From an uncultured Lentisphaerota bacterium (lineage in GTDB: Bacteria; Verrucomicrobiota; Kiritimatiellia; CAIQIC01): a stretch of 64,000 nucleotides of DNA. The notes below the pieces were generated by a model. It did no database searches and had not been told where the DNA came from. It worked only from the letters and a program-made list of their open reading frames with translations. The translations under genes were made by a program, and so were the position numbers. Each line of letters opens with the position of its first letter. Positions within the stretch are counted from its first letter, which is position 1. The stretch lies in assembly GCA_903896925.1 (NCBI GenBank), contig CAITZM010000013.1:82500-146499 (forward strand), given 5' to 3'. Positions 1 to 64,000 of the stretch are shown piece by piece.

Positions 1-2
1 TC

Positions 3-899
3 AAGGCCGTGGGCGATGCCGATGCGGGCATCCGCGTGGCCGCGCTCAACGCGCTCGCCGCCCGGGACGCGAAGGAAGCTGCCTCCACCTTGCTCGCCCT
101 GGGCAAGGACACGGACGCGAAGGCGAAGTCCGCCGCCTTCAAGGCCCTGCGCGCGCTTGCCGGCCCGGCCGAGGTGAAACCGCTGCTCGACATGCTCGTC
201 GGGAGCGCCAGCCCCGCCGACCGCCAGCGCATCCAGCCCGCGCTGGCCGCGGCCGTGGAGCGGAGCACCGATGCCGCCGCCGTCGCCACCCTGCTGACCG
301 GCGCGCTGAACGCCAGCGACGACATCAAGCAGGACCTCCTGCCGGTCTTCGGGCGTTTGAGCGGCGCCCAGGCGCTCGCCGCCGTGCGTGGCCAGCTCCA
401 GGGTGCGAACGTCGAGACGCGCAAGGCCGCGATCCGCGCGCTCGCCGACTGGCGCGACGCCGCCCCGATGGCCGATTTGCTCGCCGCCGCCAAGGGCGAC
501 GCCGACAGCAACGCGAAGATCCTCGCGCTGCGCGGCTACATCCAGCTCGCCGGCCTGCCCGCCGAGCGTTCCGCGGCCGACTCGCTCGCGCTCTACCGCA
601 ACGCGCTGGAACTCGCGGCGCGGCCGGAGGAGAAGATGCTCGTGCTCGCCGGGCTCGCCGGCGTCAAGAGCGCCGAGGCCTTCAAGCTCGCTGCGGGCTG
701 CCTGGGCGACAACAAGAAGCTGAACGAAGCCACCGCCAACACCCTCGCGCAGCTCTGCGGCGCGTTGCCCGGCAAGGCCGATGCCGAGGCTGCCGCCGCG
801 CTCAAGCAGATCCAGCCGCTCGTCAAGGACAAGAAGCTGAAAGCCGCTGTCGAAGGCGCGCTGAAGAAAGTGACGCCGAAGGAAGCGAAGAAGAAATAA
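3..899 (+). CDS. HEAT-repeat protein, C-terminal part (5' end outside window)
   Basis: The frame is open to the left edge, so this is the C-terminal 298 residues of a longer protein. It is Ala/Leu/Lys-rich and all helical in character. Repeating units of about 35-40 residues, such as RKAAIRALADWRDAAPMADL, have the A-x-x-A-L pattern of HEAT or PBS-lyase-like repeats. No catalytic motif is visible in this part. In PVC bacteria such repeats often form the tail of secreted DUF1080 or FAD-dependent proteins; a comparable tail is found on the FAD protein at 19127-22573. The C-terminus is strongly basic (KKVTPKEAKKK). A strong terminator follows 36 bases after the stop. The function of the full protein cannot be told from this fragment. 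Confidence 0.85.
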   Translation, partial: KAVGDADAGIRVAALNALAARDAKEAASTLLALGKDTDAKAKSAAFKALRALAGPAEVKPLLDMLVGSASPADRQRIQPALAAAVERSTDAAAVATLLTGALNASDDIKQDLLPVFGRLSGAQALAAVRGQLQGANVETRKAAIRALADWRDAAPMADLLAAAKGDADSNAKILALRGYIQLAGLPAERSAADSLALYRNALELAARPEEKMLVLAGLAGVKSAEAFKLAAGCLGDNKKLNEATANTLAQLCGALPGKADAEAAAALKQIQPLVKDKKLKAAVEGALKKVTPKEAKKK

Positions 900-934
900 T
901 CGACCGTCGGCTGCATCAGCAGCCAGTGGGTTTG

Positions 935-968
935 GCAGGGGCGCAGACAGCTGCGCCCCTGCGCTTTT
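935..968 (+). terminator. Rho-independent terminator of the HEAT-repeat gene
   Basis: A perfect 11-bp stem (GCAGGGGCGCA at 935-945, TGCGCCCCTGC at 952-962) encloses a 6-base loop and is followed by GCTTTTTC. It lies just downstream of the stop codon at 899. Confidence 0.85.
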
Positions 969-1224
969 TCAGCGGACAGGCTCACGAGGTTACTGCCGGG
1001 TTTCCTCCAGATAATTTATGAGGATTGGTAGGCCTTCTGACGGGAGCTTCTCGCGGTGCGAGAGGACTACGCTGGCGACGTTACAAAGTAGTCCTCACGC
1101 TCCGTGTGAGGTTTAGTCGCGACGTAGTCGCATGAGGTTTCTCCCACGGCGGCAGGCTTGCCCCGGCGAAGTGCTTGGACGTAGCCGGGAATGCCGCCGC
1201 TCCCAGCTAGACAAGCACAGAAAA

Positions 1225-1296
1225 ATTGTGGGCGGGGCTTCTAGCCTCGCGAGCTCAACCTGAACGTTGCGCGGGGCTGGAAGCCCCGCCCACAAT
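1225..1296. repeat. Inverted repeat within the 640-base spacer 970-1610
   Basis: ATTGTGGGCGGGGCTTC at 1225-1241 is repeated exactly in inverse at 1280-1296, with 38 bases between. The rest of the spacer holds more short palindromic pieces, for example around 1090-1135. Open frames here on both strands translate the same palindrome (MWAGL...LEAPPT on both strands), so they are not genes. Variants of the GGGCGGGGCTTC core recur at about 14940-15040 and 61090-61120, which marks a dispersed family. Confidence 0.7.
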
Positions 1297-1610
1297 GTTT
1301 GTTTTGATATGCGGGAAGTCGCGAGCGCTGTTGTTGTTTGGGAGTGATATTTGGCGGATCCTGCCGAAGCAGGACGCCGTCCCTACCAGTTGGTATGAAC
1401 GTGTAGGCAGGGCCGCAGCGCCTGCGGTGAGCTTGTCGAATCCGCCGCGACGTCCGCCATCAACATGAGCAAAACACAGCTCAACGACGCCTTTCCGCAT
1501 CTCCTCCTCAAATCCACGCTTGACTCCCCGCCAGCCGCATCAAGAATGCGGCATGGTGTTTGAAATCATTGCATCAGCAAGTCAGCAGCGTTGAGTGGAA
1601 GGAGCAGGCC

Positions 1611-2963
1611 ATGGATGTGAAGCGACGGGATTTCATGAAGGCCGTGTCGTGCGCGGGCGCGGTGGCCGCGCTGTCGGAGGCGGGCTGCCAGACAGCGGGG
1701 ACTCCGGCCCGGGCGGGCACCTCGGTGATGGGGCTCACGGCGCCGCCGCTGGACGAGGTGCGCGTGGGTTTCATCGGCTTGGGCCATCGCGGTCCGGCGG
1801 CCGTGCGGCGCCTGAGCCGGATCCCGAAAACCAAGGTCGTCGCCCTGTGCGATGTGTACGATGCGCGCGTTGCCCGGAGCGTACAGGACGTCATGGCCGC
1901 CGGCCACGCGCAGCCGGCGTGCTATTACGGCTCGGAACACATTTTCAAAAAGATGTGCGAGCGCAAGGATGTGAACCTGATCTACGTCTGCACGCCGTGG
2001 GAGTGGCACGTGCCGATGGCGCTCTACGCGATGCAGTGCGGCAAGCACGTCGTGGTGGAGGTGCCCATCGCGATGACGGTGGCCGACTGCTGGCAGCTGG
2101 TGGACATGGCCGAAAAGACACGCCTGCACTGCATGATGCTGGAGAACTGCTGCTACGGAGAGGACGAACTGTTTGCGCTCACGCTGGCGCGCAACGGACT
2201 GCTGGGCGAACTGGTCCACGGCGACTGCGGCTACATCCACGAGCTGCGTGCCGGCCTGCTGGACAACACCTACTACAAAAATTATCCGCTCGAGTATTTC
2301 CGACGCCACGCCGGCAACTCCTACCCGACCCACGGGCTGGGGCCGATCTGCCAGTACATGGGCATCAACCGCGGCGACCGCTTCGAGCGCCTGGTTTCGA
2401 TGGAATCGGCGGAGTTCGGGCTGACCGACTACATCAAGCAGAAGTTCGGACCGGCCGATCCGCGCGGCCACACCAGCTACAAGTCGGGCGACATGAATAC
2501 CACGATCGTCCGCACGGAGCGCGGGCGCACGATCATGATCCAGTACGGCCGCTACAGCCCGCGCCCCTATTCGCGCATAAATCTGATCGGTGGCACGAAG
2601 GGCACGCTGTGTTCCTATCCGCTGCGTGTCGCCCTCGCCCCCGCGTGGCACGAATGGATGAGCGACAAGGCGCTGGCCGAGCTGCAGTCCAAGTTCCAGC
2701 ATCCCCTCTGGCAAAAGGTGGGCGAGATCGCGAAGAAAAACGGCGGGCATGGCGGCATGGACTACATCATGGAGTATCGCCTGTGCCACTGCCTGCTCAA
2801 CGGCCTGCCGCTGGACCACAGCGTCTACGATGGCGTGACCTGGAGCTCGCTGGTGGAACTGACCGAGCAGTCCGTCAATCAGGATGGAGCCTCGGTCAAG
2901 ATCCCCGACTTCACACGCGGCGGCTGGCGCACCGCCCAGCCGCTGGGTTTGGTCGAGGTGTGA
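1611..2963 (+). CDS. Gfo/Idh/MocA family protein, GH109-like (putative alpha-N-acetylgalactosaminidase)
   Basis: This is a 450-residue exported NAD-dependent protein. The start at 1611 is preceded by AAGGAG and gives a Tat-type signal (KRRDFMKAVS) with a Cys at residue 26 that could be lipidated. The Rossmann motif GFIGLGHRG is at residues 53-61. VCTPWEWHVPMALYAMQCGK, followed by VVVEVPIAMTVADCW and HCMMLENCCYGEDELF, closely matches my memory of GH109 enzymes, which cleave alpha-GalNAc through an NAD-dependent oxidation, elimination and reduction cycle. The C-terminal half is the Gfo/Idh/MocA C-terminal domain. The gene is monocistronic, with a repeat-rich spacer upstream. The fold is near certain. 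The exact substrate is an inference; a plain sugar dehydrogenase is the alternative. Confidence 0.88.
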   Translation: MDVKRRDFMKAVSCAGAVAALSEAGCQTAGTPARAGTSVMGLTAPPLDEVRVGFIGLGHRGPAAVRRLSRIPKTKVVALCDVYDARVARSVQDVMAAGHAQPACYYGSEHIFKKMCERKDVNLIYVCTPWEWHVPMALYAMQCGKHVVVEVPIAMTVADCWQLVDMAEKTRLHCMMLENCCYGEDELFALTLARNGLLGELVHGDCGYIHELRAGLLDNTYYKNYPLEYFRRHAGNSYPTHGLGPICQYMGINRGDRFERLVSMESAEFGLTDYIKQKFGPADPRGHTSYKSGDMNTTIVRTERGRTIMIQYGRYSPRPYSRINLIGGTKGTLCSYPLRVALAPAWHEWMSDKALAELQSKFQHPLWQKVGEIAKKNGGHGGMDYIMEYRLCHCLLNGLPLDHSVYDGVTWSSLVELTEQSVNQDGASVKIPDFTRGGWRTAQPLGLVEV

Positions 2964-3024
2964 AGGTCGAAGGGGCGTCCTTCGCAGAAGGACGCCTCTT
3001 GGGCGTCGGGAGTGGACCGAACAC

Positions 3025-3240
3025 CTATTTCTTGTCCAGCACCACGGTAATCCAGCCGCGAACCATCAGGCCTTCGGAGTTGCCGCCAAAGCCGTGCACT
3101 TGTGTGATCGTCCAACCATCCGTGAGATATTTTTGCAGGTGCTCCTCGATTAGGCCATGCTTATCCGCAAAACTGCCCACCATCAACCTGCCCTGCGCGT
3201 AGCTTGAGTTGTCCAGATAGATTGTCACAAGCTTCTGCAT
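3025..3240 (-). CDS. Small conserved hypothetical protein (71 aa)
   Basis: A compact 71-residue protein starting MQKLVTIYLDNSSYAQGRLM with a good GAGGAG ribosome site 7 bases before the ATG. It contains HGLIEEHLQKYLTDGWTITQ, which predicts an amphipathic helix followed by a beta strand, and ends WITVVLDKK. The architecture resembles small DUF4177-type proteins, but I cannot place it firmly. It lies 26 bases downstream of the DUF1080 lipoprotein gene on the same strand, so the two are probably co-transcribed. No signal peptide or membrane segment is seen, so it is likely cytoplasmic. Confidence 0.72.
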   Translation of the reverse strand: MQKLVTIYLDNSSYAQGRLMVGSFADKHGLIEEHLQKYLTDGWTITQVHGFGGNSEGLMVRGWITVVLDKK

Positions 3241-3266
3241 GGTGTCTCCTCTGTCATGGAATCGAT

Positions 3267-3956
3267 TTAATCGAGCTGGTTGATCTTCACGTTGCGGAAA
3301 TAGATCTGCGCGCCGCCGTGCTTGCCCTGCAGGCCGATCTTGCCCTTCGTCGGCAGCGCGGCCATCGGCTTGCTCAGCCACGCGGGGATGTCGGAGCCGT
3401 CGGGATTCTTCTTGGGCTCGGTCCACTTGCGCATGTCGCACTGCGTGACGAGTTCGCCGTTGAGCATCACGTACAGCAGCTGGCCCTTGGCCCAGATCGT
3501 CATGCGGTTCCACTCGCCGGGTTTCTTCACAACCGACTTCGTGGGCGCGAGGCGGCCGAAGAGGCCCGCGCACTTCCATGTCGCCGGCACCTTGGCCCAC
3601 TTGTCGCCCCAGTCGTCGAGGATCTGGATCTCGATCGAGTTCGGGATCCAGTTCTTCTGGTCGGAGGCGTAGATCACCACGCCGCTGTTGGCGTTGGGCG
3701 CGGTCTTGAACTCCAGATCGACCACGAAATTCTCGTAATCCTTCCGGGACCAGATCACCTCATCCTTGCTGGCGGTCAGCGCCCCGTCCTCGACGTACCA
3801 GATGCCTTTTGGGAAATCCGCGTTCGAGAGGTCAGGCGCGATCAAGTTCTCCCACCGGGCCGAGGCGGGGTGGGCTTTGGGCGGCAGCGCCGTCGTCGCG
3901 CAACCGGTGAAACAGGGCACTAACGCGAGCGTCAGCAGGCTCAGCAGTTTGTTCAT
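3267..3956 (-). CDS. DUF1080 (3-keto-disaccharide hydrolase domain) lipoprotein
   Basis: A 229-residue protein. The start at 3956 gives a signal peptide with lipobox FTGC (Cys about residue 19). The remainder is a single DUF1080 domain with a concanavalin-like beta-sandwich pattern: WYVEDGALTASKDEVIWSR, then FVVDLEFKTAPNANSGVVIY, EIQILDDWGDKW, and PGEWNRMTIWAKGQLLYVML near the end. Members of this domain hydrolyse 3-keto-glycosides or bind glycans and are expanded in PVC bacteria. A second copy lies at 14153-14815. It is divergent from the small gene at 4159 and probably shares an operon with the 71-residue gene downstream. The exact substrate is unknown. Confidence 0.85.
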   Translation of the reverse strand: MNKLLSLLTLALVPCFTGCATTALPPKAHPASARWENLIAPDLSNADFPKGIWYVEDGALTASKDEVIWSRKDYENFVVDLEFKTAPNANSGVVIYASDQKNWIPNSIEIQILDDWGDKWAKVPATWKCAGLFGRLAPTKSVVKKPGEWNRMTIWAKGQLLYVMLNGELVTQCDMRKWTEPKKNPDGSDIPAWLSKPMAALPTKGKIGLQGKHGGAQIYFRNVKINQLD

Positions 3957-4158
3957 GGTGGTCTCCGCGCGCACGATAGCGAAACGCCTGCCGGATGCAA
4001 GCGCGGGGGGAATAGGACCTATGTGACCCATAGGACGCATGAGGGCAAAGCGGATCCCGAACGGTGCGCTGCCGGCGGTTCGCCGCTTGACGGCGGCTGC
4101 GGCGCGATTAGACTGCGAGCATGTTCAAGGGCCCGGTGCCGGGCCGGAAGGAGAAGAT

Positions 4159-4371
4159 ATGACGTTCATCATTCTGCCGCTGCTCATCCTCGCGTGGGCG
4201 ATCTTTTGGGTCTGCCAGTTTGTGCTTTTGATGGCCCTGCAGGACGACATCCTGCCCGGACGGCATGACAAGGTCCTGTGGTTCATCGCGTTTCTCGTTT
4301 GCCCCCTGTTCACCCCGTTTGCCTTCCTGCTCTTGCGGAAGGTCCGGCTGGGCGCCAAGACCGCGTGCTGA
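4159..4371 (+). CDS. Small two-helix membrane protein (70 aa)
   Basis: Start 4159 is chosen because GGAAGGAG sits 8 bases upstream; a longer frame from 4039 has no such site. The protein begins MTFIILPLLILAWAIFWVCQ and has two hydrophobic segments (about residues 2-26 and 41-60) joined by a short acidic loop (DDILPGRHDK). The tail is basic (RKVRLGAKTAC), so an N-out/C-in hairpin or the reverse is possible. It resembles small inner-membrane proteins of unknown role. No operon partner is evident. Confidence 0.65.
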   Translation: MTFIILPLLILAWAIFWVCQFVLLMALQDDILPGRHDKVLWFIAFLVCPLFTPFAFLLLRKVRLGAKTAC

Positions 4372-4635
4372 TCTGGCCTGGGTTATTTTGACCTGCCGGG
4401 TTTGGGTGGGCGAGCCTACTGGCGAGCCGCCAACCAGAGCGGCGACTTTGGCCCAATCTCCGCAAGCCATGTCTCGCGGCGAAGAGACAAGCAAAGTGGG
4501 CAAATCAGCCCCTGAAAACGGCTCGCGAGTACGCTCGCCCTCCCGTGATTTTCCGGGCCAGACGGGCGACTCCCACTTCGATGTTGGATATTCGATGTTC
4601 GGTGTTCGCAGCGGGAGGTTCGCTTTCGGCGGGGC

Positions 4636-6345
4636 TCACGCGCGGAACAGCGCGCCGAGCTTCTTGCCGAGCAGGCGGTTGCTGCCGGCGAGCGCCAGCG
4701 CGAGCAGGGCCATCGCCCAGACGCCCAGCGCGGCGGCGAGATATTTCCCGGTGCCGATGAGCTGGAAGAGTTCGTAGATCGCCTTGGTCACCGGATAGAA
4801 GTCCTGCCGCTGCGCCAGGATCAGGCTGTCGGACACTTCCAGCATGCTGAAGGCGAAGGTCAGCAGCGCGCCGGCGACGAGGTTGGCGGCGATCAGGGGT
4901 AGGGTGATGCGGCGCAGGCGCCGCCACGGGCCGGCGCCCAGGTTCGCCGCGGCCTCCTCGAATACGAGCGACGTCTGTCGCAGGCCCGCCACGGCGGCGC
5001 GTACCATGTAGGGCAGCCGCCGGATGCTGTAGGCGATCGCCAGGAACAGTGTCGGGTTGGTCCGCACGTCCAGCAGCTCGCGCCAGAAGCTGCTCTCCTT
5101 GACCCACAGCTGGTTGGACAGCGTCGCGCTGACCGCGAGGTAGCCGAACGCCATGACCAGCCCGGGCACGGCCATCGGCAGCATCGCCAGGCCGTCGAGC
5201 CAGCTGCGGAGGCGCAGGTCGGAGCGGACGACGACCAGCGCGATGGCGACGCCGAGCACGATGTTCACGGCGACGGCGAGCAGGGCGTAGCACGCGCTGT
5301 TGCGCAGGCTGCCGAGCGCGAGGTCGCTGCCCAGCGCGGAGCGGAAGTGGTCGAGCGTCAGGGACGCGGGCAGGACGCTGCGGTACCAGCTGCCCGGCTG
5401 GCTGACGCTGGTCAGGATGACCGCCAGGTGCGGCAGCACCGCGAGCGTGATGACGATGACAAACGGCGCGGCCGCGAGCGCGGCGTACCGGCCGGTCAGC
5501 CGCCGCGGCGCGGCGGAGGTGGTCGCCTTGCCCTGCATCGCCCATGCGCGCCGGCCGAAGAGGTGGTGCGCGCCGGAGTAGAGCAGCACGCTCGCGGCCA
5601 GCATCACGAGGACGAGCGCGTGGGGGAAGGGGCTCTCGCCGACCTCCTTGAGCGCGTCGAAGATCTGGACCGGCGCGCAGCGCGTGTAGTTGAGCATCAG
5701 CGGCGTGCCCAGTTCCGTGAAGCTCCAGATGAAGACCAGCGCGCCGCCGGCGAACAGGCCGGGCGCGGCCAGCGGCAGCGTGACGCGCCACAGCCGCCGC
5801 CACGGGCCGGCGCCGAGGTTCGCGGCGGCCTCCTCCATCGCAGGGTCAATGTTCGCCAGCGCGGCGATCACGTTGAGGTAGAGGATCGGGTAGAGCGCCA
5901 GCGCCTGCAGGGCGACGACGCCGGCGAAGCGCGCCTGGCCGAGCCAGTCGACCGGGCCGAGGCCGAGCGCCGCGTTGAGCGCGCCGTAGGCGCCGAAGAG
6001 CTGCTGGAAGCCGATCGCGCCGACGAACGGCGGCAGCACCAGCGGGGCGAGCAGCAGCGTGCCTGCCAGCCGCGCGCCGCGGAACTCCCACCGGCTGGCG
6101 ATCAGGGCGAGCGGCACGGCGATCAGCATCGCCAGTGCGGTCGTGGTCAGCGCGATGAGCACGCTGTTGCGCAGGCCCTCGGCGTAGACGGGGTTGAGGA
6201 AGACGCCGAGCAGATAGTGGCAGGTGAAGTGGCCGCCGACGAACACCCCGCCGCGCAGCACCGCCGCCAGCGGCACGACGAACAGCGCGAGCAGAACACC
6301 CGCCGTCAAGCCGAACAGGAGCCAGGCTGTGCCGCGACGCATCAT
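4636..6345 (-). CDS. ABC transporter permease with two fused permease domains (FbpB-like)
   Basis: A 569-residue inner-membrane protein with about 12 hydrophobic segments, made of two BPD_transp_1 domains in one chain, as in iron(III) (FbpB/AfuB), thiamine (ThiP) or phosphonate-type importers. Each half carries a cytoplasmic EAA loop. Both begin with the identical string EEAAANLGAGPWRRL (about residues 170 and 460), which shows internal duplication with strong conservation. GGAGGGAGG lies upstream of the ATG at 6345. No ATPase or binding-protein gene is adjacent: the neighbours are a small membrane protein and a secreted glycan-related protein. The transported substrate therefore cannot be assigned; metal or thiamine is the family-based guess. 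Confidence 0.88.
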   Translation of the reverse strand: MMRRGTAWLLFGLTAGVLLALFVVPLAAVLRGGVFVGGHFTCHYLLGVFLNPVYAEGLRNSVLIALTTTALAMLIAVPLALIASRWEFRGARLAGTLLLAPLVLPPFVGAIGFQQLFGAYGALNAALGLGPVDWLGQARFAGVVALQALALYPILYLNVIAALANIDPAMEEAAANLGAGPWRRLWRVTLPLAAPGLFAGGALVFIWSFTELGTPLMLNYTRCAPVQIFDALKEVGESPFPHALVLVMLAASVLLYSGAHHLFGRRAWAMQGKATTSAAPRRLTGRYAALAAAPFVIVITLAVLPHLAVILTSVSQPGSWYRSVLPASLTLDHFRSALGSDLALGSLRNSACYALLAVAVNIVLGVAIALVVVRSDLRLRSWLDGLAMLPMAVPGLVMAFGYLAVSATLSNQLWVKESSFWRELLDVRTNPTLFLAIAYSIRRLPYMVRAAVAGLRQTSLVFEEAAANLGAGPWRRLRRITLPLIAANLVAGALLTFAFSMLEVSDSLILAQRQDFYPVTKAIYELFQLIGTGKYLAAALGVWAMALLALALAGSNRLLGKKLGALFRA

Positions 6346-7212
6346 GCCGCTTTGTAACCTCCCTCCGCCCCGCCGTCAAACCAAGCGGGAGATTTGCAGC
6401 CGCCAGAAGCGGAAGAAACGACAGAATCATTGAGGGCAGAATCATTTCAACACGGCATGAGCACTACGTTAGATGGCGACAAATTAACCAGTCTGTTTCT
6501 TGCTTTCAAATGATTCTGCCGTCAATGGTCCTGTCGAAATCCGAGGCGGGTAGGGCGAGGTCCCTGCGGTGAGCATGTCGAACCGTCCGGCCGAGACGCC
6601 AACTCCCGACATGTCGTTGCGCGTCCAGCCCAAGTCCAACCGCCCGGCCCGCCCCGCGGCGGCGCATTGAACTTGGCCAGCACCGCCCTCACGATCAACG
6701 GCCTGCCCGGCGTTAACGACACGATCAACGTCGGCAGCACGAGCCTGACGTTTTCACACGGATTCTGCCGGGATACGGATGAGAAGCATGGAATAGAAGT
6801 TAACAAAGCCAACGAAGAATGCAGGTAGGGAGGGCGCGCCGCGCCCGCCGCCAGAAAAGCGCAGTGCCTCGGCCGGTGCTCGCTTCTCCGGCCTTGGCGT
6901 GCTTGGCGGTTCAACTTCTGCTGCTCTGCATCCTCTGCGGCTTGCCAACCTTGAGATGATGTTGATTTTTCTGGCGGCGCGCTCGGCGGTTCGACATGCT
7001 CACCGCAGGCGAGCGCGCCCTACCTTCCGGGGCAAACTCTTCTCTGCGCCTTCCGCTAAACTTTGCGCCTTTGCGTTGAATTTTCTGCCGCGTCCTCTGT
7101 GACCTCATCTGACCTCTGCGACCTCTGTGGTAAAGTCTTTTCAGCTCCCTCCGACTGACCTCTGATCTCTGACTTCTGACCTCTGTCTTCTGCCACCTCG
7201 TCGGCGGCGCCG
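6346..7212. other. Non-coding, repeat-rich spacer with one coding-like remnant
   Basis: About 870 bases without a credible gene. Bases 7030-7200 are a degenerate run of CTCTGCG/CTCTGTG words (for example GACCTCTGCGACCTCTGTGG), a dispersed repeat type seen again at 28820-28945. Bases 6545-6680 and 6975-7025 hold short GC-rich palindromic pieces. The segment 6667-6834 reads in one frame as a short peptide with a structural-protein look (ALTINGLPGVNDTINVGSTS) but has no ribosome site, so it is probably a gene fragment. Confidence 0.5.
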
Positions 7213-9744
7213 TCACTCCAGATATGGCTTCAGTTGCACGAAGTTGAGGACGAGCTCCTCGCCGGGGCGGGCGGCGGTGTCGGTGAAGGTGAGGCGCAGG
7301 GTGGGGGCCTTGGCGCGGAAGACGATACGGTGCAGGTTGATCTTGGCGACGTTGTCGTTGTGCGCGTAGCGCCCGCCGTTGCGGCGGTCAACGTGGACGA
7401 AGCTCTTCTCGGGGATGATCTCGGCGCCGTCCAGTTCCGCGTCGAGGCCGTAGCGGCGCGGGTTGTATTTCTTGCCGAGGACATCCTTGCGGTCGGCGGT
7501 GACGAACTGGAGGCAGTAGGCTTTGCCGACGGTGAGGCCGTGGGCGGTCTGGCTGAGGCGGTTCGGCTGGCCGGCCTGGCGCTTCAGCACGCAGACGGTG
7601 TCGCCCGCCTTGCCGCCGCCCCAGCGACCCTGGCTGTTCTTGCCGTAGCCGGCGAGGGTGTCCGCGCGGATGGCGCCGTCGGCCGCAGGCGCGGGCGTCC
7701 AGCCGGTCAGGCCGTCGGCGAAGTCGCCGTTGGTCAGGCAGCCGGGGTTGTACGTGAAGCCGTAGCGCGCGGAGAGCAGGTCCTTGCGGCCCTCGACCGC
7801 ATAGTGGCGCATCAGCAGGAAGGACCAGCGGACCATTTCCTCGTCGCCGTAGTAGGTGCCCCAGTAGCCCGTGGTCGCGAGGTCCGCGAAATCCGGGCTG
7901 TTGGCGAGCAGGTTGACCTGCATGTCCAGGTAGTATTTGAAGTCCACGGCGGGGTCGTGCTCGAGCGAGATGATCGGAAGCTGGTTGAAGTTGCCGAGGA
8001 TGATGCCGGTGCCCGCGGCGGCGTGGGGGAAGAAGGCGTTGAAGCGACGCATGGTCTCGCCGATCATGCTGTCGAGGTAGGCGGCGGCGGACTTCTCGTC
8101 GGGCTGCGGATGGCAGTAGGCTTCGAACAGCAGCCGGCCGCGCCCTTTGGACGCGTTGAGGGCGGCGGACATGAAATCCGTATGCAGGGCGGCGATGCCG
8201 GGTTTGCCGACGATCCACGAGTAGATCAGGCGCTGCTCCGGGTTGTGCAGCCGCCACAGGGCCTTGGTGTAGTTGTCGATGGTGGTGCGGCCGAAGAACA
8301 GTTCGTCGCTGGTGAAGCCGTCGTACTGCGGCGCGGTCAGGCCGGCGTGTTTCTCCATGCGTGCCTGGACGTTGGTGGCATCGTTCACGGGTGCGACGTT
8401 GAAGTTGGCGAGCCACTTGAGGCCGCGGGCTTTGGCCTCGGCGAGGGCGTCGCCCGGCAGCGCGCCACCGTTGAGGGTGGTCACGGCGGGGAGGACGTGC
8501 CGTTTCATGAACGCCCAGTCGTAGTGGCCGTTCTCCTGGACGGCGGAGTCGGCGCACGGTGGATAGTCGAAGATCTCGGGGATGGACCGGACGACCAGGC
8601 GAGCGGCGGCGGTGGCGCCGCTGACGGTGATGCGGTGCTCGCCCAGGGCCAGCTCGCGGAAGGCCTCCAGCCGGTCGGTATTGGCGGTGATCACCGTGTC
8701 CCGGTCATCGATTTTGACGGTCAGCTCCGACGCGGGCGTGGCGTCGGAGAGTGCGACGAAGATCCAGCCCTCGCGGGGATTGACGAAGGTGAAGGTTTGC
8801 GGCGCAGGGCCGACCGGCTCGTTAAGCACCTCGGCGACGAGGTTGTTCAACCGCTTGATGCGGCTGCGGTCGAGGGTGGGGACGTCGATGATGCTGATGG
8901 CATGGGTGACGCTTAATACCGGCTGCTGCGTGCCGCTGTGACGCAGGACGGTTTGCATCCTGTAGTCGCCGCCGGGGAGCCCGGCGAGTTTGATGACCAG
9001 CTTCCCGTCCTTGAGCGGGACGGTCTGCGCGGGGAGGCGGTCGCCGTCGAGGGTGACAAGCGCTTCGTAGGCCTCCTGCTTCTCCGGCAGGTTGCCGTAG
9101 CACTTGAGGGTCAGTTCCGGATGGGCCCGCGGAATCCGGTTGAGCAGCGGCTGGAATGGCACCAGCCGTGGCGAGGCGACGCGGGACATCTGCGTGCTGG
9201 AACCCTGACGCGCACCGGGGCTGATGGCTTCGAGTTTGAGCGCGGCAAAATAAATGGAACCGGTCAGCGCGGTGGCGAACATGGCCACGCCGTATTCCTT
9301 ATCGCGCGAGGTGAACAGCTTGAACGTCTTTTGGTAGAACGTCCAATCGGAATCGGCGGGGAACTGCTTGAGGCCGACGTCGTTGAACCAGCCGCCGTTG
9401 TGGACGATCAGCCCGGCGTTGCGGCTCTGGAAGCCCTTGGTCTTGATGTAGGCACTGAGCTTGTAGGTCTCGCCGGCGACGAGGGTCAGGCCCTGCTGGC
9501 GCGCGCTGGCCTCGCCGGGCTGGGCGCTGTCGGCCTGCAGGACGACGGCCGGCTGCTTGCCCGCGGGTCCGCCGGTGCGTTGATAGAGCACGTGCCTGGA
9601 GTTGGACGGGCTCCAGAATTCGGGGAAGTCCACCTGCTCGGCGTCGAGGCTGCCGTTGACCAGCAGGTTCTCCCCTGCAGGCACCGCCGCGCGCGCGGAC
9701 AACGACAGGGCTGCGCTGAGCACCAACCCGAACATCCATTTCAT
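7213..9744 (-). CDS. Large secreted protein with carbohydrate-binding-like ends, function unknown
   Basis: An 843-residue exported protein. The start at 9744 has GGAG 8 bases upstream and a clean signal peptide (MKWMFGLVLSAALSLSARA). The N-terminus (ENLLVNGSLDAEQVDFPEFW, residues about 25-45) reads like a CBM4/9-type jelly roll with the ETYKLSAYIKTKG motif. The C-terminus holds a second similar module (NPGCLTNGDFADGLTGWTPA, then AYCLQFVTADRK). The middle (about residues 380-650) may be a TIM-barrel-like catalytic part. It starts 10 bases after the SOUL gene stop and is thus in an operon with it. A glycan-active enzyme is plausible, but I recognise no catalytic family. Confidence 0.75.
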   Translation of the reverse strand: MKWMFGLVLSAALSLSARAAVPAGENLLVNGSLDAEQVDFPEFWSPSNSRHVLYQRTGGPAGKQPAVVLQADSAQPGEASARQQGLTLVAGETYKLSAYIKTKGFQSRNAGLIVHNGGWFNDVGLKQFPADSDWTFYQKTFKLFTSRDKEYGVAMFATALTGSIYFAALKLEAISPGARQGSSTQMSRVASPRLVPFQPLLNRIPRAHPELTLKCYGNLPEKQEAYEALVTLDGDRLPAQTVPLKDGKLVIKLAGLPGGDYRMQTVLRHSGTQQPVLSVTHAISIIDVPTLDRSRIKRLNNLVAEVLNEPVGPAPQTFTFVNPREGWIFVALSDATPASELTVKIDDRDTVITANTDRLEAFRELALGEHRITVSGATAAARLVVRSIPEIFDYPPCADSAVQENGHYDWAFMKRHVLPAVTTLNGGALPGDALAEAKARGLKWLANFNVAPVNDATNVQARMEKHAGLTAPQYDGFTSDELFFGRTTIDNYTKALWRLHNPEQRLIYSWIVGKPGIAALHTDFMSAALNASKGRGRLLFEAYCHPQPDEKSAAAYLDSMIGETMRRFNAFFPHAAAGTGIILGNFNQLPIISLEHDPAVDFKYYLDMQVNLLANSPDFADLATTGYWGTYYGDEEMVRWSFLLMRHYAVEGRKDLLSARYGFTYNPGCLTNGDFADGLTGWTPAPAADGAIRADTLAGYGKNSQGRWGGGKAGDTVCVLKRQAGQPNRLSQTAHGLTVGKAYCLQFVTADRKDVLGKKYNPRRYGLDAELDGAEIIPEKSFVHVDRRNGGRYAHNDNVAKINLHRIVFRAKAPTLRLTFTDTAARPGEELVLNFVQLKPYLE

Positions 9745-9754
9745 CTGCTGCTCC

Positions 9755-10435
9755 TCACTTTGCGTTGGCCGGCGAGTCCTTGTTGGCTCTCGCCGGCTCG
9801 GCACCGGGCGCCAGCGGGATCAGGATCTCATTCCTGCGCAGGAACCACGGGGTGAAGGGCGGATTGTAGCGGGCCCAGACGGGGTCGCCCGCCGCGGTCA
9901 GGCTATTTTTGCTCATCCACGTTTCGAGCGCCTGCTTCTGACTCAGGTAGCGCTTTTCGCTCCAGAACCCCGAGTAGCGCACGGCGGCCATCCGGCGGGC
10001 CGGCACCTGCCGCAGTTTGACTTGCGGGTCTTCCGGCACCGGGAGCGTCTCCAGCGTATAGCCGGCCGGCATCATGAAGCTGACCGCCCACTTGTCCTGC
10101 ACCCGTTGCTGTCCGACGGGTGCCGTCATCGCGATCTTCTCGCCCGCACGTTGCTGGGCCACGGGGGCCGTCATCGCCACCTTGTTGTGCGAGCGGTTGG
10201 CGCCGGAGATATAGCGGAAGAGCTTGCCGAAGGCCTGGTTGCCGGCGTCTTCGAGGCTGCCGTCCACGATCGTTTCGGCGAGGATGTGCGGTGCGTAGAC
10301 GCGGATTTCAAAGGCGGCGTCCTGCTTTTCCAGCGTGAAAGGGGCTTCTTCGGTGGCCATGGTATTCAGTGCTCCCGTGATGCCGACGGCTGCCGCCAGC
10401 AAGATCCGCTTTGCGTTGTTCATGACCGCCGACAT
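9755..10435 (-). CDS. SOUL family heme-binding protein
   Basis: A 226-residue protein. The start at 10435 is preceded by GGGAGC at a good distance; a second ATG at 10423 is possible. A hydrophobic N-terminal signal (RILLAAAVGITGALNTMA) suggests export. The SOUL/HBP domain is clear: PFTLEKQDAAFEIRVYAPHI, then ETIVDGSLEDAGNQAFGKLF, IAMTAPVGQQ, and a C-terminal YNPPFTPWFLRRNEILIPL. The motif pair KVAMTAPV and KIAMTAPV is repeated, with a short insert (AQQRAGE) between; the usual family has one M-T-x-P-V motif. Members bind heme or porphyrin. It is the first gene of a two-gene operon with a secreted glycan-related protein. Confidence 0.9.
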   Translation of the reverse strand: MSAVMNNAKRILLAAAVGITGALNTMATEEAPFTLEKQDAAFEIRVYAPHILAETIVDGSLEDAGNQAFGKLFRYISGANRSHNKVAMTAPVAQQRAGEKIAMTAPVGQQRVQDKWAVSFMMPAGYTLETLPVPEDPQVKLRQVPARRMAAVRYSGFWSEKRYLSQKQALETWMSKNSLTAAGDPVWARYNPPFTPWFLRRNEILIPLAPGAEPARANKDSPANAK

Positions 10436-10605
10436 AGATCAGCTCCCGTTTTGTGTACCCCTGTGGCTTGCTTCAGGTGTGTGCTACTATGCATGCCGAT
10501 GAAGATAACATCCCTTGTGTTCCAGAGCGATAAGTTTGCCAAGGGCTCCAGCCGCGGCCCCTTTGAACTCAGGGGCGATAGTCCGCCGCGGCCCGGGGTC
10601 ACCTC

Positions 10606-12045
10606 ATGAACATTCTGCTCACCGGCGCATCCGGTTATATCGGCGGACGCCTGCTGCCCGTGCTGTTGCGTGCGGGGCACACCGTGCGGTGCCTGGTCCG
10701 CCAGCCTGAGGCGCTCCGTGCGCGGGTGGACGCGCGGGCGGAACTGGTGGCCGGCGATGTGCTGGATCCGGATTCGTTGACCCGGGCGATGCAGGGCGTC
10801 AACACGGCTTATTACCTGGTGCACTCCATGGGCTCGCAGGGCTCGTTCGAGGAGGCCGACCGGCAGGGCGCCGAAAACTTTGGCCGTGCCGCCCGGGCCG
10901 GCGGCGTCCGGCGCATCATCTACCTGGGCGGTTTGGGTGACGACCGCGAGCGCCTGTCGGCGCACCTGCGCAGCCGGCACGAGACCGGGATGATCCTCCG
11001 GGAATCCGGCGTCGAGGTGCTGGAGTTCCGCGCTTCCATCGTCATCGGGTCGGGCAGCATGTCGTTCGAGATGATCCGCGCCCTCTGCCAGCGGCTGCCC
11101 ATCATGACCACGCCCAAGTGGGTGCAGGTCAAGGCGCAGCCCATCGGCATCGCGGACCTGCTGCGCTATCTGACCGGGGCCCTGGACCTGCCCGCCGGCG
11201 AGAGCCGCGTTTTTGAAATCGGGGGCACGGAGGCCCTGTCCTACGCCGACCTGATGCAGGTGTATTGCCGTGTGCGCGGTCTGCGCCGGCTCATCATCTC
11301 CGTGCCGGTGCTGTCGCCTCGCCTCTCCAGCTGGTGGCTGGGGCTGGTCACCCCGCTCTACGCCCGGGTGGGCCGCAAGCTGATCGACAGCCTGCGCTTT
11401 CCCACGGTCGTGCGGGACCGCTCCGCCCTGGAGGTCTTCGGCTTCACGCCCATGGATGTGGAGACCGCCATCCGCGACGCGCTGCGGAACGAAGACAGGG
11501 AACTGGCCGAGACGCGCTGGTCCGACTCGTTTTCCGCAGGCAACACCTACCGCCGCTGGGGCGGGGTCCGGTTTGGCAACCGGCTCGTGGACTCCCGCAG
11601 CGTGGACCTGCCGGTGACCGTGGCGCAGGCCTTCGCGCCGATCCGGCGCATCGGCGGGGCCAACGGCTGGTACTTCGCCAACAGCTTGTGGCATCTGCGC
11701 GGGTTTCTCGATCAATTGGTCGGGGGCATCGGCCTGCGCCGTGGACGCAAGCACCCCGAACGGCTGGCCGTGGGCGATGTCATCGATTGGTGGCGCGTGG
11801 AGGAATACGTCGAAAACTCACGGCTCAAACTGCACGCGGAGATGCGGCTGCCCGGCCGGGCCTGGCTGGAGTTCGAGGTCACTGACCTGGGCACGTCAGG
11901 CGCCCGCATCCGCCAGACCGCCATCTTCGATCCGGTGGGCTGGGGCGGCCTCCTCTACTGGTACGGCGTGTACCCCCTCCATGCCGTCGTTTTTCGTGGC
12001 ATGCTGCGCAACATCGCCCGGGCCGCCGTCCGGGCGGAGCGCTGA
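10606..12045 (+). CDS. SDR/NAD(P)-binding protein with C-terminal DUF2867
   Basis: A 479-residue cytoplasmic protein. The N-terminal extended short-chain dehydrogenase fold begins MNILLTGASGYIGGRLLPVL with the glycine motif TGASGYIG (residues 6-13) and continues with YYLVHSMGSQGSFEEADRQG and GGVRRIIYLGGLGDD. From about residue 285 it is DUF2867 (RRIGGANGWYFANSLWHLRG, VIDWWRVEEYVENSRLKLHA). This two-part architecture is known across many phyla, often as a ubiquinone or NmrA-like epimerase of uncertain substrate. It is divergent from the SOUL gene with a 170-base shared upstream region. The domain call is firm; the reaction is unknown. Confidence 0.9.
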   Translation: MNILLTGASGYIGGRLLPVLLRAGHTVRCLVRQPEALRARVDARAELVAGDVLDPDSLTRAMQGVNTAYYLVHSMGSQGSFEEADRQGAENFGRAARAGGVRRIIYLGGLGDDRERLSAHLRSRHETGMILRESGVEVLEFRASIVIGSGSMSFEMIRALCQRLPIMTTPKWVQVKAQPIGIADLLRYLTGALDLPAGESRVFEIGGTEALSYADLMQVYCRVRGLRRLIISVPVLSPRLSSWWLGLVTPLYARVGRKLIDSLRFPTVVRDRSALEVFGFTPMDVETAIRDALRNEDRELAETRWSDSFSAGNTYRRWGGVRFGNRLVDSRSVDLPVTVAQAFAPIRRIGGANGWYFANSLWHLRGFLDQLVGGIGLRRGRKHPERLAVGDVIDWWRVEEYVENSRLKLHAEMRLPGRAWLEFEVTDLGTSGARIRQTAIFDPVGWGGLLYWYGVYPLHAVVFRGMLRNIARAAVRAER

Positions 12046-12126
12046 TAGTTCACCTGCCTGGAATCAACGGGCCCCGTTGCCGGAGAAAAGCAGTTTCGCG
12101 GTTTCTACCAGACGTTCACCCTCGCC

Positions 12127-12444
12127 TTATGAGAGCGAATGCGCATGCGGCCAAAGGATGTTGCCCAGAGTTGATGCTTCGAAACCGATGACGAAAGGCA
12201 TGAGCAAATAGACGATAACTTTTTTTCGGTTTTCACCGAGCACCAGCCCGACAAAAAGCCTGATCCAGATGAGGTAGAGCCCTATCTCGAAGATCCTCCC
12301 CGTGGCAGCGCCATAGCTGCACTTGCAGCCGATGCCGAAAAAGGCGCAAGCCAAGAAAGCCGGTACTGGAAGCGCAATGACGGCCAGCACCCAGTACAGC
12401 CGGTTGCCGCTAATTATCCGTTTGATCCCGTTTCCCGGCGTCAT
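12127..12444 (-). CDS. Small integral membrane protein (105 aa)
   Basis: A 105-residue protein with three hydrophobic stretches (residues about 17-37, 50-66, 75-93) and a Cys-rich loop (FFGIGCKCSYGAATG). It starts 10 bases after the stop of the GH5 gene on the same strand, so it is probably translated from the same message. No family recognised. Base composition is slightly lower in GC than the neighbours. Confidence 0.6.
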   Translation of the reverse strand: MTPGNGIKRIISGNRLYWVLAVIALPVPAFLACAFFGIGCKCSYGAATGRIFEIGLYLIWIRLFVGLVLGENRKKVIVYLLMPFVIGFEASTLGNILWPHAHSLS

Positions 12445-12454
12445 ATAGATCGGG

Positions 12455-13960
12455 TCAGTATTTCTGGTATTCCTGCAAGAGCTTCAACATCTCGCGGTCG
12501 AGCTTGTGGCCGTGCCAGTCTTCGTACTGGACGTCGCTGCGCTGGCTGTCGAGGATGCCGAAGCTGCCGCGGAAATTCCAGACGACCCAGCCGTAGCGCG
12601 CCTGCTTCCACTCCTCCAGCCACGCCTTCATCCACGCGAGCATGACGGGATGCGGCGTCTTGTTGTGGCAGCCCCATTCGCCCACGAGCACCGCGCCGCC
12701 TTGCGCGGAAAAGTCGCGCCACGGCTTGAGGTAGTTCACCAGCGTCTGGCTGGGATTCGCGCCCGGCGGTGGGAGCAGGCGGCCGTCGCCGGTCACGGTG
12801 TGGGCTTCCTGCTTCGCGCCCCACGAGAGGTCGGTGACATAGATGTGGCGCGCCTCGCCGGGCACCTGCAGGCTCAACTCGGTGAACTTGATCCAGTCGC
12901 CATCCACATTCTCGATGGAGATTTCTTTTGCCCCCGTCGCCAGCTTGAGGCTGAAGCTGAGCTCCTTCGCCGGTTCATAGTAGGTGTACTTGCCGGACTT
13001 CAACGGCTTCCAGGCGGCGGGCTGAGCCTTGGCATCGCAGAGCAGTTCACCGATCACCTTGCCATCGGCCTTGGCCTGCAGCTTGGCCTTGGATGAAAAC
13101 TGGAACAGCTTGAGGGTGATGTCCGTCCCGGGTTTTAAATCGCCTTGCAGCACCAGCGGGGCTTTGAGGTCCTTCTTCACGGGGCCGAAGAGCTGGCCGA
13201 TCACCTTGGACGGCGGCCAGGTGGGTTCCGGCATCTTGTCGGAGCCTTTCACCCAGCTCGCCTTGTAATGCGAGATCGTCCCCGGGTGATAGCCGCGCGT
13301 CGCCTGCACCACGTTCGAATATTTCAGGAATTCCGGGAACGCATCCTTGCCGACATTGTTGCCGTCCACCACGATGATGCGCTTGGGGTCCACGGCGTGG
13401 ATGGCCTCGATGGCCCGGCTGTTCACCTTCACGTAGCTCTCCCGCGTGTTGCGCGTCGGCTCGTTGAGCAGGTTGAAGCTCAACTGCTCCTGTGGGATAT
13501 GCTGGTAGCGTTTGGCAAACATCGTCCAGTGCGCCACGAAGGCGTCCTGCGGCGCCTGGTCCTTCCAGAGGTCCGTCGCCTCGGCGGGTGGGTTGATGCA
13601 GAAGCCCGGCGCGCGGTGCAAATTGATGCAGACATGGATGCGGTGTTTCGCACCGAACTCGATCGCCTGGTCAATTTCCTTGAGCATCGGCTCCTTGAAC
13701 TTCAACCAGTCGTTCGTCTCCGTGTAGCAGCGATAATCCATCGGCAGGCGCACGAAGTTGAACCCCAGCTCCTCGATCCACTTGAAATCGTCCTCGTTGA
13801 ACGGCGTCTGGTTGTGCGGCTTGTATTTCTCCAGCAGGTTGAACCCGCGCCACTGCGAGATATCCACGCTGCCGACTTTCTGCGGATCGGAGGCGGTCGC
13901 GGGCAGGGTGCAGGCGACCAGCAAGGCGACGGCGATAAGTTTTGGTGCGAGTGAGTTCAT
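12455..13960 (-). CDS. Glycoside hydrolase family 5 protein (secreted endoglucanase-like)
   Basis: A 501-residue secreted enzyme. Start 13960 gives a signal peptide (MNSLAPKLIAVALLVACTLP); a start at 13996 would place a charged tail before it, and neither has a clear ribosome site. The GH5 TIM barrel shows WRGFNLLEKY, FNFVRLPMDYR, HVCINLHRAPG and the acid/base motif FNLLNEP (Glu near 167). The nucleophile is in AVLVGEWGCHNKTP (Glu near 428). About 130 residues (roughly 255-385) lie between barrel parts and look like an inserted beta-sandwich, possibly carbohydrate binding (KPGTDITLKLFQFSSKAKLQ). It probably cleaves beta-glucan or mannan. The downstream small membrane gene follows closely; a DUF1080 gene lies 192 bases upstream. 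Confidence 0.88.
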   Translation of the reverse strand: MNSLAPKLIAVALLVACTLPATASDPQKVGSVDISQWRGFNLLEKYKPHNQTPFNEDDFKWIEELGFNFVRLPMDYRCYTETNDWLKFKEPMLKEIDQAIEFGAKHRIHVCINLHRAPGFCINPPAEATDLWKDQAPQDAFVAHWTMFAKRYQHIPQEQLSFNLLNEPTRNTRESYVKVNSRAIEAIHAVDPKRIIVVDGNNVGKDAFPEFLKYSNVVQATRGYHPGTISHYKASWVKGSDKMPEPTWPPSKVIGQLFGPVKKDLKAPLVLQGDLKPGTDITLKLFQFSSKAKLQAKADGKVIGELLCDAKAQPAAWKPLKSGKYTYYEPAKELSFSLKLATGAKEISIENVDGDWIKFTELSLQVPGEARHIYVTDLSWGAKQEAHTVTGDGRLLPPPGANPSQTLVNYLKPWRDFSAQGGAVLVGEWGCHNKTPHPVMLAWMKAWLEEWKQARYGWVVWNFRGSFGILDSQRSDVQYEDWHGHKLDREMLKLLQEYQKY

Positions 13961-14152
13961 TTTAATTTCGGTTGGCTCAGTGCGGCCCGGCTTCATGGTT
14001 GTGCCGGCTTACGGTTTCGGATGCGTTTTGAAAACTCCCAGATGACCGCCGTGGCGCGGATGTTGCGGCGCAGGCTGTCAGAAGGTGCTTCACCTGTAAC
14101 TTGATTCTCGCGACGGTTGGCTGTTGCCGTGGCCGGAGGGTCTGCGTCGGCC

Positions 14153-14815
14153 TCAGTCGAGCGGGACGACGCGGATGTTCCGAAAATGGACCTCGCCGCC
14201 TTCGGACTGGAGGCCGATGCGGCCGGCGAGCACGGGCACGCCGGTGACTTCGTTGATCTTCTGGCCGTTGACGACGACGGTGATCTTGTCGCCCTGCACC
14301 GTGATCTCGGCGCGGTTCCATTCGCCGGGCTTCTTCTCGGCCATCGCACTCTTCTTCACGCCCGCAGTCAATTCGCCGAGCGCGAACTTCTTCGGCTTCA
14401 TCGCGCGCGTTGCGTCGCCTTGCAGCGTCATGCCCTGGAAGCCCATCAGGTCGCCGGCGCTCTCGTGCTTGAGCTGGCACTCGATGCAGCGCGGCAGCGT
14501 CGAGGGCTCGCCGTTGATGCGCTGGAAGAAACCGCTGTTGCCGGGCTTCTGCGGATCGCCCCAGCGCCACTCGGCGGTCAGCTTGTAGTTCGTGTAGGTT
14601 TGTTCCGTCGCCAGCCAGCCGATGGGCTCGCCTTTGCAGACGATCACGCCATCCCGGGCGCTCCACACGTCCTCCAGCTTCACGTCGGACTTCGCTGAGA
14701 ACGCCGTCCAGCCGTTGAGGTTCTGGCCGTTGAAGAGTTCAACGGAGTTCCGGGGAGGGCAGCACGTGCAGGATGCACAGGCCAACAACAAAACCAACGC
14801 GCCGAGTTTCTTCAT
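14153..14815 (-). CDS. DUF1080 (3-keto-disaccharide hydrolase domain) lipoprotein
   Basis: A 220-residue paralogue of the protein at 3267-3956. Start 14815 has AGGAGC 6 bases upstream. The signal peptide MKKLGALVLLLACASCTC carries overlapping lipobox-like sites (LLAC, ASC), so it is probably membrane anchored. Domain motifs: ELFNGQNLNGWTAF, VWSARDGVIVCKG, YKLTAEWRWGDPQKPGNSG, KPGEWNRAEITVQGDKITVV, and GRIGLQSEGGEVHFRNIRVV at the end. Acts on or binds glycans outside the cytoplasm by family analogy. It precedes the GH5 gene on the same strand. Confidence 0.87.
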   Translation of the reverse strand: MKKLGALVLLLACASCTCCPPRNSVELFNGQNLNGWTAFSAKSDVKLEDVWSARDGVIVCKGEPIGWLATEQTYTNYKLTAEWRWGDPQKPGNSGFFQRINGEPSTLPRCIECQLKHESAGDLMGFQGMTLQGDATRAMKPKKFALGELTAGVKKSAMAEKKPGEWNRAEITVQGDKITVVVNGQKINEVTGVPVLAGRIGLQSEGGEVHFRNIRVVPLD

Positions 14816-14829
14816 GATCAGCTCCTGAT

Positions 14830-15171
14830 GGATTGCAGTGAAACGACCCCGGAGAGTACCGGCCCGCCGCCCCGCCGCCAAACAGAAAATCGCTGCGGTT
14901 GCGCGTTGGGGGGGGGCGTGAAAAGATGGGTGGCGATGGGGTGGGCAGGTTCTTGTGATGGCCTGTTTGGGTTCGCGGGGTTGGCTTGCCCCGGCGCAGC
15001 GCCGCGCGAAGCCGGGAAACCCCGCCCACGAAGACAGGCCGGTTCTGTGGTGTGCCGCGGTTTCACGTGTTCCGACCAACTCGGAGCGGCGGCACTCCTG
15101 CCGCCGAACATGTGCAAGTGACGAGATCAGGTTGGCAAGCGGCGCTAACTGCACTATTCTGGGGCTGGGTT
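14830..15171. repeat. Repeat-rich spacer between DUF1080 and MarC genes
   Basis: About 340 bases between divergent genes with no credible ORF. GGCCTGT (about 14960) and ACAGGCC (about 15034) bracket an imperfect palindrome containing GGGGTTGGCTTGCCCCGGCG and AACCCCGCCCACG, a relative of the palindromes at 1225-1296. GGAGCGGCGGCACTCCTGCC at about 15081-15100 is a further hairpin. A 10-base G-rich run (GGGGGGGGCG) is at about 14910. Confidence 0.55.
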
Positions 15172-15753
15172 ATGGCGCATTTCATGGAAAATTTTTTATT
15201 GGCGTGGATCCCGCTCTTCGTCGCGATGGATCCGGTCGGGCTGGTGCCGATGTTTTTGGCGATGACACGCGGGGTCCTGCCGGAACACGCGCGCCGCATC
15301 ACCTGGCAGGCCACGATCACCGCCGGTCTTGTGGGGGTCGGTTTCATGTTCGGCGGCAAGCTGGTCTTCCGGGCGTTGGGCATCTCCGTGGCCGATTTCG
15401 AGATCGCCGGCGGCCTGATCCTGCTGGTGATCGCGGGCCGCGAGATGGTGGCGCCGCGGCCGGAGCCGCCGTCCCTGGAGGATGATATCGGCGTGGTGCC
15501 GCTCGGCGTCCCGCTGATCACGGGGCCGGCGACGCTGGTGGCCCTGCTGGTGCTGCTGGAGACCGTCGGCCCGGCCTTCACGCTGGGGGCGTTTGCCTGC
15601 AACCTGGCGCTCGTCTTCGTCGCGCTGCGTTTTGGCCAGGAGCTCAAGCGGTTGATCGGCACGATGGGTCTCAAGGCGGTCTCCAAGGTCATTGCGCTGC
15701 TGCTCGCGGCCATCGCGGTCCACATGATCCGCCGCGGCTTGGCGGGTGCCTGA
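15172..15753 (+). CDS. MarC family integral membrane protein
   Basis: A 193-residue inner-membrane protein with six hydrophobic segments, the usual MarC/YchE/YhgN length and topology. Characteristic strings are FVAMDPVGLVPMFLAMTRGV near the N-terminus, FMFGGKLVFRALGISVADFE, FEIAGGLILLVIAGREM, and VPLGVPLITGPATLVALLVL, all typical of the family. The start at 15172 fits the N-terminus expected for MarC; a second ATG at 15184 is possible, and neither has a clear Shine-Dalgarno. The family role is unsettled (the former multiple-antibiotic-resistance link is weak). The PAS gene follows 55 bases later. Confidence 0.9.
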   Translation: MAHFMENFLLAWIPLFVAMDPVGLVPMFLAMTRGVLPEHARRITWQATITAGLVGVGFMFGGKLVFRALGISVADFEIAGGLILLVIAGREMVAPRPEPPSLEDDIGVVPLGVPLITGPATLVALLVLLETVGPAFTLGAFACNLALVFVALRFGQELKRLIGTMGLKAVSKVIALLLAAIAVHMIRRGLAGA

Positions 15754-15808
15754 GCGGCGCGATTGCAAATGCGCCGCGTTTCGTTATCATCCGCCCTTCC
15801 GAGGGCCT

Positions 15809-16627
15809 ATGAGCGGAACCGTACGCATTCACAACAAGAAAAAGATGGAGCAGGGGCCGGAAGTACTCGCTTCCGATACGCCTGCCGCGGTGCCGTTGGT
15901 GATCATGCCGCGGCCGTCGCCGGCGATTTCGACCAACGTGCTGGAGCATCTCTACGACGCGATCATGCTGACGAACCTCAAGGGTATCGTGCAGCAGGCC
16001 AACCATCGCGCCGAGGAAATGTTCGGCTATCCGCTGGTGCAGCTGATCGGCATGCCGCTGGGCCAGATCGTCGACGGCATCAGCGATGAATTGCTGGGGT
16101 TGATGCATCAGCAGCTGCAGCGTGGACGTTTCACGGTGCTGGAGGCGCGGTGTACCCGGCAGAACGGTTCGCTGTTTCCGGCGGAGATTGCCGTCAGCTC
16201 GCTGGAGCTCGGCGAGGGGCCCGGCCTCTGCTTTTCGCTCCGCAACATCACCCAGCGGCGCGAGATGCAAAACCAGCTCAGCATGGCCCAGCATGCGCTG
16301 CAACAGGCGGCCTGCGGACTGCTGATGGTGGATCTCGACTCCAAACTGCGGTTTGCCAACAACGTGTTCTGCCGGATGTGGGGTGTCGCGCAGCCGGCGG
16401 ACGTGCTCGGGCGCAGCCTCGACGAACTTTTTGGCGCGGCGAGTGCCGAGCTGTTGTGCAGCGGCCTCACCGGTCATGAAACCTGGGCCGGCATCCTCGA
16501 CATCGTCCGGCCCGGGGGCAAGGTGCTGCGCGTTCAGGCGATCAGCGCTCCGAATACCGATTTCGCCGGCGTCCTGGTCGGCTTGGTCATCTCCTTTATC
16601 GGCGCTGCGGCGCCCGCCACCTCATGA
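15809..16627 (+). CDS. Double PAS-domain protein without output domain
   Basis: A 272-residue soluble protein. First PAS: about residues 33-155 (LYDAIMLTNLKGIVQQANHR, EMFGYPLVQLIGMPLGQIVD, PAC-like CFSLRNITQRREMQ). Second PAS: about 160-265 (LLMVDLDSKLRFANNVFCRM). A short coiled linker joins them. No kinase, GGDEF, HTH or other output domain follows, so it may work by protein contact. It overlaps the Dus start by 4 bases (ATGA), which implies translational coupling with a tRNA-modifying enzyme. Confidence 0.85.
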   Translation: MSGTVRIHNKKKMEQGPEVLASDTPAAVPLVIMPRPSPAISTNVLEHLYDAIMLTNLKGIVQQANHRAEEMFGYPLVQLIGMPLGQIVDGISDELLGLMHQQLQRGRFTVLEARCTRQNGSLFPAEIAVSSLELGEGPGLCFSLRNITQRREMQNQLSMAQHALQQAACGLLMVDLDSKLRFANNVFCRMWGVAQPADVLGRSLDELFGAASAELLCSGLTGHETWAGILDIVRPGGKVLRVQAISAPNTDFAGVLVGLVISFIGAAAPATS

Positions 16628-17667
16628 GCACTCCGCCTGACGCCCCGGTCGCCGCACCGGTTCCTGCTGGGTTGATGATCGGATCCCTGCGGGTCTGGCC
16701 GCCCACCGCGCTGGCACCGATGGCGGGCATCACCACGGCGCCGTTCCGCCAGATCTGCCGGCGCCTGCGCTGCGGTCTGGTTGCCACCGAGCTCACCAAT
16801 GCCGAGGGTCTGGCTCGCCGTGCGCCCAAGACGCTGCACTTTCTCGAGTCGTGGCCCGATGAGCGCCCGCTCGCCGCGCATATCTATGGCCACGATCCGG
16901 AGATCATGGCGCGCGCCGCGGTCGTGGCCGAGGAGCTAGGCCGCTTCGACCTGATCGACATCAACGCCGGCTGTCCCGCGCCGAAGATCATGCGGCGCGG
17001 CGAGGGGGCGGGCCTGATGAAGTCCCCGGAGAAACTCAAGCTGATCGTGCAGGCGGTCTGCTCCGCCGTGAAACTGCCGGTGACCGTCAAGACCCGCATC
17101 GGCTTCACCTACGAGCGGATCGTCATCAGCGAGGTGGCGCAGGCGGTGGAGGAGGGCGGCGGCGCCGCGCTCTTCCTGCACGGGCGCACCGTGGACCGCC
17201 GCCACGCGGGCTTCGCCGACTGGGCGCTGATCTCGCGCATCAAGCAGGAGCGGAAGATCCCCGTCATCGGCAACGGCGGCATCCTGACCGCCGCCGATGC
17301 GCTGCAGCGCATTACCGAAGCGAAGGTGGATGGCGTCATGATCGGTCGCGCCGCGCTCGGCACTCCGTGGCTGTTCGATGAAATTGCCGCGCGCTGCGAG
17401 GGCCGCGTCTGGACGCCGCCCGCGCCTGCCGAGAAGATTGCCCTGCTGATGGAGATGGTCGAAGGGTTGGTCCGGCTGACCGAGATGGAGCACAAGCACC
17501 GCCGCCGCGTCCACTATCTGCCGGAGCCCTCGGCGGTGATGCAATTCCGCACGCATCTCGCGCACCTGCTGCGCGGCCGCGTCCACCAGCGCGACCTGAT
17601 GCGCCAGTGCATGAGCGTCAAGACCGTGGCCGATGTCCGCGCCGCGCTCGAGGCCGTCATCACCTGA
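16624..17667 (+). CDS. tRNA-dihydrouridine synthase (DusB-like)
   Basis: A 347-residue FMN enzyme that reduces uridine in the D-loop of tRNA. Motifs: LAPMAGITTAPFRQICRRL near residue 32, DINAGCPAPKIMRRGEGAG with the catalytic Cys near residue 115, LPVTVKTRIGF, LFLHGRTVDRRHAGFADW, PVIGNGGI and GVMIGRAALGTPWLF (FMN phosphate site). A C-terminal helical RNA-binding domain ends at residue 347. Length and motifs are complete. It is translationally coupled to the PAS gene upstream. Confidence 0.95.
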   Translation: MSTPPDAPVAAPVPAGLMIGSLRVWPPTALAPMAGITTAPFRQICRRLRCGLVATELTNAEGLARRAPKTLHFLESWPDERPLAAHIYGHDPEIMARAAVVAEELGRFDLIDINAGCPAPKIMRRGEGAGLMKSPEKLKLIVQAVCSAVKLPVTVKTRIGFTYERIVISEVAQAVEEGGGAALFLHGRTVDRRHAGFADWALISRIKQERKIPVIGNGGILTAADALQRITEAKVDGVMIGRAALGTPWLFDEIAARCEGRVWTPPAPAEKIALLMEMVEGLVRLTEMEHKHRRRVHYLPEPSAVMQFRTHLAHLLRGRVHQRDLMRQCMSVKTVADVRAALEAVIT

Positions 17668-17734
17668 GGCGGATCGGCTGTCCCCCGTCCGGTATCCTGG
17701 GGTGGGGTCTCGCCGCCCCGCCCGGTGGCGCGCC

Positions 17735-17768
17735 CCTCATCGCATAGTTGTACAACTGTGCGATGAGG
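17735..17768. promoter_or_regulatory. 34-base near-perfect palindrome centred on GTAC
   Basis: CCTCATCGCA, then TAGTTGTACAACTG, then TGCGATGAGG. Sixteen of 17 base pairs match; the one mismatch is T/G at 17745/17758. It lies between the dus stop (17667) and the PL22 start (17914), in a spacer of 246 bases. No T-run follows, so it is not a standard terminator. It could be an operator for the downstream gene or a mobile palindromic element. Confidence 0.6.
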
Positions 17769-17846
17769 CTGGAACCCCGAAGACTGTGGGCTGTTCGTGC
17801 CCAGAAGCCGCTGCGGCGCCCGGCGGCTGGCGAAAAGGATTGCCAG

Positions 17847-17897
17847 TTTCCCCAAACCTTGGACAATCCGACCTGCACGTTTTCCAAGCCTTGGAAG
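17847..17897. repeat. Two copies of the TTCCAAGnCTTGGAA palindrome
   Basis: TTTCCCCAAACCTTGGACAA at 17847-17866 is a degenerate copy, and TTTTCCAAGCCTTGGAAG at 17880-17897 is a good copy. The second ends 16 bases before the ATG of the PL22 gene. Further copies are at 31584-31632 and inside the hairpin at 40266-40296. Confidence 0.65.
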
Positions 17898-17913
17898 ACG
17901 GCCGGAAGGCGCG

Positions 17914-19113
17914 ATGAAACATAGTGTCATGCTGGCGCTGGTGCTGGCGGCAGGGTGGGGAGGCCTGGCACCGGCGGCCGGGCCGGAGCGCGTGACGACG
18001 AACACGTCGGCGAACGAACAGTTGCTCTACTTCACCTCGACCAGCCTGCTGGCGGACGACCGGCACCTGGTCTTCCTCGGCGACCGCACGGGGCACCCGA
18101 ACATCTTCCTGCGCGACCTGAAAAGCGGCGCCGAACGGCAGCTCTCAACCAACAGCGAAGGCTATCTCAAATCCTACGTCTATTTCGATGGCCGGCCGTA
18201 TCGCGGTTTCGGGAAGGCGAGCGTCAGTGTGGATCCAGTGCACGGTGTGGTTTACTTCCTGCAAGGCCGACAGGTGTGCGCGGTGACCACGGGCGGCGTG
18301 CTGCGGGTGCTGGCGGAACTTCCGGAGGGACAGATGACGGCGTTCACGCACGTCAGCGCCGATGGCCGGCGCCTATGCGTGCCGACGACCGACGCGGCGG
18401 CGTTCGACGGGCCGCCGGCGCAGACCGATGCGCGGGTCCAGGCCCAGCAGCTCAATTCCTATCTGCGCGTGTTCGACACCGCGTCCGGCCAGGCAGTCGT
18501 CTGCGAACGCGTGCCGCAGGCGTGGATCACCCACGTCCAGTTCTCGCCGCGCGACAGCCGCCTGATCCTCTACAACCACGAGTGGCCGGCCGATTGCGGC
18601 ATCCGGCGCATGTGGCTGTTTGACGGGCGGCAGCATCTCCGCCTGCGCACCGAGGGCGAAGGCCGCAGCCGCGGCGACTGGACCTGCCACGAGATGTGGG
18701 AGCGCGACGGGACGGCGATCATCTACCACGGCGGCTACAAGGACGGGCCTTCCTATGTCGGCCGCGTCCTGCCTGATGGCAGCGGCCGCGTCGAGATCGC
18801 CCTGCCCAAGATGTGGAAGCGCTACGGTCACTTCACCGTCGGCCATCCCGGCGAGCTGGTGAGCGATGGTTACTACGAGCAGCCGGACGATCCGCGTGCC
18901 GGGCATGGCGCTTGGATCTGTCGTGTCATGGTCGATTGGGCGGCGGGCAAGCTCGCCTGGCAGCCGCTGTGCCGCAGCGGTTCCAGCTGGAAGTCGCAGG
19001 ACAGCCATCCGCACCCGATCTTCAACCACGCCGCCGACGCGGTCTACTTCACCTCGGACCAGGACGGCCATCGTGCGGCCTGGCGCATTGCGGTCCCGCC
19101 GGAAAAGCCCTGA
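17914..19113 (+). CDS. Oligogalacturonate lyase-like beta-propeller protein (PL22 family)
   Basis: A 399-residue protein with a signal peptide (MKHSVMLALVLAAGWGGLAP). Seven-bladed TolB/oligogalacturonide lyase pattern: LVFLGDRTGHPNIFLRDLKS near residue 50, RQLSTNSEGYLKSYVYFDG, LYNHEWPADCGIRRMWLFDG, GDWTCHEMWERDGTAIIYHG, HFTVGHPGELVSDGYYEQPD and SQDSHPHPIFNHAADAVYFT near the C-terminus. Conserved His residues in HEW, CHEMW, GHPG and SHPHP are where PL22 binds its metal. PL22 enzymes split unsaturated or saturated digalacturonate. The exact substrate here is inferred. It is convergent with the FAD protein gene, 13 bases away. Confidence 0.87.
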   Translation: MKHSVMLALVLAAGWGGLAPAAGPERVTTNTSANEQLLYFTSTSLLADDRHLVFLGDRTGHPNIFLRDLKSGAERQLSTNSEGYLKSYVYFDGRPYRGFGKASVSVDPVHGVVYFLQGRQVCAVTTGGVLRVLAELPEGQMTAFTHVSADGRRLCVPTTDAAAFDGPPAQTDARVQAQQLNSYLRVFDTASGQAVVCERVPQAWITHVQFSPRDSRLILYNHEWPADCGIRRMWLFDGRQHLRLRTEGEGRSRGDWTCHEMWERDGTAIIYHGGYKDGPSYVGRVLPDGSGRVEIALPKMWKRYGHFTVGHPGELVSDGYYEQPDDPRAGHGAWICRVMVDWAAGKLAWQPLCRSGSSWKSQDSHPHPIFNHAADAVYFTSDQDGHRAAWRIAVPPEKP

Positions 19114-19126
19114 CCACGCGGGTCTT

Positions 19127-22100
19127 TCAAGGCGTCGCGTGCGCGGGCGCGGCGAGCACGGCTTGCGCGTGGCGGGCGTAATGGCCGTGGAGATCCTGGG
19201 CGTACTGCTTCAGAATTTTCTCGCCGAGGCCCTCGCTGTCGCCGCAGCGGTAGAGCGCGCGGGCGAGGAACAGCTCCCGCAGTTCCACCTCGCGCAGCGC
19301 GTTCTGGCTGCCCTTGCCGGGCGTGTTCTCGATCGCGGTGGTGATGTTGGTCATCGCATGGCCCATCACGCCGGGCAGCTTGAGCAGCCGCGCCAGCGCG
19401 GGCGCGGCGGCGCGGTCGCCGAGCGTCTCGCAGGCGAGCACGACGGTCCGGAAGTGGGAGAACTCGTTTGACTTCGTCGCGGTCAGCAGCGCGGCCTTGG
19501 CGAGGATCGGCTCGAGCGCGCCCGGGTCCTTGGTGCGGGCCAATGCGATGAGCTGGGCATCGAGCGGGCTGATGCTGAACCCAAACTGGCCCATGGCCTT
19601 GAACTGCCAGCCCGCATCCCACTGGTTGGTCGCCGCGACGGCCCGGGCCAGCGTCTTGGCACCCGACGCGTCGCCCATGATGCCGAGGATGCTGGCGTAG
19701 GCGATGCGTTGCTGCTCGTCGGTGCTCTGGGCGAGCGCCGCGCGCAGCAGCGGGCGCGCCGTCTCGAATTGCGCGAAGAGCACCTCAAGCTGGTCGAAGT
19801 CCTTCGTAACAGCGGCCACGGCCTTGGCGACCTGCGCGGCCGGCAAGGGGAAGCTGTCCTTCTCGCCGATGACGCTGGCGGGCAGGTTGCCTTTCTCGAC
19901 GAGCAGCTTTTGCAGCGCCGGCAGGTCGAGCTCGCGCGCCGTGCAGCCGGCCTTCGCGATCATGGCGGCGGCGAGGCCGGCGGCATAGCCCTGGTTCTGC
20001 ACGTCGGCCTCCATGCGGATGATCGGTACGGCGTCGCGGTGCGCGCTAATGCCGAGGCCGGTGACGAGGATGCCGTCGAGGCCTTTGGGCAACAGGCAGC
20101 GGTAGGGGACGCGGATGGAGAAGGCGAGCTTGTGCGGCGCGCGCAGCATGAAGACCGGATGCACGATGTAGCCGTGCGAGTCGAAGTTGCTCTTGGAGAT
20201 CACGACCGTGTCCGGGAAGCTGCGGTCGAGCATGATGTCGAGCGGCGAGAGCGTGAAGTCGCCGACGATTTGCCGGCGTTCGCGTGTGTCGATCAGCTGG
20301 CCGAGATCGTAGGCGGTCTTGAACCGCTCGCGGCCGGAGACGAGCGCGCGCCAGATGTCGTAGACGTCGGTCTCGTCCACATAGGTGTAGTCGGTGTTCG
20401 TGTATTTCTGGCCCAGGTTGCGCTGCGGCAGGCCGGTGCCCTGCACGGCGAGCTCCTCGCCGCCGACGTAGCGGCAGGCCGCGCCCGCGGCCGCAGCGAT
20501 GTCCGCGTTGCCCGTGCTGTCCACGACCATCTTGCACAGCACGACCCCGCGGCCGTGCGGCGTCGCCACGATGACGCCGGTCACGCGGCCCTGGTCGGTC
20601 ACCGCACCGACGCCGAGCGTGCCGTACCACATGTCCACGCCCGCCTTGCGCAGCTCGCGGCGATACCATTCGCTGCGGGCCTCCGGGTCCCAGGTTTTCG
20701 CGACCGGGTTGTCGCTCCCGGCGAGCAGCGCCGTGCCCGCGTCGATCTCCTTGGTGAAGCCGCAGATGTTGCCGTGGTAATAGGTGCTGATATAGCCCAG
20801 CGTGCCGACGCCGCCGAGACCGTGGAGATATTCGATGAGCAGCGTCTTCGCGCCGCGCCGGCCGGCACCGATGGCGGCGGGCGCGCCGCCCGTGCCGCCG
20901 CCGACCACGACCACGTCATAGCTGCCGAGCACCGGCAAGCCGTGCGACTCGGCGGGCACCTTGGGCGCCTGGCCGGTGCGCGGGTTGACCGCCGCGCCCA
21001 CAAACTGCGCCGCGCCGGCCGCGGCATCGCCGGGCGTCGAGCCCGCGACCTTCACGCCGGTGAGCTGCGTCCGTCCGGCCAGCTCCGCCGCCGCCGCGCC
21101 GACCCGCGCGCCGATGGCCATCAAATTGACCGGCCGCACCAGTTGCGCCGCGGCGGCGCGCGAGATATCGGCGCAGCCGCCGAGCACGAACAGCCGCTCG
21201 ACGCCCGCCGGCCGCAGCGCGTCCAGCGGGACCTGCGCGGCGCCCTGCCACGCACCTGCCACGCTTTGCATGCCATGGCAGGCGTCGGGCGGGACCTGGA
21301 ACAGCATCTCCGAGGCGTCCACCGCTTCCTTGGTCCAGGTGAGGTCGCGCGTCATCTGTTCGGCGGTGGCGAATGCAGACCAGTCCCCGCCGGCCATGCT
21401 GACCGGGATGTCGTATTCATGGATCGGATAGACCTTCCCCTTCTTGTCGGTGATCGTCAGCGGGGTGGCTCGCGTCACGAGCTTGGTCAGTTCGCTCTCC
21501 CGGGCCGGGCCGCCGACGATCGTGCGGCGGAAGATCTGCGTCTCGGCAGGGTAGGGCGCGAACTGCGCGCCCGCCAGCCGCGCCACGTTCGCGCGGTCGG
21601 TGGCGTCGATCACGACCTTGGCGCGCACCGCCTGCTGCCCGCTGCGGTTGGCGATGATCACGCCCGCCGGCTGGCCGGCCGCATCGCGCAGGATATCGGT
21701 GACGCCGCTGGCATAGAGGAAGGCGATGTTGGCCTTGATGAGCGCCTGGTCGAGCGCGCGCTTGACCTGCATCGGCGTGACCGGCCGGGGGGCGCCGGCG
21801 ACCGGTGCGGCCGTGGCGTTCCCGGCGCCCTCGACGACGACCTCTCCGAGGAGCAGCCGCGAAGAGGGCCCCGTCTTCTGCACAGCGAGCTTGAGATAGC
21901 GTGTCTGGAGCTTCAGGGGTGCGGAGATCGGCATGGCTTCGTCTTCCACCGTGCCCGCATCCAGCTTGTCGTTGGTGACCGTTATGACCGGTTGCCACTG
22001 TTTGCCGTCATGGCTGCTGCTGAGGGCGAACTTCTCGACGGCAAAATCGTCGGGCCGCTGGAAGGCCAGGAGCGAGATTTTGGTCAGCGGCAGTTCCTTG

Positions 22101-22573
22101 CCGAGGTCGATCGTCAGGGTCACATCGCCGCCGTACTCGACGCTTTGATGGGAGGCCCCGGTCCACACGCCGTCGCGGAGCAGGCTCGGCGGTGTCGTGT
22201 CCTTATGTTTGGCGGAGGGCGCGCGGTCGGCGGTGTAGGTGAAGGGCAAGCCGTCGCCGACGCCCTCGGTCAGGGGTTGGGCCTTGAAGAGCTCTTTGGC
22301 CAGCGCGGTGGTCGCTGTCTCGCCCGGTTCCAGCCAGAGCCGGTAGGTGGCGCAGATATCTTCGCCGAGGTAGGGCCGCGGCGCGACGAGGAACACTTTC
22401 GCGCCCGTCTTGGCCGCCGCCAGCGCCGCCTCGACGCCGCCCGAGGCGCCGCCGACCACGACGACGTCCACGTCCTGGATCACCGGGATCGAGTCCGCCG
22501 GTTCGATCACTTCACGCGCCATTACGCCGGCCGCCAGGCAGCCCGCCATCGCCACACATGCCAGATGCTTCAT
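19127..22573 (-). CDS. Secreted double FAD-dependent oxidoreductase with inserted discoidin-like domain and HEAT-like tail
   Basis: A 1148-residue protein. Start 22573 has GAGGAG upstream and a signal peptide (MKHLACVAMAGCLAAGVMA). Two dinucleotide-binding sites are visible: VVVVGGASGGVEAAL near residue 36 and YDVVVVGGGTGGAPAAIGAG near 551. Between parts of the first domain (about residues 125-255) lies a beta-rich insert with F5/8 type C character (DLGKELPLTKISLLAFQRP, LKLQTRYLKLAV). Each FAD part matches the FAD_oxidored family common in PVC bacteria. From about residue 960 the chain is helical and Ala-rich, with HEAT-like repeats (AAAPALARLLKLPGV). Flavin oxidation of a carbohydrate or related compound is likely; the substrate is unknown. 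Confidence 0.87.
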   Translation of the reverse strand: MKHLACVAMAGCLAAGVMAREVIEPADSIPVIQDVDVVVVGGASGGVEAALAAAKTGAKVFLVAPRPYLGEDICATYRLWLEPGETATTALAKELFKAQPLTEGVGDGLPFTYTADRAPSAKHKDTTPPSLLRDGVWTGASHQSVEYGGDVTLTIDLGKELPLTKISLLAFQRPDDFAVEKFALSSSHDGKQWQPVITVTNDKLDAGTVEDEAMPISAPLKLQTRYLKLAVQKTGPSSRLLLGEVVVEGAGNATAAPVAGAPRPVTPMQVKRALDQALIKANIAFLYASGVTDILRDAAGQPAGVIIANRSGQQAVRAKVVIDATDRANVARLAGAQFAPYPAETQIFRRTIVGGPARESELTKLVTRATPLTITDKKGKVYPIHEYDIPVSMAGGDWSAFATAEQMTRDLTWTKEAVDASEMLFQVPPDACHGMQSVAGAWQGAAQVPLDALRPAGVERLFVLGGCADISRAAAAQLVRPVNLMAIGARVGAAAAELAGRTQLTGVKVAGSTPGDAAAGAAQFVGAAVNPRTGQAPKVPAESHGLPVLGSYDVVVVGGGTGGAPAAIGAGRRGAKTLLIEYLHGLGGVGTLGYISTYYHGNICGFTKEIDAGTALLAGSDNPVAKTWDPEARSEWYRRELRKAGVDMWYGTLGVGAVTDQGRVTGVIVATPHGRGVVLCKMVVDSTGNADIAAAAGAACRYVGGEELAVQGTGLPQRNLGQKYTNTDYTYVDETDVYDIWRALVSGRERFKTAYDLGQLIDTRERRQIVGDFTLSPLDIMLDRSFPDTVVISKSNFDSHGYIVHPVFMLRAPHKLAFSIRVPYRCLLPKGLDGILVTGLGISAHRDAVPIIRMEADVQNQGYAAGLAAAMIAKAGCTARELDLPALQKLLVEKGNLPASVIGEKDSFPLPAAQVAKAVAAVTKDFDQLEVLFAQFETARPLLRAALAQSTDEQQRIAYASILGIMGDASGAKTLARAVAATNQWDAGWQFKAMGQFGFSISPLDAQLIALARTKDPGALEPILAKAALLTATKSNEFSHFRTVVLACETLGDRAAAPALARLLKLPGVMGHAMTNITTAIENTPGKGSQNALREVELRELFLARALYRCGDSEGLGEKILKQYAQDLHGHYARHAQAVLAAPAHATP

Positions 22574-22766
22574 CGGTGCTCTCCTCTGTAAAAAATGCGG
22601 CGCGAGTCTAGTCGAGCAGCGCGCGAATTCCAAGGCCGGGCACTCGCGGTCAATTAAAATAGGTGGGCCAAGCCCGCACGCCAACCAACCCATCAAGTCT
22701 TGGAAAATGAACCGCGGGCGGTTAGGCTGCGGACATGGACTCGCTTAACCAGGCACAAAGGGCAGC

Positions 22767-23141
22767 ATGAGCACCACGGCGGAGAAGATCGGCAGGGTTT
22801 GCAGCCTCGTCTTTACCGTATTCAATGCGCTGTCGTTTGGCCTCTGCCTGGTCGGCTTCCTGCGGGTCCGCGGTCACTTTGCCGGCATTTTCAAGGACAT
22901 GCTGGAGGGCGCCGCCCTGCCGGCGCTGACCGCTTTCCTGCTCAACGTGCCGGTCGCGGCGGTGCTGGTGCTGGCCGTCGTGCTGCTCGCCCTGCTCGTG
23001 GCCAAGGAGTGGCTGCGGCCGGTCTGGCTGCCGCTGATGTTGAATGCGTTCTGGCTGGCGCTGGGCTGCGTGCTGGTGCTCCTGTTCACCGCGGCCATGA
23101 TGTTGCCGCTGGTCTCCCTCATGACCGCTTTGCAGCGCTAA
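22767..23141 (+). CDS. Small membrane protein (124 aa), unknown
   Basis: A 124-residue protein beginning MSTTAEKIGRVCSLVFTVFN with AAAGGGC shortly before the ATG. Three hydrophobic segments (about 14-33, 56-80, 92-113). No family recognised. It stands alone, divergent from the FAD protein gene; a double hairpin follows it. Confidence 0.65.
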   Translation: MSTTAEKIGRVCSLVFTVFNALSFGLCLVGFLRVRGHFAGIFKDMLEGAALPALTAFLLNVPVAAVLVLAVVLLALLVAKEWLRPVWLPLMLNAFWLALGCVLVLLFTAAMMLPLVSLMTALQR

Positions 23142-23170
23142 GAGAGGGTGGAAATGGGTCACTTACGTAA

Positions 23171-23210
23171 GGGCTTCGCAAGCGAAGCCCCTACAAGGGA
23201 ACCCCTTGTA
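23171..23210 (+). terminator. Paired hairpins after the small membrane gene
   Basis: GGGCTTCGC (23171-23179) pairs with GCGAAGCCC (23182-23190), and TACAAGGG (23192-23199) with CCCTTGTA (23203-23210). No T-run follows immediately. They may act as a bidirectional stop or be a dispersed palindromic repeat. Confidence 0.45.
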
Positions 23211-23281
23211 ACTGACCGATTACGGGGTTCTTTTCTTCGCCTTGGCGGTCCGTGCCAGACCGTGTATATTCCCCGCGCACC

Positions 23282-23677
23282 ATGAAAGCTCCGTCGAAAA
23301 AAAGTGCCAAGCCGCGGGGTGTTGGGCGTGCGGGCCGGATCGAGATGAACTTTCTCGAGCAGGTCCGGCGTCGCTGTCCGGCCTATCGTCCGGTCAATGA
23401 AGTGCTCGGCGACCTGTATACCAAGGTCGGCCGGTTCGAGGACGGCCTCAACGTGGATCTGTCGCTGACCCGGACGCATCCGGACGATCCCTACGTCTGG
23501 TATAACCTCGGCTGCAGTTATTCGTTGACCGGTCGCAAGGACGATGCCTTTGCGGCGCTCGGCCGCGCGGTGGACCTAGGCTATGCGGACTTCGAATGGT
23601 TCATGAAGGACGACAACCTCACCAGCATCCGCGGCGACATGCGTTTCTTCAAGCTCCTGCTGCGCATGAAGCCGTGA
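23282..23677 (+). CDS. Small TPR-like protein (131 aa)
   Basis: A 131-residue soluble protein with a basic N-terminus (MKAPSKKSAKPRGVGRAGR) and two TPR-like helix pairs, RPVNEVLGDLYTKVGRFEDG and DPYVWYNLGCSYSLTGRKDD, followed by DDAFAALGRAVDLGYADFEW. The end (DDNLTSIRGDMRFFKLLLRM) matches the tail commonly found after TPR repeats. The start at 23282 has no clear ribosome site. Probably a cytoplasmic protein-interaction module; partners unknown. Confidence 0.75.
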   Translation: MKAPSKKSAKPRGVGRAGRIEMNFLEQVRRRCPAYRPVNEVLGDLYTKVGRFEDGLNVDLSLTRTHPDDPYVWYNLGCSYSLTGRKDDAFAALGRAVDLGYADFEWFMKDDNLTSIRGDMRFFKLLLRMKP

Positions 23678-23808
23678 AGCATGGTTGATGGTGCGTGGTT
23701 GATGGGGAAGGGTGGATGGCCGAACGAAGCGTGAAGTGATGGGCCGAAAACCCTCAACGTGTAGCGCAAGCGTTGACGTCTACGGTTTCTTTTTCAGAGG
23801 TGTGCCCC

Positions 23809-24345
23809 ATGAATGATTTATCGGATGTGGTGCTTTCCGGCCGCATGCGCGTCATCACCGGCGACATCACCAAGCTGGCGGTGGAGGCCATCGTCAATGC
23901 GGCCAACGGCACGTTGCTCGGCGGTGGCGGCGTGGATGGCGCGATCCATCGTGCTGCTGGGCCGCGGTTGCTCCTCACATGCGCCACGCTCGGCGGCTGC
24001 GCCACAGGTAATGCGAAGGTCACCCCCGGCTTCCGGCTGCCCTCCAAGTGGGTCATCCACACCGTCGGCCCGGTCTGGCATGGCGGTGAAAAAGGCGAAG
24101 ATGATTTGTTGGCCGCCTGCTATCGCAACAGCCTGCGCCTCGCGCGCGACAACAACATCCGCACCATCGCGTTCCCCGCGATCAGCACCGGCGTCTACCG
24201 CTTCCCGCTCGACCGCGCCACGCGCATCGCGGTGCAGACCGTCCGCGCGGAACTGGCGGGGCAGGCTTTGCCGGAGCAGGTCACCTTTGTCGCCTTCAGC
24301 TCCGAGGCCCGCGCCGCCTACGAGCGCGAACTGGCCGGCGCGTGA
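23809..24345 (+). CDS. Macrodomain protein (O-acetyl-ADP-ribose deacetylase-like)
   Basis: A 178-residue cytoplasmic protein. Start 23809 ([13 protein letters not shown]) is preceded by AGAGGTG; an upstream ATG at 23773 is in frame but lacks a site. The MacroD/YmdB-type motifs are clear: [20 protein letters not shown] (ADP-ribose binding), [15 protein letters not shown] (catalytic loop) and [17 protein letters not shown] (phosphate loop). It removes ADP-ribose or the acetyl group of O-acetyl-ADP-ribose by family function. It lies just beyond the distal end of the integron array and on the opposite strand, so it is probably not a cassette gene. Confidence 0.92.
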
Positions 24346-24396
24346 GCATCGTGGGATTTCGAGCGTTGTGAACAGCAGAGGTGTTCTTGCTAAAGC

Positions 24397-24468
24397 TTTG
24401 AACGACCGCGCTCAGGGTTGAGGTGAACCGCCGCGGTTCACCGAATACCCTGCTGCGCTTGGTTCGAT
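24397..24468 (-). other. attC site of cassette D (last in the array)
   Basis: Read on the minus strand: R'' ATCGAAC (24468-24462), imperfect arms, R' GTTCAAA (24403-24397). On the plus strand, CAGGGT+GGTGAACC (24413-24429) pairs with GGTTCACC+ACCCTG (24435-24452) around a 3x4 internal loop, and outer GCGC pairs with GCGC. R'' is the exact reverse complement of the GTTCGAT that opens this cassette at 24842. The R' end is the least canonical, in line with an old array end. Confidence 0.75.
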
Positions 24469-24819
24469 GCTCTCTTCGAGTTTCCTCAGTAACGCTTTGA
24501 CTTTCTCAAGTCCCGCTTCGTTGTAAATCCATTTCTCTTGCATCTTTGGATCGTCACGATGGCAAAGGTCATCTTGGTCCTCCATTTCAAAACATGCCTT
24601 CCGGATATCCTCCTGGATTGAGTCGCGCTTAAGTGGGATGTGGGTGAAGTCATCCCATTCGTGCCAGGACATTGTTCCATCCAGCACGCGCCGTAGTTTC
24701 TGTACAACGTCCCCTTTGGATGGATAGTTAGGATGCAGACGATCACGAATGACCATGATTATGAATGCAATGACGAGTATGGCGGCTGGAACGCAGAGAA
24801 CTATGAATAACCATTTCAT
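24412..24819 (-). CDS. Integron cassette D gene: membrane-anchored hypothetical protein (135 aa)
   Basis: A 135-residue protein. Hydrophobic N-terminus MKWLFIVLCVPAAILVIAFI acts as a single membrane anchor. The rest is acidic and soluble (LDGTMSWHEWDDFTHIPLKR, YNEAGLEKVKALLRKLEESI). Its start is 17 bases after the attC core that opens the cassette. The 3' end runs into attC1, so the last ~19 residues are written by the recombination site. It has visibly lower GC than the flanks. No known family. Confidence 0.72.
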   Translation of the reverse strand: MKWLFIVLCVPAAILVIAFIIMVIRDRLHPNYPSKGDVVQKLRRVLDGTMSWHEWDDFTHIPLKRDSIQEDIRKACFEMEDQDDLCHRDDPKMQEKWIYNEAGLEKVKALLRKLEESIEPSAAGYSVNRGGSPQP

Positions 24820-24835
24820 GTCTTATTATTAATGC

Positions 24836-24897
24836 ATCGAACGTCTCGGCTGACTTTGCGCGAGTCTTCGAGCGTAAAGTCCAGCCGATTGTTGGGC
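24836..24897 (-). other. attC site of cassette C
   Basis: A 62-base site. Minus strand: R'' GCCCAAC (24897-24891), R' GTTCGAT (24842-24836). On the plus strand CGGCTG-ACTTT pairs with AAAGT-C-CAGCCG, with one unpaired C. On the minus strand this is an extra base in the L'' arm, the position expected of attC sites when the array reads leftward from the integrase. Confidence 0.88.
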
Positions 24898-24899
24898 TT

Positions 24900-25427
24900 C
24901 TATCTTACGGATTCTGGTTGAGCGCTATTATCGGTCGTCGCATTTATCGCGTCACATATTTTGGAGATCATGACGATGCTGATGATATAATTGACCACAA
25001 GAATAATTTGCCCGATCACTGGTATCCAAGTCAGGAAACACATGATTACGTTGGCAAGAAATAGACCCTCTGGTAGGCGCGCCGCTTTAGTTCCGTGCCT
25101 TTCAACATAAGCATTGTAATCCTTTGAGAATCCCCAAATGACCTGAAATGCCCAGTAAATATTGTAAAAGGGCACGAACATCATTCCGATGGCTTTTCCA
25201 GCTGTTGTTCGCGCATGTCCGTCTTGGATTGACGCCCACATCTTGTAATAGAGTACCATCATGACAATAGCACCGTACAGCATTGGAATGTAGGAGAAAC
25301 CTATCATCTGAAGCGCGTCCGAGTCTCCACTTTTGGCTTTTATCGTTCCAAGAATCACGAGGACATCCGCTATCCCCAAGCCGACAGCGATAGACCCCAA
25401 GAAGAATCCCTTCGATATTTTGTTCAT
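24900..25427 (-). CDS. Integron cassette C gene: multi-pass membrane protein (DUF4328-like)
   Basis: A 175-residue protein with four hydrophobic segments (about residues 7-27, 42-62, 83-98, 127-158). Motifs YYKMWASIQDGHARTTAGKA and VPFYNIYWAFQVIWGFSKDY are ones I associate with small PVC membrane proteins, which often carry GYF- or DUF4328-like parts; the family name is tentative. AAAGGAAAA precedes the start. The TAG stop is 2 bases from attC2. Lower GC than the flanking chromosome supports acquisition. Confidence 0.8.
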   Translation of the reverse strand: MNKISKGFFLGSIAVGLGIADVLVILGTIKAKSGDSDALQMIGFSYIPMLYGAIVMMVLYYKMWASIQDGHARTTAGKAIGMMFVPFYNIYWAFQVIWGFSKDYNAYVERHGTKAARLPEGLFLANVIMCFLTWIPVIGQIILVVNYIISIVMISKICDAINATTDNSAQPESVR

Positions 25428-25461
25428 CTCATTTTCCTTTTTGTTCTCTTTTTGTTTTGTT

Positions 25462-25522
25462 GCCCAACGTCCGGCCTCTGGTTCGCGAGCTTGCGAGTGT
25501 AACCAGCAGGCCGTTGTTGTGC
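25462..25522 (-). other. attC site of cassette B
   Basis: A 61-base site. Minus strand: R'' GCACAAC (25522-25516), R' GTTGGGC (25468-25462). On the plus strand CGGCCT-CTGGTT pairs with AACCAG-C-AGGCCG, again with a single unpaired C in the plus-strand right arm. The terminal loop is about 17 bases. Confidence 0.9.
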
Positions 25523-25524
25523 GG

Positions 25525-26052
25525 TCATCTTGCCTCTTTCATGACACAGTCGAGACAACTTGTCCTGTTTTCCAAATACTGGAAGCCACCGATGCGGCCG
25601 CAAGCAGAGCCTTCCGGCAGTTCCATGTCCACCTTGTACGTGATGGGAAACACAGCCGCCGGCGTCTTGCGCCCCAAGGCAAGATAAGCGTCGGCAATCT
25701 CCTTGTCCTTGGGCTTCATGCCTCCAAACCAGAATCCAACTTGTCCCGACTTCGTGAGGATGACGGGTTGCCGACGGGCGTTCCCATCTCTGTCACCGTC
25801 GATCTTGATGATACCGTCGTCTGGCAATCCAGAGACTGTCACAGTTCCTATGGCGGCGGTTCCATCCGCGAGTTGAAACCGTGCCCGTACCATGTACGAC
25901 GAATGCTGAAGGTCGATTTCCTCGATAGCGACCGGTCTGACGGTGGCTTCGTCCTGCCCATGCTCCCCTTCTTCGTCCAGGGCGTATTCCCACACCGGGT
26001 GCCGAGCGACGTCATCGAGTGTGAGACCGTAGACTTGTTTTCTGATCTTCAT
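25525..26052 (-). CDS. Integron cassette B gene: hypothetical protein (175 aa)
   Basis: A 175-residue soluble protein starting MKIRKQVYGLTLDDVARHPV. AGAAGAG precedes the ATG, which is 10 bases from the attC core opening the cassette. It contains WEYALDEEGEHGQDEATVRP and a beta-rich middle (TVTVSGLPDDGIIKIDGDRD). A C-terminal Cys pair (SCLDC) could bind metal. The TGA stop is 2 bases from attC3. I do not recognise a family with certainty; gene cassettes commonly encode such proteins. Confidence 0.78.
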   Translation of the reverse strand: MKIRKQVYGLTLDDVARHPVWEYALDEEGEHGQDEATVRPVAIEEIDLQHSSYMVRARFQLADGTAAIGTVTVSGLPDDGIIKIDGDRDGNARRQPVILTKSGQVGFWFGGMKPKDKEIADAYLALGRKTPAAVFPITYKVDMELPEGSACGRIGGFQYLENRTSCLDCVMKEAR

Positions 26053-26062
26053 CTCTTCTCTC

Positions 26063-26133
26063 GCACAACGTTACGCCTCACCGGATTCCGAACCCGCCGC
26101 GGGTGAGGAATACGGTGGAGGCGATGGTTCGCC
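26063..26133 (-). other. attC site of cassette A
   Basis: A 71-base site. Minus strand: R'' GGCGAAC (26133-26127), R' GTTGTGC (26069-26063). Plus-strand arms GCCTCACCGGATTCC (26075-26089) and GGAATACGGTGGAGGC (26107-26122) pair along their whole length with one extra base and one mismatch. It lies partly inside the 3' end of the cassette A gene. Confidence 0.85.
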
Positions 26134-26640
26134 CTTCTTCATGAAGTTTGAGTAAAGCAGAACCAATTCATCAAGAGTCCGCGGCAACTCGGTCTCCAGA
26201 GTCTTGATCTCGGCGATGAGTCCACCGAAATCGAATGAGGTCTTTCCCGTCAATCTCGATCCTGCCAATCCAAGAAGAGTCATTAACTTCATGTATGATC
26301 GAGTGAAAGTCCCCAGTTTCAGAACTTGCGAATCTGGTTCGTACTCATCGGCTGTAGGCCACACTGTCGCGTAGCGGATCTCCAGCTCCTTTTTTTTGAG
26401 GCGAAGGGTTATCTCGGGCTTTTCACGGAGTGTCGCCAGGTACGTGTTGAATTGATCAAAGACCGGTCGAAGGTTCTGATTCGGGCCAGAGAGAGAGCGG
26501 CAGTAGCCGCATACGAAGACGCGTTGAATGTCTGCACCGTATTGTCCAGTGATACGACTCGTGAGCCAACGCGACAGAAGAGATGATGCTCCATCAGGTC
26601 CAAACCGTTTATAGTCCTTCCAGTATAGCTCGAATTCCAT
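26071..26640 (-). CDS. Integron cassette A gene (first cassette): hypothetical protein (189 aa)
   Basis: A 189-residue soluble protein, MEFELYWKDYKRFGPDGASS at the start, with GAGG 6 bases before the ATG. A mostly helical middle (FTRSYMKLMTLLGLAGSRLT, TLETELPRTLDELVLLYSNF). The C-terminus is low-complexity Pro/Ser (PSPPPYSSPAAG), and this part is encoded by attC4, so it is probably a by-product of the recombination site. No known family. As the cassette nearest attI and Pc it should be the best expressed of the four. Confidence 0.78.
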   Translation of the reverse strand: MEFELYWKDYKRFGPDGASSLLSRWLTSRITGQYGADIQRVFVCGYCRSLSGPNQNLRPVFDQFNTYLATLREKPEITLRLKKKELEIRYATVWPTADEYEPDSQVLKLGTFTRSYMKLMTLLGLAGSRLTGKTSFDFGGLIAEIKTLETELPRTLDELVLLYSNFMKKGEPSPPPYSSPAAGSESGEA

Positions 26641-26651
26641 TGTAGTCCTCA

Positions 26652-26700
26652 GGCGAACATCATATTAGGCTTCAAAAATATTGCGCTGAAATTTAGTTGC
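26652..26700 (-). other. attI primary recombination site of the integron
   Basis: On the minus strand GTTCGCC (26658-26652) is the core, and cassette A begins with TTCGCC. It is the exact reverse complement of R'' of attC4 (GGCGAAC), which closes that cassette. The site lies between the cassette promoter and the first cassette gene, as attI should. The outer limit toward 26700 is approximate because attI sites lack the attC hairpin. Confidence 0.72.
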
Positions 26701-26704
26701 GGGC

Positions 26705-26733
26705 ATGATAGGCCTCAATTCGCGCGTTGACAA
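26705..26733 (-). promoter_or_regulatory. Candidate cassette promoter Pc
   Basis: On the minus strand TTGTCA (26733-26728) and TATCAT (26710-26705) are separated by exactly 17 bases, a near-consensus sigma-70 promoter. It fires toward the cassettes from the intergenic region beside the integrase start, the usual Pc location. The overlapping plus-strand TTGACA at 26727-26732 could be part of the integrase promoter, but I see no good -10 for it. Confidence 0.68.
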
Positions 26734-26787
26734 TACGTGAGTTATGAAACAATCTGATGCATAGCAAAATATTCACGGAGGAATGAT

Positions 26788-27684
26788 ATGCCTCAGACAG
26801 AGCGTCGAGTGGTGGCGCCGGTGAATACGGAGCCGAAGTGGCCGGAAGGGTTCGTGGCGATTCTGCGGGAGGCCGGGGCCAAGGAGGTGACCATCCCGTA
26901 TTGCGTGACGTGGGTGCGTCGGTTCTTCGCCCAGCATCCCGCCCGGCGGAGGCAGGACTTGGGGCGCACGGAGATCGAGGCCTTCCTGTCCAAGGCAGCG
27001 ACGTTTCCGGGGATCTCGAACTGGCAAGTTCAGCAGGCGCGCAACGCACTGGAACTGTACTACGAACAGTTCCGCGGCATCCCGCTCGCCCCACGCCCCG
27101 GCCTTGCGCCTGGCCCTGTTTCATGTTCCCGAAATACCTCCTCGGGCGAACAGGTGGCACCCGCCATGCCGTGTCCGCTCCCAACGCGCAAAGGGTATGC
27201 CGGAACTTCGGTGAGTGACAAGCCCAAACCTATACGCAACGGGACAGCGGTGGGCCTCGTTGCGGTTCGACCCCAGGATGCCAAGTGCGCCACGTCAGAT
27301 GCGCCCGGCCTCCTTCCGGGTTCATCGTCCAGCCCTGTCGCCCCGGTCGTGCTGCCGGCTGCCCAGCACTGCGACTGGCGGGCGCTGGATCACCGGGTGC
27401 GGGAACGCCTGCGGGTCGAGCACTATTCCTATCGGACCGAGCATGTGCTTGAGTTGCGGATCCAGCGCGCGGTGCAGGAGGCGGTGCGGGCGGCGGGGCT
27501 GACGATCCGCTTCACGCCCCACTGCTTCCGCCACAGCTTTGCCACGCACTTGCTGGAGGCGGGACAGGACATTCGGACAGTGCAGGCCTTGCTTGGCCAT
27601 TCGGACGTAAAGACCACGATGATCTACACGCACGTTCTCAATCGCGGGCCGCAAGGGGTCGTCAGTCCGGTGGACACCCTCTGA
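26788..27684 (+). pseudogene. intI: Integron integrase (tyrosine recombinase) with large in-frame internal deletion
   Basis: GGAGG lies 6 bases before the ATG. Residues 1-95 form a complete SAM-like core-binding domain ([19 protein letters not shown], then [19 protein letters not shown]). A poor linker (about 100-190) follows, then [17 protein letters not shown], the start of the second SAM-like domain. It then jumps directly to [12 protein letters not shown] and the last part of the catalytic domain: [17 protein letters not shown] (HxxR), [20 protein letters not shown] (Tyr nucleophile) and [10 protein letters not shown], an end typical of IntI. The segment that carries the first catalytic Arg and the Lys is missing, an estimated 200 or more residues at about 27445-27465. 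The gene diverges from the cassettes, as in true integrons. Probably inactive. Confidence 0.83.
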
Positions 27685-27871
27685 TGGTGCCGGGGCGAGG
27701 CACTGCGAGCGCGGCAGCCGCACCGGACAGCGTGTGCAGCTTGGAGTCTCAGCCGGACCACCTCTTCCGCGTTCTGAGGCTTCAGGGATGGATAGCGCCC
27801 GTTGAATACCAAGCCAGTCATCGGTCACCAGCCGAACCCTGGACGGGACAACTAACCAAGCCGGGCGAACC

Positions 27872-28201
27872 TCAGCGTGGTGCCGGAGGCGCGGCATCCG
27901 CGTCGCCGGCCGCCGGGGCTGGGGCCGGTTTTTCCGCAATCTTTTTGGATTTTGGCGCTGCGTAGGTGAACAACTCGGCGAGGGCATACGTTTTGCCCGT
28001 GGCTTTGATCAAGGCCTTGAGGAGCTTGGCTTGCACGTTGGGGGTCAACCACCTCCCTTTGCACGCCCGCGACACCATCTTGTGCGTGAGGTGTTCGGCT
28101 GAGTTGGCGACCAGGTCGTGGGGCTTGAGGCCCAGTTCCAGCATGATCTGCGCGATCGGTTGCGCTCCCAGGTTCCGCTCATTATCGGTGGTTAGTTCCA
28201 A
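27872..28201 (-). CDS. Small conserved hypothetical protein (109 aa), TTG start
   Basis: A 109-residue soluble protein. The start is TTG at 28201, with AAGAGG a few bases upstream. No ATG lies upstream in frame, and the first downstream Met would drop conserved-looking sequence. The core is helical (AQPIAQIMLELGLKPHDLVA, then HLTHKMVSRACKGRWLTPNV and KALIKATGKTYALAELFTY) and resembles a small helix-turn-helix or RNA-binding fold. The tail is Pro/Ala-rich (APAPAAGDADAAPPAP). I recall similar proteins in PVC genomes, without a function. It lies between the integrase remnant and the Nudix gene. Confidence 0.68.
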   Translation of the reverse strand: MELTTDNERNLGAQPIAQIMLELGLKPHDLVANSAEHLTHKMVSRACKGRWLTPNVQAKLLKALIKATGKTYALAELFTYAAPKSKKIAEKPAPAPAAGDADAAPPAPR

Positions 28202-28283
28202 AACGCCTCTTCTCCGGTTGGTGCCGGTGCTTTATTCGTAAACACAAGGGACAGGGTAGGTAGACAACGCCGTCTTGACAAGC

Positions 28284-28775
28284 TCACAGGTCCACTTCGC
28301 AGCCGAGCATCAGGTCGTCCTGGAAGAGGAACCGCGCGGTGAACGGCCGGCCTGCCAGGAGGAGCGGCATCCAGATGCGGTCGTCGGCCCACATCTGGTG
28401 ATAGGGCAGGGCGGCGGTGGGGCGCCAGGTCGGCAGCGCCTCGTCGGTTTCCTGCGGCTCGCCCGTGAAGCCGGTCGCGGTGAAGACATAGCCGTGGATC
28501 GAGAACCCGTCGACAAACTGGAACAGCAGTTCGCCCGCGGGCCGGATGCCGGTGGGTGTGACGCAAATTTCCTCCTGCGTTTCGCGGATGGCGGCGGCGA
28601 GCGGCGTCTCGCCCGCCTCGAGGCGGCCACCGGGCCCGTTGATCTTGCCCGCGCCCAGCCCGCGCTTCTTGTGGATCAGGAGGATCTGCTCGTCGCGCAG
28701 GATGAACATCAGCGTCGCCCGCTCCTTGGGTTGCCAGGCAGTCCAGTCCAATGCGGTGAATTTGTCGTAGCGCAT
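28284..28775 (-). CDS. Nudix hydrolase (MutT/MTH1-like)
   Basis: A 163-residue cytoplasmic protein. The start at 28775 excludes an unlikely upstream extension. The Nudix box is intact: GRLEAGETPLAAAIRETQEE, around residues 51-71, fitting Gx5Ex7REUxEE. The N-terminal part LMFILRDEQILLIHKKRGLG followed by AGKINGPGG resembles MTH1-type 8-oxo-dGTP diphosphatases, and so does the C-terminal ADDRIWMPLLLAGRPFTARF with its FLFQDD end. Likely a sanitizer of oxidised purine nucleotides; the precise substrate is inferred. Confidence 0.92.
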   Translation of the reverse strand: MRYDKFTALDWTAWQPKERATLMFILRDEQILLIHKKRGLGAGKINGPGGRLEAGETPLAAAIRETQEEICVTPTGIRPAGELLFQFVDGFSIHGYVFTATGFTGEPQETDEALPTWRPTAALPYHQMWADDRIWMPLLLAGRPFTARFLFQDDLMLGCEVDL

Positions 28776-28819
28776 GGCGGGAGTGTAGCGGGATGATGGA
28801 CCCACGCCCAAGAAGAATT

Positions 28820-28945
28820 TCACCACAGAGGACACAGAGTCTTGAAGGAGGTCACAGAGCTTTGTTGAATAGAGCGGGCAGGAACGCGCCAGGAACGAGC
28901 TGGCTCTGCGAACCTCTGTCCTTCTCTGCGCCCTCTGTGGTTGCG
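28820..28945. repeat. CACAGAGG-type inverted repeat spacer
   Basis: CACCACAGAGGACACAGAG on the plus strand at about 28821-28840 faces CTCTGCGCCCTCTGTGGTTG at about 28926-28945. The two form a long imperfect inverted repeat between the convergent-side ends of the Nudix and Crp/Fnr genes. Similar words fill 7030-7200. Confidence 0.6.
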
Positions 28946-28948
28946 CTT

Positions 28949-29617
28949 TTACAGGCTTGGGAAACGGCCGGCGCGGGCCTGCCAGTAGCCGGCGGGAAAG
29001 CGGATGGTGCGGCCGGCCCAGACGATCTTCTGCTGTTTCTTGAGACGCGGGATCAGGCGGGAGAGCGTCTCCGGCGTGACGCCGATGGCGGCGGCGATGT
29101 CCTTCTTGGAGATCGCGGTCTGCATGAGGTCGCGCGGGCCGTGCTGCTCGCGCAGGAAGGCCAGTAGGCGTGCCGCGACGTCCTGCGAGCTGAGCTGGCG
29201 GATGCGCTCGGTCAGGTAGCGCTGCTTGCGCATGAGCATGGCGATGAAGTCGCGCCGGAAATCGGCGCTGCCCAGCAGCTGCTGGATGTCCTGGCGCAGG
29301 AAGACGTAGAGGCGGCAGGCGGTGAGGGCCATGGCGTTGACGGGGTAGCGGTCCTCCTCGAAGAGCACGACCTCGGCGAAGGTCTCGCCGGGCTTGACGA
29401 TCTTGATGACGACCTCCGCCCCGTCGGGCGCGGTCTTGAAGAGCTGGAGGTTGCCGCTGGCGAGCAGGAACAGGCCCTCGCCGCGGTCGCCCTCGCGGAA
29501 GAGCTGTTCGCGCTTGCGCAATTCGCGCGCGCGGCAGATGCCGGCCAGTGCCATGCGGCTTTGCGGAGCGAGGCCCTGGAAGAACGTCGCCTGGGCGAGG
29601 ATGGCTGTCTTGTCCAT
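28949..29617 (-). CDS. Crp/Fnr family regulator (Dnr/HcpR-like)
   Basis: A 222-residue transcription factor. Start 29617 has AGGAG 6 bases upstream. Cyclic-nucleotide-binding fold at residues 15-125 (FREGDRGEGLFLLASGNLQL, PGETFAEVVLFEEDRYPVNA), dimer helix near 130-150, and a winged helix with recognition helix VTPETLSRLIPRLKKQ. The E-x-x-S-R pattern fits FNR-type TTGA half-sites. It lacks the N-terminal cysteines of an oxygen-sensing FNR, so a Dnr/HcpR-type sensor of NO or redox is likelier. It is divergent from hcp, and the palindrome at 29735-29750 lies between them. It probably controls hcp and perhaps itself. Confidence 0.92.
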   Translation of the reverse strand: MDKTAILAQATFFQGLAPQSRMALAGICRARELRKREQLFREGDRGEGLFLLASGNLQLFKTAPDGAEVVIKIVKPGETFAEVVLFEEDRYPVNAMALTACRLYVFLRQDIQQLLGSADFRRDFIAMLMRKQRYLTERIRQLSSQDVAARLLAFLREQHGPRDLMQTAISKKDIAAAIGVTPETLSRLIPRLKKQQKIVWAGRTIRFPAGYWQARAGRFPSL

Positions 29618-29734
29618 AGGTGCTCCTGATGCTTTCCCCGCTCTGTCGCCAGGCGTGCGGTGGCGGCCGATCTTCCGCTTCGCACTCCGGGCACAGCGGT
29701 GGGAAAAATTACTGTGGGAAGAAAAGCGCCTTTT

Positions 29735-29750
29735 CTTGACCCAAGTCAAG
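29735..29750. promoter_or_regulatory. FNR/HcpR-type operator in the hcp upstream region
   Basis: CTTGACCCAAGTCAAG is a perfect 16-base palindrome with TTGAC half-sites spaced by 4 bases, the typical spacing of Crp/Fnr family sites. It lies 100 bases upstream of hcp and 118 bases upstream of the divergent regulator start. Confidence 0.82.
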
Positions 29751-29849
29751 AATTCCCGCCGGGCCTGCGCGTAGAGTCGGGGCGTGACAGCAACTTGAAT
29801 TTGTCCGGCGCATGGCCGGGGAAACCATAACCCAGAAGGAAACCAGACG

Positions 29850-31505
29850 ATGAGTATGTTCTGTTATCAGTGCGAGCAGGCGGGCAAGGGCACCGGCTGC
29901 GACCAGTTCGGCGTGTGCGGCAAAGATCCGGAAACCGCGGCGCTGCAGGATCTGCTGATCCACGCGGCGCAGGGCGTCAGCCAGTACGCGCACCGCGCGC
30001 GGCAGCTGGGCGTGAAGGACCGCGATGCGGATGTCTTCGTCATCGAGGCGCTGTTCACCACGGTCACCAACGTCAACTTCGACCCCCAGCGGCTGGAGCA
30101 GCAGCTGGGGCACGCCGTCGCCGTGCGCGACAGCGTCCGTCGGCAATATGAAGCGGCCTGCCAGGCGCGCGGCCAGCAGCCCGAACAGCTCGCCGGCCCG
30201 GCGGCGTGGCGTCCGGCCAGCGACGCGAACGCGCTCGTGCGCCAGGGCGAGGAACTGATCACCGACAAGCGCATCGCCCTGCTCGGCGCGGACCTCGTCG
30301 GCCTGCAGGACCTGCTGCTCTTCGGCCTCAAGGGCACCGCCTCCTATGCCGATCATGCGCTCATCCTGGGCAAGGAAGATGACGGCGTCTTCGCGTTTTT
30401 CCACGAGGCTCTCAACTACCTGACGCTGCCGAATCCGCAGGTCGGCGACCTGCTCGCCTGGAACCTCAAGTGCGGCGAAGTCAACCTGAAGGTCATGGAG
30501 CTGCTCGACGCCGCCAACACCGGCGCCTACGGCAACCCCGTCCCGACCAAGGTCCGCGTCACGCCGGTCAAGGGCAAGGCCATCCTCATCTCCGGCCACG
30601 ATCTCTCGGACCTCGAGGAGCTGCTCAAGCAGACCGAGGGCAAGGGCATCAACATCTACACCCACAGCGAAATGCTGCCCGCCCACGGCTACCCCGGGCT
30701 CAAGAAGTTCAAGCACCTCGTCGGCAACTACGGCGGCGCGTGGCAGGACCAGCGCAAGGAGTTCGAAGCCTTCCCGGGCGCGATCCTGATGACGACCAAC
30801 TGCATCCAGAAGCCCAAGGATGACTACAAGGCCCGCATCTTCACCAGCGGCCTGGTCGCCTGGCCCGGCGTCACGCACATCGGCGACCGTAACTTCAAGC
30901 CGGTCATCGAGGCCGCGCTCGCCGCGCCGGGCTTCGAGCAGGACGGTGCGGACCAGGAGATCCTCGTCGGCTTTGGCCACAACGCGATCCTCGGCGCCGC
31001 CGATCAGGTGATCAGCGCCGTCAAGGCCGGTGCGATCAAGCGCTTCTTCCTCATTGGCGGCTGCGACGGCGCCAAGAGCGGCCGCAACTACTACACCGAG
31101 TTTGCGCAGGCCGTGCCGAAGGACTGCGTGATCATGACGCTCGCCTGCGGAAAGTACCGCTTCAACAAGCTCGACTTCGGTACGATCGGCGGCTTGCCGC
31201 GCCTGCTCGACTGCGGCCAGTGCAATGACGCCTACACGGCCATCAAGGTCGCCGGCGCGCTCGCGGGCGCCTTCGGCTGCGGCGTCAACGACCTGCCGCT
31301 CTCGCTCGTGCTGTCGTGGTACGAACAGAAGGCCGTCTGCATCCTGCTGACGCTGCTCTTCCTCGGCATCAAGAACATCCGGCTGGGCCCGAGCCTGCCG
31401 GCGTTCGTCACGCCCGCGGTGCTGAACGTGCTCGTCGAGAAGTTCAACATCAAGCCCATCACCACGGTCGAGGCTGACTTGCCCGCGGCGCTGGCCGGGA
31501 ACTGA
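29850..31505 (+). CDS. hcp: Hybrid cluster protein (hydroxylamine reductase / NO reductase)
   Basis: A 551-residue Fe-S protein. The N-terminal ligands CYQCEQAGKGTGCDQFGVC (Cys 5, 8, 17, 23; spacing CX2CX8CX5C) are the [4Fe-4S] type of anaerobes, not the [2Fe-2S] type of enterobacteria. Hybrid-cluster ligands are visible: SGHDLSDLEELL (His), THSEMLPAHGYPG (Glu), TTNCIQK, GGCDGAKSG, ACGKYRF and CGQCNDAYTA (Cys residues), and WYEQKA (Glu). Hcp reduces NO or hydroxylamine and protects from nitrosative stress. The divergent Crp/Fnr gene and the operator are upstream. A terminator at 31661 separates it from ahbA. Confidence 0.97.
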   Translation: MSMFCYQCEQAGKGTGCDQFGVCGKDPETAALQDLLIHAAQGVSQYAHRARQLGVKDRDADVFVIEALFTTVTNVNFDPQRLEQQLGHAVAVRDSVRRQYEAACQARGQQPEQLAGPAAWRPASDANALVRQGEELITDKRIALLGADLVGLQDLLLFGLKGTASYADHALILGKEDDGVFAFFHEALNYLTLPNPQVGDLLAWNLKCGEVNLKVMELLDAANTGAYGNPVPTKVRVTPVKGKAILISGHDLSDLEELLKQTEGKGINIYTHSEMLPAHGYPGLKKFKHLVGNYGGAWQDQRKEFEAFPGAILMTTNCIQKPKDDYKARIFTSGLVAWPGVTHIGDRNFKPVIEAALAAPGFEQDGADQEILVGFGHNAILGAADQVISAVKAGAIKRFFLIGGCDGAKSGRNYYTEFAQAVPKDCVIMTLACGKYRFNKLDFGTIGGLPRLLDCGQCNDAYTAIKVAGALAGAFGCGVNDLPLSLVLSWYEQKAVCILLTLLFLGIKNIRLGPSLPAFVTPAVLNVLVEKFNIKPITTVEADLPAALAGN

Positions 31506-31583
31506 GCCGGAGCTGAAACGGCACGCAGCGCCAGACGGCGGGCGTGCCGTTTCACAACGCCGGCCTGAAGCATCGGTGGCCAC

Positions 31584-31632
31584 CTGTCCAAGCCTTGGGA
31601 AAGTCGACGGCCCATTTTCCAAGGCTTGGAAA
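31584..31632. repeat. Two TTCCAAGGCTTGGAA palindromes
   Basis: CTGTCCAAGCCTTGGGAAAG (31584-31603) and ATTTTCCAAGGCTTGGAAAC (31614-31633), about 10 bases apart, in the hcp-ahbA spacer. Same family as 17880-17897 and the core of the hairpin at 40266-40296. Confidence 0.65.
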
Positions 31633-31660
31633 CCCGGTTGCGCCGGTCGGCAGGTACACC

Positions 31661-31690
31661 ACCAGCCCCCTCGTTGGGGGCTGGTTTTAT
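31661..31690 (+). terminator. Terminator after hcp
   Basis: ACCAGCCCCC (31661-31670) pairs perfectly with GGGGGCTGGT (31676-31685) around loop TCGTT, followed by TTTAT. It comes 156 bases after the hcp stop and 22 bases before ahbA, so it may terminate hcp messages or act as an attenuator. Confidence 0.75.
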
Positions 31691-31711
31691 CACATACAGG
31701 CGAGGTGACTC

Positions 31712-32209
31712 ATGACGACACAACCGGCCGAACTGACGACCCAGGACAGGCGCATCCTCGATATCATCCAGACCGGGTTCCCGGTCTGTGCGGAGCCGTA
31801 TGGCGCACTCGCGGCCGCCGTGGGCTGCCTGCCGGACGAGGCGTGCACGGCCGTGGCGCGTCTGCGGGAACGCAAGCTCATCCGCCGGATCGGCGGGTCG
31901 TTCGACGCGCGCAAGATGGGCTATGTCTCCACCTTGGTGGCCGCGCGCGTGCTACCTGAACACCTCGACGCGGTGGCGGCGCATGTGGGCAGCTTTGCGG
32001 AGGTGACGCACAACTACGAGCGCGCAAACAGCTACAACCTGTGGTTCACCATCATAGCCCTCGGCCGGCCGCGCCTGGAGGAAGTTTTGGAGGGCGTGCG
32101 CCAGCAGGCGGGCGTGCTGGCTCTGCATGCCTTGCCGGCGCTGCAGACGTTCAAGATCAAGGTCGATTTCAACTTTTCCGGAGGACAAGCCGATGCTGGA
32201 TCCACTTGA
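31712..32209 (+). CDS. ahbA: Siroheme decarboxylase, AhbA-like subunit (Lrp/AsnC-type)
   Basis: A 165-residue protein with an AsnC-like winged helix (LTTQDRRILDIIQTGFPVCA, VARLRERKLIRRIGGSFDAR) and a RAM-like ferredoxin fold. HNYERANSYNLWFTIIALGR is the typical AhbA/AhbB heme-substrate motif. GCGAGGTGACTC lies before the ATG. With AhbB it removes two acetate carboxyls of siroheme to give didecarboxysiroheme, the alternative heme route of anaerobes; d1-heme NirDLGH proteins are close relatives. It overlaps ahbB by 17 bases. No other heme genes lie in the window. Confidence 0.9.
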   Translation: MTTQPAELTTQDRRILDIIQTGFPVCAEPYGALAAAVGCLPDEACTAVARLRERKLIRRIGGSFDARKMGYVSTLVAARVLPEHLDAVAAHVGSFAEVTHNYERANSYNLWFTIIALGRPRLEEVLEGVRQQAGVLALHALPALQTFKIKVDFNFSGGQADAGST

Positions 32210-32657
32210 CCGCAAAATTATCGCGCGTCTGTGCGGCGACCTGGGCGCCGGGCTTTATCCCTTCCGGGCGCTCGCCGCTGAGCTTGACCTGCCGGAAGAC
32301 GATCTCCTGGCGCGCATCCGCGGCTACCAGGCGAGCGGTGTGCTGCGCCGGTTCGGTGCCATCCTGCGCCACCAGACGGCCGGCTTCACGGCGAACGGCA
32401 TGTCGGTGTGGAATGTCCCCGACGCTGAGGTCGAGCGGGTGGGGGCGGTCATGACGGGTTTTTCCGAGGTCAGCCATTGTTATGAGCGGCCGCGCCTGCC
32501 GGACTGGCCGTACAACGTCTTCGGCATGATCCACGGCCAGACGGAGGAGCAGTGCCGCGCCGTCGCCGCGCGGATGGCGGAGGCGACCGGGATCAGGGAT
32601 TATGACCTGCTCTTCTCGCTCCGCGAGTTCAAGAAATCGAGCATGGTGTACACCTGA
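32193..32657 (+). CDS. ahbB: Siroheme decarboxylase, AhbB-like subunit
   Basis: A 154-residue partner of ahbA. Start 32193 has GGAGG 9 bases upstream and lies inside the ahbA end. The fold repeats that of AhbA: MLDPLDRKIIARLCGDLGAG, VLRRFGAILRHQTAGFTANG, and HCYERPRLPDWPYNVFGMIH with the conserved HCYxR-x-x-x-x-x-WPYN string. Ends EFKKSSMVYT. The tight overlap implies a 1:1 complex. The next gene is the YgbA-like reading frame. Confidence 0.92.
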   Translation: MLDPLDRKIIARLCGDLGAGLYPFRALAAELDLPEDDLLARIRGYQASGVLRRFGAILRHQTAGFTANGMSVWNVPDAEVERVGAVMTGFSEVSHCYERPRLPDWPYNVFGMIHGQTEEQCRAVAARMAEATGIRDYDLLFSLREFKKSSMVYT

Positions 32658-32716
32658 GCGCCGCGGCGGAAGCGCCGGACGGCGCGCGTGCCAAGGAAAG
32701 TTCGCTGATCGAGCGG

Positions 32717-33034
32717 ATGATCCGCTTGGCTTGCGAGCAGCAGCACGCCCAGACGAAGGGGCAGCTCTGCGCGGGCTGTGCCCACCTGTTGGCCTACGCC
32801 AGCGAGCGCATCGCCCGCTGCCCCCATGGCGAGACCAAGCCCACCTGTCGCAACTGCCCCATCCATTGTTATCGGCCTGACGAGCGGGCCCAGATCACGG
32901 ACGTGATGAAATTCGCCGGCCCGCGCCTGCTGGCCGGCGGCGATCCGGACGCGCTCAAGCACTTGTTCCTCGCGCGGAAGACGGTGGCCGCGAGGCCGGA
33001 GCCTCCTGCTGGCGAAGGTGCCTTGGGCAAGTAG
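32717..33034 (+). CDS. ygbA: YgbA-like nitrous-oxide-stimulated promoter family protein (PF11756)
   Basis: A 105-residue protein as read from the ATG at 32717. Conserved Cys/His pattern: MIRLACEQQHAQTKGQLCAG, AHLLAYASERIARCPHGETK, PTCRNCPIHCYRPDERAQI and MKFAGPRLLAGGDPDALKHL. Family members are NO-responsive and support growth under nitrosative stress in enterobacteria. Residues upstream of the ATG (SSLIER before MIRLAC) look family-like, and CTG at 32654 overlaps the ahbB stop (CTGA), so translation may begin there and add 21 residues. Its position in a cluster with hcp fits the function. Confidence 0.85.
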   Translation: MIRLACEQQHAQTKGQLCAGCAHLLAYASERIARCPHGETKPTCRNCPIHCYRPDERAQITDVMKFAGPRLLAGGDPDALKHLFLARKTVAARPEPPAGEGALGK

Positions 33035-33233
33035 CACTGGGTGCGCTGTGCCTTTTTACGTTTATCGTTCTCCCTTGTGTGGGCAGCTTGAGGGCGCAAC
33101 CTTGGGATGGGTTTCTTGATTTATTTCCAGCATAAGCTATTTTCCGCTCTCATGATGGGTAATCAATAATGAACAGGGTCGCCCAAGGTGTCCGGTGCCG
33201 CTTGGCGATCTAAAAGAATCAAGGGAGAAGCTC

Positions 33234-34520
33234 ATGTCAACAACTGCATCTACAGCCCCGTGCCGTTGGTTATGGCAGATCGGTCTGGCGTGGGGCTGTT
33301 CGGTCGGGCCGTTGGTCGCCCAAAGCTACTCGACTGACCCGCTCGCCGATTACACGTCGAGCCGCCTTCCCCCTACGAATACCCCGGCGGTCGTGACTGC
33401 CCCTGCCTCTGCAGCGAAGCCGCCCCCGCCACCGCGCTTCCGTACTTTTGCGGATTTTGCCGCGCCGGACCAGCTGGGGCTCGCCCTCCAGTTGGATGCG
33501 ATGGGCAAGAGCCCCGGCACCGATCTTGCGGGCGTTTTGGACATGCTGTCCCGGCTGCCTGCCGATCAGGTCGGCCCGGCCTTGGGTCAGCTGTCGCCCG
33601 CCGGCTACGATGCCGCTACGGCCGCGGCGGTGGACGCCGCGCACCGGCATCTGGGCCTGGTTGCCGGCTATATCGAGAACAGCGTGGCCGAGGATGTCGG
33701 CCCTTGGTCCTTGTGGGCTGTCGGCATCAATGGCTCCGCGGATGGTCCGCAGGCCGACTCCACCAGCCGCACCGCCGGCGGTGCCGGGGGCGGCGATTAT
33801 CATTTCGGCCGGAATATCCGGTTCGGCTTTGCCTTCGGCTATACGCACTCCACCATCACCCAGCCCGGCAACGCGTCGCACGGCCAGATGGACGCCGTCA
33901 ACTACGGCAGCTATCTCACGTGGAAGTTTGCCCAAGGCTATGTCGAGGCCATCTTCAGCATGGTCGAAGAAAGCTTCACCGACCAGCGGGAGATCAATCT
34001 CGGTCAGCTTGACCGCATGGCCACGTCGCAGCACGATGGTCGCGGCGGCAGCGGCTACCTCGGCACCGGCTATGACCTGACCTTGGCCGGCCTGCGCCTG
34101 CGCCCCAACGCGGCGTTGGAATACGGCCGGTTTCATCAGCAGGCCTTCACCGAAACCGGCGCGGGCAGCCTCAACCTGGCCATTGACGACCAGACCGATG
34201 ATTCCCTGCAAAGTCACGTGGGCCTCCGCGCCGACTACGACCTGCCGCTCCCCGGCATCAAGCTGACTCCGCGCGCCACGGTGGCGTGGGGCCATCAATT
34301 CAACACCGACCCTCGCACCCTGCAGGCCCGCTTCGCCCAGGGCGGCACGGATACGTTCACCGTGCATGGTTCGCCCGGCACGGCCGATGGCCTGGAGACG
34401 AGCGCCGGTTTTTCGGCCGCCTGCTTCGGGGTGAACCTCTACGCCGATTACGCGCTCACCTTCGCCGGCAGTTCCGGCATGGCCCACAGCTTGCAAGCCG
34501 GCCTCTGGACAAAGTTCTGA
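33234..34520 (+). CDS. Autotransporter-barrel outer membrane protein with short passenger
   Basis: A 428-residue protein. AAGGGAGAAG precedes the ATG at 33234. Signal peptide up to about residue 32 (VGPLVAQ). A Pro/Ala-rich stretch (NTPAVVTAPASAAKPPPPPR) and about 80 residues of passenger follow. From about residue 180 it shows beta strands with alternating hydrophobics: FGRNIRFGFAFGYTHSTITQ, YGSYLTWKFAQGYVEAIFSM, LRLRPNAALEYGRFHQQAF, and the C-terminal LQAGLWTKF ending in Phe. This matches the autotransporter beta-domain family. Its cargo or role is unknown; it may be an adhesin remnant or a porin-like barrel. Confidence 0.82.
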   Translation: MSTTASTAPCRWLWQIGLAWGCSVGPLVAQSYSTDPLADYTSSRLPPTNTPAVVTAPASAAKPPPPPRFRTFADFAAPDQLGLALQLDAMGKSPGTDLAGVLDMLSRLPADQVGPALGQLSPAGYDAATAAAVDAAHRHLGLVAGYIENSVAEDVGPWSLWAVGINGSADGPQADSTSRTAGGAGGGDYHFGRNIRFGFAFGYTHSTITQPGNASHGQMDAVNYGSYLTWKFAQGYVEAIFSMVEESFTDQREINLGQLDRMATSQHDGRGGSGYLGTGYDLTLAGLRLRPNAALEYGRFHQQAFTETGAGSLNLAIDDQTDDSLQSHVGLRADYDLPLPGIKLTPRATVAWGHQFNTDPRTLQARFAQGGTDTFTVHGSPGTADGLETSAGFSAACFGVNLYADYALTFAGSSGMAHSLQAGLWTKF

Positions 34521-34591
34521 GGTGCGTAGCCCCCCGCCGGTCCATCGTCCTGGCTGAGTTGCCAGGCGCTTAGCCTCCGTGTCTGTGCAGG

Positions 34592-34622
34592 GGTAGGGCG
34601 ACGCCTCCGGCGGAGCCGCTAC
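34592..34622. repeat. Dispersed GTAGGGCG...GGCGGAGCCGCTAC repeat in the pre-clpB spacer
   Basis: GGTAGGGCGACGCCTCCGGC then GGAGCCGCTAC, relative of the palindromes at 61174-61234 and 63115-63163. The rest of 34521-34786 shows nothing I can name apart from the clpB ribosome site (CTGGAGAA at about 34771). Confidence 0.6.
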
Positions 34623-34786
34623 AACAGATAAGTCAGCAGAGCTTCAGCGGCCTGCGCCCTGCATCATGGTCTGCACGCCAGCAACGACCGGCCCTGAATT
34701 TGGGGCGCCCCACGCCGCCGCGCCTTGAACATTTCCATCGCAACGCGGTCCAACCGGTGTAAACTGCGCGCTGGAGAATTTGAACC

Positions 34787-37414
<2,628 letters not shown>

Positions 37415-37424
37415 CGGGAGATAG

Positions 37425-38729
37425 TTGGGCTGGACTATGAGGACTGCGCCAAGCGTTGCGGTGAGGGCTACACTCGCACGGCTCATGCTCGCGGTTGTTT
37501 TGGCGAGTATGGTTGGTTGTTTGTCGCTGCGCCGTCCTAATGCTGACGCCAGCAAAGCGGACGCGGATATTGCTCAATTCGCCAAGCACAAGCAGGCGCA
37601 AATGCTGAGGCTTGCGAAGAAGCGGAATATCCTTGTGGCCCCGGAATTTAAGACATTGATGGAGGCTGCTTGCCGTGCTGATTGGATTACAGTTTCCAAC
37701 GTGTTCGAAAATGCCAGTATGCGGAGCGGATGGCGCCACAGCCCTGGCTACGATCCAGCCATTGCGAATGAGTTATGGGCGCCGGTGCAGGAGACCTATG
37801 GAGCATTCAATCTGGTCAAAGAGTTTCATCCAGATAATCTGGTGCGCTATCGCGAGGACTTGCTCGAAAAACTGCCTGCCGGAAGTGTGTTATTTGCGGG
37901 TACTGATTCAGGAAGGTTTCTAGGCACATTCTTCCTTGATGCGCAAAAGGCACAAGGCATCACCCTGATCACGCAGAACGGTTTGGTGGTGCCGGCTTAC
38001 ATGGATTATCTGCAAGACACTCTTGCCTACATCCGGCTGCCAAGTCCGGACGAGGCCAACGCCGCCTATCGATGGTACATGGAAGAAATTCGAGCCGGCC
38101 GGGTTCACGATGAGGGTGCGAAAATTGAGGATGGAAGGATTTGTGTCGAGGGCGTCGCCGGAGTGATGGCCATCAACAGCCAACTGGCCCGTTGGATTTT
38201 TGAGCACAACAACGACAAGCATAGCTTCTTCGTCGAGGAGAGTTATGTGTTGCCGTGGATGTATCCGTATCTGTCCCCCTACGGTGTCCTTATGCGGCTC
38301 GACAAACAACCCGTGTCCACGCCGCAAGATGATCCGGTGAAATGGCAGAGGATGATCGGTGACGACTTTGTCTTTTGGGCCAAGATTTCCAGCCGGTTCT
38401 GCGAGCGGCCTGAGCTGTGGGCGGATGTCTTTGCGCGGAATACCTACAGCAAGATGCGCTCGGCCATAGCCGGTCTTTATGAATATCGCGGCTTCGTAAA
38501 CGCCGCCGAAGATGCTTATAAACAGGCTGTGCGGCTAGCGCCCGCGATGCCCGAGGCATCCTTTCGTTTGGCTAATCTCTACATGCGCCTAAATCGGTCC
38601 GATCAAGCGATTCGCACGCTCCGGCAGTTGGAGGAATGTTTCCCGGCCGGCGACCCGCGCGTTACACTCACGCGCGACGCCATCAAGCAGTTCGAGGCTG
38701 CGCCTCGCTTGACTGCACCAGTGAAATAG
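37425..38729 (+). CDS. Lipoprotein with C-terminal TPR, unknown function
   Basis: Length 434 residues from the TTG at 37425, which has GGGAG 4-5 bases upstream. An ATG at 37437 (MRTAPSVAVRATLARLMLAV) lacks a nearby site but gives a cleaner signal peptide. A lipobox-like MVGC follows. The middle (AFNLVKEFHPDNLVRYREDL, FAGTDSGRFLGTFFLDAQKA, LVVPAYMDYLQDTLAYIRLP) has a beta-alpha character of unknown fold. Residues about 345-425 form TPR-like repeats (IAGLYEYRGFVNAAEDAYKQ, MPEASFRLANLYMRLNRSDQ). Lower GC than clpB. Conserved hypothetical. Confidence 0.85.
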   Translation: MGWTMRTAPSVAVRATLARLMLAVVLASMVGCLSLRRPNADASKADADIAQFAKHKQAQMLRLAKKRNILVAPEFKTLMEAACRADWITVSNVFENASMRSGWRHSPGYDPAIANELWAPVQETYGAFNLVKEFHPDNLVRYREDLLEKLPAGSVLFAGTDSGRFLGTFFLDAQKAQGITLITQNGLVVPAYMDYLQDTLAYIRLPSPDEANAAYRWYMEEIRAGRVHDEGAKIEDGRICVEGVAGVMAINSQLARWIFEHNNDKHSFFVEESYVLPWMYPYLSPYGVLMRLDKQPVSTPQDDPVKWQRMIGDDFVFWAKISSRFCERPELWADVFARNTYSKMRSAIAGLYEYRGFVNAAEDAYKQAVRLAPAMPEASFRLANLYMRLNRSDQAIRTLRQLEECFPAGDPRVTLTRDAIKQFEAAPRLTAPVK

Positions 38730-38831
38730 ATGCCGTTACCGCCAGCGTTGGGCCCAAACTCCGCGCGGAATTGCAGCTCACGGTGGAGAAGCGTGGTTGA
38801 CCAAACCGCGAAATGGGGCTATAGGGGTTTC

Positions 38832-39149
38832 ATGATTGCGTTGGATGACATCAAGCGCACTGCGAGGCAATTAGGCGAGGCCGCCCATGCCGAACGTGTA
38901 ATCCTGTTCGGCTCCTATGCGCGCGGTGAGGCCGGCGCGAACAGCGACGTGGACCTGCTGATCGTCGCCGAGAGCGACCAGCCGCGCTTCAAGCGCAGTC
39001 GCGTGCTCTACCAAACCCTCCGGCCCTATCCGTTCGCGATGGATTTGCTGGTCTATACGCCGCAGGAATTCGATCAGGCGCGGCGCATGCCTCTGTCCTT
39101 CGTCTCCACGGTGCTGCGGGAAGGCAAGACGGTCTATGCCCGGGGATAG
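38832..39149 (+). CDS. MNT-type nucleotidyltransferase (antitoxin of a HEPN/MNT pair)
   Basis: A 105-residue protein. AGGGG lies 4 bases before the ATG at 38832; the longer upstream frame is unlikely. The pol-beta motif is intact: ILFGSYARGEAGANSDVDLL, with G-S-x(n)-D-x-D. Later residues include MDLLVYTPQEFD. In type VII toxin-antitoxin systems such a MNT protein adds AMP to the HEPN partner to silence it. The ORF overlaps the HEPN gene by 14 bases. Confidence 0.9.
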   Translation: MIALDDIKRTARQLGEAAHAERVILFGSYARGEAGANSDVDLLIVAESDQPRFKRSRVLYQTLRPYPFAMDLLVYTPQEFDQARRMPLSFVSTVLREGKTVYARG

Positions 39150-39543
39150 CGAACTGGCCCGGCAATGGCTCGCCAAGGCGCGCAGCGATTTGCTGAACGC
39201 CGATAACAATCTGCGGTCCGAAGAAGTGCCGTTCGATACGGTGTGTTTCCACTGCCAGCAAGCCGCCGAAAAAATGCTCAAGGCCTGGCTGGTGGCGCAG
39301 GGTCAAAACTATCCCCTGACGCATGATCTGCTGGCGTTGCTGGAAAGAATTCTGCCGCTGAGCCCGGAAGCCGAGCCGCTGCGCGCAAGGCTGGCGCTGC
39401 TCATGCCCTACGCCGTCGAAATACGTTATCCCGATGACTGGTTCATGCCTTCGCGTGCCGACGCCGAGGAAGCGCGGCGTGCCGCCGGCGAGGTGTTGGA
39501 GTGGCTTAAGCGGCTCCTGCCGCCGCTCTTTGGCCCGGCCTGA
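39136..39543 (+). CDS. HEPN domain protein (toxin of the HEPN/MNT pair)
   Basis: A 135-residue all-helical protein. WLAKARSDLLNADNNL, DTVCFHCQQAAEKMLKAWLV and YPLTHDLLALLERILPL are typical HEPN helices. RYPDDWFMPSRADAEEARRA near residue 95 is characteristic of this HEPN subgroup. I do not see the RX4-6H RNase motif of minimal toxins, so RNase activity is uncertain. Downstream and overlapping the MNT gene: a two-gene toxin-antitoxin-type module. Confidence 0.88.
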   Translation: MPGDSELARQWLAKARSDLLNADNNLRSEEVPFDTVCFHCQQAAEKMLKAWLVAQGQNYPLTHDLLALLERILPLSPEAEPLRARLALLMPYAVEIRYPDDWFMPSRADAEEARRAAGEVLEWLKRLLPPLFGPA

Positions 39544-39583
39544 CGTGGCGCGCAACTTAATTTTCTATAAAAAAGCTGGACGG

Positions 39584-39615
39584 CGGGGCGGGGATTGCGT
39601 ATGAATCCCGCCCCG
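39584..39615 (+). promoter_or_regulatory. Leader hairpin upstream of rpmI
   Basis: CGGGGCGGGGAT (39584-39595) pairs with ATCCCGCCCCG (39605-39615) around a 9-base loop with one bulged G. It sits 46 bases before the rpmI start, and upstream is an AT-rich stretch (TTAATTTTCTATAAAAAAG at about 39557-39575) that could hold a promoter. It may be an autogenous L20-type control element; no T-run follows. Confidence 0.5.
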
Positions 39616-39661
39616 TGCGCAGGCCGCAGGTGCGGCCGCGCGTGGAAGAACGGAGTTTCCC

Positions 39662-39865
39662 ATGGCTAAGAAAGTGAAACATAAAACGCGCAAGTGCTTG
39701 GCGAAGCGCTTCAAGAAGACGAAGAACGGCAAGGTGCTGTTCCGCAAGGCCAGCCGCGGCCATCTGCTGTCCGGCAAGACCCGCAAGCGCAAACGCCAGC
39801 TGCGCAAAGGCGGCCAGCTCGGCCCCGCCGACCACGCCCGTATCGTCCACCAACTGCCTCTCTAA
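39662..39865 (+). CDS. rpmI: 50S ribosomal protein L35
   Basis: A 67-residue basic protein: MAKKVKHKTRKCLAKRFKKT at the start and HLLSGKTRKRKRQLRKGGQL as the core L35 motif. Normal length. CGGAG lies 8-12 bases before the ATG. Followed 22 bases later by rplT. The usual infC gene does not precede it here; a HEPN/MNT pair does. Confidence 0.97.
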   Translation: MAKKVKHKTRKCLAKRFKKTKNGKVLFRKASRGHLLSGKTRKRKRQLRKGGQLGPADHARIVHQLPL

Positions 39866-39887
39866 GGTTTAGCAAAGGAATCCGACC

Positions 39888-40244
39888 ATGCCTCGAGCAA
39901 CAAACGCCCCCGCTTCCCGCGAACGCCGCAAACGCCGCTTGGACGCTGCCAAGGGTTTCCGCGGCAGCCGCAGCAAACTGTTCCGCCAGGCCACGGAGGC
40001 CGTTGACCGCGCGATGGTCATGGCCACGGTGCACCGCCGGAAACGGAAAATCGATTACCGCCAGCTGTGGATCATGCGCCTGACCAGCGCCTGCGCGAAG
40101 CTCGGCATGCGCTACAGCCGGTTCATCGAAGGCCTGACCAAGGCCAGCGTCAAGCTGAACCGCAAGATGCTTTCCGAGATTTCCATCCACGATCCGAAGG
40201 GCTTCGAGAGCCTCGTGACCTTGGCGAAGTCGAAGATCGCCTGA
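39888..40244 (+). CDS. rplT: 50S ribosomal protein L20
   Basis: A 118-residue protein, the usual L20 length. MPRATNAPASRERRKRRLDA, AKGFRGSRSKLFRQATEAVD, and the core YRQLWIMRLTSACAKLGMRY, followed by RFIEGLTKASVKLNRKMLSE. AAAGGA precedes the start. L20 is needed for early 50S assembly and in other bacteria represses its own operon. Strong terminator 22 bases after the stop. Confidence 0.98.
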   Translation: MPRATNAPASRERRKRRLDAAKGFRGSRSKLFRQATEAVDRAMVMATVHRRKRKIDYRQLWIMRLTSACAKLGMRYSRFIEGLTKASVKLNRKMLSEISIHDPKGFESLVTLAKSKIA

Positions 40245-40265
40245 TCGCGGAAGCAACGCAGCAGC

Positions 40266-40306
40266 AGCCGGTTTTCCAAACCTTGGAAAACCGGCTGTTT
40301 GTTTTT
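40266..40306 (+). terminator. Terminator of the rpmI-rplT operon
   Basis: A perfect 14-bp stem (AGCCGGTTTTCCAA at 40266-40279, TTGGAAAACCGGCT at 40283-40296) with loop ACC, followed by GTTTGTTTTT. The inner half is the TTCCAA...TTGGAA palindrome seen at 17880 and 31614, so this repeat family can serve as a terminator. Confidence 0.9.
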
Positions 40307-40494
40307 CCCGGGCCGGGATCGAATCCAGCGCGGGCGCCGGCGGGGTGGGGCGAGCCGTGCCGGTCCACCGCAGGCCCGGGCGCAGGGCGGGGCCCTCGCG
40401 CGTTCGTGCGATAGACTTGCTCGCCGGGCGTGATATATATGGGCACGTTGACAGTGAGAGCGCAACGGGCGCTCGACATGGAAGGGAACCGAAG

Positions 40495-42012
40495 ATGAAA
40501 AAGTTATTGCTGATCGCGAGCACGGTGGCGCTGGGCGCGGGCCTGGCCAACGCCTACGTCCTGTTCAAGGGTGATGGCTCCGACGAACCCGGGTTCGTGG
40601 CGCCCCAGCAGGGCGGTCCCCCGCCGCCGCCGCCGGCCCACATCGCGTCCGCCGAGACCTATGTGCCGTATCCTGGTCCCCCGGCCGCCCCGATGGCGCG
40701 CTCCGAGAAGAAGAACCCTCCGAACCCGCCGGTCCTGTTCTGCAAGCTGAAATCCCCCCAGGGTCCGCTGGACTGGGCCGCACGTCCCAACGACCTGAAT
40801 AACCTGCTCAAGAGCATGAAGGGCATGCTCAACGTCAACTTCTCGATGGAAGCCCGCGACCTGGCGGAGATTGACACCAATCCGGAGAAGAACCCGATCC
40901 TCTATCGCACGGGCCACTTCCACTTCCAGCACACGGAGGCGGAACGCAAGCGGCTGCGCGATTACCTGCTCAACGGCGGGATGATCATCTATGACGCCGG
41001 CATGGGCTCGCTGCCGTTCTACAACTCCGCGAAGGAAGAGCTCGCCGCGATCTTCCCCGAAGTCCCGACGCAGCGCTTGAGCGCCGATCATCCGATCTTC
41101 CACTCCTACTACGACGTCGACCAGGTCCAGTACCGCGCCGGTGTCCGCAAGGCCGGCTACAAGAACAACGATCCGTGGCTCGAAGGCGTGACGATCGACT
41201 GCCGCACCGTCGCCGTCGTGTCGCGCTTCGGCATGGGCGTCGGCTGGGACGCGGTCAACGACGAGGCGATCCAGGGCTATTCGGTCGAGTCCGCGCAGAA
41301 GCTCGGCATCAACCTGGTCTCCTACGCCACCGCCCAGCGCGCGTGGGCCAAGTCGCTCGCGCATGCGATGGCGTTGACCGACGCCAGCGCCACGACCGCC
41401 GGCAAGGTTGCGCTCGTGCAGGTGATCTATGACGGCGAATGGAAGACCCGGCACAAGGGCCTGACCATCCTCCTGCACCAGTTCAACCAGAAGACCGAGA
41501 TCCCGGTGAAGTTCAATCTCGCGGAGCGCAAGCTGTCCGACCAGCGCATCTTCGACTCGCCGGTGCTCTACATGACCGGCCACGAGAACTTCCAGCTCTC
41601 CGCGACGGAAGTCGCGAACCTGCGCCGGTATCTCCAGAACGGCGGCCTGCTCTTCGCCGAGGCCTGCTGCGGCCGCAAAGCCTTCGACGTCGCCTTCCAT
41701 CGCGAGATGGCCAAGGTGCTGCCCGAGACGGCGCTGACCGCGCTGCCGGCCACCGCGCCGCTGTTCGCGATGCCCAACAAGATCGCCAGTGTCGGCATCA
41801 CCCCCGCGCTCATGGCGCAGATGGGCAACCGCTCCATGATCGAGCCCAAGGTCGAGTGCGCGGATATCAAGGGCCACCACAGCATCATCTACAGCCCGTA
41901 CGGCCTGGCCGGCGGCTGGGAGATGTCGCAGAGCCCCTACGGCTACAGCTATGACGAAGCCGGCTCGATGGCGCTTGGCGAGAACATCCTGCTCTACGCC
42001 GTCACGCAGTAA
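40495..42012 (+). CDS. Secreted protein with two DUF4159 domains
   Basis: A 505-residue exported protein. AAGGGA precedes the ATG at 40495; signal peptide KKLLLIASTVALGAGLANA. A Pro-rich linker (GGPPPPPPAHI) follows. Two DUF4159-like domains: residues about 75-310 (LLKSMKGMLNVNFSMEARDL, LYRTGHFHFQHTEAERKRLR, LLNGGMIIYDAG) and about 350-505 (LVQVIYDGEWKTRHKGLTIL, LYMTGHENFQLSATEVANLR, LQNGGLLFAEACCGRK). The parallel motifs show internal duplication; single-copy DUF4159 is the usual form. The domain is often found near MoxR and DUF58 in envelope or Bat operons, but those are absent here. Function unknown. A palindromic terminator follows. Confidence 0.88.
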   Translation: MKKLLLIASTVALGAGLANAYVLFKGDGSDEPGFVAPQQGGPPPPPPAHIASAETYVPYPGPPAAPMARSEKKNPPNPPVLFCKLKSPQGPLDWAARPNDLNNLLKSMKGMLNVNFSMEARDLAEIDTNPEKNPILYRTGHFHFQHTEAERKRLRDYLLNGGMIIYDAGMGSLPFYNSAKEELAAIFPEVPTQRLSADHPIFHSYYDVDQVQYRAGVRKAGYKNNDPWLEGVTIDCRTVAVVSRFGMGVGWDAVNDEAIQGYSVESAQKLGINLVSYATAQRAWAKSLAHAMALTDASATTAGKVALVQVIYDGEWKTRHKGLTILLHQFNQKTEIPVKFNLAERKLSDQRIFDSPVLYMTGHENFQLSATEVANLRRYLQNGGLLFAEACCGRKAFDVAFHREMAKVLPETALTALPATAPLFAMPNKIASVGITPALMAQMGNRSMIEPKVECADIKGHHSIIYSPYGLAGGWEMSQSPYGYSYDEAGSMALGENILLYAVTQ

Positions 42013-42032
42013 CGCGACGTTCGTCCGACTTG

Positions 42033-42068
42033 AATCCGCCGGCGGAAATTTCCGCCGGCGGATTTTTT
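42033..42068 (+). terminator. Terminator of the DUF4159 gene
   Basis: AATCCGCCGGCGGAAA (42033-42048) is followed directly by its exact complement TTTCCGCCGGCGGATT (42049-42064), then TTTT. A 32-base perfect palindrome. Confidence 0.92.
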
Positions 42069-42614
42069 GCAATATGACGGCCACGGTCTGCGATGGTCAT
42101 GGAGGCGGGCTGGGGTAGTGTGCCTCAAATTGTTGCTTGGAGCGTTTCCTTTACACCTGTAGACCAGGTGCTCCCGCGACAACGTGGTGTCAGATGCGCG
42201 CTTCGTGGAAGCGGCCTCCGGCCGCTTTCCTGAGGAGGTCGGCCTGTCCCGCGAAGCGCTGAGGCGAAGAGGGGAGGCCGCATCTACAGGCAGGCCGAGG
42301 CCGCCGTATCTGTTCAGGAAAGCGCTAGGGTTCGCGGGTCGGCAAGCTGCGCCCATAAGGCGGATTAGATTGTAGCCGCGTTGGTCAAAACGCGGCCGGT
42401 GCGTTCGAATGCGGTATGTGAGAAAGCTTGCGGAGTGAGCACGCGCAAGCACCGCATTTTTTGAATGCAGCAACAGGCGAATGACGCCGCTCTTCCGTAG
42501 CCGCGTTCGTGAGAACGCGGCCCGCAGGCCCCTTCAAGGAACTCAGGCGGGCGGAAACGTAACCGGCGAAGTTCGCATCACGCTTGGGCGGGCCGCTTGC
42601 AGCACGGTCGTTGC
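42069..42614. repeat. Palindromic-repeat spacer
   Basis: About 545 bases without a credible gene. TGTAGCCGCGTTGGTCAAAA then CGCGGCCGG (42371-42399) and CCGTAGCCGCGTTCGTGAGA then ACGCGGCC (42495-42522) are two copies of one hairpin element, GTAGCCGCGTT...AACGCGGC. A longer imperfect palindrome lies at about 42200-42330 (GAAGCGGCCTCCGGCCGCTT). Confidence 0.65.
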
Positions 42615-43718
42615 TCAGACTCGCCCGGAAGTCCGCATGAGCAGGAGCGAGAGTTGGGCGGCGTGGGAGAGAACGGCTGAACTGCCCCGCAGCCTGTACG
42701 AGCTGAGGTTGCGGCTTGCGACCGACGCGGCGAGTTGGGCGTCGGTGGGCCCGCCCTGCGTCGGATACGCGGGCTTCTCAAGCTCGGCCCAACTCGTCAC
42801 CGTCACAACCCGTCCGTAACTATAGATGCAACTGGGCGCTTTGCGCCGGACGGTCGGGCTCAACCTGTCGCTGGTGGCAGCCGGCGCCGAGGCTTCGAGC
42901 GGATCGGCCGGCACGATATCAAAAGCCAGGAACGTGCCGGAACGCCGCCAGTAGCCGAGCAGGCAGGAAAACAACAGGCTGCCCAGCACACCCGCTTGCG
43001 CCGTGGCGCGGTGCGTCTGCGCTGCGGTCGGCTCCGCCGCCGGCAGCACCGAGGCGACCGAGGCGACGCGCGCCGCGGCCAGTTCCAGATCGTAGAGGGG
43101 CAGCGCGCTGGCCGGGCTCATGCTCCGCTGCAGGAAAGAGAGCTTGATGCCCTCATAGTTGGAGCCATCAAAAGCACTCACCGTCTTCGCGTGCAGGCCT
43201 TCTTTGACGAGCATGTAGCTGCCCTCTTCGCAGACCACATCGCCTTCAGCCCAGTCGGTCGGACGTTGCTGCAACTGGCCATCGTAATAGAAGGAACGCG
43301 TGCCCAGCGCCTGCGAACCGGCCGAGGGCGCGTCGCGCAGGGGCAGTGCCCCCTGCGGTCCAGCAAACTGCAACTTGGCCTCGAACTCTCCGGCAGGGAG
43401 ATGATCAGGACGGTCCGTACGGCCTGGTACCGCAGCTTCGTTAAGTTGGGCGCGCAGTTCGGGCCAGGGACTCAATCCGAGCGGGCGGATCGGCTGTTGA
43501 CCATGGGCCGGCTGCGCCAAGCTCAGATTGCGCTCGTGTGTCCGCCTGGTCTCGCCAACGCTGATGACATTGGCCGGGACCTGCAGCATCCCGAGCGTCA
43601 TGAGCGCCAGCAGGGCGGCGCTCCCCGCACGGGTGCTCCCGCGCACGGACCCGGCCGCCTGCTCGGCATGGCGACTCAATTTCGAAACTATATAAAGCAC
43701 TCTCGCTGTCATGTACAT
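42615..43718 (-). CDS. Hypothetical protein with two hydrophobic segments (weak)
   Basis: An open frame of 367 residues from the ATG at 43718 (MYMTARVLYIVSKLSRHAEQ). A hydrophobic part AALLALMTLGMLQVPANVIS near residue 37 and another LGSLLFSCLLGYWRRSGTFL near 264 could be membrane segments. In between, SYMLVKEGLHAKTVSAFDGS, then YEGIKLSFLQR, has the look of a real folded region. Amino-acid usage is otherwise typical of a GC-rich open frame, and the opposite strand is also open over most of the length. No family recognised. Confidence 0.5.
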   Translation of the reverse strand: MYMTARVLYIVSKLSRHAEQAAGSVRGSTRAGSAALLALMTLGMLQVPANVISVGETRRTHERNLSLAQPAHGQQPIRPLGLSPWPELRAQLNEAAVPGRTDRPDHLPAGEFEAKLQFAGPQGALPLRDAPSAGSQALGTRSFYYDGQLQQRPTDWAEGDVVCEEGSYMLVKEGLHAKTVSAFDGSNYEGIKLSFLQRSMSPASALPLYDLELAAARVASVASVLPAAEPTAAQTHRATAQAGVLGSLLFSCLLGYWRRSGTFLAFDIVPADPLEASAPAATSDRLSPTVRRKAPSCIYSYGRVVTVTSWAELEKPAYPTQGGPTDAQLAASVASRNLSSYRLRGSSAVLSHAAQLSLLLMRTSGRV

Positions 43719-43958
43719 CCGCTTCGTTGTCTTGCTTCGCTGCTTACTACAGGCCCCTTGGGCTGGGGCTATGGTTGCAAGGCGGATGCGTAGAGCCAAC
43801 CGGTATATCTACTCTTTTTTGAGTAGAGACAGGCTCGTGCTCTTCGCCAGTCCTCAGCTTGTCCGGGAGCGTCTGCGCCGCTGGAAACCCAGCGTGGGCC
43901 AGCAAAGTTCAAGGCCGGCCCCACCGGGGTGAGCGTGGCACCATGCTGCGCTCAGGGT

Positions 43959-44159
43959 TTAGCGCTTGAAGACGAACGGCTGCGTGTTAGTGACGGCCAG
44001 GTCGAGATCCCCGGCGATATGCAAGCCGGTCCAGTCAGTGCCCATGCTGCCGCCGGCATCTTTGCGCGCCACGCCCATCCCCTGCGTATCCTTCACGAAA
44101 AGCTGCATGGCCGGCGCAGGAACCGACAGGAGCAACACGGCTGCCAGGCAGGCGAACAC
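43959..44159 (-). CDS. Small secreted hypothetical protein (66 aa), GTG start
   Basis: A 66-residue frame with signal-like N-terminus (FACLAAVLLLSVPAPAMQLF). The GTG start at 44159 has GAGGGG 2-6 bases upstream. The mature part is VKDTQGMGVARKDAGGSMGT then DWTGLHIAGDLDLAVTNTQP. No family recognised, but the ribosome site and signal peptide make it better than random. Confidence 0.4.
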   Translation of the reverse strand: MFACLAAVLLLSVPAPAMQLFVKDTQGMGVARKDAGGSMGTDWTGLHIAGDLDLAVTNTQPFVFKR

Positions 44160-44302
44160 ATCCCCTCTATTTCCTGGTCGTCAGGATTTTGTAACCCCAA
44201 CGCACTTTACCCGGATTTCGACAGAACCTTTGATGGCGGAATCATCAGGAGGCGAAGAGCAGATTAGGCGATTGGTCGCCGACGGGTGTAGCGCATGCCT
44301 TG

Positions 44303-44722
44303 CTAAAATGGTTCTGCCTCAATGATTTTGTCGTCTCTTACGCTTTGGACGACGGCTTCGACATAGTGGTCTTCCAACTCCACCTGAGGCGGACAAGTCC
44401 GCGTGAGGTTGGTTTGGTTGCGGCGTAGCCGCGCATGGCCCTTTTGCTCAAAGCTTTCTTCTACGCCCTCCCAGCATGACCCGACCTTTGGTGAGCTTTG
44501 TCGACCAACTGTGTCGCAGGGTGACCAATGACTACTGACCACCTCCGCCCTCTTCGCCCGGGGCGTCGAGCACGGGCCCCGCAGGGCATCAACTAAAAGC
44601 TGGTCAGAATAGCTGCCCCGCCTATACTCCGCATGGTGCGCGCCGGTGGGCGGCGTGCCCGTGACGTTGCGTGGCGTCAGGTCGTCGAAATAAATGCGAA
44701 GCTGGAGCGTTACTTCTTGCAT
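44303..44722 (-). CDS. Doubtful hypothetical frame (139 aa)
   Basis: A minus-strand frame whose ATG (44722) overlaps that of the plus-strand PSD1 gene. The C-terminus VELEDHYVEAVVQSVRDDKI looks protein-like and the N-terminus MQEVTLQLRIYFDDLTPRNV is plausible, but the middle (about residues 45-110) is not. It could be a decayed gene. No ribosome site. The stretch 44160-44720 has no better candidate. Confidence 0.25.
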   Translation of the reverse strand: MQEVTLQLRIYFDDLTPRNVTGTPPTGAHHAEYRRGSYSDQLLVDALRGPCSTPRAKRAEVVSSHWSPCDTVGRQSSPKVGSCWEGVEESFEQKGHARLRRNQTNLTRTCPPQVELEDHYVEAVVQSVRDDKIIEAEPF

Positions 44723-47700
44723 GAAACACAGCGTTGAAGGCGATGTTTTGACCCCTAAGGCCACGACCAAATTCCTATCCTTTGTGTTGCCCTTGCTGGT
44801 CCCCCTTGTGATTTTCCTTTGCGCCCCGGCTCAAGCCGAAGAGAAACCCAAGCCGGTCACTGCGGCGGCCGAGCCCAGCGCGGAGGCCAAGGCGAAGGCC
44901 GCCCACGAGGCGGCTGACAAGACAGCCAAGGAGGCGGATGCCGCGATCGCCCCCTTGAAGGCTGCGATGCAAAAGGCCGACACGGCGTACGCCGCCGCGA
45001 GCAAGACGGCCAATACAAAGCGACAGCAGGCCACGGATGCGAAGAACCTGGCGGGTGAGCCCGGCGTAAAAGAGTTACAGCAGGCCGAGGCGAACCTGCC
45101 CGTGGTCATCAAGGTCCTGACCGACGCGATGAACGCCAAGCCTCCCCTGGATACGGCGTTGGTCGACGCCAAGGCCGCCGCGCTCGCCCCGCAGCAAGCG
45201 TTTGATGCGGCCGAGAAGGCGGCGAAGGAGGCCGAAGCCGCGGCGAAGGCCGCCACCGACTCGGCCAACAAGCTCGACGACGAAGCCAAGAAGGCGACGA
45301 CCGCCGCGGCCGCCAGCCGCAGATCGGCCGACTCGGCCAAGGCCGCCCTGGCCCGCGCACATCAAGGCGAGCAGTCGTTGCAGAATCAAGCTACCGCCGC
45401 CGCACCGAAGCTGGCGGAAGCGGAAGCGCGCAAGAAAGCAGCCGACGAAGTCTTGGCCAACGCGAAAAAACAGTTGGCCGCCGCCACGACCGCTCACGAT
45501 GCGGCCGAGCAGGCGGCCCAGACGGCCGCGGCCCATGCCAAGCCGGTTTCCGAGGCGGAGAAGCAGCAGGCCGCTGCCGACGCTGTCGCCAAGCGCAAGG
45601 CGGCCGACGCGGCCAAGACGGCCTTGACCCAGGCGGAACAAAACGACAAGCAAGCTCAGTCTCAGGCTGCCGCCGCCGCGCCGAAGCTGGCGGAAGCGGA
45701 AGCGCAGAAGAAGGGCGCCGACGAAGCCTTGGCCAACGCCAAGCAGCAGGTCGCTGCGGCCACGACCGCTTCTCAAGGTGCCGAGCAGGCGGCCCAGGCG
45801 GCTGCGGCTGACGCGAGGGTCGTAGCGGTCGCCGAACTCGCCCAGGTCGCCAATGAAGCCGTCGCGAAGCGCAAAGCGGCTGACGAGGCCAAGGCCGCCT
45901 TGACCCAGGCACAGCAGAAACAACAACAAGCTCAGGCCGCCGTTGATGCGGCCGTCAAGAAGTCAGCCGGCGCTGTAGCAGAGAAGAAGGCCGCCGACGA
46001 GGCTCTGGTCGGCGCCAAGAAGCAGGCGACCGACGCCACCGGCGCTTGTCAGGCAGCCGAGCATGCCGCCCAAGTGTCAGCCTCCACGAGCGAGACGATG
46101 ACCGATCGTGCCGCCGCCACGGCCGAGGAGCAAAAGCAACTGGCTGCTGCCGCTGCCGACAAGCGCAAAGCGGCCGACGAGGCCAAGGCCGCCCTGACCC
46201 AGGCCCAGCAGAAACAACAACAGGCCCAGACCGCCGCCGATGTCGCCGCCAAAAAAGGAGCGGGTGCAGAGGCGGAGAAGAAAACAACCGGCGAGGCCCT
46301 GGCCGGTGCCAAGAAACAAGTGGAGGCTTCCACGACCGCATCCCAGACAGCCGAGCAGGTTGCTGTGGCCGCCCAAGCGGCCGCGGCCAATGTCAAAGTC
46401 ATTTCGGCTGCCGACCTCGTCCAGGTGGTACGTGAGGACTCTGCGAAACGCAAAGCCGCCGACGATGCCAGGGTCGCGTTGACCCAGGCCCAGCAGAAAC
46501 AGCAGCAAGCGCAGGTTGCCGTCGATGCGGCCGCCAGTAAGGTAGCGGGCGCGGAAGCCGAGAAGAAAGCCGCCGAGGCCGCCTTGGCCGGCGCGAAGCA
46601 GCAGGCCACCGCGGCCACCGGCACCGCTGACTCCGCCGAGAAGCAAGCGCAGGCATCGGAGCTCAAGAGCAAAGAAATCGCCGCGCTTTTCAGCAAGCCT
46701 GATCAGCAAAAGCAACAGGCCGCGGCTGAAGCTGCTGCCAAGCGCAAGTCGGCCGATGAGGCCAAGGCCACGTTGACCCAGGCCCAGCAGAAACAACAGC
46801 AAGCTCAAGCCCCCGCCGATGCCGCCGCCAAGAAGCTGACGGAGGCCACCGCCCAGAAGAAGTCAGCGGACGAGGCCTTGGCCAACGCCAAGAAGCAGTT
46901 GGCCACCGCGCAGGGCGCTCATCAGGCAGCCGAACCGGCGGCCCAAGCCGCCGAGGCTGCGGCCAAGGTGATGGCTGAGCGCGCCGGTAGGTCCGAGGAA
47001 CAGAAGCGGCAGGCCACGGCCGATGCTGCCGCCAAGCGCAAAGCAGCCGATGAGGCCAAGGCCGTATTGGCCCAGGCTCAGGCAGCCCAGGAAAGCCCGC
47101 AGAAACTGGCCGACGCCGCGGCGGAGAAACTGTCCCGTCCGCTGGCGCAAAAGACACTGCTCGACGCTGCCGCGGCGGGCATCAAGAAGCAATTGGCCGC
47201 TGCTGAAACTGCTGTTCAGACCACCGAGCAAGCAGCCCAAGCCGCGGAGAAAGCGGCCGAGGAAAAGAAGCAGGCAGCAGCGCAGTCCGTCACCAAGCGC
47301 AAAGCGGCGGCGGATGCCGCGGCGGCGCTGGCGCAAGCACAGCAGGGCGAGCCACTCGCCCAGGCGCAGGTTACGGCCGCCGCACAGAAGCTGACCGAAG
47401 CGCAGGCCCAGAAGAAAACGGCCGACGAGGCCCTGGCGAATGTGAAGAAGCAGTCGGTTGCGGCCGACACGGCGGCCCAGGCCGCTGAACAAGCCGCGCA
47501 AGCCGCCGAGGCCAAAGCCAAGCAAGTGGCAGCGGAGGCAGCCAAGCCGGCTGCAGAGAAGAAACAGGTGGCCGACGAAAGCGCAGCCAAGCGCAAAGCG
47601 GCCGACGCGGCCAAGGCCGCCCTCACCCAGGCGCAACAGAACGAGAAAGCGCCGCAGGCCCAGGCGACCGCCGCCGCGCAGAAACTGGCGGAAGCGGAGG

Positions 47701-49799
47701 CGCAAAAGAAGACCGCCGACGCAGCCCTGGCCGACATCAAGAACCGCGTAGCTGCCGCCACGACCGCGAATCAGGCGGCCCAGGAAGCGGCCAAGGAAGT
47801 CATCAAGCTCGATACCGCGCGCACGCAGGCCACCGCCGAGGCTGCGGCCAAGCGCAAGGCGGCCAATGAGGCCAAGGCCGTGCTCACCCCATTGCAGCAG
47901 AAGTTGGATCAGTCGGCGATCAAGGCCAACACCGCCGCGCAGGAACTGGCCCGGGCCGAAACACGGAAGAAGTCGGCCGAAGAAGGACTGGAGAGTCTCA
48001 AGAAACGGATCGCCGCCGCCAAGCAGACCAACGTGGCCGACGAAAAGGCGGCCGTCGAAGCGGAAGCCGCAGCTGTTCCGCTGAAGGTGGAAGCGGAGAA
48101 AACCCGGACGGCCTATACGGAGGCCATGAAGGTCGCCGACGAGAAGCGCGCCCTGGTCGAGCAGGCCAAGGCCACGCTCTACCGGCTGGTCGCCGCCCGG
48201 CAGATAACCGGCCTGATGGAAAGTACCGAGCCCCCGAAGCCGGCGAACCGGATCGATGAAATCGTGTTTGCGAAATTGCAGGCGTCGGGCATCAAGCCGC
48301 TCCTCTGTACCGACGCGGTGTTTGTCCGGCGCGCCTATCTGGACATGACCGGCACACTCCCTTCCGCTGAAGAGGCCAAGACGTTTATTCAAAGTCAGGA
48401 CAAGAACAAACGCATCGCCCTGATCGACCGGCTTCTCGAACTGGAGGCCCATGTCGATTACTGGGCCATGAAGTGGAGCGATATCCTGAAAGTGAAGGCG
48501 GAGTTCCCCGTCAAGGTCTGGCCCAACGCGGCGCAGGCCTATCATCGCTGGATCTGGGAAGCGATCGCGAGGAACAAGCCGTACGACCAGTTTGTGCGGG
48601 AACTGCTCACCTCGAGCGGCAGCAATTTTCGCGTGGGCCCTGTCAACTTCTACCGCGCCATTCAGAACAAGACGTCCGAGGGCATCGCCGGGGCCGTGGG
48701 CCTGGCGCTGATGGGCACGCGGGTCCACTTCTGGCCGGAAGACCGGCGTATCGGCATGGCGGCGTTTTTCTCGCAGGTCGGCTACAAGCCCACCAGCGAG
48801 TGGAAAGAAGAGATCGTCTTTTGGGATCCCCTCAACTCGACCGCCGTGCCCGGCAGCATCGCGCCGGGCGTGGACTCCATCGCCAAGGCCGTGACCGTCA
48901 CCGTCCAGATCTCCCAGACGTTGACCAACGCGCTGACCCCCAACGGGCCGTTGGCGGCCGTGTTTCCCGACGGCAGCAAGACCAATCTTCCGCCGGACCG
49001 CGATCCGCGGGAGGTGTTTGCCGGTTGGCTGATCCGGCCGGAGAATCCCTGGTTCACCAAGGCCATCGTCAACCGCACCTGGGCGTGGGTGATGGGGCGC
49101 GGCATCATCCACGAGCCGGACAATATTCGGGCTGACAATCCGCCGAGCGACCCGGAGCTTTTGGCTTTCCTGGAAAAGGAACTGGTCACCAGCGGTTACA
49201 ATCTGAAGCATCTGAAGCGGCTGATTTTGACCTCGACCGCCTACCAGTTCTCTTCGATCCCGAAGTCCCAGGGTCCGGACGCGAAAGCCCGTTTCGCCAC
49301 CTATCCGTTGCGGCGGGTGGAAGCCGAACTGTTGATTGATGCTCTGAACAACATCACCGGTGGTGCGGACCTGTACACCAGCGCCGTGCCGGAGCCGTTC
49401 ACGTATATTCCGAAGGATATGTCGGCGGTGGAACTGGCCGACGGCAGCATCACCAGCCCCTTCCTGACGCTGTTCGGGCGTTCCGCGCGCGCCACGGGGA
49501 TGGAAACCGAGCGCGTCAGCGAGCTCGCCTCGACCCAGTGGCTGCACATGTTGAACTCGGCCACGCTCCAGGGCAAGCTGCAGAACGGCCCGAAGCTCGC
49601 GTCCATCATAGCCCAAGGCGGCAAGCCGCATGAAATCGCCGAGCGCATTTATCTGACCATCCTCTCGCGGTTTCCGACGGAGGCTGACGTAAAGGCCGCC
49701 GAGGACTATGCCAAGAGCGGAGCGACGCAAGGCAACAACGCCTGGCTGGATCTGGCCTGGGCCTTGATCAACAGCCCCGAGTTTCTGCTGCGGCATTGA
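44721..49799 (+). CDS. PSD1-type (DUF1549/DUF1553) protein with ~1100-residue repeated coiled coil
   Basis: A 1692-residue exported protein. Start 44721 chosen for its signal peptide (LSFVLPLLVPLVIFLCAPAQ); an in-frame ATG at 44694 is possible. Residues about 45-1170 are an Ala/Lys/Gln/Glu-rich coiled coil with about ten repeats of 87-98 residues (each with KRKAADEAKAALTQAQQK and EKKAADEALAGAKKQ). The C-terminal part carries the PVC-typical domains: RIDEIVFAKLQASGIKPLLC, VFVRRAYLDMTGTLPSAEEA (DUF1549), REVFAGWLIRPENPWFTKAI, NRTWAWVMGRGIIHEPDNIR and LAWALINSPEFLLRH (DUF1553). Normal PSD1 proteins are 700-1000 residues with a cytochrome domain; I see no CXXCH here. First gene of an operon with DUF1501 and pre-peptidase proteins. 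Role: surface or periplasmic, unknown. Confidence 0.9.
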   Translation: MKHSVEGDVLTPKATTKFLSFVLPLLVPLVIFLCAPAQAEEKPKPVTAAAEPSAEAKAKAAHEAADKTAKEADAAIAPLKAAMQKADTAYAAASKTANTKRQQATDAKNLAGEPGVKELQQAEANLPVVIKVLTDAMNAKPPLDTALVDAKAAALAPQQAFDAAEKAAKEAEAAAKAATDSANKLDDEAKKATTAAAASRRSADSAKAALARAHQGEQSLQNQATAAAPKLAEAEARKKAADEVLANAKKQLAAATTAHDAAEQAAQTAAAHAKPVSEAEKQQAAADAVAKRKAADAAKTALTQAEQNDKQAQSQAAAAAPKLAEAEAQKKGADEALANAKQQVAAATTASQGAEQAAQAAAADARVVAVAELAQVANEAVAKRKAADEAKAALTQAQQKQQQAQAAVDAAVKKSAGAVAEKKAADEALVGAKKQATDATGACQAAEHAAQVSASTSETMTDRAAATAEEQKQLAAAAADKRKAADEAKAALTQAQQKQQQAQTAADVAAKKGAGAEAEKKTTGEALAGAKKQVEASTTASQTAEQVAVAAQAAAANVKVISAADLVQVVREDSAKRKAADDARVALTQAQQKQQQAQVAVDAAASKVAGAEAEKKAAEAALAGAKQQATAATGTADSAEKQAQASELKSKEIAALFSKPDQQKQQAAAEAAAKRKSADEAKATLTQAQQKQQQAQAPADAAAKKLTEATAQKKSADEALANAKKQLATAQGAHQAAEPAAQAAEAAAKVMAERAGRSEEQKRQATADAAAKRKAADEAKAVLAQAQAAQESPQKLADAAAEKLSRPLAQKTLLDAAAAGIKKQLAAAETAVQTTEQAAQAAEKAAEEKKQAAAQSVTKRKAAADAAAALAQAQQGEPLAQAQVTAAAQKLTEAQAQKKTADEALANVKKQSVAADTAAQAAEQAAQAAEAKAKQVAAEAAKPAAEKKQVADESAAKRKAADAAKAALTQAQQNEKAPQAQATAAAQKLAEAEAQKKTADAALADIKNRVAAATTANQAAQEAAKEVIKLDTARTQATAEAAAKRKAANEAKAVLTPLQQKLDQSAIKANTAAQELARAETRKKSAEEGLESLKKRIAAAKQTNVADEKAAVEAEAAAVPLKVEAEKTRTAYTEAMKVADEKRALVEQAKATLYRLVAARQITGLMESTEPPKPANRIDEIVFAKLQASGIKPLLCTDAVFVRRAYLDMTGTLPSAEEAKTFIQSQDKNKRIALIDRLLELEAHVDYWAMKWSDILKVKAEFPVKVWPNAAQAYHRWIWEAIARNKPYDQFVRELLTSSGSNFRVGPVNFYRAIQNKTSEGIAGAVGLALMGTRVHFWPEDRRIGMAAFFSQVGYKPTSEWKEEIVFWDPLNSTAVPGSIAPGVDSIAKAVTVTVQISQTLTNALTPNGPLAAVFPDGSKTNLPPDRDPREVFAGWLIRPENPWFTKAIVNRTWAWVMGRGIIHEPDNIRADNPPSDPELLAFLEKELVTSGYNLKHLKRLILTSTAYQFSSIPKSQGPDAKARFATYPLRRVEAELLIDALNNITGGADLYTSAVPEPFTYIPKDMSAVELADGSITSPFLTLFGRSARATGMETERVSELASTQWLHMLNSATLQGKLQNGPKLASIIAQGGKPHEIAERIYLTILSRFPTEADVKAAEDYAKSGATQGNNAWLDLAWALINSPEFLLRH
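45310..47900 (+). repeat. Coding tandem repeat, ~260-294 bp period, about 10 copies
   Basis: The segment encoding KRKAADEAKAALTQAQQK recurs at about 45310, 45589, 45868, 46159, 46444, 46738, 47032, 47293, 47587 and 47848. Spacing is always a multiple of three and varies between about 261 and 294 bases. Copies are diverged, not identical, so this is an old duplication under coding constraint. Confidence 0.85.
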
Positions 49800-49879
49800 T
49801 GGCTGCAGACGCGGTGCGACATAACGCGAAACGTTTGGTGTCCTGACACGACAATAGAAGTGAAAGCAGGAAGGAAGTC

Positions 49880-51298
49880 ATGAGCGCAAACCACAAGCGA
49901 GACAACCTGGAAAAGGTGACCCGGCGCGAGGCCGTGCGACGCGGCGCTTTGGGCGTGGCGGGCATGCTCACGGTCGGCGGTCTGGGCTCCCGCGCTTTCG
50001 CGGCCCCGGCGGAGCAGACACCCCAGCAGAAGGCCGCCGCGGAGAAGGCGGCCCGGGACACGGCGGCCAAAGCCAAGGCCAAGGACAAGAAAGTCCAGAC
50101 CAAATCGGTCATCCAGATCTTCTTGTGGGGCGGCATGTCGCACAACGACACTTGGGACCCGAAGCCCGCTGCGGGTTACGACTATGTGGCGGAGTTCGAC
50201 AAGGTCATCTCCACCAACGTGGATGGCATCCAGCTCGGCGCGCTGTTTCCCAAACTGGCCAAGCAGGCCGACAAGTATTCCCTGATCCGCAGCATGACCC
50301 ACGGGAACAACGGCCACGAGACGGCCGCCTACCTGATGCAAACGGGTCACCTGCCGGGCGGACGGCTCGCCTATCCCAGCGTGGGCGCCATCTTCACCTA
50401 CTTCAAGAGAGAGCAGTACAAAGGGTTGATTCCGCCCTATGTCGTGATGCTGGAGGCCGCCGGCCGGTTTTCCGAGGAGGGCTTCCTCGGCCCCGCCTAC
50501 AAGCCTTTCGCCACGGGCGGCGACCCCAACGCGGGCCGTTTCGAGGTGCAGGGCATCGTCAACAGGGGCATCGACGACGGGCGGCAGAAGGCCCGCCGCG
50601 AATTGCTGGATAAGAACAATGTCCTGGGCTACGGCCTGGCGTCCGCCCCGGAGATGGCGGCCATCGAGGAGGCCAAGCAGAAAGCCTACGGGTTGATTCT
50701 GGGCAGCGGGAAGGAAGTCTTCAATCTCGACAACGAGCCTACGGAACTCAGGGACCGCTACGGCCGCCACACGTTCGGGCAGGAATGCCTCGCGGCGCGC
50801 CGGATGGTGGAGGCGGGTGTGCCCTATATCACCATCAGCTTCCCCGGCGGCTGGGACACGCACTCGAACCACTTCGCGACCATGCGGAACCAGTGTCCGA
50901 TGTTGGACCAGGGGCTCGCAACGCTGCTCGCGGACCTGAAGGAGCGCGGCTTGCTCGACAGTACACTGGTCTGGTGCACCGGCGAGTTCGGCCGGACCCC
51001 GAAGGTGGATTGGCAGCCGCCGTGGAACGGTGGCCGCGGTCACTTCGGCAATGTTTTCACCGTGCTGGTGGCCGGCGGCGGCTTCAAGGGCGGCCGCGTG
51101 GTCGGCTCCTCCGATGAAAAAGGCGAGAACGTCAAGGAGCGGCCCGTCTATCCCGCGGACCTGCTGGGCAGCATGTATCTGTTGGCGGGCATCGACGCCA
51201 CGGCCAAGCTGCCTCATCCCTGGGGGCTGGACGCCTACGTGTTGGACACCGAAAACGAAGGCATGAAATCGGCCGGGCTTTTGGAAGAGATCATGTAG
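49880..51298 (+). CDS. DUF1501 domain protein, Tat-exported
   Basis: A 472-residue protein with GGAAGGAAG before the ATG and a Tat signal (TRREAVRRGALGVAGMLTVG). DUF1501, sulfatase-like in fold: IQIFLWGGMSHNDTWDPKPA, MTHGNNGHETAAYLMQTGHL, ITISFPGGWDTHSNHFATMR, STLVWCTGEFGRTPKVDWQ, GRGHFGNVFTVLVAGGGFKG. It is the standard neighbour of PSD1 genes in PVC bacteria. A short Ala/Lys stretch after the signal (EKAARDTAAKAKAKDKKVQT) echoes the coiled coil upstream. The function of the pair is not established; removal of sulfate or phosphate groups from glycans has been suggested on fold grounds. Confidence 0.93.
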   Translation: MSANHKRDNLEKVTRREAVRRGALGVAGMLTVGGLGSRAFAAPAEQTPQQKAAAEKAARDTAAKAKAKDKKVQTKSVIQIFLWGGMSHNDTWDPKPAAGYDYVAEFDKVISTNVDGIQLGALFPKLAKQADKYSLIRSMTHGNNGHETAAYLMQTGHLPGGRLAYPSVGAIFTYFKREQYKGLIPPYVVMLEAAGRFSEEGFLGPAYKPFATGGDPNAGRFEVQGIVNRGIDDGRQKARRELLDKNNVLGYGLASAPEMAAIEEAKQKAYGLILGSGKEVFNLDNEPTELRDRYGRHTFGQECLAARRMVEAGVPYITISFPGGWDTHSNHFATMRNQCPMLDQGLATLLADLKERGLLDSTLVWCTGEFGRTPKVDWQPPWNGGRGHFGNVFTVLVAGGGFKGGRVVGSSDEKGENVKERPVYPADLLGSMYLLAGIDATAKLPHPWGLDAYVLDTENEGMKSAGLLEEIM

Positions 51299-51318
51299 TC
51301 CGGAAAATGGAAATATTC

Positions 51319-53625
51319 ATGAGCAGACTCAACAGGTTTTTGATCCTGGCGCTGGTCATCCTTGGGGCCGCTGTGTCCCCGGTTTGGGCGCAGAGCCAGT
51401 ATATCGGTTTCGTCTATCCCGCCGGCGGCCAGCAGGACAGTACTTTCCCGATCAGACTGGGTGGACAGGGGCTGCTCCATGCTTCTGACGTGGTGGTGAG
51501 CGGGGAAGGGGTTTCCGCCCGGCTCGTGGATTACTACCGGATTTTGGACAACCAGGAGATGGGTCTGGTCAGCCAGCAACTGAACGAGTTGAAGAAAAAG
51601 GAAACGACGGTGGACGACGCGATGGCCGCCAAGATGGCCGCGTTTGAGTTCCCCGCGCCCATCGGCCCGGATACCGGCCCCAACGTGGCCGCTTCCCTGA
51701 TCTGCCCGATCTGTGGCACGGCCAACGCGCTGGACGCCAAGGTCTGCATCAAGTGCAATACGAAGCTGGAGAAACCCAAGGACCAGCCAGCCGGCGAAAA
51801 GGACGCGAAGAACGCAGCGCCCAAGACCGAGAAGGATGTGGCCAAGCAGAAGCTGATGGATCGGATCCAAAGGGTCTTCGCGGAAGACGAGCGCAACCCG
51901 GCCGTGCGTTCCCAGACCGAGTTGGTCTTTGCCGAGATCACGGTGGCGCCCGACGCGAAACCGGGCCGGCGGGAGATCAGGGTGATCACCAAACGGGGCG
52001 TCTCCAATCCGCTGTCTTTCTATATCGGCCAGGTGCCTGAAGTTGCCCGCAAGCCGATGAAGACCATGCAACTCCCGCTGCTCGGCAAGGAATCGCTGGC
52101 CCAGCGCAAGCGTCCCCGGGAGGAAGAGGAGATGCGCGTCACCTTGCCGTGCACGATGAACGGCCAGATCGCGGCGGGCGAGGTGAACCGGTATCGTTTT
52201 CAGGCGGGCAAGGGGCAACGTCTGGTTATTTCCGCCAAGGCCCGCGACCTGATCCCCTACGTCCCCGACGGCGTTCCCGGTTGGTTCCAAGCTGTGCTGA
52301 AGCTGCGCGACTCCAGCGGCAAGGAGCTGGCCTACAACGACGATTTCCGTTCCAATCCCGACCCTCTGATCTATTTCGAGATCCCCGAGGATGGCGAATA
52401 TGTGTTGACCATCAACGAGGCGCTGTTTCGCGGACGCGAGAGCTTTGTGTATCGGGTCACCATCGGTGAGCTGCCCTTCGTGACCAGCATCTTCCCCTTG
52501 GGCGGCCGCGTGGGCGAGCCGGTCCAGATCGAAATGAACGGCTGGAATCTGGACAAGGCCACGCTGGCGCCGCCCCCCAAGGACGCCAAAGCGGGGCATC
52601 ACCTGCTGGCCGCCACCAACGGGAAACTTGTCTCCAACTACGTTCCGTTTGCGTTGGACACGCTGCCCGAGTGCCTGGACAAGGAACCCAACGACGAGTC
52701 GTCCAACGCCCAGAAAGTAACTCTTCCCGTCATCGTCAACGGGCGCATGGATCGCCCCGGTGACTGGGATGTCTTCGCGGTGGAGGGGAAAGCCGGCGAG
52801 ATTATCGTTGCGGAAGTGTTCGCGCGCCGCCTTGGCTCCCCGATGGATTCCTTCCTTAAAGTCACCGGCGCGGATGGCAAGATCATCGCGCTGAACGACG
52901 ATCATTACGACGCGGCCTCGGGGTTGAACACCGATCACGCCGACTCCTACCTCATGGTGAAGCTGCCTGCCGACGGAAAATATCTCATTCACCTCGGCGA
53001 CACGCGGCGACAGGGAGGGAAGGAATATGGCTACCGCCTGCGCCTCAGCCAGCCGCAACCCGACTTCGTGCTGCGGCTGATGCCTTCCCGGCTCGCCATG
53101 CCCGGCAAGGGCTCCACAGCGGTGACCGTTTTCGCCATGCGCAAGGACGGCTTCGACGGGCCGATCACGCTGAAGTTCAAAGACCTGCCTCAGGGGCTGG
53201 AATCGCCTGGCGCCACGCTGGCAGCCAAACAGGAGTCCGTGGGGCTGTCGCTAAAAACCAGCCTTGCCGAGATGGAGAAGCCGGTCAACGTCACCGTCGT
53301 GGGCACCGCGAAAATAGGGGACCGGGAAATCGTCCGCGAGGCCCTGCCTGCCGAGGACAAAATGCAGGCCTTCCTCTGGCGTCAACTGTTGCCCGCAGAC
53401 ACCCTGCCGGTCCTGGTCTTCGATGCCTCCTACCAACCGCCCGCTGATCGCCTGCGCCCGCCGATCCGTGACGACCAACGCCCCAAGGATGTGAAGCCCA
53501 CGTTGACCAGGTCATCGGTCGAGTGGTGGTTGAAGCAGATCGAACGCCTCTATCAGGAGTGGTACTTGACCGACGAGTTCGCCAACCGCGAGATCGCGGG
53601 CGTCGAAGCCCGCGTGATCAAATAA
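51319..53625 (+). CDS. Secreted pre-peptidase C-terminal (PPC) domain protein with an internal zinc ribbon
   Basis: A 768-residue protein. ATG 51319 has GGAAA 5 bases upstream; ATG 51307 is an alternative. Signal peptide LNRFLILALVILGAAVSPVW. N-terminal beta region (YIGFVYPAGGQQDSTFPIRL). Near residues 133-153 ICPICGTANALDAKVCIKCN is a double CXXC zinc ribbon, unusual in an exported protein. PPC-like domains follow: PCTMNGQIAAGEVNRYRFQA (about 275-390) and VIVNGRMDRPGDWDVFAVEG (about 470-580). The C-terminal 60 residues are Pro-rich and end in IERLYQEWYLTDEFANREIA. Third gene of the PSD1 operon, 20 bases after the DUF1501 gene. No protease active site seen. Confidence 0.87.
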   Translation: MSRLNRFLILALVILGAAVSPVWAQSQYIGFVYPAGGQQDSTFPIRLGGQGLLHASDVVVSGEGVSARLVDYYRILDNQEMGLVSQQLNELKKKETTVDDAMAAKMAAFEFPAPIGPDTGPNVAASLICPICGTANALDAKVCIKCNTKLEKPKDQPAGEKDAKNAAPKTEKDVAKQKLMDRIQRVFAEDERNPAVRSQTELVFAEITVAPDAKPGRREIRVITKRGVSNPLSFYIGQVPEVARKPMKTMQLPLLGKESLAQRKRPREEEEMRVTLPCTMNGQIAAGEVNRYRFQAGKGQRLVISAKARDLIPYVPDGVPGWFQAVLKLRDSSGKELAYNDDFRSNPDPLIYFEIPEDGEYVLTINEALFRGRESFVYRVTIGELPFVTSIFPLGGRVGEPVQIEMNGWNLDKATLAPPPKDAKAGHHLLAATNGKLVSNYVPFALDTLPECLDKEPNDESSNAQKVTLPVIVNGRMDRPGDWDVFAVEGKAGEIIVAEVFARRLGSPMDSFLKVTGADGKIIALNDDHYDAASGLNTDHADSYLMVKLPADGKYLIHLGDTRRQGGKEYGYRLRLSQPQPDFVLRLMPSRLAMPGKGSTAVTVFAMRKDGFDGPITLKFKDLPQGLESPGATLAAKQESVGLSLKTSLAEMEKPVNVTVVGTAKIGDREIVREALPAEDKMQAFLWRQLLPADTLPVLVFDASYQPPADRLRPPIRDDQRPKDVKPTLTRSSVEWWLKQIERLYQEWYLTDEFANREIAGVEARVIK

Positions 53626-53973
53626 GAGCCCTTCCATCGCCAGGCGAATCGGTGACCAGGACGGCACCGGCGGAGTTCGTTCATCGTATCGCAAAGCCTG
53701 CGTTTAACGCACCGAAAGGTGGCTGGCGACCCATAGCACAGGGTATGGCCAGCGGTCATCGGGGACGAACGCCGCCGGTTCGACGCGCACCGGGATCAGC
53801 TTCGGCGGCGCCAACCAACCCACGGGAATCCAGCTTCAATAAGCAGCTTTTCATGTTCTGCTGTAATAATTAATAAAATATGACACCCAGATTTTATAAC
53901 CGTCTGCCTTGCGTGCCTCGAAAGATGGCATGAAACCAGCTTGAAAACTGCACAGGACGGATTATGGATTAAG
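53626..53973. other. Spacer with an AT-rich promoter-like region
   Basis: No gene seen. Bases 53860-53905 are strongly AT-rich (GTAATAATTAATAAAATATG) in a GC-rich setting, 70-115 bases before the first pseudopilin start, and probably contain the promoter of that operon. Confidence 0.4.
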
Positions 53974-54381
53974 ATGAAGACGAAAGGTCAACAGGGGTTT
54001 ACGCTGACGGAAGTGATGACGGCCGTAGTTGTCTTGGCCATCTTCATGATCGGCTGCTATCAGGCCGTCACGGGCGCACTCTGGATGAACCAGACCGCGC
54101 GTGACCATTTCGTGGCGACGCAATTGGCCAACAACCGGCTGGAGCGCGCCCGCAACATCCCGTTCACCTCGCTCAACCTGCTGGTGGAAAACCAGGTGGT
54201 GATGGTCTCCGACGGCACGCCCTCCCTCTCCGGGCCGTTCCGCCGGTCGACCACGATCAACGCCAACTACGGCAGCAACCTGACCGAATGCGTGGTCCGG
54301 GTGGATATCCGTAACCACAAGACGGGCCAGTTTGATGCCATCAATGAGACCTTGGCCACCCTCCTGCCGGGCAAACCATGA
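53974..54381 (+). CDS. Type IV pilus/T2SS-like pseudopilin (PilV/GspI-like)
   Basis: A 135-residue protein. Prepilin peptidase site GQQGFTLTEV with Glu at position 5 of the mature chain, then hydrophobic helix MTAVVVLAIFMIGCYQAVTG. The start at 53974 gives the usual short basic leader MKTKGQQG. Remainder is a small globular domain (TQLANNRLERARNIPFTSLN). The size and the order before a PilW/GspJ-like gene point to a minor pseudopilin. It overlaps the next gene by 4 bases. Confidence 0.87.
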   Translation: MKTKGQQGFTLTEVMTAVVVLAIFMIGCYQAVTGALWMNQTARDHFVATQLANNRLERARNIPFTSLNLLVENQVVMVSDGTPSLSGPFRRSTTINANYGSNLTECVVRVDIRNHKTGQFDAINETLATLLPGKP

Positions 54382-56432
54382 AAACCTCAAACCAGCGTGC
54401 CGGCTTCACGCTTGCGGAAATGATGATGAGTGTATTGATCATGGTGCTGGTGGTGTCCGCCAGCATGGTGGGCTACATCCATGTGCTGCAAGGCGAGAAG
54501 GTGAACTCCACCCAGGCCGGCCTGGACGTGGATGTGCGCACGGCCATCAATGCGCTCGACCACGACCTCCGGCTCTCGGCGATCGACAAGATCGTTTTCT
54601 ATCCCGCCGGACCGGGCCCCTATTCGGCCATCAGTTTCCCGATGGTGACGCCCAATCCTGCCGGGCTGGTGAGCTATGATACGAACGGCCTGATCGTCTG
54701 GGACAAAACCGTGACCTATCACGTGTGGTCGGGCAACCCCAGCCAGCTGCGCAAGACCGTGTTCACCTCGCGCAGCAGCACCGCCACGGCGGCCCAGCGT
54801 CAGACCCAGCTCAATTCCGTGGTGGCTTACGGCAGCGGCACCAACAGCACCTTGGGCTCCGAAAGCGCCATGACCAGCGTGGTCTTCAACAACCTTGTCC
54901 AGTGGAGCATCTACCCGCAGCGCGCCGTGTTCGACGGCTACAGTCCCAACACCCAGCGCGCGGTGAACTATGCCCTCGGCTCCATTGCCCTCACACCCGG
55001 CACGCATCTGTTCAAGTTCACCGCCAGCGGCAAGAATGCGCTGAGCAGCAACTACACCATCGGACTGGACACGCTGGTGATGTCGCCGTGCGGGATCGAG
55101 CGCGAAGCGGAGGCGCAGACCGTGTCCGCCGGCACGGCCACGGCGAACTACATGGCCAACGGCGGCTGGGGCGGCAACTACCGGCTGCAGTCCGCGTGTA
55201 CGGCGACCGGCCAGTACTTCACGCTCAGCATGGAGAACGATCGCTGGGAGGAGACGAACTTCCGCGAGACGGGCGCCGCCACGGACAACACGACCGTGAC
55301 GTTCGACACCGCGCTCAACCCCAATGATTTTATCGTGCAACTGGAAGGACCGGGCTACGCGTGGACGGCGTCCGATCAGACCGGCGATGCGATCGCAGAA
55401 AGCAGCACGGGCGACGCGCTGCGCGGCTGTGCCGTGCGTGTACTGCTGCGCGGCGCCCAGATGAACAACGGCAACACCATCAAGCTGGATGGCTCGATGA
55501 ACTACGTGTGTTTCATGGCCGCCACCAACAACGCCCTGCGCATCAGCAACGCCTACATCGCCGAGGCGTCCGACGTCCAGAACTTCACCATGAATTCGGC
55601 CGCCGCGGGCGTGCCCCTGTTGTTCAACGGGTCCAGCACCAGCTACACCATCCCGGCGGGTTCCTATGTCTGGGCCTGGGGCAGCGGCGCCCCCTTCCAG
55701 ATCGACAAGGACAAGAGCTATCTCGTGTCGTTCCTCGTGGATAATAACGCCAACCATGGCGATGCGAGCGGCTGGACCGAGGGTATGGCCAACACGCCTG
55801 GCAGTTGGGTGCTGCCGGTCGGTTTGGCTCCCGATGCCACCATGACACGTGCGGCCAACTGGAGCAGCTTGGGGGCGGTGCAGACCAATGTCCTGTGGGG
55901 GGTCAGCGGTCTCTATACGACCTGTCCGACCAACGGCACCTATACCTCGCCGATTACTGACACCCATCAGACCACGCCGACCTATGCGGACATCAACTGG
56001 AATGCCTCCCTGCCCTCGGGCGCATCCATCGTCATGCAGGTACGGGCGGGCAACCAACCCGACCTCTCGGACGCCCCTGCGTGGACCAATGTGACGACCA
56101 TGGCCAGTCCCGGCGTCATCGCGCCGGGCTCCGGCCGCTATGTGCAATTTCAGGCGCAACTCCGGCCGGACAGCAGTACCTGGAATTCGCCCAAGCTCAA
56201 GGATGTGACGGTCCGCTGGGCCGGCGTACAGCGCGTGGTGGATGTCGGCGGAACCTTTTCCAAGGGGCCGGACTATGGCATCTGGGAGTTGACGGTGGAT
56301 GGCAATCCGCTGGTCAAGGGGGTCACCATGGACATGACCATCTACAAGGATGTCGCCGTGCTGAATGGGGCCAACCGGCGGCTGACCTCGACTGTTTCGT
56401 TGGAAATGTACCCGCGCAATACAGGAAAATGA
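54378..56432 (+). CDS. Large prepilin-like protein (PilW/GspJ-like with long C-terminal domain)
   Basis: A 684-residue protein. Leader MKTSNQRAGFTLAEMMMSVL with the Gly-Phe cleavage site and Glu at +5, then a hydrophobic helix. Residues about 40-180 resemble a PilW/GspJ pseudopilin head (DVDVRTAINALDHDLRLSAI). The remaining 500 residues are beta-rich with Thr/Asn/Gly-rich strands (AGSYVWAWGSGAPFQIDKDK, WTNVTTMASPGVIAPGSGRY), probably a surface-exposed module. Far longer than usual minor pseudopilins. Translational coupling to the gene before (ATGA). Confidence 0.86.
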   Translation: MKTSNQRAGFTLAEMMMSVLIMVLVVSASMVGYIHVLQGEKVNSTQAGLDVDVRTAINALDHDLRLSAIDKIVFYPAGPGPYSAISFPMVTPNPAGLVSYDTNGLIVWDKTVTYHVWSGNPSQLRKTVFTSRSSTATAAQRQTQLNSVVAYGSGTNSTLGSESAMTSVVFNNLVQWSIYPQRAVFDGYSPNTQRAVNYALGSIALTPGTHLFKFTASGKNALSSNYTIGLDTLVMSPCGIEREAEAQTVSAGTATANYMANGGWGGNYRLQSACTATGQYFTLSMENDRWEETNFRETGAATDNTTVTFDTALNPNDFIVQLEGPGYAWTASDQTGDAIAESSTGDALRGCAVRVLLRGAQMNNGNTIKLDGSMNYVCFMAATNNALRISNAYIAEASDVQNFTMNSAAAGVPLLFNGSSTSYTIPAGSYVWAWGSGAPFQIDKDKSYLVSFLVDNNANHGDASGWTEGMANTPGSWVLPVGLAPDATMTRAANWSSLGAVQTNVLWGVSGLYTTCPTNGTYTSPITDTHQTTPTYADINWNASLPSGASIVMQVRAGNQPDLSDAPAWTNVTTMASPGVIAPGSGRYVQFQAQLRPDSSTWNSPKLKDVTVRWAGVQRVVDVGGTFSKGPDYGIWELTVDGNPLVKGVTMDMTIYKDVAVLNGANRRLTSTVSLEMYPRNTGK

Positions 56433-56443
56433 GCAGGTGTTGT

Positions 56444-57598
56444 ATGAAAACCAAGATGCTTGAAAGGGACGCGCTACAGGGGTCGGCCATGTTAACCGCC
56501 TTGGTTATCATGGGGATCCTCGGCCTGGTCACGACCAGCATGCTCTATATGGCGATGCAGCAGCCCTACAGTGTCCGGAAGAGCCGCGACCATATGCGCG
56601 CGCAGGCCCTCGCCGAGGCCGGGGCCAACGCCGCCTACGTCATGCTCTGCACCAATTTTTCCCTCAAGGATACGCCGGCGGCCTTTCCGCTGACCAACTA
56701 TCGCGACGGGTCCTACGATGTGTCCGTGGCCTCAATGAGTGTCACCTCGGCCGTCATCAGTTGTGTGGGCAAGTACAAGACGGCCATCGCCACGGTGGCC
56801 ATGGATGTGATCAATGGCGCAACCAACCTGCCCTCGAGCCAGCCGGCGCCGGTCGGGGCCTACTCGAATCTCATCACGTCCGGCGGCGCCATCTCCTGGA
56901 GCGGCGCCGTGACCATCCAGGGCGGCGGTCGTGTGCATGCCAACCAGTCCGCCTCCTATTCCGGCAACGTCACGCTCGCGGGCGATGCCACCTCGTCGCA
57001 ACAGATCACGGCCAGCGGCAACGTGAAGTTCAACAACACCTCGACACCGAACTATAGCCTCAGCGGCAACGTCACCATCAGCGGGACCAAAAGAACCGGT
57101 GCGGTGCCCGTGGTGGCCATTCCGCAACTGGACTTGGTGCCCTATTACAACGCCGCGCTCGCCAACGGCCAGGTGTACAGCGGCGGCGTGAGCATCAACC
57201 ACGACACCGCGCCAGCAGGCGGCATCATGTGGGTCAACGGCGATATTTCCATCAGCGGCAACTGCACGTTGACCGGTTGCTTCATCGCCACCGGCAGCAT
57301 TTCCATGTCGGGCAACGGCAGCCAGGTGCAGGTGGGCAACTATCCCGCCTTCGTCTCCCAGAACAGCAGCATCAGCATCTCCGGCGGCAAGAGCCTCCAC
57401 GGCCTGCTCTATGCCAAGGTCGGCAGCATCTCCTACAGCGGCGGCGGCAACCTGAACGGCTCGATCATCTGCGGCGGCTCCCTGAGCATGTCCGGCAACG
57501 TGGGCATTTTCACCTACAGCAACCCGACGCCGGTGCCGCCCGGCGGCAGCGGCGGCTCGCTGCAGAACAATGTCAGCATCAGCGCCTGGCGCCAATAA
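56444..57598 (+). CDS. PilX-like pilus-associated protein with repeated SGNVTxSG beta segment
   Basis: A 384-residue protein. Start 56444 has AGG 7 bases upstream; ATG 56429 overlaps the previous stop. MLTALVIMGILGLVTTSMLY is the membrane helix and is preceded by a leader without the classic GFTL. QALAEAGANAAYVMLCTNFS matches the PilX N-terminal helix. The C-terminal part (residues about 140-375) contains a run of short strands of the SGNVTLAG type (SGNVTISGTKRT, NGDISISGNCTLTG, GGSLSMSGNVGIFT), which predicts a stacked beta-solenoid. Third gene of the pseudopilin operon; likely a minor component of the same filament or secretion apparatus. Confidence 0.82.
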   Translation: MKTKMLERDALQGSAMLTALVIMGILGLVTTSMLYMAMQQPYSVRKSRDHMRAQALAEAGANAAYVMLCTNFSLKDTPAAFPLTNYRDGSYDVSVASMSVTSAVISCVGKYKTAIATVAMDVINGATNLPSSQPAPVGAYSNLITSGGAISWSGAVTIQGGGRVHANQSASYSGNVTLAGDATSSQQITASGNVKFNNTSTPNYSLSGNVTISGTKRTGAVPVVAIPQLDLVPYYNAALANGQVYSGGVSINHDTAPAGGIMWVNGDISISGNCTLTGCFIATGSISMSGNGSQVQVGNYPAFVSQNSSISISGGKSLHGLLYAKVGSISYSGGGNLNGSIICGGSLSMSGNVGIFTYSNPTPVPPGGSGGSLQNNVSISAWRQ

Positions 57599-57619
57599 GC
57601 GCCTCGCTCGTGGTGCAAA

Positions 57620-57765
57620 GCATTTCACCACGGATCACACCGATCACACGGATAGAAGACCGGACGTTTCCTGCTGTGTGATCCGTGGTTCCTCATCCGG
57701 TCCTGCTGCCCTCCTGCTCTTGTCCGAAAATCTGTGTAATCCGTGAAATCTGTGGATGCTCGCTC
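57620..57765. repeat. ACGGATCACACGGAT-type repeat
   Basis: TTTCACCACGGATCACACCG then ATCACACGGATAG (about 57625-57657) faces TGTGTGATCCGTGGTTCC (about 57675-57692). AATCTGTGTAATCCGTGAAA then TCTGTGGATG follows at about 57730-57759. An imperfect inverted repeat in the spacer 57599-58046, of the same class as 28820-28945. The rest of the spacer shows no gene. Confidence 0.6.
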
Positions 57766-58046
57766 TGCTGCTCCGCTTGCGGTCCGGCTCTGTTGCGGTT
57801 GGTTTATCATGCGGCGGGCGCGGCGCGCCCGACCTGCCTTCCCCTTTGTTTCCTTCGTTGCCTTCTGTTCAATTCTTCCGCAATCGCTCTGCGGTTGATC
57901 TCGCGAGGCTGGCGTGCAGCGGCGCAGTGCCGCACGAAGCTGTGAAAGCCCCGCCCGGTAGGAATTGTTTTGGCGGCGGCGTTGACCAAGGCTTCGGCTT
58001 TCTGCTATGCGGATGGCCGCCTTGCCACCTGAAAGGGGTTCTACCC

Positions 58047-60779
58047 ATGAAGATGAAACTGTGCCCAAGCCTCGCGTGCGCGCTCGCGTTCTTCGCCGGC
58101 GCCGCCATGGCGTCCGAGTTCTACGTCGCGCCCGGTGGTGCCGACGCCAATCCGGGTTCTCAGGCCCAGCCCTTCGCCTCGCTGGAGCGTGCCCGCGATG
58201 CGATCCGCGAACTGAAGAAAGCCGGCCCGCTCGCGGCGCCGGTTACCGTGTGGCTGCGCGGCGGCATCTATCCGCTGGTCAAGCCGATCGTCTTCACGCC
58301 GGCGGACTCGGGATCGGCAGCGGCGCCGGTCACCTATGCCTCGGCCCCCGGCGAGCGCGCGATCCTGAGCGGCGGCGTGCGGCTCACGGGCACGTGGACC
58401 CAGGCGCCGGGCAAGCCGTTCTGGCAGCTCGACGTGCCGCAGGCGCGCGACGGCCAATGGAAATTCAACTCCCTCTACGTCAACGGCCAGTCGCGGATGC
58501 GGGCGCGCTATCCGAACTACGGCGCCAAGGAATTGCGGGCCGAGGGCCGCGAGCCGGGCGGCGATCCGCGGCAGGCGCTGCGCTATTTCCCTGGCGACGT
58601 CAATCCGGCGTGGTCCCATCCGACGGATATCGATGTGGTGCTGCTGTGTTCGTGGACGCCGACCATCCACCGCATCAAGGAGATCGATGCGGAGAAGCGC
58701 GTCGTCCGCTTCTTCAGCAGTCACGCCCGCGCGGTGGATTTCTGGGACCGCAATTTCCGCTACTACCTGAGCAATGTCTTTGAGGCGCTCGACGAGCCCG
58801 GCGAGTGGTATCTGAACCGACACACCGGGGTGCTCTATTATTTCCCCATGCCCGGCGAGGATCTGGCGACCGCCGAGGTCATCGCCCCGGTGATGAAGTC
58901 CCGCATGGTCGAGTTCGCCGGCGACCCGGTCGCGGGCCAATTCGTCGAGCACCTGAACTTCCGCGACCTTTCGTTCCGGCACCTCGATGGCGACATGGAC
59001 CGCTATAACGGTGTCTACCGGCAGGGGCACATGTATCTCGACAGCGCCCTCAGCGCGCGCGGCCTGCGCCACGCCGCGTTCGAGCGGTGCGAGCTGGCGC
59101 AGCTGGGCGAGTACGCGATGGAGCTGGCCGATGGCTGCCGTGCGGTCACAGTCCGGCAGTGCCACTTCTGGGACCTTGGCGCCGGTGCGTTGCAGCTCGG
59201 CGTCTCCGATCTCGGCACGCTCAAGGCGGGGCAGAAGGCCGGCGGGGAGAATGCGGGCGCGGTGAGCGACCTCGTCATCGACAACTGCTGCATCCACCGG
59301 CTCGGCACGATCTGGCAAGGCTGCTACGGCATCGTCAACCGGTTCGCCTCCCGGACGCAGCTCACGCACAACGAGATCTTCGACACGCACTACACCGCCA
59401 TCGGGCTGGACGCGCGCTGGGACTGGAAGGGCGAGCGCTACTCCGAGGGCACCGTGGTGGCCTACAACCATCTCCACCACCTCGGCCTGCGCTGCCAGAC
59501 CGACGCGGCGGGCGTCTATCAGTTCGGTCCGCTCGATACCCACATCCACCACAACCTGATTCATGACACCGTCGCCTATCCGCACGGCGCCGGCTTCGCG
59601 GGCATCTACCTCGACGAGCAGTCGCGCGGAGCGGTCGTCGAGAACAACCTGGTTTACAACGTGGATTGGTTCGCCTATTTCCAGCACAAGGGCATGGACA
59701 ACGTCTTCCGCAATAATCTCGGTGCCTTCACTCGCGATGGCTTGCTCGGTCGCGGCGGGCTGAACGACACGTGGAAATCCAACTACATGGAGGCCGTCCG
59801 CAATGTGTACGTTTCGAGCAACGCTGTCGCGCTCACTCGGCCTTGGGTGCCGGGCACCAAGCCGCCCGTGCTGGCGAGTAATATATATTACACGCTTGCG
59901 CAGAACGCCGCGCTGACCTTCATGGGCAAGAGCTTCGCCGCGTGGCAGGCGGAGGGGCAGGACCAGGGCTCCGTTGTCGGCGATCCCGGCTGCCGTAATC
60001 CGGCGGCCTTCGATTTCTCACTGGCGTCCGATGCGCCCGCGTGCCGGCTGATCGGGTTTGTGCCCTTCGATGCCGAGCTCTGCAAGGCCGGGCTCTATGG
60101 CGACGCCGCGTGGCGCGACCTGCCGAAAGCCTATCCCCTGCGCGTGCCTACCGCGGTCTGGGCCGAGGAGGACTTCGCCAAGTTCAATGCCTTCGACCTG
60201 AACTTCAACCAGATGAAGGATGGCGCCGAGCCCGTTGTGTTCCGTGGTGCACCGACCAAGCGTGAGGGGTTTGTCGTCACCAGCGAAATCGCCGGCACGC
60301 GCGGCCCGAAATGCCTCAAGTGTACGGACCGGAAGGGACTGGCGAAGTCCTTCTATCCGTACCTCCACTTCATCCCGCGTGCGCTGAAGCGGGGCCAGGT
60401 CAACTTCACCTTTGCCGTGCAGCCGCCCGCGCTATCGCCGGCGGCGCTGCAGGTCGGGTTCCGCGGCCGCGGTGCGACGGCGGAGGTGAACGGTCCCACG
60501 GTTGCCATCGGCCGTGACGGGGTGGTGAAGGCCAATGGAAAGTCTGTCGGTAAAATCCAGCCGGGCGAATGGACCCGGTTTGAACTGCGCTTTGCGCTCG
60601 GCGAAAAGAGCACGGCCACCTACACGCTCGTGGTCCGCAACCGCGCCGGCGAGACGACCCACACCATCCGGTTCGGCCAACCGGCCCTCAGCGAACTAAC
60701 CTGGCTCGGCATCACCACACCCGATGATGCCAATGGCGTCATCTATCTGGATGATCTCAAGCTGCAGCTTGCCGACTGA
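58047..60779 (+). CDS. Secreted right-handed beta-helix protein (polysaccharide lyase/hydrolase-like)
   Basis: A 910-residue protein. AAAGGGG lies before the ATG; signal peptide LCPSLACALAFFAGAAMASE. The N-terminus EFYVAPGGADANPGSQAQPF then SLERARDAIRELKKAG is the standard start of beta-helix carbohydrate-active proteins. Repeated rungs follow (VVAYNHLHHLGLRCQTDAAG, VENNLVYNVDWFAYFQHKGM, YIHHNLIHD-type strings). Residues about 740-900 form a concanavalin/LamG-like C-terminal module (TFAVQPPALSPAALQVGFRG, STATYTLVVRNRAGETTHTI). Glycoside hydrolase or lyase of alpha-galactoside- or uronate-type glycans is likely, but no catalytic triad could be fixed. Confidence 0.85.
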   Translation: MKMKLCPSLACALAFFAGAAMASEFYVAPGGADANPGSQAQPFASLERARDAIRELKKAGPLAAPVTVWLRGGIYPLVKPIVFTPADSGSAAAPVTYASAPGERAILSGGVRLTGTWTQAPGKPFWQLDVPQARDGQWKFNSLYVNGQSRMRARYPNYGAKELRAEGREPGGDPRQALRYFPGDVNPAWSHPTDIDVVLLCSWTPTIHRIKEIDAEKRVVRFFSSHARAVDFWDRNFRYYLSNVFEALDEPGEWYLNRHTGVLYYFPMPGEDLATAEVIAPVMKSRMVEFAGDPVAGQFVEHLNFRDLSFRHLDGDMDRYNGVYRQGHMYLDSALSARGLRHAAFERCELAQLGEYAMELADGCRAVTVRQCHFWDLGAGALQLGVSDLGTLKAGQKAGGENAGAVSDLVIDNCCIHRLGTIWQGCYGIVNRFASRTQLTHNEIFDTHYTAIGLDARWDWKGERYSEGTVVAYNHLHHLGLRCQTDAAGVYQFGPLDTHIHHNLIHDTVAYPHGAGFAGIYLDEQSRGAVVENNLVYNVDWFAYFQHKGMDNVFRNNLGAFTRDGLLGRGGLNDTWKSNYMEAVRNVYVSSNAVALTRPWVPGTKPPVLASNIYYTLAQNAALTFMGKSFAAWQAEGQDQGSVVGDPGCRNPAAFDFSLASDAPACRLIGFVPFDAELCKAGLYGDAAWRDLPKAYPLRVPTAVWAEEDFAKFNAFDLNFNQMKDGAEPVVFRGAPTKREGFVVTSEIAGTRGPKCLKCTDRKGLAKSFYPYLHFIPRALKRGQVNFTFAVQPPALSPAALQVGFRGRGATAEVNGPTVAIGRDGVVKANGKSVGKIQPGEWTRFELRFALGEKSTATYTLVVRNRAGETTHTIRFGQPALSELTWLGITTPDDANGVIYLDDLKLQLAD

Positions 60780-60833
60780 TGTTGGATGTGCTGCCGTCGG
60801 TCCGGGCTGTATCTGGGGCGAGGTGCCATCTTC

Positions 60834-61234
60834 TGTAGCGGCGACCTGTGGTCGCCGTCGGCGGTCGCTGCTTTTGGCTCCTCCATAGGCCACGCCTGAG
60901 GCGGGCAAGCGTCGCCCTACCGCCCGCATTGGATGCATTGGTCGTTGTGCGTTCCGTGGGGCACGCGTCCCGCGTGCCGGTGCCGGCGGCGTCTCGCCGC
61001 CGTTAGCAGGCGCTCAATCGATGGTTGCTTCGGCTGGCAAGCGTCTGCGAGTCGAGAGGCGTTCCAACTCTCGTTGTTGTCTGGGTGTGGCTCGCGGGGC
61101 TGGTAGCCCCTCCCACAAAGAGCGGTTACGGCTGGTGTGCATCTTCCCTTGCCTGAAGGGTGTGGCAGAGTGGGTAGGGCGAGGCTTCCAGCCGAGCCGT
61201 TCGTGTTTCGGCTCCGCCAGAGGCGTCGCCCTAC
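60834..61234. repeat. Cluster of dispersed palindromes
   Basis: Several elements fill the 476-base spacer 60780-61255: TGTAGCGGCGACCTGTGGTC then GCCG (60834 on), GTCGCCCTACCGCCC near 60911-60925, GGGGCTGGTAGCCCCTCCCA near 61097-61116, and GTAGGGCGA...TCGCCCTAC (61174-61234). No gene seen. Confidence 0.65.
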
Positions 61235-61255
61235 CGCCATGTCCGCAGGCCGCGA

Positions 61256-62155
61256 TCAAACTTTGGCTTCGTCCCACTGTTTGCGCAAATAGTCGAAAGC
61301 CTTCGGCACTTCCACGAGGGGGTCGGTGCCCTTCTTGCAGCCGCACTCGAGGCTGCAGAAGTCCTGGTAGCCGATCAGCTTCAGGCCCTTGAAGCCTTCG
61401 ACGTAGCTGTGCGGCTCCTGGGCGGGCAGGATGCGGTGGTCGCGCGTGGCGAGATGGACATGGTGCAGCCACTTGCCGGCGGTGACGAACGCCTGCGTCT
61501 GGTCGGCTTCCTCCAGCGACATGTGGTAGAAGTCGCCCATCATGCAGATGCCCTCGTTGTTGAGCTGGTTGCAGATGGTGGCGGCCTGTTCCAGCCGGTT
61601 GATGTAGAAGGTTTCCTTTTTGTTGAGCGGTTCGATCAGGACGCGGCTGCCGACCTTCTTTGCGTAATCGCCGATGGCCGGGAAGATCTCGGCCAGAATC
61701 TTGTCGAGTTCCGCCGGCTTCAGCTCGCTCTGCTTGTGGAAACAGGGGACATAGATGACGCCGTTGGATTCCAGTTCGGCGGCGGTGTTCAGCGCGGACT
61801 TGAGGGCCTCGATGCCGCCCTTGCGCTTCTCCAGGTCGAGCGAAACGAGGTCGCCCTTCTGCGAGCCCCAGCAGAGCGCGGCGACCTTGAGGCCGGTGCC
61901 CTTGAGCGTGCTCTTGATTTCCGCCACGCGGTTGGCCGGATTGCCGCCGAACTCGATGCCGGCACAGCCGTACTTCTGGAGGTTGGCGACTTTTTCCTTG
62001 AGCGAGCCGCCGGGGATGCGGCCTTCCTGGCTGCAGAGTTTCAGCTCGGCCGGTTTCCGGTCGCTGCCCGCGGCCCGTACCGACGGGATGAAGCCGGGCA
62101 GGGCGAGCGCGCCCGAGCCGATCAGGGTGTTCTTCAGAAAGGTGCGACGATTCAT
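61256..62155 (-). CDS. Tat-exported TIM-barrel sugar isomerase/epimerase-like protein
   Basis: A 299-residue protein. GGAGA lies about 10 bases before the ATG at 62155; Tat signal MNRRTFLKNTLIGSGALALP. The xylose-isomerase-like/AP endonuclease 2 barrel shows VANLQKYGCAGIEFGG, GLKVAALCWGSQKG, VLIEPLNKKETFYINRLEQA (metal-binding Glu), CMMGDFYHMSLEEAD (Asp/His), HHVHLATRDHRILPAQEP (His) and LIGYQDFCSLECGCKKGTDP. Relatives are hydroxypyruvate isomerases or 3-keto-sugar enzymes in PVC bacteria, fitting the DUF1080 and GH109 proteins in the window. Reaction not proven. Confidence 0.9.
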   Translation of the reverse strand: MNRRTFLKNTLIGSGALALPGFIPSVRAAGSDRKPAELKLCSQEGRIPGGSLKEKVANLQKYGCAGIEFGGNPANRVAEIKSTLKGTGLKVAALCWGSQKGDLVSLDLEKRKGGIEALKSALNTAAELESNGVIYVPCFHKQSELKPAELDKILAEIFPAIGDYAKKVGSRVLIEPLNKKETFYINRLEQAATICNQLNNEGICMMGDFYHMSLEEADQTQAFVTAGKWLHHVHLATRDHRILPAQEPHSYVEGFKGLKLIGYQDFCSLECGCKKGTDPLVEVPKAFDYLRKQWDEAKV

Positions 62156-62428
62156 GGACGGAGTCTCCTTGGGGTTGCTGGCAAACCGACCGCTTGTTGG
62201 TGCTTGCGACACATGCGCGGATTCTCACGAGCGGCGTGGCAAAGTCAAGCCTGTCGGGGGAGGGCTGTTTCGGGCCCTGCGTCGCCGCCCGCTACACAGA
62301 GGGCCACCGCGCTCGAAAAACTGCTGGCGGAAACCGCTTGTGCTTTCCGCCGGCCGCCTAGAGAATGACGCCATGCAATCTCTCGCACATGACGCGGCGC
62401 GGCCGGGCGCGCCGGGGAACGGACCGCT

Positions 62429-63106
62429 ATGACACCTTGGGAACTGTTGGGCAAGGCGGTCGTGCCAGGCCAGGCCGGCGAGCTGCGGCTCTACCGGCGG
62501 GGCGCCGACTTCTCGATCCGCGCCGACGGGCAGGAACTGATGAACAGCCGGATGCACGGCTCTGAGGACGCACTGGCGGAGTTGGCCTGCGGCCGCCTGT
62601 CGGGCCGGCCGCTGCCGCGCGTCTTGATCGGCGGTCTAGGCATGGGCTTTACGCTGGCGACCGCCTTGCGCGTGCTGCATAAATCGGCCCGGGTCGATGT
62701 GGTGGAACTGGTGCCGGCGGTGGTGGCGTGGAATAAAGGTCCGCTGGGCGAACTGGCCGGACGGCCTCTGGAGGACGCGCGCGTGGTGCTCCATGATGGC
62801 GACGTGATCCGTTTGCTGCGGACTGAAAAAGAGGCCTTCGATGCGGTCCTGCTCGATGTGGACAACGGGCCTGAGGCGCTCACTCGCAAGAGCAACAACT
62901 GGCTCTACAGCCCCGCCGGCTTGCGGAAAATTCATGAAGCGCTGAAGCCCCGCGGCGTGCTGGCCGTCTGGTCGGCCGGCCCGCATCCAGTGTTTGTACA
63001 GCGGCTCCGCCACGCGGGCTTTGGCGTGGAAGAAGTGCTCGTCCGCGCCCGCGACGGCACCCGGGGCGGGCATCACCTGATCTGGCTCGCCACCCGGCTT
63101 GCCTGA
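62429..63106 (+). CDS. Spermidine synthase-like methyltransferase fold protein
   Basis: A 225-residue soluble protein with Rossmann-type motif I PRVLIGGLGMGFTLATALRV (about residues 63-82), acidic loop VDVVELVPAVV, and FDAVLLDVDNGPEALTRKSN (motif with the DxDNGP string found in SpeE-like proteins of this group). GVLAVWSAGPHPVFVQRLRH completes the fold. It is shorter than true spermidine synthases and lacks the N-terminal beta domain in full. Probably a SpeE-like SAM- or dcSAM-binding protein; substrate unknown. Divergent from the TIM-barrel gene. Confidence 0.87.
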   Translation: MTPWELLGKAVVPGQAGELRLYRRGADFSIRADGQELMNSRMHGSEDALAELACGRLSGRPLPRVLIGGLGMGFTLATALRVLHKSARVDVVELVPAVVAWNKGPLGELAGRPLEDARVVLHDGDVIRLLRTEKEAFDAVLLDVDNGPEALTRKSNNWLYSPAGLRKIHEALKPRGVLAVWSAGPHPVFVQRLRHAGFGVEEVLVRARDGTRGGHHLIWLATRLA

Positions 63107-63114
63107 GCTCTGTT

Positions 63115-63163
63115 TGTAGCGGCGATCTGTGATCGCCGTCGGCGGCCACAGGCCGCCGCTACA
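63115..63163. repeat. GTAGCGGCG...CGCCGCTAC palindrome
   Basis: TGTAGCGGCG at 63115-63124 pairs with CGCCGCTACA at 63154-63163. Inside it are nested GGCGATCTGTGATCGCC and GGCGGCCACAGGCCGCC, so it can fold as a cloverleaf of three arms. Downstream of the methyltransferase gene. Confidence 0.7.
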
Positions 63164-63255
63164 GGTTGCGGCTCCGCCGGAGGCCGCGCCTGAGGCGGAC
63201 AAGTGTAGTGACGCGCAAGGATTTCGCAATTTGCCGGCGAGGTTTTGACACTCGG

Positions 63256-64000
63256 CTAAAAAGTCGCGCCGGCGCGGAGGGTGTCCACCAGCTTGGTGGC
63301 CTCGGTGGCGGCGTCGCCGAGAGAGGGGGCGAGCGTGGCGAGCACCTTGGCAATCTCGTCGGCCTGGGCCTTGCGCGAGCCGGGGTCATCACCAATCTCC
63401 CGGCTCGAGTTGGAGGCCGCCTGCCGCAGCGCTGCGAGATAGTTGCCGGGGCTCTGCAAGGCGTTCGCAGGGGCCTCGTAGCCCGGGCCGCCGAAAAGCT
63501 TCAGGGCCATCTGGCGCTCGCGCAGACCGGTCAGGCCTTTGTTCGCCAGGTCGGAGCGGACGTCGATCGCTTGCCGGGATGCTCCGCTGTTTTCGCCGTT
63601 GGCGTAGAGCTGCATCAGGCGCTGCTGCTCTTTAGGCGTGGCGCTTCCGAACGAGACGCCAGCGGCCATTTTCCCGACCATCGAATGCCCAAGCCACTCC
63701 GGTATCCCACGCTCGTCGCTCACCTTATTGAGCAGATCGTCCTTGGCACTCCAGCCCATATTTTCGTAGTCGTGAATCGTACCCTTGCCGCTCGCCATCT
63801 TCTGCTTGGCGACAGCGTCGTCGACGCCGAGCAGGCTGGCCAGGCGGGAGTCTTTACCCAGGATCGCCTGCACGACTTGCGGGCCTTTCTCGGTGGCCAG
63901 GTCGAGCATCAGGTTCCAGAAATTGTGCGCGGTGTCGGCCAGCGCGGTCTTGAGCAGGGCGCCGAGTTTTCCGGCCTCGGCGGCGCCGAGAATATCCTCG
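63256..64000 (-). CDS. Hypothetical protein, C-terminal part (5' end outside window)
   Basis: The minus-strand frame stays open to the right edge, so the visible 247 residues are the C-terminal part of a longer protein. It is soluble, helical and Ala/Leu/Gly-rich (EDILGAAEAGKLGALLKTAL at the edge, VSFGSATPKEQQRLMQLYAN, DEIAKVLATLAPSLGDAATE). MLDLATEKGPQVVQAILGKD includes a Met at 63909 that is probably internal. No signal or domain recognised. Large structural or phage-type protein is one possibility, not supported by neighbours. Confidence 0.68.
   Translation of the reverse strand, partial: EDILGAAEAGKLGALLKTALADTAHNFWNLMLDLATEKGPQVVQAILGKDSRLASLLGVDDAVAKQKMASGKGTIHDYENMGWSAKDDLLNKVSDERGIPEWLGHSMVGKMAAGVSFGSATPKEQQRLMQLYANGENSGASRQAIDVRSDLANKGLTGLRERQMALKLFGGPGYEAPANALQSPGNYLAALRQAASNSSREIGDDPGSRKAQADEIAKVLATLAPSLGDAATEATKLVDTLRAGATF

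What the first reader, a model, noticed from the sequence alone, without database searches (positions are those of the whole stretch)
24397..27684. Chromosomal integron with four gene cassettes in a PVC-type genome
A tyrosine recombinase with IntI features at 26788-27684 faces away from four minus-strand genes. Each gene is followed within a few bases by, or runs into, a 61-72 base imperfect palindrome bounded by RYYYAAC- and GTTRRRY-like cores. The extra unpaired base falls in the arm expected for attC. The layout intI, attI, Pc, cassettes is the textbook integron order, in a lineage where few integrons have been studied.
Basis: partly seen in the sequence, partly recalled or inferred. Interest (0 to 1): 0.9.

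Follow-up and report, generated by a model that had tools for sequence, protein, structure and literature searches.

The report
Gene-capture array with dead integrase
This uncultured bacterium carries four gene cassettes beside an integrase gene that lacks 216 codons, two catalytic positions among them, which its intact relatives have, so the array is likely frozen, while a sister species holds one different cassette at the same spot.

Summary
The four cassettes are real. A covariance model built only from attC sites of relatives finds exactly four sites in 64 kb, all on the minus strand: 26063-26133, 25462-25522, 24836-24897, 24397-24468 (E 4e-12 to 1e-6; next E 0.6). The start of each cassette is the exact complement of the R'' box of its own attC (16 of 16 variable bases). 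A sister species has one unrelated cassette between the same attI and the same array end, so the refuting case, a conserved operon, fails. Intact relatives have about 480-515 aa and two SAM-like domains; the window copy has 298 aa, lacks 216 codons in frame with catalytic Arg1 and Lys, and scores 156 bits on the integron-integrase profile (cut-off 265), where four intact relatives score 444-455. The sister's integrase is cut by a different deletion. Best reading: a sedentary chromosomal integron of a PVC bacterium, inactivated, its array now likely locked. Integrase decay is well documented (PMC2426708, PMC3108266, PMC12444791), so this is a new member of a known kind; it adds a lineage attI motif and two separate integrase losses in related species.

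The parts
26788..27684 (+). intI remnant, 298 aa: first SAM-like domain (about 26788-27099), linker, start of the second SAM-like domain, then a deletion joint near 27455 and the C-terminal end with H, R, H, Y
   Evidence: Pfam PF13495 at residues 25-99 and PF00589 only positions 101-169 of 172; TIGR02249 156.5 bits, cut-off 265; four intact relatives 444-455 bits; 648 nt missing against L057; Arg1 and Lys absent
26658..26787 (-). attI and leader; predicted crossover between G 26658 and T 26657, 130 bp from the intI start
   Evidence: R''-predicted box GTTCGCC found once between the first attC and intI; conserved in the sister and in its second copy up to G|TT and the shared TTCG, then diverges
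26705..26733 (-). promoter-like site TTGTCA-17-TATCAT, candidate Pc
   Evidence: consensus scan, 1 found against mean 0.3 in shuffles; identical in the sister, second hexamer changed in the sister's C173 copy; no test of function
26069..26657 (-). cassette 1, 589 bp; ORF 26071-26640 (189 aa) reads into its attC
   Evidence: borders from G|TT and R'' complement; 11 relatives; no Pfam match
26063..26133 (-). attC of cassette 1 (its last 6 bases belong to cassette 2)
   Evidence: R1 40.9 bits; R2 54.8 bits, E 4.4e-12
25468..26068 (-). cassette 2, 601 bp; ORF 25525-26052 (175 aa)
   Evidence: 358 relatives at E <= 0.001; one weak PADLOC match, NsnC E 0.0012
25462..25522 (-). attC of cassette 2
   Evidence: R1 40.2 bits; R2 47.8 bits, E 3e-10
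24842..25467 (-). cassette 3, 626 bp; ORF 24900-25427 (175 aa)
   Evidence: matches to DUF4870 and DUF4328 below the Pfam cut-offs
24836..24897 (-). attC of cassette 3
   Evidence: R1 38.1 bits; R2 49.1 bits, E 1.3e-10; 49 bp identical to a site in G002
24403..24841 (-). cassette 4, 439 bp; ORF 24412-24819 (135 aa) reads into its attC
   Evidence: no Pfam match
24397..24468 (-). attC of cassette 4, with one mismatch in the L stem; its R' GTTCAAA is the fixed end of the array
   Evidence: R2 34.3 bits, E 9.6e-7; missed by R1; same R' in the sister
24346..24402 (.). backbone between the array end and the macro-domain gene
   Evidence: 24346-24404 is 96.6% identical to the sister, 57 of 59

Best explanation
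Window 24403-26657 holds four gene cassettes, each ending in an attC site, beside an integrase gene that lacks 216 codons kept by its intact relatives, so this is most likely an inactivated chromosomal integron with a frozen array. Inferred past mechanism: the full-length integrase recombined the folded bottom strand of attC of circular cassettes with attI at 26658|26657, the newest cassette lying next to attI. Shown: the attC sites, the cassette borders, the attI junction and a different array in the sister species. Inferred: a deletion at a 2-base match (CA) removed most of the second SAM-like domain and of the catalytic core in frame, Arg1 and Lys included, which would end excision and insertion by this gene. 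The cassettes are predicted to be read from the Pc-like site at 26733-26705. The sister species lost its integrase by a different deletion, so the two losses are likely independent.
For: attC: models R1 and R2 built from relatives' sites, folds. Borders: adjacent R''/R' complement 12 of 12 bases in the window and 54 of 68 at the other joints, against 70 of 176 for non-adjacent pairs, and 4 of 4 at attI. attI: predicted box found once in 11 of 13 loci, 120-152 bp from intI, with a shared motif. Orientation: 34 of 35 R2 matches in relatives lie on the strand opposite the integrase and on its 5' side. Different array in the sister between the same borders. Integrase deletion. Same joint in metagenome protein P0002. 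No gene of the own assembly over the TIGR02249 cut-off.
Against: No recombination assay. R1 misses the 24397 site, and two R2 seeds are near copies of window sites. One relative (L052) has an attC on the same strand as, and downstream of, its integrase match. 2 of 13 loci gave no attI box. The assembly is 94.75% complete and scores open stretches apart, so an intact integrase elsewhere is not excluded; the sister carries another integrase match over P0001 198-513 on C41. The remnant ORF is open and its first SAM-like domain intact. The deletion is known here from one assembly and one short metagenome contig.
Confidence: 0.87

Rival explanations
1. The integrase is dead in cis, but the cassettes still move in trans, served by another integron integrase in the unassembled part of the genome or brought in by transfer.
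For: attC sites are well formed. Further attC sites lie on C52 (two), C93 and C32. Near copies of window attC sites sit beside other genes in other genomes. The sister has another integrase match, on C41.
Against: No gene in the own assembly passes the integron-integrase cut-off (0 of 17 matches).
Confidence: 0.12
2. The remnant is kept for a function: its first SAM-like domain binds attI and represses the platform, or it acts as a dominant-negative partner.
For: The ORF stayed open through the deletion. P0069, P0083 and P0108 have other internal gaps with both ends kept (a biased sample, since the query itself was deleted). Between window and sister the first SAM-like domain differs by 3 synonymous and 1 non-synonymous codons of 104.
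Against: Of 11 named loci without the full catalytic set, 7 have the first SAM-like domain itself broken, 2 hold only part of it and 2 hold it intact. The noncoding attI part is 97.8% identical too, so the low divergence needs no protein function. P0002 carries amino-acid changes in the retained second-domain piece.
Confidence: 0.05
3. The integrase is functional and this is a complete, active integron, as the finding's text implies.
For: Layout, attC, attI and divergent orientation are all in place.
Against: Arg1 and Lys and most of the catalytic domain are missing; 156 against 444-455 bits for intact relatives.
Confidence: 0.02
4. The deletion in intI is an assembly artefact and the living cell has a full-length gene.
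For: Draft genome of 191 contigs; 2-base match at the joint.
Against: A metagenome protein from another source has the same joint (P0002, 97% over 172 aa).
Confidence: 0.03
5. Four genes of an ordinary operon with hairpins between them.
For: The genes are colinear and close; the crude hairpin scan does not separate the sites from shuffles.
Against: The orthologous locus has none of the four genes; box rule and covariance models.
Confidence: 0.01

Closest known systems
Inactivated chromosomal integrons of Xanthomonas (PMC12444791, passages)
   Same: intI lost by truncation in separate lineages, cassette arrays left behind and species-specific
   Different: other phylum; short-type integrase (recalled); there studied over many genomes, here two related species
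Long integron integrases, 'clade 15' of Nemergut 2008 (PMC2426708, passages)
   Same: integrases longer than the usual IntI; here the extra length is a second PF13495 domain. That paper also found about a third of intI genes to be pseudogenes
   Different: clade 15 is deltaproteobacterial and about 120 aa longer; whether the PVC long integrases belong to it was not tested by a tree
CALIN (attC clusters lacking an integron integrase; IntegronFinder 2, PMC9024848, passages)
   Same: attC array without a working integrase beside it
   Different: here an integrase remnant and attI are still in place
Class 1 integrase IntI1 (search rows)
   Same: residues 216-298 are 62.7% and 61.4% identical to the two of eight listed rows that are annotated IntI1
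   Different: the window protein lacks the middle of the enzyme and has an added N-terminal domain that TIGR02249 does not cover

Membership tests
Integron (complete, functional) | attC sites: R''-L''-L'-R' hairpin with extrahelical base on the L'' arm | tested here: met
   four sites, R2 E 4e-12 to 1e-6; folds
Integron (complete, functional) | attI beside intI, cassettes inserted at G|TT | tested here: met
   predicted box found once, 130 bp from intI; same place in 11 of 13 loci; junction shared with the sister
Integron (complete, functional) | array content varies between relatives while the platform is shared | tested here: met
   four cassettes against one unrelated cassette at the orthologous locus
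Integron (complete, functional) | integron integrase with the catalytic set R-K-H-R-H-Y and full catalytic domain | tested here: not met
   Arg1 and Lys absent, 216 codons missing; 156.5 bits against a cut-off of 265, four intact relatives 444-455. Therefore filed as an inactivated integron, not as a complete one
Integron (complete, functional) | promoter Pc reading into the cassettes | tested here: inconclusive
   one consensus match, mean 0.3 in shuffles
Integron (complete, functional) | integrase-dependent excision and insertion of cassettes | not testable with these tools
   needs an assay
CALIN | two or more attC sites and no integron integrase as IntegronFinder calls it | not tested
   IntegronFinder is not among the tools; whether its profiles would accept the remnant is unknown
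Long IntI 'clade 15' (PMC2426708) | shared descent with the deltaproteobacterial long integrases | not tested
   no tree built; two Deltaproteobacteria loci (L071, L073) hold the first SAM-like domain

The most novel reading that the evidence does not exclude
In this PVC lineage integrons run through capture-then-lock cycles: a platform block only 1-3% diverged between two species (attI, first SAM-like domain, first part of the linker, array end; the six neighbouring genes compared differ by 9-27%) holds completely different arrays, and each species has destroyed its own integrase by its own deletion. Integrase loss would then be selected as the step that fixes a useful array.
Probability: 0.2. 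Interest if true: 0.55.

Novelty: new member of a known kind. Interest (0 to 1): 0.36.

Why it matters
It gives an attC model and an attI motif for integrons of a PVC lineage (no held paper with integron, Kiritimatiell* and attC together), and a pair of related species whose arrays differ and whose integrases were lost in different ways. That makes the old question of why integrases decay so often testable in another lineage. The general phenomenon, loss of intI with the array left behind, is already documented.

Tried and rejected
A crude AAC-stem-GTT scan did not separate attC from shuffles; it was replaced by a stricter grammar and then by covariance models. MAFFT alignments A3 (10 sites) and A5 (4 sites) were set aside for A4 (6 sites), because A3 misaligned the arms of several short sites. 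Rfam gave one match, sR32, below its gathering score. PADLOC gave one weak match for cassette 2 (NsnC, E 0.0012, 16.3 bits) and none for the other four proteins given; I do not read it as a defence gene. A retained function of the remnant was considered and judged unlikely. In one search I left out 9 of the 35 hits (eight that stand alone in their locus, L052 among them, and the partial hit L060:4167) and added two C52 and four window sites. In one search two near copies of the window (L055, L043) were left out of the motif count, and the two loci without a box (L074, L058) were not in it. The whole-genome attC searches scored 150 of 4162 and 150 of 4492 candidates, so the number of attC sites elsewhere is a lower bound. 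The junctions of G001 and G005 were not read, only compared by BLAST. No structure prediction was made.
Full report
Place. The window is G000:C13:82500-146499 of a 7.2-Mb draft genome (191 contigs, 94.75% complete). The best named hit of the integrase N-terminus is the MAG 'uncultured Lentisphaerae bacterium Loclat_bin-07389'; its contig has the length of G003:C11 (69,496) and carries the same locus, so I take it for the same-genus genome G003. Of the 24 named loci, 15 are Lentisphaerae, Victivallales, Kiritimatiellae/-ales/-aeota, PVC or Verrucomicrobia by name, 5 are only 'bacterium', and 4 are others (Clostridiales, two Deltaproteobacteria, Poribacteria) (records of the window's own genome may be left out there).

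attC sites. Read by eye on the minus strand, each site has AAC, a 5-bp stem, one extra base on the L'' arm, a second 5-bp stem, TA, a variable terminal part, and the return arms ending in GTT; the site at 24397 has one mismatch in the first stem. I built model R1 from six sites of relatives found with a strand-neutral grammar. One of these seeds is the attC of the sister's orthologous locus; none is from the window. R1 finds three window sites at 38-41 bits and misses the one at 24397; the next match has 9.9 bits, E 2.1. In 33 loci of relatives R1 gives 21 matches at E <= 1. Model R2, built from these 21, finds four sites in 64 kb: 54.8, 49.1, 47.8 and 34.3 bits; the next has 12 bits, E 0.6. 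Caveat: two R2 seeds are near copies of window sites (L065:6489 is 95% identical to the 26063 site, L045:12048 shares 49 identical bp with the 24836 site), so for these two R1 is the independent test. For the 25462 and 24397 sites BLAST showed no near copy in the fetched loci. Unfiltered scoring of 20000-30000 gives the same four, then 8.6 bits. Bottom-strand folds have z-scores of -3.5 to -4.8; 1, 0, 0 and 0 of 200 shuffles fold as well. Of 35 R2 matches in relatives at E <= 0.1, 34 lie on the strand opposite the integrase match and on its 5' side; L052 is the exception.

Cassette borders. The crossover G|TT predicts that the first bases of a cassette complement the R'' box of its own attC. 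In the window this holds for 12 of 12 variable bases at the three inner joints and 4 of 4 at attI. Over all 20 adjacent joints examined it holds for 66 of 80 bases (54 of 68 without the window), against 47 of 80 for R'' and R' of one and the same attC and 70 of 176 for non-adjacent pairs. The cassettes are 589, 601, 626 and 439 bp. The same rule gives the attI of relatives: in 11 of 13 loci, window included, the predicted 7-mer occurs exactly once between the first attC and intI (0.02-0.13 expected), at 120-152 bp from the integrase start. Nine of these (two near copies of the window left out) share TAT...TGA.G...AATA..ATG|TT at 70%. L074 and L058 gave none.

Sister locus. Window 20001-24404 and 27884-28816 align with G003:C11. 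Between them the sister has one cassette with a 146-aa ORF and no tblastn or blastn match to the four, ending in an attC with the same R' GTTCAAA as the last window attC. On the attI side the two loci, and a second copy in the sister (C173), agree up to G|TT and a shared TTCG and then diverge. In a third genome of the genus (G002) the same neighbourhood has macro-domain, transketolase and NUDIX genes and no integrase match.

Integrase. The 298-aa ORF matches PF13495 once and only positions 101-169 of 172 of PF00589, and scores 156.5 bits on TIGR02249 against a cut-off of 265. Four intact relatives (P0001, P0090, L057, L062; 486-515 aa) score 444-455 bits over nearly the whole profile; P0001 and P0090 carry two PF13495 stretches and most of PF00589. 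Against the intact L057 gene the window lacks 648 nt, 216 codons in frame, at a joint with a 2-nt match CA; P0001 gives the same number, residues 219-434. Of the six catalytic positions the window keeps H, R, H and Y and lacks Arg1 and Lys. A metagenome protein (P0002, 97% over 172 aa, contig of 681 bases) has the same joint, which speaks against an assembly error. The sister copy is cut differently: first SAM-like domain and linker, then sequence that in the window lies downstream of the gene (P0074). Of 24 named loci that hold the first SAM-like domain or part of it, 13 keep all six catalytic residues and 11 do not. In 7 of these 11 (L056, L070, L072, L074, L075, L076, L077) the domain itself is broken, in 2 (L069, L078) partial, in 2 (L055, L059) intact. 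No match in the own assembly reaches the TIGR02249 cut-off (0 of 17 matches); that call scores open stretches apart and has no positive control among its 14 genomes, so it is weaker than a search of a closed genome.

Mosaic. Between window and sister, identity is 97.8% in the attI/Pc part, 98.7% in the first SAM-like domain, 96.7% in the first 61 bp of linker and 96.6% in the 59 bp after the array, but 70.4% in the next 71 bp of linker and 73-91% in the six neighbouring genes compared. In 40-base steps identity rises at about 24320 and falls at about 27160; some steps of the NUDIX gene and the stretch 27880-27919 also reach 95-98%. I read this as a recent exchange or conversion of the platform with later, separate changes of array and integrase; this is inference from two draft genomes, and a slower rate of change in that block is not excluded.

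More attC in the genome. C52 has two sites, C93 and C32 one each. The first C52 site and the C93 site have an upstream box complementary to their R''; the C32 site has none within 3 kb, and the second C52 site matches the R' of the first. The C93 and C32 sites end in TTTAGGC and GTCCACA instead of GTT-type boxes. The searches scored 150 candidates each, so this is a lower bound.

Cassette genes. Cassette 1 has 11 relatives; P0241 (91%) shares the attC-encoded tail, while the seven other tails printed differ. Cassette 2 has 358 relatives at E <= 0.001; of the 120 listed, those with a name are hypothetical proteins. Cassette 3 has DUF4870 and DUF4328 matches below their cut-offs; cassettes 1, 2 and 4 have no Pfam match. 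No function is assigned.

Literature, as seen. Nemergut 2008 (PMC2426708, passages): about a third of intI genes are pseudogenes; clade 15 integrases are about 120 aa longer by one fusion. Cambray 2011 (PMC3108266, passages): 43% and 46% inactivated, with Lentisphaera araneosa in supplementary legends. Xanthomonas (PMC12444791, passages): repeated lineage-specific inactivation. Natural History of Integrons (PMC8618304, passages): Verrucomicrobiota listed. PMC8352920 (passages): attC models for 11 taxa, Planctomycetes included, with no occurrence of Kiritimatiell*, Lentisphaer* or Verrucomicrob* in the main text. IntegronFinder 2 (PMC9024848, passages): CALIN definition. Searches for integron + Kiritimatiell* + attC returned 0 papers and integron + Kiritimatiell* returned 6, by their listed titles resistome, microbiome or diversity papers (listing only). 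The library is open-access only.

Verdict. Real integron platform with four cassettes; dead integrase; likely frozen array. New member of a known kind.

Noticed in passing
G000:C52:156515-156585 and C52 157032-157091 (L104:6016-6086, 6533-6592): Two attC sites in a row without an integron integrase match beside them: a small attC cluster elsewhere in the same genome.
   Followed up: partly
G000:C93:38240-38295 (L105:5241-5296) and G000:C32:6548-6617 (L092): Single attC-like sites. The C93 one follows a 323-aa ORF without a Pfam match; the C32 one lies just after a BrnT toxin-like gene (PF04365).
   Followed up: partly
window 26063-26133 and L065:6489-6559; window 24836-24897 and L045:12048-12110: Nearly identical attC sites sit beside different genes in other genomes (95% over 66 bp; 49 identical bp).
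   Followed up: partly
window 24320-27160 against L042: Platform block 97-99% identical between two species whose neighbouring genes are 73-91% identical, with an unlike array inside.
   Followed up: partly
L069:10001-11641 (Victivallales MAG, CAILUI010000240.1): A piece of the first SAM-like domain lies in one open frame with a short-chain dehydrogenase.
   Followed up: no
L052:4507-5445, 5695-6504 and 9912-9989 (G036): Two integrase matches in a row and an attC on the same strand downstream: the reverse of the usual orientation.
   Followed up: no
window 26658-26735, minus strand: TTGAGGCCTATCATG and TTGAAGCCTAATATGATG look like degenerate direct repeats in attI; the first overlaps the second hexamer of the Pc-like site (seen by eye).
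   Followed up: no
L093:7610-9604 (G002): A transketolase gene (PF00456) lies where window and sister carry the integron, between macro-domain and NUDIX genes.
   Followed up: partly
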